Assembly (NCBI GenBank): GCA_018817515.1
Contig: JAHIUD010000053.1
Coordinates: 1 to 32,175, forward strand
Reading direction: 5' to 3'
DNA length: 32,175 nt
Origin: Pseudomonadota bacterium
Lineage (GTDB): Bacteria > Desulfobacterota > Desulfovibrionia > Desulfovibrionales > Desulfovibrionaceae
Under the pieces are notes generated by a model that was given only the letters and a program-made list of their open reading frames with translations, was not told the origin of the DNA and did not search any database. Both the position numbers and the translations under genes were made by a program. Position 1 is the first letter of the stretch. Every line of letters starts with the position of its first letter. This document shows positions 1-32,175 of the stretch, piece by piece.

Positions 1-113
1 CCCTTGAGCACCTCGGCCAGGTCGCGCGTAAGCGGCGTCATATTTTGCCCCAGCCCCGCCAGGCGCGTGAGGCCCGTTGCCAGGCTGGCAATGTTGACTT
101 CAATTTCAATCAT
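1..113 (-). CDS. Phage virion morphogenesis protein, Mu gpG type (N-terminus only)
   Basis: Only the first 37 codons or so are in the window. The start ATG at 113-111 is preceded by a strong AGGAGG about 9 bases upstream. The visible peptide begins MIEIEVNIASLATGLTRL and continues with the N-M-T-P-L-x-R-D-L-A pattern common at the N-terminus of phage virion morphogenesis (Mu gpG, tail completion) proteins. Its position directly after the gpF-like gene matches Mu, where G follows F. The assignment rests on position and a short peptide. Confidence 0.6.
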   Translation of the reverse strand, partial: MIEIEVNIASLATGLTRLAGLGQNMTPLTRDLAEVLK

Positions 114-130
114 GCGTATTTTCCTCCTAG

Positions 131-218
131 ACCCTGTGGGCGTACCCGAAGCCGGTAAGCGGGCTGGAGGGGGGCAACCCCCTTGCAGGTATGCGGTTCA
201 ACTCCGCCCCCACAGGGT
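131..218 (+). other. tRNA-like cloverleaf element between phage genes F and G
   Basis: The ends form a perfect 10-bp stem (131-140 with 209-218). Inside it are three hairpins. A D-arm-like hairpin (145-148 with 160-163) has an 11-base loop containing GG. A long middle hairpin (164-188) contains a G-run, CAA and a C-run. A T-arm-like hairpin (193-196 with 204-207) has the loop TTCAACT, which fits TTCRANY. It is not a canonical tRNA: the acceptor stem is too long, there are extra bases before the D-arm, the anticodon arm is irregular, and CCA is not encoded. The tRNA-like polarity is on the plus strand, opposite to the late phage genes. The minus-strand transcript would also fold into a cloverleaf between the F and G cistrons. 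It overlaps the last base of the gpF stop codon. Confidence 0.5.
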
Positions 219-1576
219 TACTCTTTGGCCCACAGCAGCCGGTATTGCGACTGCGCCAGAGGCCGCGCGTCGACCTCCCCTATCTCCAGCACATTCACCA
301 CCGCGTCGAAGCGCCCCAGCTTCTTCAATCCGCGTGCGTCCTTTGGTCGCATGGGCACGTCCACCACTATTTTGAGCACGTGGCCCCGCTCCTTGGCCGG
401 GCAAACGTACACCAGGTTGACGTTCTCCGTGTCCCACAGAACGGATGTCGCCTCGTCCATGAGGCCTGGCAGGCGCAGCAAGTCCTCTCGCGCCGGGGCT
501 GTGCCCATGAGGTGGTGCTTTGCGCTGTCCGCGTGCAGGATGCGCCGGGCGCTGGCCGTCACCACCTGCACCGGTTCGCCGCCCAGCTCGCGCACGGCCT
601 GGGCCACCTCGCCGCGCATGAAATGCACCACCTGGGCCTGGGCCGTGCCGCCGTGCCGGGTGTCCAGCACGCCGCGCGCAAAGTTCTCCCATGCCGCTTG
701 CCTGGCCGGGTTGCCGTTCAGCGCCTGCACGGCTTGGGCGCGCAAGGATGTGTCCTGCACAAGCGAGAGCCGCCGGGCGCCCTCCATGTCCAGCCCATAG
801 GCTGCCTGGCCGGGGTTGTAGGAAAAGCCGGGGTCGGCCCAGACCGTGGGGGCGTCGGTGGCCGGGCCTGTCTTGTAGCCCGTTACCTGGCGCAGGGTTG
901 CCTCGCCCGTGCGCCGGTCCACCAGCTCCACGTCCCGCGTGACCATGCGGTCCTGGCCAAGTTCCACCACCTGGCCCTCACGCTCCAGGCCAACGTCCGA
1001 AAGCGCTTGCACACGGCAGCGACAGCCCCAGCCGTTGGGCGGGTAGTGGCTGCCCCAGAAGGGGTCGTCAAAGCGGAAGGTGCGGCCGTTGAGCAACCGG
1101 TGCGCAGGGCGGGTGCGCCGGTCCAGCACGGCCACGTAGCGCCACCAGGGCCGGTTGTCCGCGTTCTCCAGCATTTGCTTGTAGCGCCCGGCCATGTATG
1201 CGGTCTGCATGTTCTGGCGGTAGATGAGGTTCAGCCGGGCCGGGCTGCCCATGTTGACGGTCTTCTCCTTGCCGTCCGCCCCCAGCTCCGTGCGCTTGCC
1301 CCACCAGCCCTTGGCTCGCAGCACAGGCTCCAGCTGCTGGCGGAACCACTTGTCCGTCTTGCCCTCGGCCGCCGCCGTTTTAAGGGCACCGCGGATGTCC
1401 CCCAGCACGTCCAGACGGGCCACGCTCGTGACTGTGAAGGCCTTGGCCTGGGCGTTCTGCCAGACCTCCTTCCAGTCGAAGGTTATCTGCGCGCCCTTGG
1501 ACTCCAGGTAGCTTATGGCGTCTTTGGGCGGCAGGCCCAGGGCGTAGGACAGGGACACGCCTTCGGGGATGGCCAC
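218..1576 (-). CDS. Phage head morphogenesis protein, Mu gpF (gp30)/SPP1 gp7 type, with a nuclease-like C-terminal extension
   Basis: This 452-residue protein has the gp7/gpF minor head protein core at about residues 50-190: a helical N-terminus, an arginine-rich R-x-N-L-I-Y-R-Q-N-M-Q-T-A-Y segment near 114-127, and the W-x-C-R-C-R motif near 183-188 typical of the family. Such proteins help scaffold and stabilise the procapsid near the portal. Residues about 340-452 are not part of this core; they resemble the PBECR group of barnase/EndoU/RelE-like domains often fused to phage head proteins. The start is GTG at 1576, four bases from the portal stop, with a GAGGGG ribosome site. The position after the DUF935 portal is exactly as in Mu. 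The core is a confident call; the tail domain is less so. Confidence 0.85.
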   Translation of the reverse strand: MAIPEGVSLSYALGLPPKDAISYLESKGAQITFDWKEVWQNAQAKAFTVTSVARLDVLGDIRGALKTAAAEGKTDKWFRQQLEPVLRAKGWWGKRTELGADGKEKTVNMGSPARLNLIYRQNMQTAYMAGRYKQMLENADNRPWWRYVAVLDRRTRPAHRLLNGRTFRFDDPFWGSHYPPNGWGCRCRVQALSDVGLEREGQVVELGQDRMVTRDVELVDRRTGEATLRQVTGYKTGPATDAPTVWADPGFSYNPGQAAYGLDMEGARRLSLVQDTSLRAQAVQALNGNPARQAAWENFARGVLDTRHGGTAQAQVVHFMRGEVAQAVRELGGEPVQVVTASARRILHADSAKHHLMGTAPAREDLLRLPGLMDEATSVLWDTENVNLVYVCPAKERGHVLKIVVDVPMRPKDARGLKKLGRFDAVVNVLEIGEVDARPLAQSQYRLLWAKE

Positions 1577-1579
1577 AAG

Positions 1580-3187
1580 CTACCCCTCGGCCTGCGCCGA
1601 CATGCGGCCCCAGACCTCGGCCAGGAACATGGCGCGGGCCAGCAGCTCCTCCATGTCGCGGGTGTCCAGGCGCGGGTAGTGGTCGGCCAACACGGCCAGC
1701 AGTTCGTCCGGTGTCTTGCCGTCCTTCAGCTCCGCCACCAGGCTTGCGGTCAGCGCCTCGGCTGCCTTCTGCCAGGTGGCGGCCGGAACCGTTGCGGCGT
1801 CCAGGGCGTCCTGGTCCGGGAAGCTCACGTGGCCATCTTCGCCAGCCGTTAGCGCGGTGGTGGCCGTCTTGTTCTCCGACGGGGGGGCGGTGGTGAGATG
1901 CAACACGGGCTCGTCACCCTCGGGCAGGGGGATGCCCGCCTTCTCATGCGCCCAGGCCTCGGGGATGCGCATCACCTGCACCAGCTTGGGCAGGGCCTCG
2001 GCCAGTTCTTTCAGGTCCGCCTGATCCGAGATGTCGAAAACAAAATAAGGCAGCAAAGCCGGGTCGCTCACGCCCTGGTTCAGCACGGCCAGAGGCAGCA
2101 GCAGCTGCTGGGTGATGCTGGAGGCAATCTGCCGGGCGTCGCTGGCCATGATGTCGCGGCGCACCTCGTCGTGAATCTTGCCCAGGGCGTTGGTGCTGCT
2201 CTTGCCGTCGGCCTGGCTGGTCAGGGTGCCGCCCAAGATGGCCTTACTCTGGCCGCGTTCGCAGTGGTCGAGCATGGCCTCGAAGGGTTTTTCGCTGCCC
2301 TTGGCCGCCTCCTTGAAATCAATGACCATGCCCTCGGGGATGATGCCTGCCGCGTCGTGGCCGATGGCCTGAATGGCCCGGCGCAGGGCGGCCTTGTCCT
2401 CCGGCTGGGCCGTGGTGGGATAGGTGCCCACGCGCAGGGGCAGGCCGTGGATCTCCAGGAACTCGGCGAAGTCGCCGCGTGCATAGCCCTTCAGCAGGAA
2501 GGTCCACACCAGCACCCGAAACAGCCCCGTGCGCGCCAGCCAGCCGGACTTGCTGCGGTGGCGGTGCAACACCCAGCCCAGGGGCTGGAGCGCCTGCCCC
2601 TCCATGCTGCCGTCGCGCAGGCGCAAGGTATTGGCGTCGCCGCCCAGGTGCGGCGGCAATAGCTGAAACCAGGTCTGCGGCCGGTGGTGCAGGCACATGG
2701 GCACATGCACGCGGCCATCGTAACCCCACTCTATCTCCAGGGCCGCGAAGCCGGGGCCTATGGCGTCGGCGAGGTCCAGCACCATATCCTCAAAATCCGG
2801 CATGGTGTCGAACTGCTCACGCACGGCCTCGGCTATGGCCACGGCCCGCTTGTCTGGATTCTTCGGCGTGCCCGAGCCCTTGCCGGGCATGATGCTCCAC
2901 TGCAAGCCCAAAAGCGCCCGGCGGCGCTTAGAAAGCTCGGCATGGATATGCTCGTCGCGGTCTTCAATGTCCGCAAACAGGTTGAACATGTCCAGGATGT
3001 CGCCCGAGTCCGCGTTGGCCAGGATTTGGTTCAGCCGCTTGGGCGTCAGGCCGCCCGTCAGGCTGGCAAGAAACTCGCTGCGCAGCAGGGCCAAGGCCTC
3101 GGACTGCATGTCGCCAGATGAGCCGGAGCCGCTCTTGCGGAAGTTGGTCACAGCGGCCTTGAGCCTATCAATAATCGTCGTCGTCAT
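1580..3187 (-). CDS. Phage portal protein, DUF935 family (Mu gp29-like)
   Basis: The 535-residue protein has the DUF935 pattern: an N-terminal helix, a segment with LTPKRLNQILANADSGDI near residues 45-62, and D-R-D-E-H-I-H-A-E-L-S-K-R-R at about 75-88. The latter is the familiar 'each item has one or more partners' helix of Mu-type portals. Twelve copies would form the ring through which DNA enters the head and to which the terminase docks. The ATG at 3187 has GGAG about 8 bases upstream and overlaps the end of the terminase gene by 20 bases, so the two are probably translationally coupled. Its size and place between gp28-like and gp30-like genes fit Mu. Confidence 0.9.
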   Translation of the reverse strand: MTTTIIDRLKAAVTNFRKSGSGSSGDMQSEALALLRSEFLASLTGGLTPKRLNQILANADSGDILDMFNLFADIEDRDEHIHAELSKRRRALLGLQWSIMPGKGSGTPKNPDKRAVAIAEAVREQFDTMPDFEDMVLDLADAIGPGFAALEIEWGYDGRVHVPMCLHHRPQTWFQLLPPHLGGDANTLRLRDGSMEGQALQPLGWVLHRHRSKSGWLARTGLFRVLVWTFLLKGYARGDFAEFLEIHGLPLRVGTYPTTAQPEDKAALRRAIQAIGHDAAGIIPEGMVIDFKEAAKGSEKPFEAMLDHCERGQSKAILGGTLTSQADGKSSTNALGKIHDEVRRDIMASDARQIASSITQQLLLPLAVLNQGVSDPALLPYFVFDISDQADLKELAEALPKLVQVMRIPEAWAHEKAGIPLPEGDEPVLHLTTAPPSENKTATTALTAGEDGHVSFPDQDALDAATVPAATWQKAAEALTASLVAELKDGKTPDELLAVLADHYPRLDTRDMEELLARAMFLAEVWGRMSAQAEG

Positions 3188-4820
3188 TGTTACCGCTCCA
3201 GAGGTTGCGCGAGTTGGGGCCGGAATCCTTGGGTACCGGGTCGAAGGCCATGGTCACGAAACCGCCCACGGCGACCTCCCACAGCATGTGCGTGGCGTCC
3301 GGGCCGTCGTCGTGGTCGGCCAGGGGGAAGTGGCGGAACTGCTCAATGAGCGTGCGCTGGGAGGGGTGCAGGCGAATGCGCCCCTGGGCGAAGTACGGGT
3401 GCAGGCTCTCAATGCGCAGGGCCTTGTCCGCATGAGGCACCACGCCCTTGGCCGGAATGACCATGCGCCGCTCCGTGGCGCGGCGGATCAGCTCCGTGCG
3501 CAGGAACTCCTGGAACTGCACGGCCTCCACCGCCCACAAGAGGCAGCGGTACTGCGCGTGCATGGCCAGCACGTCTTCGATGATGCGGTCAGGCAGGCGC
3601 TTTTTGATGCTGGCCTCCACGACATCCAGGGTGCTGGTGTCGCGGCACCAGCCGCCCACCAGGATGGCCGAGGGGTCACGGCTCTTGCCCTTCTTGCCGA
3701 GCGACGGGTCCACCGCGCCGAAGAACAGCCAATCGCGGCGGATGTCCACCCAAAAGGTGAGAACCTGGGCAAAGGGCGCGTTGTCGCCCGCCAGGGGGTC
3801 ATTCTGCTGCTCGCTGTCAAAGGCGTCGTGGCCGTCGCGTGCGCGCTTGAACATGAGCTTGTAGAGCGGACGGGCGGACGGCCAGGAGACCGAGGCCCCG
3901 GCGTCCATGTCCGCCGCGCGCTCCTGGTAAAAGGCCAGGGCGGCGGCCTCGCCCTCGTTCAGCAGGGTTTCTTCCCAGGCGTCCCACAGGTCCATGCGGT
4001 CCGGCCACTGGAGGATGGCCCGGAAGCGCTTGTGCCGCCACAGGGGGTCGTTCAGCAACCGGGACAGCACGGAATCGTAGTGCAGCACGGTGCCGATGAT
4101 GAACACGTCCATGGTGTCGCCCGCTTCGCCGAGCGAAAGCACGGTGCGGCGCAGCCAGCCTTCCAGCTTGTCGCGCTGTTCCGGGCTCTTCACGTTCTCG
4201 TCGTTCTCCAGGTCGTCGCAGATGACCAGGTCCGGGCGGTGCGGGCCATGGCGCAAGCCGCGCATGCGCTTGCCCGCGCCAAAGGCTTGCAGCTTCACGT
4301 TGCCGGTGGTGATGACAACGCCCGCGTTCCACACGCGGCCCTGGCCGGTGTGCTCCGGGAAGTCCAGCGCCAGGCGCGGGTTGGAATCAAGCTCCGCTTT
4401 TAGCGACTCCAGCTGGGCGGCCGCCTGCTCAAAGGCGTCGGCGATCTCCAGGATGTAGCGCTTGCGGCCGGTGAGGGCGCACCAGATGGCGAATTGCAGG
4501 CCCACAACGGTGGACTTGGCCTCGCCGCGCGGGGCGGCCACGGCCAGGCGCTGGCCCTCGGGCAGGTCCACCAGGCCGGGCAGGGTTTCGTCCAGCCAGG
4601 TGTGCAGGATGCTATCGCCGTACTTGACGTAGTGCGGGAAATAGGTACGCCTGAAGAACGCGAAGTCGCCCTGCACGCGCTCCCGGCGTTGGCGCGAGGC
4701 CGCCGGGTCCGGCGCAAAGCCGGAGCACTCGGCCTCTATCTGCTGGCGCAGAGAGGAGGCCAGCTCGGCCAGCTCCTTCAAAAAGTCCTTTGTGCCGAAT
4801 GCGGCCTTTGTATTGGCCAT
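3168..4820 (-). CDS. terL: Phage terminase large subunit (Mu gp28-like)
   Basis: This 550-residue packaging motor subunit has an ATPase half with the Walker A-like APRGEAKST at residues 96-104 and Walker B PDLVICDDLEND at 196-207. A C-terminal RNase H-like nuclease half has candidate metal ligands D371 (AVDPSLG), E432 (WAVEAVQF) and D504/D508 (DHDDGPDATH). It cuts and pumps phage DNA into the procapsid through the portal. The DUF1804 gene just upstream is the probable partner, and the portal follows directly. The last residues are an unusual acid run, NNDDDDY, within the 20-base overlap with the portal gene. All expected motifs are present. Confidence 0.93.
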   Translation of the reverse strand: MANTKAAFGTKDFLKELAELASSLRQQIEAECSGFAPDPAASRQRRERVQGDFAFFRRTYFPHYVKYGDSILHTWLDETLPGLVDLPEGQRLAVAAPRGEAKSTVVGLQFAIWCALTGRKRYILEIADAFEQAAAQLESLKAELDSNPRLALDFPEHTGQGRVWNAGVVITTGNVKLQAFGAGKRMRGLRHGPHRPDLVICDDLENDENVKSPEQRDKLEGWLRRTVLSLGEAGDTMDVFIIGTVLHYDSVLSRLLNDPLWRHKRFRAILQWPDRMDLWDAWEETLLNEGEAAALAFYQERAADMDAGASVSWPSARPLYKLMFKRARDGHDAFDSEQQNDPLAGDNAPFAQVLTFWVDIRRDWLFFGAVDPSLGKKGKSRDPSAILVGGWCRDTSTLDVVEASIKKRLPDRIIEDVLAMHAQYRCLLWAVEAVQFQEFLRTELIRRATERRMVIPAKGVVPHADKALRIESLHPYFAQGRIRLHPSQRTLIEQFRHFPLADHDDGPDATHMLWEVAVGGFVTMAFDPVPKDSGPNSRNLWSGNNDDDDY

Positions 4821-4823
4821 GGG

Positions 4824-5318
4824 CTACTCCTTGGCCAGCACTTCGCCGAAGGGCTCCAGAATCTCCACAAAGGCGCTCGCATGTTGGGGGAAGCGCTCGC
4901 GGATGAAGTCGGACAGGCGGTTGACCACGGTCAGGGCCGTGGCCAGCTTGTTTGTTTCCGGCAGCACTCGTTTACTTGCCGACACGGTTTTGTTGAAGCT
5001 GTCGGCCAGGCTGGCCAGCATATCCACCTTGGCCGCCGCGCCCAGCTCCGGGTTGGTGTTGATCTCGTCCATGAGGGCCTTGTGCTGGACCACATAGTCC
5101 GCCAGCATCTGCCGGGCCACGTTCTCCATGCCCTCGCCCGCCAGCAGGGTGGCCGCACGCAGCTTGTCCCAATCCTCGCCCGCCGCACGCGCCAGGCGCT
5201 TCCAGCGCGCCGCAGTGCTGTGCGGCACGCCCGCCTTGTCCGCCGCAATTTCCAGCGGCAGGCGGTCATGTACATAGGCCGCGCGCAGGGCCTGGCGCTT
5301 GCCGTCCTTGTGTGCCAC
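4824..5318 (-). CDS. DUF1804 family protein (Mu gp27-like), probable small terminase component
   Basis: The 164-residue protein has an N-terminal helix-turn-helix (residues about 18-45, LPLEIAADKAGVPHSTAARW) followed by a long helical body, as in DUF1804/Mu gp27 proteins. By position immediately before the large terminase, and by the DNA-binding fold, it is the best candidate for the small terminase role of recognising packaging DNA. That role is inferred from genome order rather than shown by a motif. The start is GTG at 5318, close behind the previous stop. Confidence 0.8.
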   Translation of the reverse strand: MAHKDGKRQALRAAYVHDRLPLEIAADKAGVPHSTAARWKRLARAAGEDWDKLRAATLLAGEGMENVARQMLADYVVQHKALMDEINTNPELGAAAKVDMLASLADSFNKTVSASKRVLPETNKLATALTVVNRLSDFIRERFPQHASAFVEILEPFGEVLAKE

Positions 5319-5321
5319 GGC

Positions 5322-5669
5322 CTAGCCCCCCATCTTTCCGCGTATCAGGTTCAGGCCCAGGGCCATCATGTCATTAACGCCTGGCTCGGGGCGTTTAACG
5401 CCTGGCGTCACCGCGCGCCCGGCGGCCACATCGGCCCCGCGCGAGGTCAGGCGCGCCACGGTTACCTCCGCCACGGCGCTCAACTCCAGCAGCCCCTGTT
5501 CGGCCAGCCAGGCCAGCTCCGTGGCCAGCTGGTCCGTGCTCATGGCGTGGCCCACGGCCTCCAGGCCGTGGCGCAGCACAAAGGCGTTGAGAGTATATTC
5601 CGGCGCGGCGGAAAGCAGGCGCAGAATGACCAGGCGACGGTCCTCGGAAAGCAGCTGGGGGAAGTTCAT
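5322..5669 (-). CDS. Mu gp26-like protein (VpaChn25_0724 family), winged-helix fold
   Basis: This 115-residue protein starts MNFPQLLSEDRRLVILRLL, the typical opening of the gp26/VpaChn25_0724 family, and contains a winged-helix-like region (residues about 10-75) with H-A-M-S-T-D-Q-L-A-T-E-L-x-W-L as recognition segment. Its role is unknown; in Mu-like genomes it always lies between the gp25-like and gp27-like genes, as here. Its ATG overlaps the upstream stop as ATGA, implying coupled translation. The 3' third is low in complexity and looks disordered. Confidence 0.8.
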   Translation of the reverse strand: MNFPQLLSEDRRLVILRLLSAAPEYTLNAFVLRHGLEAVGHAMSTDQLATELAWLAEQGLLELSAVAEVTVARLTSRGADVAAGRAVTPGVKRPEPGVNDMMALGLNLIRGKMGG

Positions 5670-6028
5670 CTGGCCCCCCGCACGTGGTGTTCCAGAAGCA
5701 GGTTGAGGGGCCGCTCAATGCGCTGCATCAGCTCGGCCTGGCCCTGGACCGTGGCCATGACGGCCTTGATGCTGCCCTCGATCTCCGCCAGCTGCACGGC
5801 CATGGCCTGCACCTCGTCAGCATCGGGCAGGGCCTTCTGCGCCTGCTCAAGTTTGGTCTGAGCCTGTTCAAGTCCCGTTTGCTTTTTGCCCAGCGCCTGG
5901 CACTGCGCGTCGCAATGAGTGCGGGCCACAAACTGTTTGCGCAGACTCCACAGCCCCCACATGATCAAGCCCTGGATGATGAGCAGGATTGCGGACGAGA
6001 GCCGGACGAGCATTTCCCACCAGTCCAT
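5666..6028 (-). CDS. DUF2730 family membrane/coiled-coil protein (Mu gp25-like)
   Basis: About 120 residues starting MDWWEMLVRLSSAILL. One transmembrane helix at about residues 8-28 is followed by a charged coiled coil with near-repeats (Q-T-G-L-E-Q-A-Q-T-K-L-E-Q-A-Q), and the end is short and basic. This is the DUF2730/Mu gp25 layout. The function is not established. The ATG at 6028 shares bases with the stop of the Rz gene (TAATG), which supports this start over the longer open frame upstream. Confidence 0.8.
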   Translation of the reverse strand: MDWWEMLVRLSSAILLIIQGLIMWGLWSLRKQFVARTHCDAQCQALGKKQTGLEQAQTKLEQAQKALPDADEVQAMAVQLAEIEGSIKAVMATVQGQAELMQRIERPLNLLLEHHVRGAR

Positions 6029-6666
6029 TAGCGGGCCTCCATGGGTAGGGTTGGGGCGTTTGTGGTTTGCGGCAGGCCCTGCGCCCATTTGATGAGCGCC
6101 AGGTACTTGGCCTTGATGTCGCGGCACAGCAGGGCGTTGTCGCGGTGCGTTATCTGCACGTCCTCGGGCGTCACTCCGCCCTGTTGAAATTCCCCGGCTT
6201 CAGCGGCCGGAATTCCTGCGGCTTCTCCAGCAGCGCCGGGGGCGGCGGCGGGGTCGCCACCAGCACCGTAGCCGAAGCCGAGGGCTTCGTTGTACAGCCC
6301 CACCCAGCCAGGGCCAAAAGTGCAGCGACCATCAACAGCGGCAACAGAACGCGACGCATCTTCAATCCTCCGGTTGGTGATTTTCTTGCCTTGTTCCGAA
6401 ATGGTCATGCGGGCGGCGGCCAGCTCCCCGGCCAGCTTGTCGCGGCGGATGATCTCCGCGTCCACGATGCGCCGGGCGGTGTCGCTGGCCAGGCGGTTGG
6501 CCGTCTCCTGTGCGGCTTTGAGTTCGGCGACCTGCGCCTTGCCCAGGGCCTCGGCCTTGGAGTAGCCGTCGTGGCGGCCGAAGACGTAGCAGCCCAGCAG
6601 GGCCAGCACGATGGCCAGGGCAATGGCCGCCTTGCGGTAGGGGGAAGTGGGGTCAAAGGAAATCAT
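6028..6666 (-). CDS. Rz: Rz-like inner-membrane spanin subunit (contains nested Rz1)
   Basis: About 212 residues. One N-terminal membrane anchor (residues about 14-31, AAIALAIVLALLGCYVFG) is followed by a long periplasmic helix rich in A, E, K and R. This is the i-spanin layout that pairs with an outer-membrane lipoprotein to fuse inner and outer membranes at the last step of lysis. The ATG at 6666 overlaps the end of the transglycosylase gene. The C-terminal part, beyond the helix, is unusually long and Gly/Ala-rich where it overlaps the nested Rz1 frame (6171-6359), as expected when a second frame constrains the sequence. Confidence 0.8.
   Translation of the reverse strand: MISFDPTSPYRKAAIALAIVLALLGCYVFGRHDGYSKAEALGKAQVAELKAAQETANRLASDTARRIVDAEIIRRDKLAGELAAARMTISEQGKKITNRRIEDASRSVAAVDGRCTFGPGWVGLYNEALGFGYGAGGDPAAAPGAAGEAAGIPAAEAGEFQQGGVTPEDVQITHRDNALLCRDIKAKYLALIKWAQGLPQTTNAPTLPMEAR
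6171..6359 (-). CDS. Rz1: Rz1-like outer-membrane spanin lipoprotein, nested inside Rz in another frame
   Basis: A 62-residue peptide begins MRRVLLPLLMVAALLALAG. It is a basic N-terminus plus hydrophobic signal ending at a Cys (A-G-W-G-C, a weak lipobox), followed by a short proline-rich segment with five consecutive prolines. Small, Cys-lipidated, proline-rich and fully embedded in the Rz gene: these are the defining traits of Rz1. The ATG at 6359 has GGAGG 7 bases upstream, much better than a TTG two codons earlier. With Rz it should form the spanin complex. The W at -2 of the lipobox is atypical. Confidence 0.82.
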   Translation of the reverse strand: MRRVLLPLLMVAALLALAGWGCTTKPSASATVLVATPPPPPALLEKPQEFRPLKPGNFNRAE

Positions 6667-7352
6667 CGGGCCACCTCGCAAAGGATGCCCGGCCCCCAGG
6701 CTAGGTACTTGGGTTGCCGTTTGAACAGGATCGCGGGCGCGTAGTGCGCGTTCTCGCGCTTGGCTGCAATGGAGCGCCCAGCATTAACGCTGGCGACGCT
6801 TTGCCAGAGGCCGGGGTCCAGGCCCTGGGCCTTGGCTTTGGCCTGGTCCCGCCATACCCAGCCCAGCCCGCCATTGTAGGCCATGAGCGTTAGCGCCCAG
6901 GCGTCGCATTGAGTGGCAGGGGGAGTGGCCGCGCGGATGCGCTTCAGGTTGGCCAGGTCGTAGGCGCACAGCGCGCGGATGGCCCAGCCGGGGTTGGTGG
7001 GGCTGGCGGGGCCGAGGTCCGGGCGGCTGCGCCCCATGTCCCTGGCCGTCAGCGGCATGAACTGGCCCAGGCCGCGTGCGCCCACGGGGCTGACGGCCTC
7101 GGGGTTCCACCCGGATTCCTGTTCCACCTGCGCGGCGAACACGGCCACCGGGGCACCCAGCCCGGCCTCCACGCGGGCGGCGCGGATGACCTCGGAACGG
7201 TAACGGAGCGCGGCGGCGGGGATGGATTCGGCGTGGGCGACCCCCGCACCGAGCAGGGCTCCGAACATGGCTCCAAAGAGGAGCGCCAAGAATCCGAGTA
7301 CAACCAGCTCGCCCACCTCGACCCAGAAACCCCGCAGTGCAGGAGTGCTCAT
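6663..7352 (-). CDS. Lytic transglycosylase endolysin (SLT family) with N-terminal signal anchor
   Basis: The 229-residue protein begins MSTPALRGFW after a strong AGGAGG. A hydrophobic, Gly/Ala-rich N-terminal segment (about 15-41, ending V-A-H-A) could be a cleaved signal or a signal-arrest-release anchor. The catalytic SLT motif follows: E79 in QVEQESGWNP, then the GARGLGQFMP segment at 91-100 and the L-M-A-Y-N-G-G motif near 175. It would cleave peptidoglycan between MurNAc and GlcNAc during host lysis. The holin-like gene lies just upstream and the spanins just downstream, forming a complete lysis cassette. Confidence 0.88.
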   Translation of the reverse strand: MSTPALRGFWVEVGELVVLGFLALLFGAMFGALLGAGVAHAESIPAAALRYRSEVIRAARVEAGLGAPVAVFAAQVEQESGWNPEAVSPVGARGLGQFMPLTARDMGRSRPDLGPASPTNPGWAIRALCAYDLANLKRIRAATPPATQCDAWALTLMAYNGGLGWVWRDQAKAKAQGLDPGLWQSVASVNAGRSIAAKRENAHYAPAILFKRQPKYLAWGPGILCEVAR

Positions 7353-7360
7353 AGCCCCTC

Positions 7361-7732
7361 CTACAGTGCCAGGGCCACGCCCAGCATGGACGCGCCCACG
7401 ATGAAGGCCCGGCGGGCGCAGGCCGCGATGAAGAGCCAATGGCAGCCGCAGGCCAGGCTGTGGTCCGGCGCGCTCTCCTTGAAGTCCAGCTCATCGCGCC
7501 AAGGCTTGGCCAGGTAGCCGGAGGGCTTGGCGTAGGGGAACAGGCTCACGTCGAGCATGTAGCCGCCGCAGCCGCCCATGAGCACCCCGGCCAGCTTGTA
7601 CATGAGCACCGGGGCCTGGTGCGGGGCCACGGCGGCTACCACGAGGATGAGCACGTTGGCCAGGATGTTGGGCAGGGTCATGCGCGGGGCGCGTTTGCGC
7701 AGCCACGCGGGCATGGACTTGATCTTGTTCAC
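7361..7732 (-). CDS. Putative holin, phage_holin_2_3-type membrane protein
   Basis: The 123-residue protein has transmembrane segments near residues 20-37, 42-62 and 104-123. The N-terminal W-L-R-K-R-A-P-x-x-T-L-x-N-x-L-A-N-V-L-I-L-V-V-A pattern and the following L-F-P-Y-A-x-P-x-G-Y-L motif match the putative 2/3-transmembrane holin family of Mu-like phages. The start is GTG at 7732 with AGGAGG 8 bases upstream. It is the first gene after a strong terminator, so it probably opens the late transcript. Function is inferred from family resemblance and the adjacent endolysin. Confidence 0.75.
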   Translation of the reverse strand: MNKIKSMPAWLRKRAPRMTLPNILANVLILVVAAVAPHQAPVLMYKLAGVLMGGCGGYMLDVSLFPYAKPSGYLAKPWRDELDFKESAPDHSLACGCHWLFIAACARRAFIVGASMLGVALAL

Positions 7733-7762
7733 GGGGTTGCCTCCTGTGTTCTGGAGGCGAAG

Positions 7763-7809
7763 AAAACCGCCCCCACATGCCGCCTATTCTAGGCGGCGCA
7801 TGGGGGCGG
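7763..7809 (-). terminator. Intrinsic terminator between middle/accessory genes and late genes
   Basis: Two 19-base arms (7767-7785 and 7791-7809) pair with only three central mismatches around a 5-base loop. On the minus strand the hairpin is followed at once by TTTTCTT. Such a stem plus T-tract is a classic rho-independent terminator for leftward transcription. It sits just after the 194-residue membrane protein gene and before the holin gene, so late genes need their own promoter or antitermination. Confidence 0.85.
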
Positions 7810-7838
7810 GACAGGATGAAGGGGTTCAGGGGGCGGGG

Positions 7839-8423
7839 CTATTTGGAGAACGGGTTTTTGTTTCCCCTTCGCATGGGAACAGCGCCGTTGCCCATGATAC
7901 TGTAGGACAGCGTGCCATCCGGTTGGATGATGGCGAACTGCGCGGTCCCAAGCACCTTGATGGCATAATACCGCTCGCCCGTGTCGGCATACTTGTTCGT
8001 TATGACGCTGTAGCGCATGTTCTCCGGCTTGCCCCAGGAGCCGTCCACGGGCCTTGCCACGTACACGTCGATAGAACTGTCGTCTTTGACAACCCACTTT
8101 TGCCACCAGTCGACGTACAGATTTTTGGGGTCAAGCGGGTCAGCATATACCCAAGTACCAAGGACGTACTTCTGCGCCTTCTCAACGCTGTTGATGCTTG
8201 AAGGTGAGGTGGCCTTGTACGTCGTGTACCCGTCCACGGCCAAGTAACCTGCGCCAACAATAAACGCGAGACAGGCCGCCAAAGCGACCGGCCTCGGCCA
8301 GTCGTGCCCCTGCTTCCGCATGTTTTCTTGGCACTTTTCCCAGGAAAAGGTGGCCTTCACGAAGGCTGCGCCAAAAAACAACAGCCCGGCCACGCCCACG
8401 AATATCTGAATAAGTTCCTTCAT
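7839..8423 (-). CDS. Hypothetical two-TM membrane protein in phage accessory region
   Basis: A 194-residue protein begins MKELIQIFVGVAGLLFFG, with AGGAGG 6 bases before the ATG at 8423. Transmembrane segments lie near residues 4-23 and 46-64; the rest (about 70-194) is hydrophilic and would face one side of the inner membrane, with many Tyr, Trp and Asp. I do not recognise the family. It is the last gene before the terminator, its base composition looks less GC-rich than neighbouring phage genes, and it is not part of the Mu core set. It is a candidate moron, for example a superinfection-exclusion or host-modifying protein, but nothing in the sequence proves this. Confidence 0.75.
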   Translation of the reverse strand: MKELIQIFVGVAGLLFFGAAFVKATFSWEKCQENMRKQGHDWPRPVALAACLAFIVGAGYLAVDGYTTYKATSPSSINSVEKAQKYVLGTWVYADPLDPKNLYVDWWQKWVVKDDSSIDVYVARPVDGSWGKPENMRYSVITNKYADTGERYYAIKVLGTAQFAIIQPDGTLSYSIMGNGAVPMRRGNKNPFSK

Positions 8424-8443
8424 TATTCCTCCTTGGGGGGGGG

Positions 8444-8848
8444 TTAACGGCGAACCCTGGGCAGGGGCAGTTCCTGGCCGTCTTTGTCCACAGCCCAAAT
8501 GTCCAGGGGCAGGTTGTATTCGGCCCGCACGCGCAACACGCGGCGCAGGTAGCGCATATGGCTGGGCTTCTCCAGGATCAGGACGATCCCTGGCCTTTTA
8601 CCCGCCTGGACGCCGTAGTTCAAGGATTGTCCGATGCTCTCTCCCCATTTCACGCCGAAGTCGAACTCCACCACATGCGTGGCATTCGCGCAGTCTGCGC
8701 GCGTCTTGTCCGGCATGACCACTTCCATTTCCCCGCGCGTGGAACACCAGCGCTCCTGATACCAGCGCTCGGGGTGCTCGTGCCCGGCGGCATGGGCGGG
8801 CGGGCACAGGCAGGCCAGCAAGGCCAAGGGGGCGAGATAGTGACGCAT
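8444..8848 (-). CDS. Hypothetical exported protein, nuclease-like core motif
   Basis: About 134 residues starting MRHYLAPLALLACLCPPAHA, a signal peptide that could be cut after A-H-A or lipidated at the L-L-A-C site. A TTG start 12 codons earlier overlaps the preceding stop and is possible. The mature part has a D-K-T-R-A-D-C segment, then H-V-V-E-F-D-F-G-V-K-W-G-E and I-G-Q-S-L-N-Y, then G-I-V-L-I-L-E. The D...E-x-D-x-x-x-K spacing resembles a PD-(D/E)XK nuclease-like core seen in small exported proteins of proteobacteria. The family role is unknown to me. It lies in the accessory block after the small TM protein. Confidence 0.7.
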   Translation of the reverse strand: MRHYLAPLALLACLCPPAHAAGHEHPERWYQERWCSTRGEMEVVMPDKTRADCANATHVVEFDFGVKWGESIGQSLNYGVQAGKRPGIVLILEKPSHMRYLRRVLRVRAEYNLPLDIWAVDKDGQELPLPRVRR

Positions 8849-8880
8849 GGAGGCCCCATAGCATCGACAGGTGTCAAAGC

Positions 8881-9054
8881 TCAAGGTTTCATCCTCTTCA
8901 CTATTTCGCCCAGCCGCCGCTCGATCTCTCCAAGTGGCAGGAGCAACGCGGTCAGAACGGCAGATGCCGCCCAGGCGACCTCACGACCGTGCGCTTTGTC
9001 AACGTAGCAAAAGACGGTGATCACGCTGAAAAGCACGAGAACTCGCCAGATCAT
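8881..9054 (-). CDS. Small two-TM membrane protein (57 residues)
   Basis: A 57-codon gene starting MIWRVLVLFSVITVFCYV. Two hydrophobic helices (residues about 3-18 and 27-41) flank a short polar turn with K-A-H-G-R-E; the C-terminal tail E-I-E-R-R-L-G-E-I-V-K-R-M-K-P is basic and amphipathic. Its ATG overlaps the upstream stop as ATGA, good evidence that it is translated. It could be a small holin-like, antiholin or exclusion peptide, but it sits in the middle-gene block rather than with the lysis genes. Confidence 0.7.
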   Translation of the reverse strand: MIWRVLVLFSVITVFCYVDKAHGREVAWAASAVLTALLLPLGEIERRLGEIVKRMKP

Positions 9055-9533
9055 GCGGGCACCTCCCGTCCGAAACGGTCCACAAGCGTCAGCTCGTCAC
9101 AGCAGAGCATCCGCTGCCCGAACTTCAGGTCAGCGACCCACACCCGCCACTGGCCGTCGATCCACAGGAAGGGACCGCTCCCGAGCTTGACCTGGCGGGT
9201 GATGTAGTTGGGACCATGCCAACGCGCCCAATCGCCCTTGTGGAAGTTCGGCTTGGGGCGCTCCAGCGCCTCCAGCCAACCGGGGGCGGCCAGCTCTTTG
9301 AGCAGGAGCTGATTGAGGGCTTCCAGGGTGAAAAAGGTGTACTTCTGGCCGCCGAGGCTCAACCAGCGCTCCCGCTTTTTGCCGTCCACGTACTCGCACT
9401 CGCAAAGCCGGAACAGGCCGATGTCGGCCTCGTGCTGGTCCGGCCACTGCTCGGCGGGGTACAGCTCAAAGATGCGTGTTTTGCCCCGAAACCGAAGCAA
9501 AATAGCACCGCGTTTTATAGCCTTTTTTGCCAT
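9051..9533 (-). CDS. Hypothetical phage protein (about 160 residues)
   Basis: A protein starting MAKKAIKRGAILLRFRGKTR, Trp-rich (about eight Trp) with a C-E-C-E-Y segment near residue 49 and a C-C-D-E-L segment near the C-terminus; no motif that I recognise. Trp, Cys and basic residues suggest a compact soluble, perhaps nucleic-acid-associated protein, which is only a guess. A longer start 16 codons upstream would overlap the preceding gene; the ATG at 9533 avoids that. It is coupled by ATGA to the small membrane gene downstream. Confidence 0.65.
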   Translation of the reverse strand: MAKKAIKRGAILLRFRGKTRIFELYPAEQWPDQHEADIGLFRLCECEYVDGKKRERWLSLGGQKYTFFTLEALNQLLLKELAAPGWLEALERPKPNFHKGDWARWHGPNYITRQVKLGSGPFLWIDGQWRVWVADLKFGQRMLCCDELTLVDRFGREVPA

Positions 9534-9547
9534 GCTTTCGGGGCAAA

Positions 9548-9781
9548 CTACCTGCCCCCCTCCTTCTGCTGTTTCTTCCACTTGATCTCTTCATCCACGC
9601 GGTTCAGCGCCTGGGCGCATATCCTCGCCTTTTGCATTGCCGCCGCGTCCGCCGCCTCCGGGACCACATCAGCATCACCGTAGTCGCGCAGGAATACAGC
9701 CGCAGGCCGCCTCTCCACGTTGTCATAGATCAGCGGTGAGCCGTACTTGCCACGGGTGAGGGTGAAGCGGGCAGCGGTCAT
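9548..9781 (-). CDS. Small hypothetical phage protein (77 residues)
   Basis: The open frame from MTAARFTLTRGKYGSPLIYD to a basic Lys/Gln-rich tail (W-K-K-Q-Q-K-E-G-G-R). The ATG at 9781 lies two bases after the upstream stop and has GGAG about 11 bases before it; an ATG ten codons earlier overlaps the upstream gene. No recognised domain. The strand and tight packing with its neighbours support it as a real gene of the middle region. Confidence 0.6.
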   Translation of the reverse strand: MTAARFTLTRGKYGSPLIYDNVERRPAAVFLRDYGDADVVPEAADAAAMQKARICAQALNRVDEEIKWKKQQKEGGR

Positions 9782-9783
9782 GC

Positions 9784-9975
9784 TCACATCACTCCAGGCA
9801 GGAATGGCCATCTGTGGGTGACATCCGCGATGGAGACTATGACCTCCCGGCCGGGAGTGCCGTCCTTCTTGATCACGCGACCGAGAAGCACCTTGCTCCC
9901 CGCGACATCTACGCAGATTTCACCGCTCCGATGGCGGCGGGAGAACACCCGGTCCTTTTCGTTGAATTTTTTCAT
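9784..9975 (-). CDS. Small hypothetical phage protein (63 residues)
   Basis: MKKFNEKDRVFSRRHRSGEI followed by short beta-prone segments (C-V-D-V-A-G-S-K-V-L-L-G-R-V-I-K-K-D-G and V-I-V-S-I-A-D-V) suggests a small beta-barrel such as an SH3- or KOW-like fold. That is inference from the hydrophobic pattern only. Its ATG overlaps the stop of the Mor-type gene as ATGA. Confidence 0.6.
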   Translation of the reverse strand: MKKFNEKDRVFSRRHRSGEICVDVAGSKVLLGRVIKKDGTPGREVIVSIADVTHRWPFLPGVM

Positions 9976-10469
9976 CGTCTCCCCCCTTTCGGCTGCTCAT
10001 CAGGCCCAGGCAACCACGCCTGGACGACCGCCCCGCCCACATTGACCGTGGCCATGGGCGTGCTTTTCAGGATGTCGAAGATGCGGCGGTCGGACAGGCT
10101 GTGGGAGCGCGCCAGGCGCTGCACGGCCTCGTTGCCGCTCATGGTCCCGATGAGCTGCTCGTATTCGCGGATGATGCCCGCGTCCCGCGCCCGGCGCAGT
10201 GCGTCAGAACAGCGGGGGATATACAGGTCCGTGCTGCCGTAGCGCTGCACCAGCGCCTCCGCCGCCTCCACGCCCACCACATCCGCCAGGACGTTGAAGC
10301 GCAGCTCGCCCAGCTTGGTTTCGCGCTTGGGCACCGGGAACGTGGTGCCACCCAGGGTTTCCACCAGGCGCAGCATCTTGCGCAGGCCTATGACTTGGGC
10401 CATGTCCCGCGCGGTGGCGGGCAGGCTCTCCAGCTCCGTGTGCTCCAGGACCGGGGTATCGCGTTTCAT
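9972..10469 (-). CDS. mor: Mor transcription activator family protein (middle operon regulator)
   Basis: About 165 residues from the ATG at 10469, which has AGGAGG 8 bases upstream and overlaps the gemA stop (ATGA). The protein has the two-part Mor/C layout: an N-terminal dimerisation part with I-G-L-R-K-M-L-R-L-V-E-T-L-G-G, then Y-G-S-T-D-L-Y-I-P near residues 85-93. A C-terminal helix-turn-helix follows (R-L-A-R-S-H-S-L-S-D-R-R-I-F-D-I-L, about 125-141). Mor activates the middle promoter of Mu so that the late activator can be made. The gene order gemA then mor is as in Mu. The C-terminal tail AWLPGPDEQPKGGRR is repeated in the DNA upstream of gemA (see findings). Confidence 0.85.
   Translation of the reverse strand: MKRDTPVLEHTELESLPATARDMAQVIGLRKMLRLVETLGGTTFPVPKRETKLGELRFNVLADVVGVEAAEALVQRYGSTDLYIPRCSDALRRARDAGIIREYEQLIGTMSGNEAVQRLARSHSLSDRRIFDILKSTPMATVNVGGAVVQAWLPGPDEQPKGGRR
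9991..10040. repeat. Imperfect direct repeat, copy 1 (in the 3' end of the mor-type gene)
   Basis: About 50 bases that match 10938-10987 in the same orientation, with a perfect 16-base block at one end and further matching blocks of 12 and 7 bases. On the minus strand this copy encodes the C-terminal tail A-W-L-P-G-P-D-E-Q-P of the Mor-type protein. Confidence 0.8.
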
Positions 10470-10918
10470 GCCGTAACCTCCTGGGCGGCCTGGCTGGCCT
10501 CCCGCTTCGCCCGGCGCTGGGCGTCTTTGGTCAGTGCGGCGATGATGCCGCGTAGCTGCTCGGGTTTGGCCCATTCCAGCCGCTCCGAGTAGTTCATGTG
10601 CTTGGCCATGCTTACGGCGTAGGCCCAGGGCCGTCCGGAGTCCGCCAGCAGCGCACCGATCTTGGAAAGCAGCGGGGCGCAGCCGGGCGTGGCACGGGGC
10701 GCGGGCTTCTTGCGGGCTGGGCGCGGGTCTTCATCGTTCCAGCCGCGCTTGCGCATGGCGGCCAGCACCAGCACCAGCTGCTTTTCCGTGATCTTCCCGG
10801 CCGAACGCTTGCCGGTGAGGGCCTCCAGCATGTCGCGGTAGGTTTCATCGTCCAGGCCCAGGGCCTTGGCGGCGATATGCACCTTTGCCAGCAGGCTGCG
10901 CCGTGACTCGGTTTTCAT
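10466..10918 (-). CDS. gemA: GemA family regulatory protein (Mu gp16/DUF1018)
   Basis: This 150-residue protein starts MKTESRRSLLAKVHIAAKALGL and carries the DUF1018 signature: A-K-V-H-I-A-A-K-x-L-G-L-D-D-E-T-Y-R-D-M-L, then K-I-T-E-K-Q-L near residues 42-48 and a C-terminal H-M-N-Y-S-E-R-L-E-W-A-K-P-E-Q-L-R-G-I-I-A-A-L. GemA in Mu affects host gene expression and DNA supercoiling; its biochemical role is unclear. The ATG has CGGAG 7 bases upstream and overlaps the stop of a short decayed or unannotated frame (see the 10938-10987 repeat). It is coupled to the mor-type gene downstream. Confidence 0.88.
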   Translation of the reverse strand: MKTESRRSLLAKVHIAAKALGLDDETYRDMLEALTGKRSAGKITEKQLVLVLAAMRKRGWNDEDPRPARKKPAPRATPGCAPLLSKIGALLADSGRPWAYAVSMAKHMNYSERLEWAKPEQLRGIIAALTKDAQRRAKREASQAAQEVTA

Positions 10919-10937
10919 GCGTGCTCCGTGTGTTGTG

Positions 10938-10987
10938 GCTGCTCATCAGGCCAGGGCAACCACGCCCCGGCGACCGCACCCCCAAAG
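10938..10987. repeat. Imperfect direct repeat, copy 2 (between DUF3164 and gemA genes)
   Basis: Matches 9991-10040. On the minus strand it sits in a frame that begins right after the DUF3164 stop codon and reads F-G-G-A-V-A-G-A-W-L-P-W-P-D-E-Q-P before a stop overlapping the gemA ATG. No ATG, GTG or TTG start was found in that frame, so it looks like the orphaned end of a gene rather than an active gene. Confidence 0.75.
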
Positions 10988-11010
10988 GTCGGGGGGCGGT
11001 TTCGCTTGGA

Positions 11011-11610
11011 TCAAATCGACGCCATGTCTAGCGAAATGGCCGTGTAGGCCCCGCTCTCCTGGCGCTTGTAAACGCGGACGTAGGACTTGCTCCCCGTGAC
11101 CTGAATGGAGTCGCCGATGGCCTGCATGGCCGTGCGCCAGCGCTCGTCGGTGATGTCCAGGCGACGCAAGCCCAGGATGCGTGTGGTGCTGATGCGGCCC
11201 TCCTTGTCGACCTGAAAGGCTTGGTCAATGAGCGCTTGAATCTCGCTGCTGCTATCCTTGGTCCAGTCGCGCAGGCACTCATCAATCAGGCTTTTGGCCG
11301 CCTGGAGGCGCTCGTCAAAGGTGATGTGCTCGGCCACCTGGCGCGCAATCTTGTACCTGCCGTCGTAGGACAGCAGGGTCACGTTGCCCTTGTGGCCGCC
11401 CACCTTGGCCCCATACCGCTCGGCGGAAAGGGTCACGAACGCGCCCACATCGGCCATGAGTTCGGCCTTGAGCCTGGCCAGCTGCTCGTGCATGGCCTGG
11501 ACCTTGGCCACCTTCTCCATGACCAACTCATGCCGGGCCATGTCGATTTCCTGCACTTGTGCCACGGGCACCTGGTGCCCCTGGGCGTTCTCCATGTATC
11601 CTTCAAGCAT
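11011..11610 (-). CDS. DUF3164 family phage protein
   Basis: This 199-residue protein begins MLEGYMENAQGHQVPVAQVQ after a strong AGGAGG. The DUF3164 pattern is clear: an opening that invites G-x-x-V-P, then long helices with H-E-L-V, then Y-G-A-K-V-G-G-H-K-G-N-V-T-L-L-S-Y-D-G-R-Y-K near residues 85-106, then T-D-E-R-W-R-x-A-M-x-A-I-x-D-S-I-Q-V-x-G-S-K-S-Y-V-R-V near the C-terminus. Found in the early operon of many Mu-like phages, function not known. The longer open frame upstream overlaps the preceding gene and lacks a good ribosome site. Confidence 0.88.
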   Translation of the reverse strand: MLEGYMENAQGHQVPVAQVQEIDMARHELVMEKVAKVQAMHEQLARLKAELMADVGAFVTLSAERYGAKVGGHKGNVTLLSYDGRYKIARQVAEHITFDERLQAAKSLIDECLRDWTKDSSSEIQALIDQAFQVDKEGRISTTRILGLRRLDITDERWRTAMQAIGDSIQVTGSKSYVRVYKRQESGAYTAISLDMASI

Positions 11611-11621
11611 GGTGCGTCCTC

Positions 11622-11819
11622 CTACGCTTGCGCGGCTACGTGTTGGGCCGCCTCGCCGGTTCCGGCGATGGGCAGCAAGGTTTCCAGGTTCACCACGTCC
11701 TCTGCGGCGGCCTCCAACACGATGCAGGCTTGGCGCAGGACATCCGCTTCCTCCGTTCCAACATGCTCGCGCAGGTCGCGCAGCACAGCAGCCACGTCGA
11801 TCAGTGTCTCGTGAATCAT
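11622..11819 (-). CDS. Small helical early phage protein (65 residues)
   Basis: MIHETLIDVAAVLRDLREHV continues as an acidic, almost wholly helical peptide ending A-A-Q-H-V-A-A-Q-A. It overlaps the upstream stop as ATGA. No family recognised; the acidic helical nature would suit a protein-protein modulator or DNA mimic, but this is speculation. Confidence 0.6.
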   Translation of the reverse strand: MIHETLIDVAAVLRDLREHVGTEEADVLRQACIVLEAAAEDVVNLETLLPIAGTGEAAQHVAAQA

Positions 11820-12136
11820 GATGCGTTCTCCTTGGTTTCGGGGTTGTGGGGGCAGACACGGCAGGCGCGCCACTGCCGCAGGGCAACGGGGCTTGAGCTG
11901 GGCACCTGGCCGGTGAACTTGCGGCAATGGGTAGGCGTCACGGTTTGGCCCGTGTGCGGGCAGTCCAGCCGTGCGTAGCGTTCGATGATGCGCGCGGCCA
12001 TGAGGTCCGTTTCGGCGGGGTACTTGTCGACCAGCAGCAGGCTCACGGACGTGCGCGAAATGCCCAGCTCACGCCCCACAGCGGCGCGGGAGCTAGCGTC
12101 CACGGCCTGGCGCAGCAGGGCCTGCCAATCAGACAT
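11816..12136 (-). CDS. Small HTH protein with C-terminal Cys/His cluster
   Basis: A 106-residue protein. Residues about 1-50 form an XRE/Cro-like helix-turn-helix (V-G-R-E-L-G-I-S-R-T-S-V-S-L-L-L near 20-35). The second half has C-P-H-T-G, then C near 71 and C-R-V-C-P-H near 92-97, a pattern that could bind zinc. Similar HTH-plus-Cys proteins occur in the early region of Mu-like phages. Its first 8 bases overlap the upstream gene. Probably a DNA-binding early regulator. Confidence 0.7.
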   Translation of the reverse strand: MSDWQALLRQAVDASSRAAVGRELGISRTSVSLLLVDKYPAETDLMAARIIERYARLDCPHTGQTVTPTHCRKFTGQVPSSSPVALRQWRACRVCPHNPETKENAS

Positions 12137-12677
12137 GATGCACCTCGCCTGTGTTGGCGTCGGTCACGGTGCGCTGGGCCTTGTTCCAGGCCGGGGCGCA
12201 GGGGCCGCTGTCGCGCACCAGCACCCACCGAGCTGGGCCGCCACGCCGGGGCAGCTCGGAGAGGAAGCCCGCCTTTGTGAGCGCGCGCAGGTAGCAGTCC
12301 AGGTTCTGGCGGGCCTTGGCCTCGGCCTCTGGCTTCGTCTCCGGCCCCAGGGCCAGCGGCAACAGCTCATCCACGCCAGCCTTGCGGCGGATGCGAAAGC
12401 CCCGCCAGGCCTTGGCCCGCAGGCTGCCCTTGTAGCGCTCCGCGCAGCCGCCCTTGCCGGGCCCGGAGACCACCTCCGCCCCGCCTGCCAGGGCCTGGGT
12501 TCCAGCCTCGGTGATGCCATGCACGCCTTCCACGCTCTGCATGAGCCCACGGGCCGCCAGGCGCTTGCAGATGTCCCTCGCGCCCTCCACGCCAACGCCC
12601 AGCGCCTCGGCCAGCTCCCGCGTGAGCTTGGGGCCGCCAGCCAGCAGGCGCAGTATGTCCAAGCCGCGCCAGGCCAT
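12129..12677 (-). CDS. Winged-helix early phage protein
   Basis: 182 residues beginning MAWRGLDILRLLAGGPKLTR. An N-terminal winged helix (L-T-R-E-L-A-E-A-L-G-V-G-V-E-G-A-R-D-I-C-K-R-L-A-A-R-G-L) is followed by a second possible DNA-binding half with T-K-A-G-F-L near residue 140, so the protein may have two wHTH domains. It follows the MuB-like gene with TAATG coupling, which fixes this start. Likely an early regulator or transposition accessory. Confidence 0.7.
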   Translation of the reverse strand: MAWRGLDILRLLAGGPKLTRELAEALGVGVEGARDICKRLAARGLMQSVEGVHGITEAGTQALAGGAEVVSGPGKGGCAERYKGSLRAKAWRGFRIRRKAGVDELLPLALGPETKPEAEAKARQNLDCYLRALTKAGFLSELPRRGGPARWVLVRDSGPCAPAWNKAQRTVTDANTGEVHHV

Positions 12678-13435
12678 TACGCGCCCCTCTTGGCCTTGCC
12701 ACCACTGGCGCTCACGGTGCGCGGGCGGCGCGCCTGCCAATCGTGGGTGATGCTCATGCCTTCCACTGCGGCCACATCCACCTGGGCCAGGCCGTTCATC
12801 TTGCCCACGCGCTCCACGGTGGCGATGGCGTTCATCACCTCGCGCATGCGGCCATTGCTCTGGCGGTGGATCTCGGCCACCAGGTCCGGGGCGATGCGCA
12901 CCTCGGCCAGTTGCTGGCAGGTGAGCGCCACGTCCTCCAGGCTGGCCGGGGTGAACTCCACCACCTGGGCAATGCGGCTGGAAATCTGCGGGTGCCGGGC
13001 GATATTGCGCTGTATGGCCTCCATGCCCACCAGAATGACCATGGTCTCGGTGCGGTCGCTGAAGTCGCGTATCTTCTCCAGCACCACGGCGTGGTTCTTC
13101 AGGGTGGCCTCGGCCTCGTCAATGACCAGCGGGATTTGCTGCGTGGCAATGACGGCCAGCATGCGGTTGAACAGCTGCTCGCTGCTGCCGCGCGGGTCCA
13201 CGGCCAGGGCCTTGGCCAGCTCCACCAGGAAATAGCGCGGGGTCCAATCGATGTTGGCGCGCAGGAACACCGCGCCCGTGTCCACGGCCCAGCTGGCCAC
13301 CACTTCGCTCTTGCCGAAGCCGGGCTGGCCATGCACCAGCATCATTCCGGCCTCGGCCGCGCCACGGTTCTCCACTGCGGCCACGCCAGCGGTGAACCGC
13401 TCGTAGTTGGTCGTCCGCACAAACAGTTTTCTCAC
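12677..13435 (-). CDS. MuB-like AAA+ ATPase, transposition target protein
   Basis: This 252-residue protein has Walker A G-Q-P-G-F-G-K-S at residues 36-43, Walker B I-P-L-V-I-D-E-A at 101-108, and a C-terminal helical lid. It resembles the MuB/TniB/IstB group: an ATP-dependent DNA-binding protein that selects targets and stimulates the DDE transposase encoded just upstream. GTG start at 13435 with GGGAGG 6 bases upstream. The ATPase is complete. It is followed with TAATG overlap by the winged-helix gene. Confidence 0.88.
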   Translation of the reverse strand: MRKLFVRTTNYERFTAGVAAVENRGAAEAGMMLVHGQPGFGKSEVVASWAVDTGAVFLRANIDWTPRYFLVELAKALAVDPRGSSEQLFNRMLAVIATQQIPLVIDEAEATLKNHAVVLEKIRDFSDRTETMVILVGMEAIQRNIARHPQISSRIAQVVEFTPASLEDVALTCQQLAEVRIAPDLVAEIHRQSNGRMREVMNAIATVERVGKMNGLAQVDVAAVEGMSITHDWQARRPRTVSASGGKAKRGA

Positions 13436-13458
13436 GTCATGCCTCCCGTTAGTTCAGG

Positions 13459-15630
13459 TCAGATGCCAGGTGTTTCTAACGCCGGGAAAAGTTGGGCCGG
13501 GGCCAGGGCCAGGCCCTCGTAGTCGAAGCGTTCGCGCAGCAGGGCGTACTCGCGGCCCTGGGAGTATTCGGCCAGCCAGGCGCGGTCGGCGTCTGTCCAC
13601 TGGTCCTGGTGGCGCATGAGCCAGCGGTACTTCTCGGTGGAGAGGTGGAACATCGGACGCTTTTCGGCGGCGGGCCTGGGGGCCAGGGTCTGCGCTTGCT
13701 CGGCCTCGGCCTCGGCCATGACGGTGCGGATGCGCTCCAAATCTGCGGCGGTGGTGGCGGGCGCTGGCGCGGGCTCCGCCTGAATGGTGATGAACTGGCG
13801 GGCGGAGAGGCTGTCGGCCATAAGGGCCGGGGCGTCTTCCGCGACCTGGAGGGATGCACCGGGGGCGATGGCCTGGGCCTTCTTCTCCAGGCGCTGCAAC
13901 TGCGCGCGCTCGCGCTTGGCCCGCGCCTCTTCGATGCGGCTGACCGGGAAGTAGTTCATGGCGTTGGCGTCCAGGTGCGCGGTGCAGAGCTTTTCGCCCG
14001 CTTCCGTCCAGACGGTGACGTAGGTGGAATCCCAAATGTCGTAGCGCACCTGCACAATGTCGTCGTGGTGGGCGGCCAGCTCGGGCGCGAAGTAGTCGCG
14101 GTTCCACAGGCGCACCATGCCGTTTTTCACCTTGCGGAAGGTGCCGGGCATGAACAGGTCGTCGCGCAGGTCCTCGGGCACGCGGTACGGTTCAAACCTG
14201 CCCTCGAAGCTCTGCCAATGCTCGTTGGGGCTCATGTGGCGGCGCTTTCCGGCAGCAACGTCCTCGATAATGGGCAGGCCCCGGTGCGGGCTGGCGTTGT
14301 ATTCTTCCACACGGGCCAGCAGCACGCTTTTGAAGGCCTCGAAAGTTGGCAAAAGCGCCGAGCGTCCGTGCTTTTTGAGCTGGGCGCGGGTGATCTTGTA
14401 CACGCGCTTGGCCGCGTCATCGTCCATGTCCGCGTGGGTGCAGGTGGCCAGTTGCTTGGAGGCGGGCACGCAGATGGTTTTGACCGCGCGCTCCATGAGG
14501 CCCTTGCCCTGTGGGCGTCCGGGGATGGACTTGCAAATTTCGATGCCCAGGCGCTCCAGCATGCCCACGCCGGGCTTTGTGAGCAGGTCCGCCGTGTAGC
14601 CCGGCCCGTTGTCGGTGTAGAGCATGGCCGGGATGCCGCCGAACAGGCAGGCCATGCGCAGGGCGTCCAGGGTGGCGGCGGCGCTCTCGGCCAGGGCCAC
14701 GGAAAGCCCCACGCAACGGCGCGTGGCCACGTCCAGGAAGAGCACCACCTCCGGCTTGAAGGGCCGCCCGCTGTCCGGGTGGGCTATCTCGGCGTCAAAG
14801 GTGGTGCCATCCGCCGTGTACACGTCGCAGGGCAGCAGGGTGTCCGTCTTGCGCTTCATGTGGGGCTTAAGGTGCAGGAGCGCGTTGCCCGTCTTGCGCC
14901 CGGCCTCCAGGTCCGGCTTGGCGATCTTGGCCAGGAAGCGGCGCACGGTGTCGATGGTCGGAGCGGGTGTGGGCTGCTCGGCCTCCCAGGCGCGGGCAAA
15001 GTCGCGGTGCGCCTCGGCCAGGCTGGGGTTTTGCGGCCGCTGGAAAAACGAGAGGAAAAGCGGGGCCCAGGCGGGCACGCCCATGTCCTTGTGCGGGTGG
15101 CGAGGCGCAAGCGCCAGCTCCCCGCCCTCGGCATAGAGCGCGCACCATTCGTACAGGCGGCGGCGCGAGAGCCCGCGCGCATCACCCGCGCCAAACTTGG
15201 CGTTGGCCACGGGGATGAGACGGGCCAGGCGCTCGCCCAAGGTTCCGGCCTTGGAGGCCTGCACCAGGTGGCGGATGGCCGCCTCCTTGCCGGTGAGGGT
15301 GGCCAGGCGCTCAATCTCGCGGATGAAGGCCAGCCGGGCCAGGGCTGTGGCGCGCCGGTCCTCGGTCAGGTGGGCCAGGGAGGTTGCGCCAGCCACTGGT
15401 GAAGCCTTGGCCGGGGCCGTGGGCACGGGCAGCACGCCCTGTTCGGCCAGCTGGGCGGACACAATGGCGTCGCGGGTGGCCTTGGGCATGGACGCCACAA
15501 TCCAATCACTGCCGCCGCCGCGCGCTTGGCGCTTGCGGCCTTGCCAGGATTCGCGCTTGGCGCGGCGAATGACCGTGCTCACGTTCGCGCCCAGCAGCCG
15601 GGCCAGGTCAAGAGAGGTGAAGGCGTCCAT
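13459..15630 (-). CDS. MuA-like DDE transposase
   Basis: This 723-residue transposase has an N-terminal winged-helix DNA-binding part (residues 1-60, F-T-S-L-D-L-A-R-L-L-G). The retroviral-integrase-type core follows at about 260-410, with D274 (Y-T-A-D-G-T-T-F), D340 (L-Y-T-D-N-G-P-G) and E380 (G-R-P-Q-G-K-G-L-M-E-R) as the catalytic triad. A C-terminal Mu-type beta-barrel and tail region completes it. The spacing between the first two acids (66 residues) is like MuA; its length is within the MuA range. It cuts the phage ends and transfers them to new targets with the MuB-like ATPase. The ATG lies one base after the upstream stop. Confidence 0.95.
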   Translation of the reverse strand: MDAFTSLDLARLLGANVSTVIRRAKRESWQGRKRQARGGGSDWIVASMPKATRDAIVSAQLAEQGVLPVPTAPAKASPVAGATSLAHLTEDRRATALARLAFIREIERLATLTGKEAAIRHLVQASKAGTLGERLARLIPVANAKFGAGDARGLSRRRLYEWCALYAEGGELALAPRHPHKDMGVPAWAPLFLSFFQRPQNPSLAEAHRDFARAWEAEQPTPAPTIDTVRRFLAKIAKPDLEAGRKTGNALLHLKPHMKRKTDTLLPCDVYTADGTTFDAEIAHPDSGRPFKPEVVLFLDVATRRCVGLSVALAESAAATLDALRMACLFGGIPAMLYTDNGPGYTADLLTKPGVGMLERLGIEICKSIPGRPQGKGLMERAVKTICVPASKQLATCTHADMDDDAAKRVYKITRAQLKKHGRSALLPTFEAFKSVLLARVEEYNASPHRGLPIIEDVAAGKRRHMSPNEHWQSFEGRFEPYRVPEDLRDDLFMPGTFRKVKNGMVRLWNRDYFAPELAAHHDDIVQVRYDIWDSTYVTVWTEAGEKLCTAHLDANAMNYFPVSRIEEARAKRERAQLQRLEKKAQAIAPGASLQVAEDAPALMADSLSARQFITIQAEPAPAPATTAADLERIRTVMAEAEAEQAQTLAPRPAAEKRPMFHLSTEKYRWLMRHQDQWTDADRAWLAEYSQGREYALLRERFDYEGLALAPAQLFPALETPGI

Positions 15631-15631
15631 G

Positions 15632-15871
15632 CTAGGCGGCCTTGCTTTTCAGCGGAATGAACAGCAGGTCTTCCGGCACGCCGAACTGGTCGCGCAGGCT
15701 CTCCAGCACGCGCACGTTGTTTCTTTGTCCGGCGATGGTATCCGCCACGAGGTTCTTGTTCACGCCAAGCCGCCGGGCGACCTCCAGCATGGTCAGCCCC
15801 TGGCGGTCCAGGTGTTCGCGGATGCGAAAGCGCATCTTTTGGCGTTGGGCCCGGCATTCGAGGGGCTTCAT
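15632..15871 (-). CDS. Small HTH regulator (Ner/Cro-like position)
   Basis: 79 residues. A central helix-turn-helix (T-M-L-E-V-A-R-R-L-G-V-N-K-N-L-V-A-D-T-I, about 27-46) is preceded by an arginine-rich stretch. Its position just before the transposase gene is where Mu carries ner, a negative regulator of early transcription; the fold is also compatible. The start overlaps the upstream stop as ATGA. An orthologous role to Ner is inferred from position and fold only. Confidence 0.75.
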   Translation of the reverse strand: MKPLECRAQRQKMRFRIREHLDRQGLTMLEVARRLGVNKNLVADTIAGQRNNVRVLESLRDQFGVPEDLLFIPLKSKAA

Positions 15872-16293
15872 ATGGTGTCCTCCAGCATCTTCTTGCGCTT
15901 GCGGGCCTCGCGTTCCGTCACGCAGGCCTTGCCGTAGTCCCGCAGCTTGCGGTCCTCATCTGTCATCACGTCGAGCCCCAGGGAACGCAGCAGCACCCGC
16001 AGGGGGGCGGCGTCCTTGGTGGCCCGGCAGAAAGCAGCCACGGCCAAAAGGCCCGGCGTGTGGTCGCGGTCATTGGGGTTCAACCATTTGTCCAGGGTGT
16101 CTTTTGAGATGACCTTGGCGTTCCCGGCAGTGAGCCGAATGCCTGCATCTCTGGCCACCGCGTTGATGCGGTCCACCAGCAGCTTGCGGCCATCCTCGTC
16201 CTCGCCAGCAGCGCGGTTCATGGCCGCGCGCATGGCTGGGACCAGGCCGGAAAGCCTGCCGTGGTCGTCGTCGAAGAGGGAAACCTGCCGCAT
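15868..16293 (-). CDS. First early-operon phage protein, unknown function
   Basis: About 141 residues from the ATG at 16293, which has AAGGCGG about 9 bases upstream; a TTG twelve codons earlier lacks such a site. The N-terminus M-R-Q-V-S-L-F-D-D-D is followed by a helical body with S-K-D-T-L-D-K-W-L-N-P-N-D-R near residues 60-73, which looks like a DNA-binding or toxin-type helix pair. The C-terminus is strongly basic (R-E-A-R-K-R-K-K). Such proteins open the early operon in Mu-like phages of this group; I do not know the function. Confidence 0.7.
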   Translation of the reverse strand: MRQVSLFDDDHGRLSGLVPAMRAAMNRAAGEDEDGRKLLVDRINAVARDAGIRLTAGNAKVISKDTLDKWLNPNDRDHTPGLLAVAAFCRATKDAAPLRVLLRSLGLDVMTDEDRKLRDYGKACVTEREARKRKKMLEDTI

Positions 16294-16414
16294 AGTCGCA
16301 ATCCGCCTTGTGGTGGAGGGCACGTCCAAACGTTCTTTGTGTGTGGACGTTGACCCTGTTGCGCGGGGCTGGTAGGGTTTTTCTTGAAGGGTTTTCCACC
16401 GCCCGCACCGTCTT

Positions 16415-16441
16415 TTTGTACCATTTGGATAACTTTGTCAA
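16415..16441 (-). promoter_or_regulatory. Candidate leftward early promoter
   Basis: On the minus strand a consensus TTGACA (16441-16436) is followed after a 15-base spacer by TACAAA (16420-16415), with an upstream TG giving an extended -10 (TGGTACAAA). It points at the early operon, whose first ATG is 122 bases downstream. The short spacer is offset by the extended -10. Prediction from sequence only. Confidence 0.5.
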
Positions 16442-16443
16442 CG

Positions 16444-16540
16444 CCGAACGGCGCAAAAGTTAGTGAAACGGTATTAAAAACGGTTCGGCAAGAATACCGA
16501 ACGGTTATGTTTTGTTTTGCGCGCCCCCCGGCGCAAAACT
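16444..16540. promoter_or_regulatory. Operator region between repressor and early operon
   Basis: The 240-base gap between divergent genes is AT-richer than its surroundings and repeat-rich. It holds GCGCAAAA at 16451-16458 and 16531-16538; a 9-bp inverted repeat GTTTTGCGC/GCGCAAAAC (16514-16522, 16531-16539); AACGG at 16447, 16467, 16479 and 16500; and TTCGG/CCGAA flanking 8 bases near 16484-16501. Such sites are likely bound by the LexA-like repressor and the Ner-like protein. Which repeat belongs to which protein cannot be told here. Confidence 0.6.
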
Positions 16541-16573
16541 TCTCGCGCATGTTCGGGCTGGGAAGTTTGGCGT

Positions 16574-17263
16574 ATGATCGGTGACCGTATCGTGCTGATT
16601 CGCGGTAAGCAGGCTAGGGATTCCTTTGCTTCAGAGCTGGGCGTGCATCCGCAAACCCTGGCTCGGTATGAAAAGGGTGAACGGCTCCCGGATAGCGCTT
16701 TCCTTGAGATGTTATCCAAACGGCACAACGTCGATCCGGCATGGCTACTCACGGGTGAAGGCCAGCCCTATTCCAAGCAGGCCGCTGCCCAGCCAGTGGT
16801 GCCCGCGCCCAACACGTCACCGGAGTTCATCGAATGCATGGACTGCCATCTGACCATGGTGCCCATGGTCGAGGCTAGGCTGTCGGCAGGGACGGGGAGC
16901 TTTGAGGCAGATGCTGGCATCGAGCGCCGTTACGCATTCCGAAGCGACTGGATCAATACAAAGGGCCAAGCTGCGAGCATGGTGCTTATGCGCGTGGCTG
17001 GCGACAGCATGGAACCGCAGATTTTCAACGATGATGTGGTGCTGATTGACCAGAGCCAGACGACGCCCCGAGCTGGTGGACTGTTCGCCATTGCGGTCGA
17101 AGATGTGGTGTACATCAAGATGGTGGACACCCTGCCGGGCAAGATCGTCCTGAAGAGCTACAACAGCAGCTATGCGCCGCTTGAAATTGATGCGCGTGGC
17201 GACCTAGCAGACGGGATTCGGATCATCGGTCGGGCGGTGTGGGTCGGTCGGGAACTCTACTAA
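16574..17263 (+). CDS. LexA/CI-type phage repressor (HTH plus S24 peptidase)
   Basis: 229 residues from ATG 16574 (GGAAG about 9 bases upstream). The N-terminal HTH lies at residues about 12-35 (F-A-S-E-L-G-V-H-P-Q-T-L-A-R-Y-E), then a linker, then an S24/LexA-like autoprotease domain with catalytic S145 (G-D-S-M-E-P) and K182 (V-V-Y-I-K-M-V). A105-G106 is a plausible self-cleavage site. The fold predicts RecA-triggered self-cleavage and prophage induction by DNA damage, unlike the Mu c repressor, which lacks this domain. It is transcribed away from the early operon and is the only gene of the prophage on the plus strand. Confidence 0.92.
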   Translation: MIGDRIVLIRGKQARDSFASELGVHPQTLARYEKGERLPDSAFLEMLSKRHNVDPAWLLTGEGQPYSKQAAAQPVVPAPNTSPEFIECMDCHLTMVPMVEARLSAGTGSFEADAGIERRYAFRSDWINTKGQAASMVLMRVAGDSMEPQIFNDDVVLIDQSQTTPRAGGLFAIAVEDVVYIKMVDTLPGKIVLKSYNSSYAPLEIDARGDLADGIRIIGRAVWVGRELY

Positions 17264-17279
17264 GTCCAAAAGCCTTTCA

Positions 17280-17430
17280 TTCTTCTGCCATTCAGTGCCG
17301 AATCTCGCGCACTTTCCTCTCACTTTCCGCCAATCGGTGCCAAATAGTCTTGCGACGCCGCTTTTCCCGAAAAGGCTAGGCCCATGCGGCTTTCCGCCGA
17401 ACTCACCTAACTTTCATCTAGTGCCGGAAT
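17280..17430. repeat. Putative transposase end-binding sites of the prophage
   Basis: Three copies of a motif close to C-T-T-T-C-n-G-C-C-A-T-C-n-GTGCC-r-A-A-T occur just after the repressor gene, with GTGCC at 17295, 17337 and 17421. The spacings are 42 and 84 bases, and a degraded box (GGCCC) sits at 17379, so the sites follow a 42-base period (four helical turns). This is where a Mu-like phage carries its left-end MuA sites. The precise phage terminus was not found but should be between about 17,430 and 17,480. Confidence 0.6.
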
Positions 17431-17493
17431 GAATGCCTCCCCAGTTCCGCAGATTCATGTAGGCGGAGCTGGACATATGCTGCCGCAAAGATA

Positions 17494-17523
17494 AAGGGCT
17501 TGCGACGCAAATCGCAAGCCCTT
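17494..17523 (-). terminator. tRNA-type terminator hairpin in att-like copy A
   Basis: Twelve-base arms AAGGGCTTGCGA and TCGCAAGCCCTT pair perfectly around a 6-base loop. On the minus strand they follow the tRNA remnant and lead into a T-rich stretch, as expected for a tRNA terminator. Confidence 0.75.
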
Positions 17524-17531
17524 GATCTTTC

Positions 17532-17580
17532 TGGGGGAGGCTTGCGGGAATTGAACCCCGGCCTCTTGATGGCGCTCAAG
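17532..17580 (-). pseudogene. tRNA 3' remnant (copy A)
   Basis: Minus-strand sequence runs from an anticodon-arm remnant (CTTGA/TCAAG stem with a 6-base loop) through a T-arm with the loop TTCAATT to a CCA-like end. The T-stem has mismatches and the anticodon loop is one base short, so it is not functional. The 5' half (acceptor strand and D-arm) is absent; the tRNA-like sequence stops at the anticodon stem, a common crossover point for tRNA integrases. Confidence 0.65.
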
Positions 17581-17915
17581 GGCGACACAGGTCGCGTCGC
17601 GTAATTATTCGATCTTATTGCGCATGCGCTGCAAGCGAATGATCATTTGGGGACATCTGTAGTGCCTGTCTGTAGTGCAAAGCTTTCTTGCGGCAAGAGA
17701 ATCTCCGGGCCTGGGATCATAATATCTGTTTGTAGGCCGCATGCAGAAATCGTTGCTGTATGAATTGGAATGCACATTTTTTCGCAGGGTCAAAGCAGGG
17801 GGTTTGGTCTGCACCCCATGAACGTCTCGCTGAATACTATTGAGCCGCTTGACACCACACTATCTTTCAGGCTTTGGTCATACGTAATGTCACAAGAAAT
17901 GGGACGATACCGCAA
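17581..17915. other. Noncoding stretch before the exopolysaccharide operon
   Basis: About 335 bases, less GC-rich than its surroundings. It holds the right part of att-like copy A, two GTAGTGC boxes, and a TTGACA at 17849-17854 that could be the -35 of the operon's promoter. No convincing -10 lies at the normal distance. A short minus-strand open frame (17605-17814) covers the repeats and shows no protein-like features. Confidence 0.5.
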
Positions 17916-18644
17916 ATGATGCGCTGCGCTGTGCGAACGCAGGCTGGCAAGCTGCGCCAGTATCTGACCTTCGCCACCCTGGCGGTGGTCACTGTTGCGG
18001 CCTGCGTTCTGGCCTATCCACACGCGCGGCGGGGGCAGCAGCTTGTGGCCGCATCCGAGCGTCTGCTGACGCAAGGCAAGGTGGAGCAGGCCCTGCTGGC
18101 CTTGCGCGAGGCTGCGAGCCTCGGCAGCATCCCCACTGGCAGCGCCGGGACCATGCTCGACGCCGCGCTCAAGGCAGGCGATGCAGACATCTCCCGCGAT
18201 CTGGCCATGCTGCTCATGAACAAGGGCAGGCCCCTGGCCTCTGGCCTTGTGGGCAAGGCCGCCGGGCTGCTCGACGCCTCCGGTGATCCCACAGGGGCGT
18301 TGGCCTTGCTTGAGAAGCGCCGCGCCATGGGCGCGCTGGAAAACCCCGAGACCCTGCACCTGGCCGACCTGTTGCGCCGCGACAGACGTTTCGATGAGGC
18401 GCTGGAGCTCTACGCGGGCATGCTGGCCAAGAATCCCGACGACACCGGCGCTGGCGCGGACCGCGCCGAGACGCTGCTCTGGATGGGCAAGCCCGCCGAG
18501 GCCGAAAAGGCCGCGCGGGACATGCTGGCCCGCAAGCCCGGCTCACGCGCCGCCCGGTTGGTCCTGGCTCGGACCCTGGCCGCTGGCGGCAATACCGAGG
18601 GCGCCATCGCCGAGTACCAGAAACTGCTGGGAGAAAAGCCGTGA
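17916..18644 (+). CDS. TPR protein with N-terminal membrane anchor, exopolysaccharide operon gene 1
   Basis: About 242 residues. A transmembrane helix (T-F-A-T-L-A-V-V-T-V-A-A-C-V-L-A, about residues 18-34) is followed by about four tetratricopeptide-like helix pairs with repeated A-L-L-A-L-R-E-A, A-L-E-L-Y-A-G-M-L-A-K-N-P and A-I-A-E-Y-Q-K-L-L. It is probably anchored in the inner membrane with TPRs in the periplasm, as a scaffold between synthase and outer-membrane exporter. The first ATG of an ATG-ATG pair was chosen; upstream starts lack a good ribosome site. It overlaps the next gene by 4 bases. Ala/Leu-rich, typical of TPR solenoids. Confidence 0.78.
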   Translation: MMRCAVRTQAGKLRQYLTFATLAVVTVAACVLAYPHARRGQQLVAASERLLTQGKVEQALLALREAASLGSIPTGSAGTMLDAALKAGDADISRDLAMLLMNKGRPLASGLVGKAAGLLDASGDPTGALALLEKRRAMGALENPETLHLADLLRRDRRFDEALELYAGMLAKNPDDTGAGADRAETLLWMGKPAEAEKAARDMLARKPGSRAARLVLARTLAAGGNTEGAIAEYQKLLGEKP

Positions 18645-19273
18645 GCATCGCCCGCCGACCTGTCATTGCCGTTCTTCTGCTTGCGTTGCTGGCCCTGCCC
18701 GCGCCCCTTGCCGCCCAGCCGCAGCAAGCGCCGACGGACAATCCCATGCCGCCCGCCCGCGACGACATGGCCGATTGGCAGGCCCGGCTGGAGCTGGCCC
18801 GGCTGCTCACCGAGTCCGGTCGCCACGCCGAGGCCGCCGAGCAGTATCGCAAGGTCCTGCGCGACAAGCCCGACCAGGCCCAGGCCCGCGCCGGGCTGGC
18901 CCGCGCCCTGTTCTGGAGCGGCAAGCGCGAGGAGGCCGCAGCGGAGCTGGCCAAGACCCCGGCTTCTGCGCTCACCGCCGAGGACCGGCTGCTCCAGGCC
19001 GAACTGTATCTTTCCGCCAACCGCCATGACGAGGCCATTGAAGCCCTGCGGGGCTACCTGGCCCTCAAGCCTGCCGATGTGAAGGCCCGGCTCAAGCTGG
19101 CCGATGTGTTGTCCTGGCGCAAGCGCCTGGACGAGTCCCTGGCCGAATACGAGAAGGTGCTTGCCAGCACTCCGAACGACCAGCAGGTGCGCCGCCGCTA
19201 CGCCCGCGTGCTCACCTGGGCCGGCCGCAACGACGACGCCATCCGGGAGCTGAGAAAGAGCCTTGGGAATTAG
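18641..19273 (+). CDS. Periplasmic TPR protein, exopolysaccharide operon gene 2
   Basis: 210 residues starting (GTG) with a clean signal peptide (V-I-A-V-L-L-L-A-L-L-A-L-P-A-P-L-A-A, cut after about residue 25). TPR units follow: W-Q-A-R-L-E-L-A-R-L-L-T-E-S-G-R-H-A-E-A-A-E-Q-Y-R-K-V-L, then R-H-D-E-A-I-E-A-L-R-G-Y, then R-L-D-E-S-L-A-E-Y-E-K-V-L. Expected in the periplasm, where it could bind the outer-membrane exporter or the polymer. Start and end overlap both neighbours, so translation is probably coupled. Confidence 0.8.
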   Translation: MSIARRPVIAVLLLALLALPAPLAAQPQQAPTDNPMPPARDDMADWQARLELARLLTESGRHAEAAEQYRKVLRDKPDQAQARAGLARALFWSGKREEAAAELAKTPASALTAEDRLLQAELYLSANRHDEAIEALRGYLALKPADVKARLKLADVLSWRKRLDESLAEYEKVLASTPNDQQVRRRYARVLTWAGRNDDAIRELRKSLGN

Positions 19274-22200
19274 GCGCGCCATAATTCGTCTGGCCGGGGC
19301 CGCGCTCTGCGTCCTGGCCTTGCTCCCGTTGGCGGCGTTCGCCGCTTCGGGCAGCCTTGTGCCGCCGGCCGAGCGCATCTCCGACGCCGAGGCCCGGCGC
19401 GAGCTGGCCCGGCTGCTCTCCTATTCCGACTCTGGCCGCGCCGAGGCCATGGACATTCTGCAGGCGCAACTGAAGCTCGCCCCGCAGGACGCCGAAGCGC
19501 GCCTGGCCCTGGCGGAGCTGCTCGCCCGCGCGGGCCGGCTGCCCGAGGCCGAGACCGCCCTGGCCGCGCTGCCAGCCAAGACCCTGGCCCTGCCGGAAAC
19601 CCAGGAACGCATCGGCGATGCCTATTTTGCCGCAGGGCGCATGAACGAAGCCTCCCGGCACTTTCAAAAGGCGCAGGCAGGGGGTCGGCCGGTGCTGCGC
19701 AAACTGGCGCAGTCCCTGGCCTGGGGAGGCGATGCGAAGGCCGCCCGGCCCATGCTCGAGAAACTCCTGGCGGAGAATCCTGCGGACCGCGAAGTCGCGC
19801 TGCTGCTGGTGCGCCTGCGCCTGGCCGATGGCGATGCCAGCGGGGCCGCCGCCTTGGCGCGGCAACTGGCCCAGTCCGCGCCGGATGATCCGCAGGGTCT
19901 AGCCGAATTGGCGGATGTGGAGACCGCCCTGGGCCACGCCGCCAGCGCCCGGTCGCTGTACGAGAAGGCGCTTGCCCTGCCTGGCGGGGCAGAACTCTTG
20001 CCGCGCTATGCCCAGGCCATGAGCCTCTGGGGCGCCTTTGGCCGGGCCATCGGCATCCAGCGCGGGCAGGTGGCCGCAGGCCATGCCGAGGCCCGCCTGG
20101 CCCTGGCCGAGGCGCTCCTCGCCGCCCAGCGCGCCGACGAGGCGGAGGGCGTGCTGCGCTCCCTCATGCTGGAAGGGCTTGCCTCGCAAGCGCGGCTGCT
20201 ACTGGCGCGGCTCAAGCTTGGCCAGGAAGACCCTGGGGCGGCCCTGGAGTCCCTCGCGCCACTTCTCGACGCCACGCCGACCCTGCCGGAAACTCCCGCT
20301 GCCCTGGCTTTGGCGGCGCAGGCGCAAATGAAGCTGGGCAATCCGGCCGAGGGGTTGCGCCTGCTCTCCACGTTGCCTGCGGACCGGGATCCCGTCCTGC
20401 GCGCCCGGCTGATGCTTGCTGCCGGACAAAAGGACCAGGCCGCCGCGCTGCTGGCCAAGGCCCACGCAGCCGCTCCCCGCGATGCCGAAATCGCCTTCCT
20501 GGCCCTTGGGGCGCAGGCCTCGGCCCCGGCCACCCTTGATATACTGACCGCGCCCGGCGCGCGCACCCCGGCGGAGCTTACCGCCTGGGCCGGGCTTTTC
20601 GCCCAGGCTGGCCAGCGGGCCGCCGCCCTCCGTTGCCTGCGCACCGCCCTCGTGGCCGACGCCCAGTATTATCCGGCGCGCATGGCCCTGGCCGAAACCC
20701 TGGCCGCCGACCGCCAGTACGATCAGGCCCTGGCCGAGCTGAACGCCCAGGCCGCCGAATTCCCCGACTCCTCCAAGGTGCTCTTGACCCGCGCCCGGGT
20801 GCTCTCCTGGGCCAAGCGCTATGACGAGGCCCAGGCCGCCTATGCCGCTCTCGCGAAGGCCGATCCCGGCGACCCCGTGCCGGTGCGCGAGGCCGCCCGC
20901 GTGCATTTCTGGGCCAAGGAGCGCGACCAGGCCCTGGCCTCCTATTCCAGCCTGCTGGCCCCGCCTGTGGACGCCAGCCTGGCCGGGGAGCTTGGCAAAG
21001 TGGCGGGGGTGACCAAGGACGCCCAGTTGGGCGACATCGCCGCCAACATGGCCAAGAGCGCGGCCGAGGGTTCGCAGTATCGCCGCTACGAACGCCTGAA
21101 CCTGGGGCGCGACGCAGAATTTTCATCCGAGTCCGCGCCTGGGGTCAACCGCGCCCTGGTTGACCAGTTGCCCGCCTACCGCATCCAGAAGGGCGCCAGC
21201 CTGGAGGCCCAGGCCAAGAACCTGTCCTTTGACCGCCGCTTCAGCCGGTCCTTGCCGGCATACGGCGAGCTGCTCGCCTTCGAGCCCGGCAACCAGGAGG
21301 CCCGCTTCGACCAGGCCCAGAGCGCCTGCGCCCTGGGCCTTTGCAGCGCCGAGCGCGCGGCCTACACGCGCCTGCTTCAGATCGACCCGCTGCACACCCT
21401 GGCTGGCACGGCCCTGGAGCGCCTGGAGCATCGCACCAGCCCGGTTGTTTCTCTGCGCCAGAACATCTGGCACGAGGCGGGCCGGGGCGAGCTTGCGCGC
21501 ATATTGCGCCTGCGCACGGACCTGGGGCTCACCGTGCCCGTGGCCGACGACTACCGCCTGGGCCTGACCCAGCACCGCTGGCAGGAGAGCCCGCGCGGTG
21601 GGCCGACCTACGAGGCCCTGGGCCAGACCCTGTCCCTCGACGGCGTTTTCAGTCCGCTGCTGCGCGGCGCGGCCTCGTGGACCAACAAGCGCTACACCAC
21701 AGGCAAGGTCGGCAATGTCGATACGGGCCGGGCGCGGCTGGAATTCAACCTGGACGACGTGGCTCGGCTGGGGCTGGGCTATGAACGCATGGAGGAGCTG
21801 GCCAACGAATACGCCCTGCGGCAGCGCGCGCTGTCCGACAACCTGTTCGCCGACCTGACCCTGACCCCGTCGCGGGATTGGGAGATCACCGCCGAGGTGC
21901 GCGCCAAGAACTACAGCGACGGCAATGTGGGCGACATGCAGAAGCTGGCCGTGAGCTACGCCCTTACCGACCACCCGCGGCAGCTCAAGGCCATCCTCTC
22001 CGGCGAGCGCCGCAACACCCAGAAGAAGAGCGAGGAGGTCTACACCGGGGCCGCGCTCACGGACATCCGCCGCCCGTACTGGACGCCCCAGGACTACACG
22101 GCCACGGCGTTCACGCTGGACTGGCGGCATGACCTGGCCAGGCTGTTCTTCTGCGGCGCGCCGGAGCACTGGTACGACCTGCGCGCCACCGTGGGCACGG

Positions 22201-22349
22201 ATTCGGAAAACAACCCGTCCGTGCGCTTCGAGGCCGAGTGGAAGTATGAGTTCGCCGAGCGCTGGGCGCTGGAGGCCAAGGGGCTTGTGCACCGCTCGCC
22301 GCAGTGGGATGCCGAGGGCCTGTGGCTGGGCCTCGGGTTCGGGTTCTAG
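19263..22349 (+). CDS. Large TPR protein with C-terminal outer-membrane beta-barrel, exopolysaccharide exporter
   Basis: 1028 residues. Signal peptide (about 1-28), then about 650 residues of TPR-like helical repeats, then a C-terminal beta-rich region (about 730-1028). Alternating strands such as R-A-R-L-E-F-N-L-D and F-A-D-L-T-L-T run to the end, and the last residue is Phe (G-L-G-F-G-F), as in outer-membrane barrels. This periplasmic-TPR plus barrel layout is that of BcsC, PelB and PgaA, which export polymer through the outer membrane. The TTG start at 19263 is forced: an in-frame TGA lies four codons upstream and the signal peptide begins at once. It overlaps gene 2 by 11 bases. Confidence 0.85.
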   Translation: MGIRRAIIRLAGAALCVLALLPLAAFAASGSLVPPAERISDAEARRELARLLSYSDSGRAEAMDILQAQLKLAPQDAEARLALAELLARAGRLPEAETALAALPAKTLALPETQERIGDAYFAAGRMNEASRHFQKAQAGGRPVLRKLAQSLAWGGDAKAARPMLEKLLAENPADREVALLLVRLRLADGDASGAAALARQLAQSAPDDPQGLAELADVETALGHAASARSLYEKALALPGGAELLPRYAQAMSLWGAFGRAIGIQRGQVAAGHAEARLALAEALLAAQRADEAEGVLRSLMLEGLASQARLLLARLKLGQEDPGAALESLAPLLDATPTLPETPAALALAAQAQMKLGNPAEGLRLLSTLPADRDPVLRARLMLAAGQKDQAAALLAKAHAAAPRDAEIAFLALGAQASAPATLDILTAPGARTPAELTAWAGLFAQAGQRAAALRCLRTALVADAQYYPARMALAETLAADRQYDQALAELNAQAAEFPDSSKVLLTRARVLSWAKRYDEAQAAYAALAKADPGDPVPVREAARVHFWAKERDQALASYSSLLAPPVDASLAGELGKVAGVTKDAQLGDIAANMAKSAAEGSQYRRYERLNLGRDAEFSSESAPGVNRALVDQLPAYRIQKGASLEAQAKNLSFDRRFSRSLPAYGELLAFEPGNQEARFDQAQSACALGLCSAERAAYTRLLQIDPLHTLAGTALERLEHRTSPVVSLRQNIWHEAGRGELARILRLRTDLGLTVPVADDYRLGLTQHRWQESPRGGPTYEALGQTLSLDGVFSPLLRGAASWTNKRYTTGKVGNVDTGRARLEFNLDDVARLGLGYERMEELANEYALRQRALSDNLFADLTLTPSRDWEITAEVRAKNYSDGNVGDMQKLAVSYALTDHPRQLKAILSGERRNTQKKSEEVYTGAALTDIRRPYWTPQDYTATAFTLDWRHDLARLFFCGAPEHWYDLRATVGTDSENNPSVRFEAEWKYEFAERWALEAKGLVHRSPQWDAEGLWLGLGFGF

Positions 22350-22358
22350 GGGGCGGCC

Positions 22359-23996
22359 ATGCACCAGAAGACGCGCGCCAAGCTCTACGCCCTGACCCTG
22401 ACAGCGGCCATGTTGTCGATTTTTCTGTATCTCATGGCGCGCACGGTGCTGTTTGTCGCCTCCGCACGGCTCTGGCAGGAGATCGCCGTGGGGGCCATGC
22501 TGCTCTTGGCCGAGGGTTTCACCATGCTGCACGCCTTCGGCTACTTTCTCAACGTGTACCACGGCCTTGCCGCCGCAGACCAGCCGCGCATCACGCGGGA
22601 CACCGTGCCGCAGCTCACGGATTATCCGCCCGTGGCCATCGTGGTGGCCTCGTACAAGGAGCCGCTGGACGTCCTAGAGGACACGCTGACCTGCTTCTAC
22701 AACCTGACCTACCCGAACAAACGCATCTATTTTCTGGACGACACGCGCTACGATCTGCCCAAGGACGACCCGCAGAAGATGGCCGAGTACCGGGGCAAGA
22801 TCGACGAGCTGTGCCAGCGCATCGGTGTGAATCTGTTCCGTCGCCCCTGGCGCGGGGCCAAGGCCGGCATGATCAACGACTTCCTGGACTACCTGGCCGA
22901 AAAGCCCGTGGCCCAGGCCAGCCTGACCTCCTTTGAGGACCGGCCTCGCAGCGGGACCGGCGGTACGGAGAAATACATCATCGTCTTCGACGCGGACATG
23001 AACCCGCTGCCGGACTTCGTGGAGCCGCTGGTGGCCTTCATGGAGCAGCACCACAAGCTGGCCTTCATCCAGACCCCGCAGTACTACTCGAATTTTGAGG
23101 CCAACCGCGTGGCCAAGGCCGCCGGGCTGCAACAGGCCGTGTTCTATGAGTATATCTGCGAGGGCAAAAGCGCCCAGGACGCCATGTTCTGCTGCGGCAC
23201 CAACGTCATCCTGCGGCGCGAGGCCCTGCTCGACGTGGGCGGCTTCGACGAGACCTCGGTCACCGAGGACTTCGCCACCAGCCTGCGCTTCCACATGAAC
23301 GGCTGGAGCAGCGCCTACCTGAACAAGATCTGCGCCTTCGGCATGGGGCCGGAGGACCTGGGCGGATATTTCAAGCAGCAGTTCCGCTGGGCGCTCGGCA
23401 CCGTGGGCCTGCTGCGCTCCATCGGCCGGGAATTTCTGCGCGGGCCCTCGCGCCTGCCCGCAGCCAAGTGGTGGGAGTATTTTCTTTCCGGCACGCACTA
23501 TTTCGTGGGCTGGGTGTTCATCGTCATGGCCGTGTGCCCGCTTCTGTACCTGTTCAGCGACACGCCCAGCTACTTCGCCCGGCCCGAGCTGTATTTCCTG
23601 TTCTTCCTGCCTTACATCATCCTCACCGTGACCATCTTTTTGTACTCCATGAGCCAGCGCAAGTACCGCTTCCGCGAACTGGCCCAGGGCATTCTGCTTC
23701 AGGCCATCACCTTCCCGGTGTACATGCAGGCCTCGCTCCAGGGCCTTGTGGGCGTGCGCGGCAGCTTCGGCATCACGCCCAAGGGCGGCAGCACCTCGCT
23801 TGCCATGTACAAGCTCTGGCCGCAGCTTGGGCTGGCCCTGGCCTGCCTGGGCGGGTTCACCTGGGGCATGCTGCGCCTCTACCATGGCGATGGCCCGCCC
23901 CTGGCCCTGCTGACAAACGCGGGCTGGTGCCTGTACCACTTCTGCATCCTCTCCACCACGCTGTTTTTCAACTTCCCCGAGGAGGACACGCTGTGA
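22359..23996 (+). CDS. Membrane glycosyltransferase GT2, cellulose-synthase-like polymer synthase
   Basis: 545 residues. Two N-terminal membrane helices (about 12-34, 41-63); a cytosolic GT-A domain with L-D-D at 126-128, D-A-D at 211-213, T-E-D at 302-304 (catalytic base) and Q-Q-F-R-W at 340-344; then further membrane helices at about 380-520. These are the D, D, D, QxxRW motifs of processive synthases such as BcsA and PgaC, which join sugars and push the chain across the inner membrane. Unlike BcsA it has no C-terminal PilZ domain; a PilZ protein is encoded two genes downstream. The sugar cannot be told from sequence. Ribosome site GGGGGCGG precedes the ATG. Confidence 0.9.
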   Translation: MHQKTRAKLYALTLTAAMLSIFLYLMARTVLFVASARLWQEIAVGAMLLLAEGFTMLHAFGYFLNVYHGLAAADQPRITRDTVPQLTDYPPVAIVVASYKEPLDVLEDTLTCFYNLTYPNKRIYFLDDTRYDLPKDDPQKMAEYRGKIDELCQRIGVNLFRRPWRGAKAGMINDFLDYLAEKPVAQASLTSFEDRPRSGTGGTEKYIIVFDADMNPLPDFVEPLVAFMEQHHKLAFIQTPQYYSNFEANRVAKAAGLQQAVFYEYICEGKSAQDAMFCCGTNVILRREALLDVGGFDETSVTEDFATSLRFHMNGWSSAYLNKICAFGMGPEDLGGYFKQQFRWALGTVGLLRSIGREFLRGPSRLPAAKWWEYFLSGTHYFVGWVFIVMAVCPLLYLFSDTPSYFARPELYFLFFLPYIILTVTIFLYSMSQRKYRFRELAQGILLQAITFPVYMQASLQGLVGVRGSFGITPKGGSTSLAMYKLWPQLGLALACLGGFTWGMLRLYHGDGPPLALLTNAGWCLYHFCILSTTLFFNFPEEDTL

Positions 23997-25066
23997 GCGC
24001 CCCACGCCGGTATCTCTGGTCGGTCATGCTGCTCGCACTTTGCCTTGGCGCTTGCGTACCAGATGGCGGCAGCGCAAAGCGCAGCACCCCGGCCTTTGGC
24101 GTGGCCCTGGACGGCCTGCCCGTGACGCCAGGGATGATCGACGCGGCCAAGGCCTCCACGGGCCTGCCCGTGCGGCTGGTGCAGTTCTATGCGCAGTGGC
24201 CGGCAAATCCAGCCGAACCGCATGGCGAACATCTCGCCAGTCTGACTGCCAGTCTGGCCGCCAGCCAGACCGCCGGAGCCGTGCCCTGCGTCACCTGGGA
24301 ACCCATGGGCATCGGCGCGGGCGGGCGCGAGACCGTCATCCCGGCAGAGCGCATCCTGGCCGGGGAGTACGACGCCTACATTGCGGCATTCGCGCGCGCG
24401 GTGCGGGATTTCGGTGCGCCGGTGCTGGTGCGGCTGGCGCACGAGATGAACCTGGCGCGCTACCATTGGGGCTCGGACGCCGCAGGCTACGGCCCGCAGA
24501 GCCCGGAACGCTACAAGGCCCTGTTCCGCCGCGTGGTGGAGATCTTCCGCGCCCAGAGTGCTGGCAACGCGCTCTTCGTGTTCTGTCCCAACGTGGACTC
24601 GCTGCCGGTGGAGCCGTGGAACCGCGCCAGCGCCTACTACCCGGGCGATGGCTACGTCGACGTGCTGGGCATGGACGGCTACAACTGGGGCACCACCCAC
24701 ACCAAGGGCGCCCACGGCTATGACAGCTCCTTCCGGCCTTTCAAGGAGATCTTCCGGCCGCTGTATGATGAACTGAAGACCCTGGCCCCGGCCAAGCCGG
24801 TCATGGTCTTTGAGACGGCCTCCGCCTCCAAGGGCGGCGACAAGGCCCGCTGGGCCGCCGAAGCCCTGGACACGGCCTCGGCCTGGGGCCTTGCCGCCGT
24901 GGTCTGGTTCGAGGTGGACAAGGAGCAGGACTGGCCCCTGCGCAAGGGCGCGGCCGTCGATCCGGCACCAGTCGCCCGGCCCTACCTCACCGACGACCCG
25001 GCTTGGCTTGAGAAGGTGCTGCCCCAGCGTCCACATGGGCAGTCGCAGCGGGAGAAGCGGCCATGA
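23993..25066 (+). CDS. GH26-family lipoprotein, probable beta-mannanase-type hydrolase
   Basis: 357 residues starting with GTG in a 4-base overlap with the synthase stop. A lipoprotein signal ends L-G-A-C (Cys21). The TIM-barrel domain follows, with R-L-A-H-E-M-N (acid/base E151) and V-M-V-F-E-T-A-S (nucleophile E274), the GH26 pattern, and G-M-D-G-Y-N-W-G between. GH26 enzymes act on beta-mannan and related beta-glycans. Synthase operons often carry one hydrolase that trims or releases polymer (BcsZ, PelA, AlgL), so a mannose-containing product is possible but only inferred. D-at-+2 retention signals are absent (residue 22 is Val), suggesting outer-membrane sorting. Confidence 0.82.
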   Translation: MSAPRRYLWSVMLLALCLGACVPDGGSAKRSTPAFGVALDGLPVTPGMIDAAKASTGLPVRLVQFYAQWPANPAEPHGEHLASLTASLAASQTAGAVPCVTWEPMGIGAGGRETVIPAERILAGEYDAYIAAFARAVRDFGAPVLVRLAHEMNLARYHWGSDAAGYGPQSPERYKALFRRVVEIFRAQSAGNALFVFCPNVDSLPVEPWNRASAYYPGDGYVDVLGMDGYNWGTTHTKGAHGYDSSFRPFKEIFRPLYDELKTLAPAKPVMVFETASASKGGDKARWAAEALDTASAWGLAAVVWFEVDKEQDWPLRKGAAVDPAPVARPYLTDDPAWLEKVLPQRPHGQSQREKRP

Positions 25067-25857
25067 GCAAGGCTGACCGCCACGCCAAACGTCTGGCTGT
25101 CGAGTCTGTGGTGCTGCCGTTTCTGGGCTCCCGGGCCGAGGACTATCAGAGCTTCGAGTACCTGCTGCAGGACGTGAGTGTGGGCGGCGTGGGCATAGCG
25201 ATCCCGCGCTGGGTGGTGGCGCGGGAGACTCTGCGCCAGGGCGAGCGCCTGCACCTGCATCTGCCTTTTGAGCTGGGCGGGCGCATGCTGCACAGCGGCG
25301 TCGTCACCTGGGTGCGCTGGGACGAGGAGCAGGAGAGCCAGTTGGCGGGCGTGCTGCTGGACACCCACACCCCGGCGCTTTATCCGGTCTACGTCTCCGT
25401 GGGCACCAGGGAAGTGGCCATCGACCTGGAGGACTTTCCGGGGCTCGAGCACATCCTGTCGCAGGTGCTCAAGGACTCGCTGCTGCTCAAGCGCGGCATC
25501 CTGGTCTACCTGAAGCATCTGACGGCGTTTTTTTCGCGGGTCTGCGACCTGAACCGGGAGGAGTACGCCTTGTTTCGGGAGGTCGTCATCGAGGACGTGC
25601 GGGCCAAGGTCTTGGCCAACGCTGAGCGCCTTGAGATCATGCAGCCGCGCTCTGGCGAGGAGATGGAGGGAACTCTGGCCCGGCTGGATTTGTCCGAGCT
25701 GCGCCAGGCCATGGAGCCGGAGCTCTATGTGGACATGTTCCGCGCCGCCCTGGGCGACGAGACCGTGATCCTGTTCCTCAAGGCCGTGAAGGAACTGGAG
25801 CGCAAGCTCTTGTCCAACTACAACACCTGCGTGTTGCTCTACATCAACTCACTGTGA
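25063..25857 (+). CDS. PilZ domain protein, probable c-di-GMP receptor for the synthase
   Basis: 264 residues. The N-terminal PilZ domain has R-H-A-K-R at residues 6-10 (RxxxR) and D-V-S-V-G-G-V-G at about 37-44 (DxSxxG), the two c-di-GMP-binding motifs. The C-terminal half (about 120-264) is helical, charged and unfamiliar; it may contact the synthase. It overlaps the GH26 gene (ATGA) and is last in the operon. In BcsA and Alg44 a PilZ domain turns the synthase on when c-di-GMP is bound; the same control in trans is the natural reading. Its stop overlaps the end of the RsbW-type gene on the other strand by 9 bases. Confidence 0.85.
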   Translation: MSKADRHAKRLAVESVVLPFLGSRAEDYQSFEYLLQDVSVGGVGIAIPRWVVARETLRQGERLHLHLPFELGGRMLHSGVVTWVRWDEEQESQLAGVLLDTHTPALYPVYVSVGTREVAIDLEDFPGLEHILSQVLKDSLLLKRGILVYLKHLTAFFSRVCDLNREEYALFREVVIEDVRAKVLANAERLEIMQPRSGEEMEGTLARLDLSELRQAMEPELYVDMFRAALGDETVILFLKAVKELERKLLSNYNTCVLLYINSL

Positions 25858-26280
25858 CTGCTTCTTGAAGCCCTTGCGCATGATCAGCACGTTGCCCTGC
25901 TCCCCGGCCTTGTAGCCCACGCTGTCGGCCGCGCTGCGGATGAGAAAGAGCCCCATGCCGCCCTCTGGCAGTTCCTCCAGGCTCCGGGCAATAATCATGT
26001 CGTTGTTCAGCTTCTGTCTGTCCTCAAGCGGCGCGCCCTTATCGTACACGCCAATGACCATGCCTGTGCCGTCCACGGCCAGGGTCACGCGCACCAGGCC
26101 GTCGGTCTTGCCCTTGTAGGCATGCTTGATGGCGTTGTTAACCGCCTCGCACACGGCCAGCTCCAGCGCGTCGGACTCATCCGGAGTCAGGGGCAATCCC
26201 CCGCAGATGCCGCGCACGGCCAACCCCACCAGGTGCACCAGTTCCAGGCGGCTGGCGATGGAGAGCTCGATCGTCTCCAT
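25849..26280 (-). CDS. RsbW/SpoIIAB-type anti-sigma or switch kinase (HATPase_c)
   Basis: 143 residues forming a GHKL ATPase: N-box E-L-A-V-C-E-A-V-N-N-A-I-K-H-A (E45, N49), G1 box V-Y-D-K-G-A-P (D80, G82) and G2 box G-G-M-G-L-F-L-I (107-114). The family phosphorylates a STAS partner on Ser and may hold a sigma factor or another target. The STAS partner is encoded four bases upstream. No sigma factor gene is nearby, so the target is either distant or not a sigma factor. Third gene of the minus-strand operon. Confidence 0.88.
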   Translation of the reverse strand: METIELSIASRLELVHLVGLAVRGICGGLPLTPDESDALELAVCEAVNNAIKHAYKGKTDGLVRVTLAVDGTGMVIGVYDKGAPLEDRQKLNNDMIIARSLEELPEGGMGLFLIRSAADSVGYKAGEQGNVLIMRKGFKKQSQ

Positions 26281-26284
26281 ATGC

Positions 26285-26641
26285 TTAGTCCGGTGTCGGT
26301 GCGGCTGAAAGCGCGGCCACGGCCTCGGCGGTTGTGCCGAAGATGCGGAACACGCCCCGGTCCAGTCGGGTGATGGCGAAGAGCTTGCGGACCTTTTCGC
26401 TCAGGCAGCACACGGCGATCTCGCCTGCTCCGCCCAGGGTCTTCATGCTCGACATGAGCGAGGCCAGGCCGCTGGAGTCCATGAAGTCCACCGCCGCGAG
26501 ATCGAGCACGAAGCGCTTGGCCCCCTGATGGATCAGGTCCACCATATTGCTTTTGAAGAGCGGCGCCGCGGCTGCGTCCATGCGCAGGCCCTTGAAGAGC
26601 ACCACCGTGACCCCGCCCTCAAGCCTGTTCTCAAATTCCAT
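26285..26641 (-). CDS. STAS-domain anti-anti-sigma factor (RsbV/SpoIIAA type)
   Basis: 118 residues from the ATG at 26641, with AGGAGG 5 bases before it. The STAS fold includes V-L-D-L-A-A-V-D-F-M-D-S-S-G-L-A-S-L, where S56 (in D-S-S-G) is the expected phosphorylation site. When unphosphorylated it should bind the RsbW-type kinase and free its target; the SpoIIE-type phosphatase encoded upstream would reset it. A TTG six codons upstream would overlap the phosphatase stop but has no better ribosome site. Confidence 0.9.
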   Translation of the reverse strand: MEFENRLEGGVTVVLFKGLRMDAAAAPLFKSNMVDLIHQGAKRFVLDLAAVDFMDSSGLASLMSSMKTLGGAGEIAVCCLSEKVRKLFAITRLDRGVFRIFGTTAEAVAALSAAPTPD

Positions 26642-26655
26642 GTGTTCCTCCTGGT

Positions 26656-29600
26656 TCAAACCCTGCTGAAGCGTGCACAGACAAGGGAAATATCGTCATC
26701 TGGCGGACGGCCGTCCGCGTGGGCCTGCAGCTTGCCGGTAAGCATCATGAGCATCTGTTCCGGCGTTTGGCCACGCGCAGAGCGGAACAGTTCCTCCAGG
26801 CGTTCCGTGCCGAACTGCTCGCCGTCGGGGCTCTCCAATTCGCTCACGCCGTCCGTGTAGACCAGCAGCATGTCGCCCTCCTGTACGTCAACCTTGCCCT
26901 GGGCGTAAGTGTCGCCAAACCCCATGCCCACCAGGGTGCCGCCTTCCTCCAGGAACTCGAGCCCACCCCCGGCGCGCAGAAGCATGGGCGGAGGGTGCCC
27001 GGCATTGCAGTAGGACAAGGTGCCCTTTTCTGTGTCGTAGAGCAGGTAGAACATGCTGAAGAACTTGTCGAACCGCTCCAGGGGGAAGGCGGAATCGAGC
27101 AGGCGCAGCACCCCCTCCGGCGCCCTGGGCTGGTCAAGGAACTTGTCCATGAGCAGGTCGCCGGAGGGCGAAAGTTCTTGGGCAAGGGTCACGGAAACCA
27201 GGGCCGCAGGGATGCCGTGGCCGCTGACGTCGACCATGTACAGGCAGGTGTGCTGCGCGCTCAGGCAGACCACGTTGAAGATATCGCCGCCGATGGTGGC
27301 GCTCGGCATGAAGCGGTAGTCCGTCTCAATACCAAGGGCGCATGTGCCTTCCTTGGGAAGCAGGCTGCGCTGGATCTCCGCTGCGGCCTCCATGTCGGCG
27401 TCGATGAGCCTTTGGCGCTCCTCAAGCTGAAGCTGTGTGGCCTTCAGTTCGGTCACATCGTTCACCAGAACGAAGAATCCCAGAACGCGGTCGCCGTCAT
27501 AGTCAGGGATGTAATGGGCCAGGGTGTAGCGCGTGCTTCCGTCTGTCTTGGTCAGCACCCGCTCGAAGTGTTGCGGCTCGCCGCGCAGTGCGCGCAGGAC
27601 GAACTGTTCGTTCTTGGCGAAGATCTCCGGCCCCAGCAGATCCTGCATGCGCATGCCAAGAATTTCCTGCGAGGGCCGCCCGAACCAGTCCAGGTAGGCG
27701 CTGTTGGCGAACTCGCAACGCAGCTCCGCGTTCCAGTAGCCCACAAGGCCTGGAATGTTGTTCGTGATCGACTTCAGGAAATTCTCGCCCTTGGCCAGCG
27801 CGGCGTTGGCGGCCTCCATCTCCTCGCGCGCGCGCGCGCGCTCGGAGATGTCGCGCAGGATGCCAGTGTAGAGCCGCTCGCCGCTGGTCACGATTTCGCT
27901 GACGGCCAGCTCCAGCGGAATGATGACGCCATCCTTGCGCTTGCCGGGCACCTCGCGCTGCCCCTTGCCTATGACGTGTGGCACGCCGGTGCGGGCGTAG
28001 CGCTCCAGGTAGCCGTCATGCTGGCTGTGGTAGGGCTCGGGCTGGAGCATGTTGACGTTGTGCCCCACCAGCTCCTCAAGACTGTAGCCGAAGGTCCGGC
28101 AGGCAGCCTGATTGGCCGTGAGGATGCGCCCGAACTGGCTGACCGTGAAAATGGGGTCCACGGCGTTGTCCAGCACGGCGGCAAGGCGGGCCTGGCTCTC
28201 TCGCAGGGCGTTCTCCGCGGCGAGACGAGCCGAGATGTCCACGCCGATGCCGAGGAACCCGATGATGCTGTCGTGACGGTCGCAGATGGCCGTGACGACG
28301 AGCTCGATCGGCACATGGCTGCCGTCCTTTCGCACGTAGGTCCACTGGCGCACGTCGTAGCCGCCCTCACGCGCCAGGGCCACGAAAATGTCAAAGCCCT
28401 CCAGGGAACGGCCAAGCCGCTGGGAGAGTTCCTCGCCGTAGGCCATGACCTCCGGGCCAAGGTGGATGATCTCCGGCGTGTGCAGGCCCACCATCTCGTC
28501 GGCGCTGTAACCGAGCATGTTCTCCGCGCCGTGGTTGAACACGGTGATGAGGCCCTCGTTGTCCGTGGCGATGATGGACACCTGGCTGGCTGCGTTGACC
28601 AGCCCGGCCAGCTTGGCGGAGTCGGCCTCGGCGCGGCGGCTCTCGGTTATGTCCCGGAAGGTGACCACCGCTCCGACGACCTCGCCGGCGCGGCGCTGGG
28701 GATACGACCAGTACTCGGCCGGAAAGCTGGAGCCGTCGGCGCGCCAGAGCACTTCATCGTCCACGTGGGAGCCCTGGCCCAGTCGGAAGGCCTGGAAGAT
28801 GCGGCAGTCGTGTACGTCGAAGGCCGAACCGTCCTTGTGCGTATGGTGGATGAGCGTGTGCATGTTCTTGCCGAGCAGCTCGTCCACGCTCTTGAAACCG
28901 AGCACGCGCACGCAGGCCGGGTTGCAGAATGTGCACAGGCCGCTGGTGTTGATGCCGTAGATGGGCTCGCCGGTGGACTCCAGCAGCAGGCGGATCTTCT
29001 CCTCGCTCTCGCGCAGTTCGATGGTCATGCGGTCGGCCAGCGCCAGCGCCCGCTGCCGGGTGCTCAGAAGCGACAGCGCGATGAAAAACAGCAGCAGGCT
29101 GATGCAGATGCCGCCCATGAGCACCAGCAAGGGCATGGCGCGGTCCAGGCTGGCCTCGAAGCCCGGCAAGGAGCGGAAGCCCAGGGTCCAGTTACGGCCA
29201 AAGACAGCCAGGGTACGGGCCGATGCGAACATTGGCTTGCGTCCGGAGGCGGAATCTTCGGCAAAGGCCTGGCTACGATACATGAGGTTGTGCTCAATCC
29301 GGTCCGGCCCGTCGTACACCTCAAGTCCGAGTTCGGAGATGGTCTTGCCGACGATGCCCTGCATGAAGTTGTTCATGCGGAAGGGGCTGTAGACATAGCC
29401 GAGCAGGGCCGCGCGGCGGTCGCTGCCGGTGTAGACGGGTGCGCCGGGCTTGTAGAAGGGCAGATACATGAGAAAGCCGGCCTGGACTTCCTCGTTTGTC
29501 TCCTGCACCAGGGTCACGCGACCGCTGATGGTGGTCTGGCCTGTGTCGCGGGTGCGCTCCATGGCCGCGCGGCGGGTTGGCTCGCTGAACATGTCGAAGC

Positions 29601-30108
29601 CGAAGGCGCGCTTGTTGCGTGCGTCGAAGGGCTCCAGGTATACGATGGCCGTGTAGATGGAGCGCGGGCCAGCCGGGCGGATCTCGTACTCGGTAAAGCC
29701 GTCGCGGCGCAGGCGTTCCACGTGAGCCTGGACCTCCGCCGGGGGCACCACCACGGCATAGCCCATGCCTTGTATGCCGGGATAGTTCTGCAGCAGGTTG
29801 AGCTTGCCGACGTAGTCGTGCCATTGGAGGCGGGAAACGTCGCCCACGGAGGCGAACAGCGCCAGCCCGCCGCGCAGAGCCAGCTCGTAGGCCCCGATAC
29901 GGTCCACGATAGCCATGGTGATCTCAGAGGCGCGGTTCTCGAAGCGTTCGCTGGCGAGATCCTTTGTCAAGCTGTCGGCATAGCGCCAGCCAGCCACGGA
30001 TATCGCCAAGCAGGCCGCCAGCAAGAGCAGGGGGAGCAAAAGGAGCTTCCACGCGAAGTCGGCATCACGTGTGGGGGATGGTGCTCGGTCGGGTTCAAGG
30101 CTGTGCAT
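26656..30108 (-). CDS. CHASE/multi-PAS SpoIIE-type serine phosphatase
   Basis: About 1150 residues from ATG 30108. TM helix 1 (about 21-41), periplasmic CHASE-like sensor (about 60-300), TM helix 2 (about 325-350). Four PAS-type domains follow with their typical starts (E-S-E-E-K-I-R-L-L-L-E-S-T-G; L-V-N-A-A-S-Q-V-S-I-I-A; R-L-A-A-V-L-D-N-A-V-D-P-I; K-S-I-T-N-N-I-P-G-L), then a coiled coil, then a PP2C/SpoIIE domain (last 240 or so residues). Metal ligands are G-G-D-I-F, D-V-S-G-H-G, Y-T-D-G-V-S-E and D-D-D-I-S. It should sense a small envelope ligand and dephosphorylate the STAS partner. A longer open frame upstream begins inside a decayed region and was not used. Confidence 0.9.
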   Translation of the reverse strand: MHSLEPDRAPSPTRDADFAWKLLLLPLLLLAACLAISVAGWRYADSLTKDLASERFENRASEITMAIVDRIGAYELALRGGLALFASVGDVSRLQWHDYVGKLNLLQNYPGIQGMGYAVVVPPAEVQAHVERLRRDGFTEYEIRPAGPRSIYTAIVYLEPFDARNKRAFGFDMFSEPTRRAAMERTRDTGQTTISGRVTLVQETNEEVQAGFLMYLPFYKPGAPVYTGSDRRAALLGYVYSPFRMNNFMQGIVGKTISELGLEVYDGPDRIEHNLMYRSQAFAEDSASGRKPMFASARTLAVFGRNWTLGFRSLPGFEASLDRAMPLLVLMGGICISLLLFFIALSLLSTRQRALALADRMTIELRESEEKIRLLLESTGEPIYGINTSGLCTFCNPACVRVLGFKSVDELLGKNMHTLIHHTHKDGSAFDVHDCRIFQAFRLGQGSHVDDEVLWRADGSSFPAEYWSYPQRRAGEVVGAVVTFRDITESRRAEADSAKLAGLVNAASQVSIIATDNEGLITVFNHGAENMLGYSADEMVGLHTPEIIHLGPEVMAYGEELSQRLGRSLEGFDIFVALAREGGYDVRQWTYVRKDGSHVPIELVVTAICDRHDSIIGFLGIGVDISARLAAENALRESQARLAAVLDNAVDPIFTVSQFGRILTANQAACRTFGYSLEELVGHNVNMLQPEPYHSQHDGYLERYARTGVPHVIGKGQREVPGKRKDGVIIPLELAVSEIVTSGERLYTGILRDISERARAREEMEAANAALAKGENFLKSITNNIPGLVGYWNAELRCEFANSAYLDWFGRPSQEILGMRMQDLLGPEIFAKNEQFVLRALRGEPQHFERVLTKTDGSTRYTLAHYIPDYDGDRVLGFFVLVNDVTELKATQLQLEERQRLIDADMEAAAEIQRSLLPKEGTCALGIETDYRFMPSATIGGDIFNVVCLSAQHTCLYMVDVSGHGIPAALVSVTLAQELSPSGDLLMDKFLDQPRAPEGVLRLLDSAFPLERFDKFFSMFYLLYDTEKGTLSYCNAGHPPPMLLRAGGGLEFLEEGGTLVGMGFGDTYAQGKVDVQEGDMLLVYTDGVSELESPDGEQFGTERLEELFRSARGQTPEQMLMMLTGKLQAHADGRPPDDDISLVCARFSRV

Positions 30109-30259
30109 GGGGTGCTCAATGCATGCAATATGTTGGGTGGACTCTATGATACTCTTACGCAAAATCCAGCAGGTGGCAACAGGAATGACAACGCGGCTGG
30201 TTGAGGAGGCCCTCGCCACGAGTGCCAGGCACTCCAGAGGTGCCCATCAACACCCGCGA

Positions 30260-30484
30260 GGGTCCACAACGCTGTGCATCCACCTCCGGAACACGACGAT
30301 GCTCGACAAACATGTGGGGCTGTCCGCCATCGCCCTCCTGGCCGACGCCAGCCCCAGGATGATCATCAAGCACTACGACGAGGCGCATGCTTCGGAGACG
30401 GAGAAGGCCGCTGCGCTGCTGCCGAAGCTCGGGGCGGCGAGGGAAGCGCCCATCAGGCTGGTCAAGCCGGTTCAAGTGGCGTGA
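30260..30484 (+). pseudogene. Probable tyrosine-recombinase C-terminal remnant
   Basis: A frame reading H-L-R-N-T-T-M-L-D, then L-L-A-D-A-S-P-R-M-I-I-K-H-Y-D-E-A and a charged helical end resembles the last catalytic block of tyrosine recombinases. LRN stands where L-R-H is expected, LAD stands where L-G-H is expected, and Y in H-Y-D-E-A would be the nucleophile. No N-terminal half is present. It lies between the phosphatase gene and the Rhs remnant, near the right att-like repeat, which is where an island integrase would be. The match is by eye and short. Confidence 0.4.
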
Positions 30485-30500
30485 GGAACCGACACGGGAA

Positions 30501-30542
30501 AGATGAAGGGGCTTGCCTATGCGGAGGCAAGCCCCTTCATCT
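30501..30542. terminator. Perfect 18-bp hairpin
   Basis: Arms 30501-30518 and 30525-30542 are perfect complements with a 6-base loop. It contains the probable stop of the Rhs remnant (30517-30519) and lies 17 bases after the recombinase remnant. No T-run follows on either strand, so it may act as a bidirectional stop, as an RNA-protecting structure, or be a repeat relic. Confidence 0.5.
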
Positions 30543-31680
30543 GGGCAGTGGGAGGCTCCCAGTTTGGTACGGGCCAGCATTCAGCGTTTGGCGCCTTGGA
30601 TTGTCCTGTATGGTCAGTCCATTCCGTATCACCCGCCAGAATCGCCATTGCGCCCGGGGACACCTCTTCCTATTTCTCCCTGACCTGCTTCATATGTGTT
30701 TGTCTTGAGCCAATGGTGCGGAATTTCCGTCCACTGAAATCCAGGGATTTCGTTCGGGCGCTCGCAGAATTCCACCTCCAGCCCCCACGCGTCCACCCGG
30801 TTCACTCGGTCATCCACGCAGTAGCCGTACCAGTCGCTGTCGCCGCCCTTTGCGCCCAGCGGGTCGAGGGCGGTGAAGCGGCCGGTGTCTGCGTCGTAGT
30901 CGCGCCAGACAAAACGCGTGAGGCCGGTGTCGGCGTCAAAGAGCCCGCCCGCGAAGCCGATGGGCAGGCGCACCGCATCGCCCCGAACCTGCAACAGGTT
31001 TCCGAAGCTGTCGTATTGCATCGTCTGTACAACATGGCCATCGGACGTGGCAAGGGCCAGCGGCGACCCGACCTGGTCGCAGAGTAAAAGGAACGAGTCC
31101 TCGCCGTTCGTCACGCCAACGGGCGTCCGGCCCTCAAGGTACGCCAGCCGCCAGCACTCGCACCCGTCATGAAATTCCGAGGGCCGAAGCGGAGCGAGCC
31201 AGCGATAGGCCTCGACGACCCGCCCGTTCACATGCTTCTGCGTCCGCTGGCCCATGGCGTCGTAAGCGTAGTCGATACACCGCCCGTCGGGCAGGTCCAC
31301 GCGCAGCAGCAGACCCGAGGGCTCGTAGTGGTAGCGCGTTTCGCGGTCGCCCTCAATCTTCAGGTTGCGGAAGCCCGCCTTGTCGTGGCCGTACTGGACG
31401 GCTCCGGCCTGTCCCAGCCGGTCGCCCAGGCTGTAGCTGTAGCGCCGCTCGCCGCGGAAGCGCTGGGGGGTGATGTCGGCGAGGCGTCGGCTCTCGTGGT
31501 CGTACTGGTAGGACTCCAGCAGCCGCCCGAGCCATCGGCGAGGCGGGCGAGGCGTCCTGCGGAATCATACGCGTAGCGCCGGATTTCGGCCCCACCGCCG
31601 AGGTTCAGGGTGCGTTCGGCGATGCGGCCTCCTCGGGGGTCTTTGGCATCGCGCCGCAACGAGAGAACTGGGGAGGGCAT
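30517..31680 (-). pseudogene. Rhs/YD-repeat protein remnant with frameshifts and a partial toxin-type tail
   Basis: Minus-strand translation gives YD repeats: R-R-Y-A-Y-D-S-A-G-R-L, then after a shift near 31,525 E-S-Y-Q-Y-D-H-E-S-R-R-L and Y-A-Y-D-A-M-G-Q-R. The Rhs core follows: G-L-F-D-A-D-T-G-L-T-R-F-x-W-R-D-Y-D-x-D-T-G-R-F-T-x-x-D-P-L-G. A C-terminal region carries H-H-W-L-K-T-N-T-Y-E-A-G-Q-G. A second shift near 30,625 separates V-P-G-R-N-G-D-S-G from D-H-T-G-Q-S-K-A-P-N-A-E-C-W-P-V-P-N. Rhs cores deliver C-terminal toxins; this one lacks its whole N-terminal part and has at least two frameshifts, so it is dead or a reserve tail. Confidence 0.82.
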
Positions 31681-31681
31681 A

Positions 31682-31990
31682 GGAGCTCTTTGCGTTTGCG
31701 CACCAAGCAAGATGCCCGGCACAAATTACGCAAGCATAACATGGGGTTTCTGGCCCAGACAAAAATGGATTGGTTTTGGCCGGTAAAGGACAAAAATAGC
31801 GGGTTGACAGGGTTTTGGGAAGGGAGGGGGGAATCGCGTGGAGCAGCGCAAACCCGGCCCGCGTTCTCAAATGGCATGACTGGGATTCTCTGTTTGAATG
31901 CGCGGTTGTATGGGTCGGCCAGTGCCGAATCGTGCGCGGTTGCTCTTGGCCGTTTCCGTTCGCCCGCAAAATGTCGTGCAAAGCTGTAGT
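31682..31990. other. Stretch without a recognised gene
   Basis: About 310 bases between the start of the Rhs remnant and the second att-like repeat. Open frames here lack protein-like character. On the minus strand TTGTCT and TATGCT about 18 bases apart (near 31,740-31,770) could be a weak promoter facing the Rhs remnant. A GTAGTGC box lies at 31984-31992. Confidence 0.4.
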
Positions 31991-32002
31991 GCAGCAAAGA
32001 AA

Positions 32003-32032
32003 AAGGGCCTGCGATGCTAATCGCAAGCCCTT
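32003..32032 (-). terminator. tRNA-type terminator hairpin in att-like copy B
   Basis: Arms 32003-32014 and 32021-32032 pair with one mismatch around a 6-base loop and run into T-rich sequence on the minus strand. It is the counterpart of the hairpin in copy A. Confidence 0.7.
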
Positions 32033-32040
32033 GATCTTTC

Positions 32041-32090
32041 TGGTGGAGCTGGAGGGAATTGAACCCACGGCCTCTTGAATGCCATTCAAG
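32041..32090 (-). pseudogene. tRNA-Ala(GGC)-like 3' remnant (copy B)
   Basis: On the minus strand: anticodon stem CTTGA/TCAAG, loop ATGGCAT (anticodon GGC), T-arm with TTCAATT, acceptor 3' strand and encoded CCA at 32043-32041. The expected upstream D-arm and acceptor 5' strand are missing; unrelated sequence begins right at the anticodon stem. A T-stem mismatch is present. This is the part of a tRNA an integrating element usually duplicates. Confidence 0.75.
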
Positions 32091-32175
32091 AAGATGGCAC
32101 AGCATGTCCTGAAATTGTTAACTTATTTTGTGCCTGCACTACAAGCATACGACCTTTTGGGGACATTTGTAGTGC

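What the first reader, a model, noticed from the sequence alone, without database searches (positions are those of the whole stretch)
17916..25857. Unassigned synthase-dependent exopolysaccharide system with three TPR proteins, GH26 and stand-alone PilZ
Seen: six overlapping or closely spaced genes (anchored TPR, periplasmic TPR, TPR-barrel exporter, GT2 with D/D/TED/QxxRW, GH26 lipoprotein, PilZ). Known: Bcs, Pga, Alg and Pel operons each pair a processive synthase with a TPR/barrel exporter, a hydrolase or lyase, and a c-di-GMP receptor. Inference: this set matches none of them. It lacks BcsB, a PgaB-type deacetylase and PelDEFG; uses GH26 as its hydrolase; and has the PilZ domain as a separate protein with an extra helical half. 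A beta-mannan-like or mixed polymer is a testable guess.
Basis: partly seen in the sequence, partly recalled or inferred. Interest (0 to 1): 0.78.

Follow-up and report, generated by a model that had tools for sequence, protein, structure and literature searches.

The report
Split-synthase beta-glucan secretion gene cluster
A bacterium related to Desulfovibrio carries an apparently undescribed set of genes that should build a cellulose-like sugar polymer, push it out of the cell and control this with two signalling systems, and the same set turns up in many other bacterial groups.

Summary
The six genes are real and conserved. The finding misses three neighbours: a convergent SpoIIE phosphatase, STAS and RsbW-type kinase set (25849-30219). 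TPR, barrel, GT2 and hydrolase genes recur together in Desulfobacterota, Verrucomicrobiota, Chlamydiae, Omnitrophota and others: GH26 lies next to GT2 in 80 of 91 distinct loci, with PilZ near in 50 and STAS in 48.

The GT2 matches E. coli BcsA 231-686 and stops where BcsA's PilZ domain starts; the next-but-one gene supplies a PilZ barrel (matches include BcsA's own) plus a helical bundle. TPR3 is modelled as a TPR-barrel, closest to PelB, BcsC and PgaA.

The mannan guess is not supported. The GH26 profile matches the Clostridium thermocellum lichenase at 223 bits, mannanases at 59 or less, and one clade has GH8 in its place. A beta-glucan, perhaps mixed-linkage, is likelier.

Four Chlamydiae genomes without GGDEF matches lost the PilZ c-di-GMP motifs yet keep the gene. 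I read it as a split BcsA gated by c-di-GMP and, as inference, by a partner switch: a new variant of synthase-dependent exopolysaccharide systems. No biochemistry was possible.

The parts
17916..18644 (+). TPR1: periplasmic TPR protein with an N-terminal membrane anchor (ATG 17916; alternative TTG 17874)
   Evidence: TPR_19 4e-14 (run from the TTG); hydrophobic N-terminal segment seen in the sequence
18641..19273 (+). TPR2: exported periplasmic TPR protein
   Evidence: TPR_19 6e-24; own HMM finds a TPR2-type protein in 71 of 91 loci
19263..22349 (+). TPR3: TPR superhelix plus C-terminal outer-membrane barrel, the exporter
22359..23996 (+). GT2 polymerase, BcsA-like, without C-terminal PilZ tail
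   Evidence: aligned with E. coli BcsA 231-686, hhalign E 1.7e-29; best PDB profile hits are BcsA; TED, QQxRW and a BcsA-type gating-loop motif
23993..25066 (+). GH26 lipoprotein, lichenase-like
   Evidence: profile 223 bits to C. thermocellum Endoglucanase H GH26 domain (2bv9) versus at most 59 bits to mannanases; the window protein alone 117 versus 45 bits; Glu 151 and 274, read as the catalytic pair from the alignment and recall, invariant in 31 of 31 rows aligned
25063..25857 (+). stand-alone PilZ domain with a C-terminal helical bundle
25849..26280 (-). HATPase_c_2 (RsbW/SpoIIAB-like) kinase
   Evidence: PF13581 2e-26
26285..26659 (-). STAS (SpoIIAA-like) protein with DSSGL phosphosite
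   Evidence: PF01740 1e-15; best PDB SpoIIAA-type antagonist, 87 bits with the family profile
26656..30219 (-). CHASE-PAS-SpoIIE sensor phosphatase
   Evidence: CHASE, PAS and SpoIIE domains

Best explanation
This is a synthase-dependent exopolysaccharide system built on a split BcsA. The GT2 polymerises and translocates a beta-glucan-type polymer across the inner membrane. TPR1 and TPR2 bridge the periplasm, TPR3 exports the polymer through an outer-membrane barrel, and the GH26 lipoprotein trims or clears it. The stand-alone PilZ protein takes the place of BcsA's PilZ domain and opens the GT2 gating loop in trans when c-di-GMP is bound. The SpoIIE phosphatase, HATPase kinase and STAS protein form a partner switch whose STAS output acts on this machine, probably through the helical half of the PilZ protein. 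Shown by computation: gene content, conservation, folds, motif states. Inferred: substrate, trans gating, and the STAS target.
For: Conserved neighbourhood: of 91 distinct loci, GH26 follows GT2 in 80, TPR3 precedes it in 78, PilZ is near in 50, STAS in 48, SpoIIE in 40, HATPase in 32; of 46 loci with long flanks 44, 42, 37, 37, 30 and 25. In 37 of 48 loci with STAS it lies on the GT2 strand; in one locus a PAS-SpoIIE gene lies between GT2 and GH26. GT2 = BcsA 231-686; the PilZ barrel resembles BcsA's. TPR3 fold = PelB/BcsC/PgaA. GH26 lichenase-like; GH8 instead of GH26 in one clade of 5 rows. PilZ motifs intact in 43 of 49, lost in 4 of 4 genomes without GGDEF matches. Own genome has 32 GGDEF matches. 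No sigma-like ORF in 91 loci with three probes.
Against: HATPase is absent near 59 of 91 loci and STAS near 43; some of these are cut by contig ends, but in the 46 long-flank loci HATPase is still absent in 21 and STAS in 9, so the partner switch is not universal. The STAS phosphosite differs in 8 of 49, three of which keep a kinase-like gene (L060, L089, L102), and its link to kinase absence fails once phylogeny is counted. PilZ motifs are also lost in three genomes that have 2, 2 and 8 GGDEF matches. hhalign gives the PilZ-BcsA pair only 15% probability. The gating-loop motif and the glutamate equivalent to BcsA E371 occur in BgsA-like proteins without PilZ as well, and the glutamate in PgaC too, so they do not prove PilZ control. 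The five GH8 rows are a single swap. A second GH26 lichenase in print also cut xyloglucan (PMC7157769), so the specificity of this branch is not narrow.
Confidence: 0.6

Rival explanations
1. The polymer is plain cellulose or another beta-1,4-glucan, and the system is a divergent Bcs operon with GH26 instead of BcsZ.
For: GT2 best PDB and NCBIfam matches are BcsA/CelA; GH8, the BcsZ family, replaces GH26 in one clade.
Against: CelA score 221 bits is far below the curated 699; no BcsB match in the genome; the GT2 lies outside BcsA and BgsA-like rows; the motif aligned with FFCG of two BcsA is FCCG in 88 of 92 family rows and FCCG or ICCG in four BgsA-like rows, a weak hint.
Confidence: 0.25
2. 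The polymer is a beta-mannan, and GH26 is a mannanase.
For: Most GH26 enzymes are annotated or characterised as mannanases (PMC7157769, PMC6556568, passages).
Against: Profile match to lichenase 223 bits against at most 59 for mannanases; GH8 swap, a family for which I recall no mannanase; GT2 nearest to UDP-glucose enzymes.
Confidence: 0.08
3. The STAS/HATPase/SpoIIE genes control a sigma factor or a diguanylate cyclase, and so act on the exopolysaccharide genes only indirectly.
For: Classical partner switches act on sigma factors (PMC8256260, passages, and recall); convergent orientation in the window; a Pseudomonas network of this general kind acts on a diguanylate cyclase (PMC8457831, start of abstract in the listing only).
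Against: No sigma-like ORF in 91 loci (probes limited to E. coli FliA, RpoS and RpoE, no positive control run); STAS is on the GT2 strand in 37 of 48 loci; four loci have PilZ and STAS within 300 bp.
Confidence: 0.35

Closest known systems
Bcs cellulose synthase system (BcsA, BcsB, BcsC, BcsZ)
   Same: GT2 catalytic and channel region, gating-loop motif, PilZ fold, TPR-barrel exporter, operon hydrolase
   Different: no BcsB match; PilZ is a separate protein with a helical bundle; TPR scaffold split into three proteins; GH26 instead of GH8; STAS partner switch alongside
BgsBA mixed-linkage beta-glucan synthase of Sinorhizobium meliloti and its plasmid-borne relatives
   Same: GT2 without fused PilZ; FCCG-type motif and FxVTxK gating loop; c-di-GMP control reported for BgsA (PMC5567048, passages)
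   Different: BgsA has its own c-di-GMP-binding tail (PMC5567048, passages); a HlyD-type gene precedes the GT2; no TPR exporter or GH26 annotated in the stretches, whose gene tables are incomplete
Pel and Pga systems (PelB, PgaA exporters)
   Same: TPR-barrel exporter fold
   Different: no PgaB hydrolase-domain match in the genome; PelG lies on another contig; other synthases
Clostridium thermocellum Lic26A lichenase
   Same: closest solved GH26 by a wide margin
   Different: there a cellulosomal enzyme; here a lipoprotein in a biosynthesis operon
Syp system of Vibrio fischeri (SypA STAS, SypE kinase/phosphatase)
   Same: a STAS protein and its kinase/phosphatase tied to a polysaccharide locus, target unknown (PMC8256260, passages)
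   Different: here with a synthase-dependent GT2 and a PilZ protein rather than the 18-gene syp locus (PMC4517449, abstract in listing)

Membership tests
Bcs cellulose system | BcsA with C-terminal PilZ domain, above the CelA cut-off | tested here: not met
   GT2 ends at the BcsA PilZ boundary; 221 bits against 699 needed
Bcs cellulose system | BcsB partner | tested here: not met
   PF03170 has no match in the genome, control rings in E. coli; assembly 95% complete
Bcs cellulose system | TPR-barrel exporter of BcsC type | tested here: met
Pga (PNAG) system | PgaC synthase and PgaB hydrolase/deacetylase | tested here: not met
   PgaC score 72 bits against 422 needed; PF14883 has no match in the genome; the deacetylase domain itself was not searched
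Pel system | PelG at the locus | tested here: not met
   the one PelG match in the genome is on another contig, C69
Alginate system | Alg8/Alg44/AlgG/AlgX set | not tested
   no search run for these; none among the Pfam and NCBIfam hits of the locus genes
BgsBA mixed-linkage glucan system | GT2 inside the BgsA clade, HlyD-type BgsB next to it | tested here: not met
   GT2 family is a separate clade, SH-aLRT 100; no HlyD hit among the nine genes of the neighbourhood
GH26 lichenase | closest to Lic26A, both catalytic Glu kept | tested here: met
   which Glu are catalytic is recalled
GH26 lichenase | activity on mixed-linkage beta-glucan | not testable with these tools
   needs enzyme assay
PilZ c-di-GMP receptors | RxxxR and [DN]xSxxG on a PilZ barrel | tested here: met
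   window motifs RHAKR and DVSVGG; fold
SpoIIAA/SpoIIAB/SpoIIE-type partner switch | STAS with phosphosite, HATPase kinase, PP2C phosphatase | tested here: met
SpoIIAA/SpoIIAB/SpoIIE-type partner switch | sigma factor target | tested here: inconclusive
   none seen in 91 loci with three E. coli probes; not searched genome-wide

The most novel reading that the evidence does not exclude
A further class of synthase-dependent exopolysaccharide machine in which BcsA has been split, and its detached PilZ protein is an AND gate: the PilZ barrel reads c-di-GMP and the helical bundle reads a phosphorylation-controlled STAS protein, so that a partner switch directly controls a polymerase. In Chlamydiae without c-di-GMP synthesis only the STAS input would remain.
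Probability: 0.35. Interest if true: 0.82.

Novelty: new variant of a known kind. Interest (0 to 1): 0.66.

Why it matters
It adds a widespread and apparently undescribed way for bacteria to make an extracellular polysaccharide, in sulfate reducers and in lineages, Chlamydiae among them, where I know of no such machine. The detached PilZ gives a natural way to study how c-di-GMP gates a cellulose-synthase-like enzyme, because regulator and enzyme can be mixed separately. The unknown target of STAS proteins in polysaccharide loci such as syp becomes directly testable with a small set of proteins.

Tried and rejected

Literature: searches returned no paper; others gave lists in which no listed title described this system (59 showed 15 of 16, 62 showed 10 of 17, 104 showed 15 of 327). 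The library holds only CC-licensed PMC papers. The survey PMC7112194 was searched for Desulfovibrio, Deltaproteobacteria, GH26, STAS, Chlamydia and lichenase with no occurrence. The original Lic26A paper was not held.
Full report
What is there. The six genes of the finding are present at the stated place, on the + strand and overlapping or nearly so. Pfam supports TPR repeats in the first three, GT2 in the fourth, GH26 in the fifth and PilZ in the sixth. Directly behind them, on the - strand and overlapping the PilZ gene by 9 bases, lie an RsbW/SpoIIAB-like HATPase, a STAS protein and a CHASE-PAS-SpoIIE phosphatase. To the left lie Mu-like prophage genes (portal and transposase) and an S24-type repressor, and similarity to relatives starts only at about 17846.

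The host. The genus-mate genome G111 has a contig of the same length (19569) as a record titled Humidesulfovibrio sp. Ess09-03, so the window probably comes from a Humidesulfovibrio or near relative; this is inference.

Conservation. The GT2 has a relative at E <= 1e-60 in 19 of 199 genomes drawn from the order, the window's own genome included, and in 12 of 395 drawn from the phylum, own included: a patchy spread. A scan of species genomes found 126 relatives and kept 80, from Desulfobacterota, Thiocapsa imhoffii, Ectothiorhodospiraceae, Verrucomicrobiota, Chlamydiae, Omnitrophota, Riflebacteria, Kiritimatiellota, Lentisphaerae, Neomarinimicrobiota, Wallbacteria and Brocadiaceae by record title. 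With 18 stretches, and after removing seven loci that repeat the same contigs, 91 distinct loci (window not counted) were scored with HMMs made from close relatives: GH26 next to GT2 in 80, TPR3 next to it in 78, TPR2 in 71, PilZ in 50, STAS in 48, SpoIIE in 40, HATPase in 32. For the 46 loci with long flanks the numbers are 44, 42, 42, 37, 37, 30 and 25. So the core is TPR-TPR-barrel-GT2-hydrolase, with PilZ and STAS as frequent parts and the kinase and phosphatase less so. STAS lies on the GT2 strand upstream in 27, downstream in 10 and on the other strand in 11 of 48 loci.

The polymerase. The family profile hits only cellulose synthases and their plant relatives among solved structures, BcsA first (165 bits). 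Against NCBIfam the best model is CelA at 221 bits, far below its cut-off of 699, and PgaC reaches 72 of 422. Aligned with E. coli BcsA it covers residues 231-686 and ends just before the PilZ domain. TED and QQxRW are kept in 92 of 92 family rows; 91 of 92 keep an F-x-x-T-x-K gating-loop motif, the other row having a gap there. Where two BcsA have FFCG, 88 of 92 family rows have FCCG and the four BgsA-like rows compared have FCCG three times and ICCG once. In trees the family is one clade (SH-aLRT 99 and 100) apart from BcsA and BgsA-like rows. References were few: two BcsA, five BgsA-like, and one PgaC only. The S. meliloti row is taken as BgsA because a HlyD-type gene precedes it; the stretch had no annotation.

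The hydrolase. The GH26 family profile matches the Clostridium thermocellum Endoglucanase H GH26 domain over nearly its full length with 223 bits; mannanases reach at most 59 bits over a part. The window protein alone gives 117 and 45 bits. That domain is the lichenase Lic26A (PMC5849603, passages); by 2020 two GH26 lichenases were in print, the second also active on xyloglucan (PMC7157769, passages). Glu 151 and 274, the catalytic pair as I read the alignment, are invariant in 31 of 31 rows. Of the loci without adjacent GH26, L119 and L129 have a GH8 gene overlapping the end of GT2, nearest to an endo-1,4-beta-glucanase. In the 24 of 384 Omnitrophota-group genomes that have the GT2, GH26 follows in 17 (three of them with partial scores of 41 to 56 bits), GH8 in 4 (one is the genome of L129 again) and neither in 3, one of these at a contig end. 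The five GH8 rows form one clade, one change on the tree, with one further row in it that has neither gene. Lichenase-like GH26 and GH8 meet on beta-1,4-containing glucans; I recall no mannanase in GH8. This makes beta-glucan the best guess and mixed-linkage glucan a good candidate.

The partner switch. The STAS profile is nearest to SpoIIAA-type antagonists (87 bits). The phosphosite motif is DSSGL or DSTGL in 41 of 49 sequences and differs in 8. I tested whether a changed site goes with a missing kinase: p 0.02 without phylogeny, no support with it. No sigma-like ORF was found in 91 loci with three E. coli probes, a weak negative. STAS proteins in polysaccharide loci with an unknown target are known from syp (PMC8256260, passages). 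That STAS acts on PilZ or GT2 is inference.

Against known systems. BcsB and the PgaB hydrolase domain have no match in the genome. PelG is present on another contig, so Pel is probably a separate system. The own genome has 32 GGDEF matches, so c-di-GMP should be available.

Verdict. A real, widely conserved and, as far as the searches named in Tried and rejected go, undescribed variant of synthase-dependent exopolysaccharide systems. Substrate and control logic remain predictions.

Noticed in passing
window 1580-17263: Mu-like prophage genes on the - strand: portal (1580-3187) and transposase (13459-15630), with an S24/HTH repressor at 16517-17263 on the + strand, close to the operon's upstream region.
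   Followed up: partly
window 17481-17680: Stretch 71% identical to L051:20399-20601 with a strong hairpin at 17487-17530; may be a terminator and an attachment site, but ARAGORN reports no tRNA.
   Followed up: partly
window 30629-31300: RHS/YD-repeat fragment on the - strand at the window's right side.
   Followed up: no
L039:1330-4110 (G000 contig C44): A 927-residue open frame with a GH17 part and a GT2 part, another possible glucan synthase in the same genome.
   Followed up: partly
L084, L089, L101, L102, L104, L107, L115: Environmental Chlamydiae assemblies carry this exopolysaccharide synthase and hydrolase; the first four also have STAS partner-switch genes and no GGDEF match.
   Followed up: partly
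L078, L085, L088, L091, L093: A gene of a UAP1-like UDP-sugar pyrophosphorylase family lies by the partner-switch genes; a GalT-like family gene lies in four of these and in L090 (one member of each scanned).
   Followed up: partly
G000:C69:33781-35130: PelG, hinting at a separate Pel system in the same genome.
   Followed up: no
L030, L055, L056: PilZ and STAS are adjacent upstream of the TPR genes, no kinase hit is near, and the STAS phosphosite motif is altered.
   Followed up: partly
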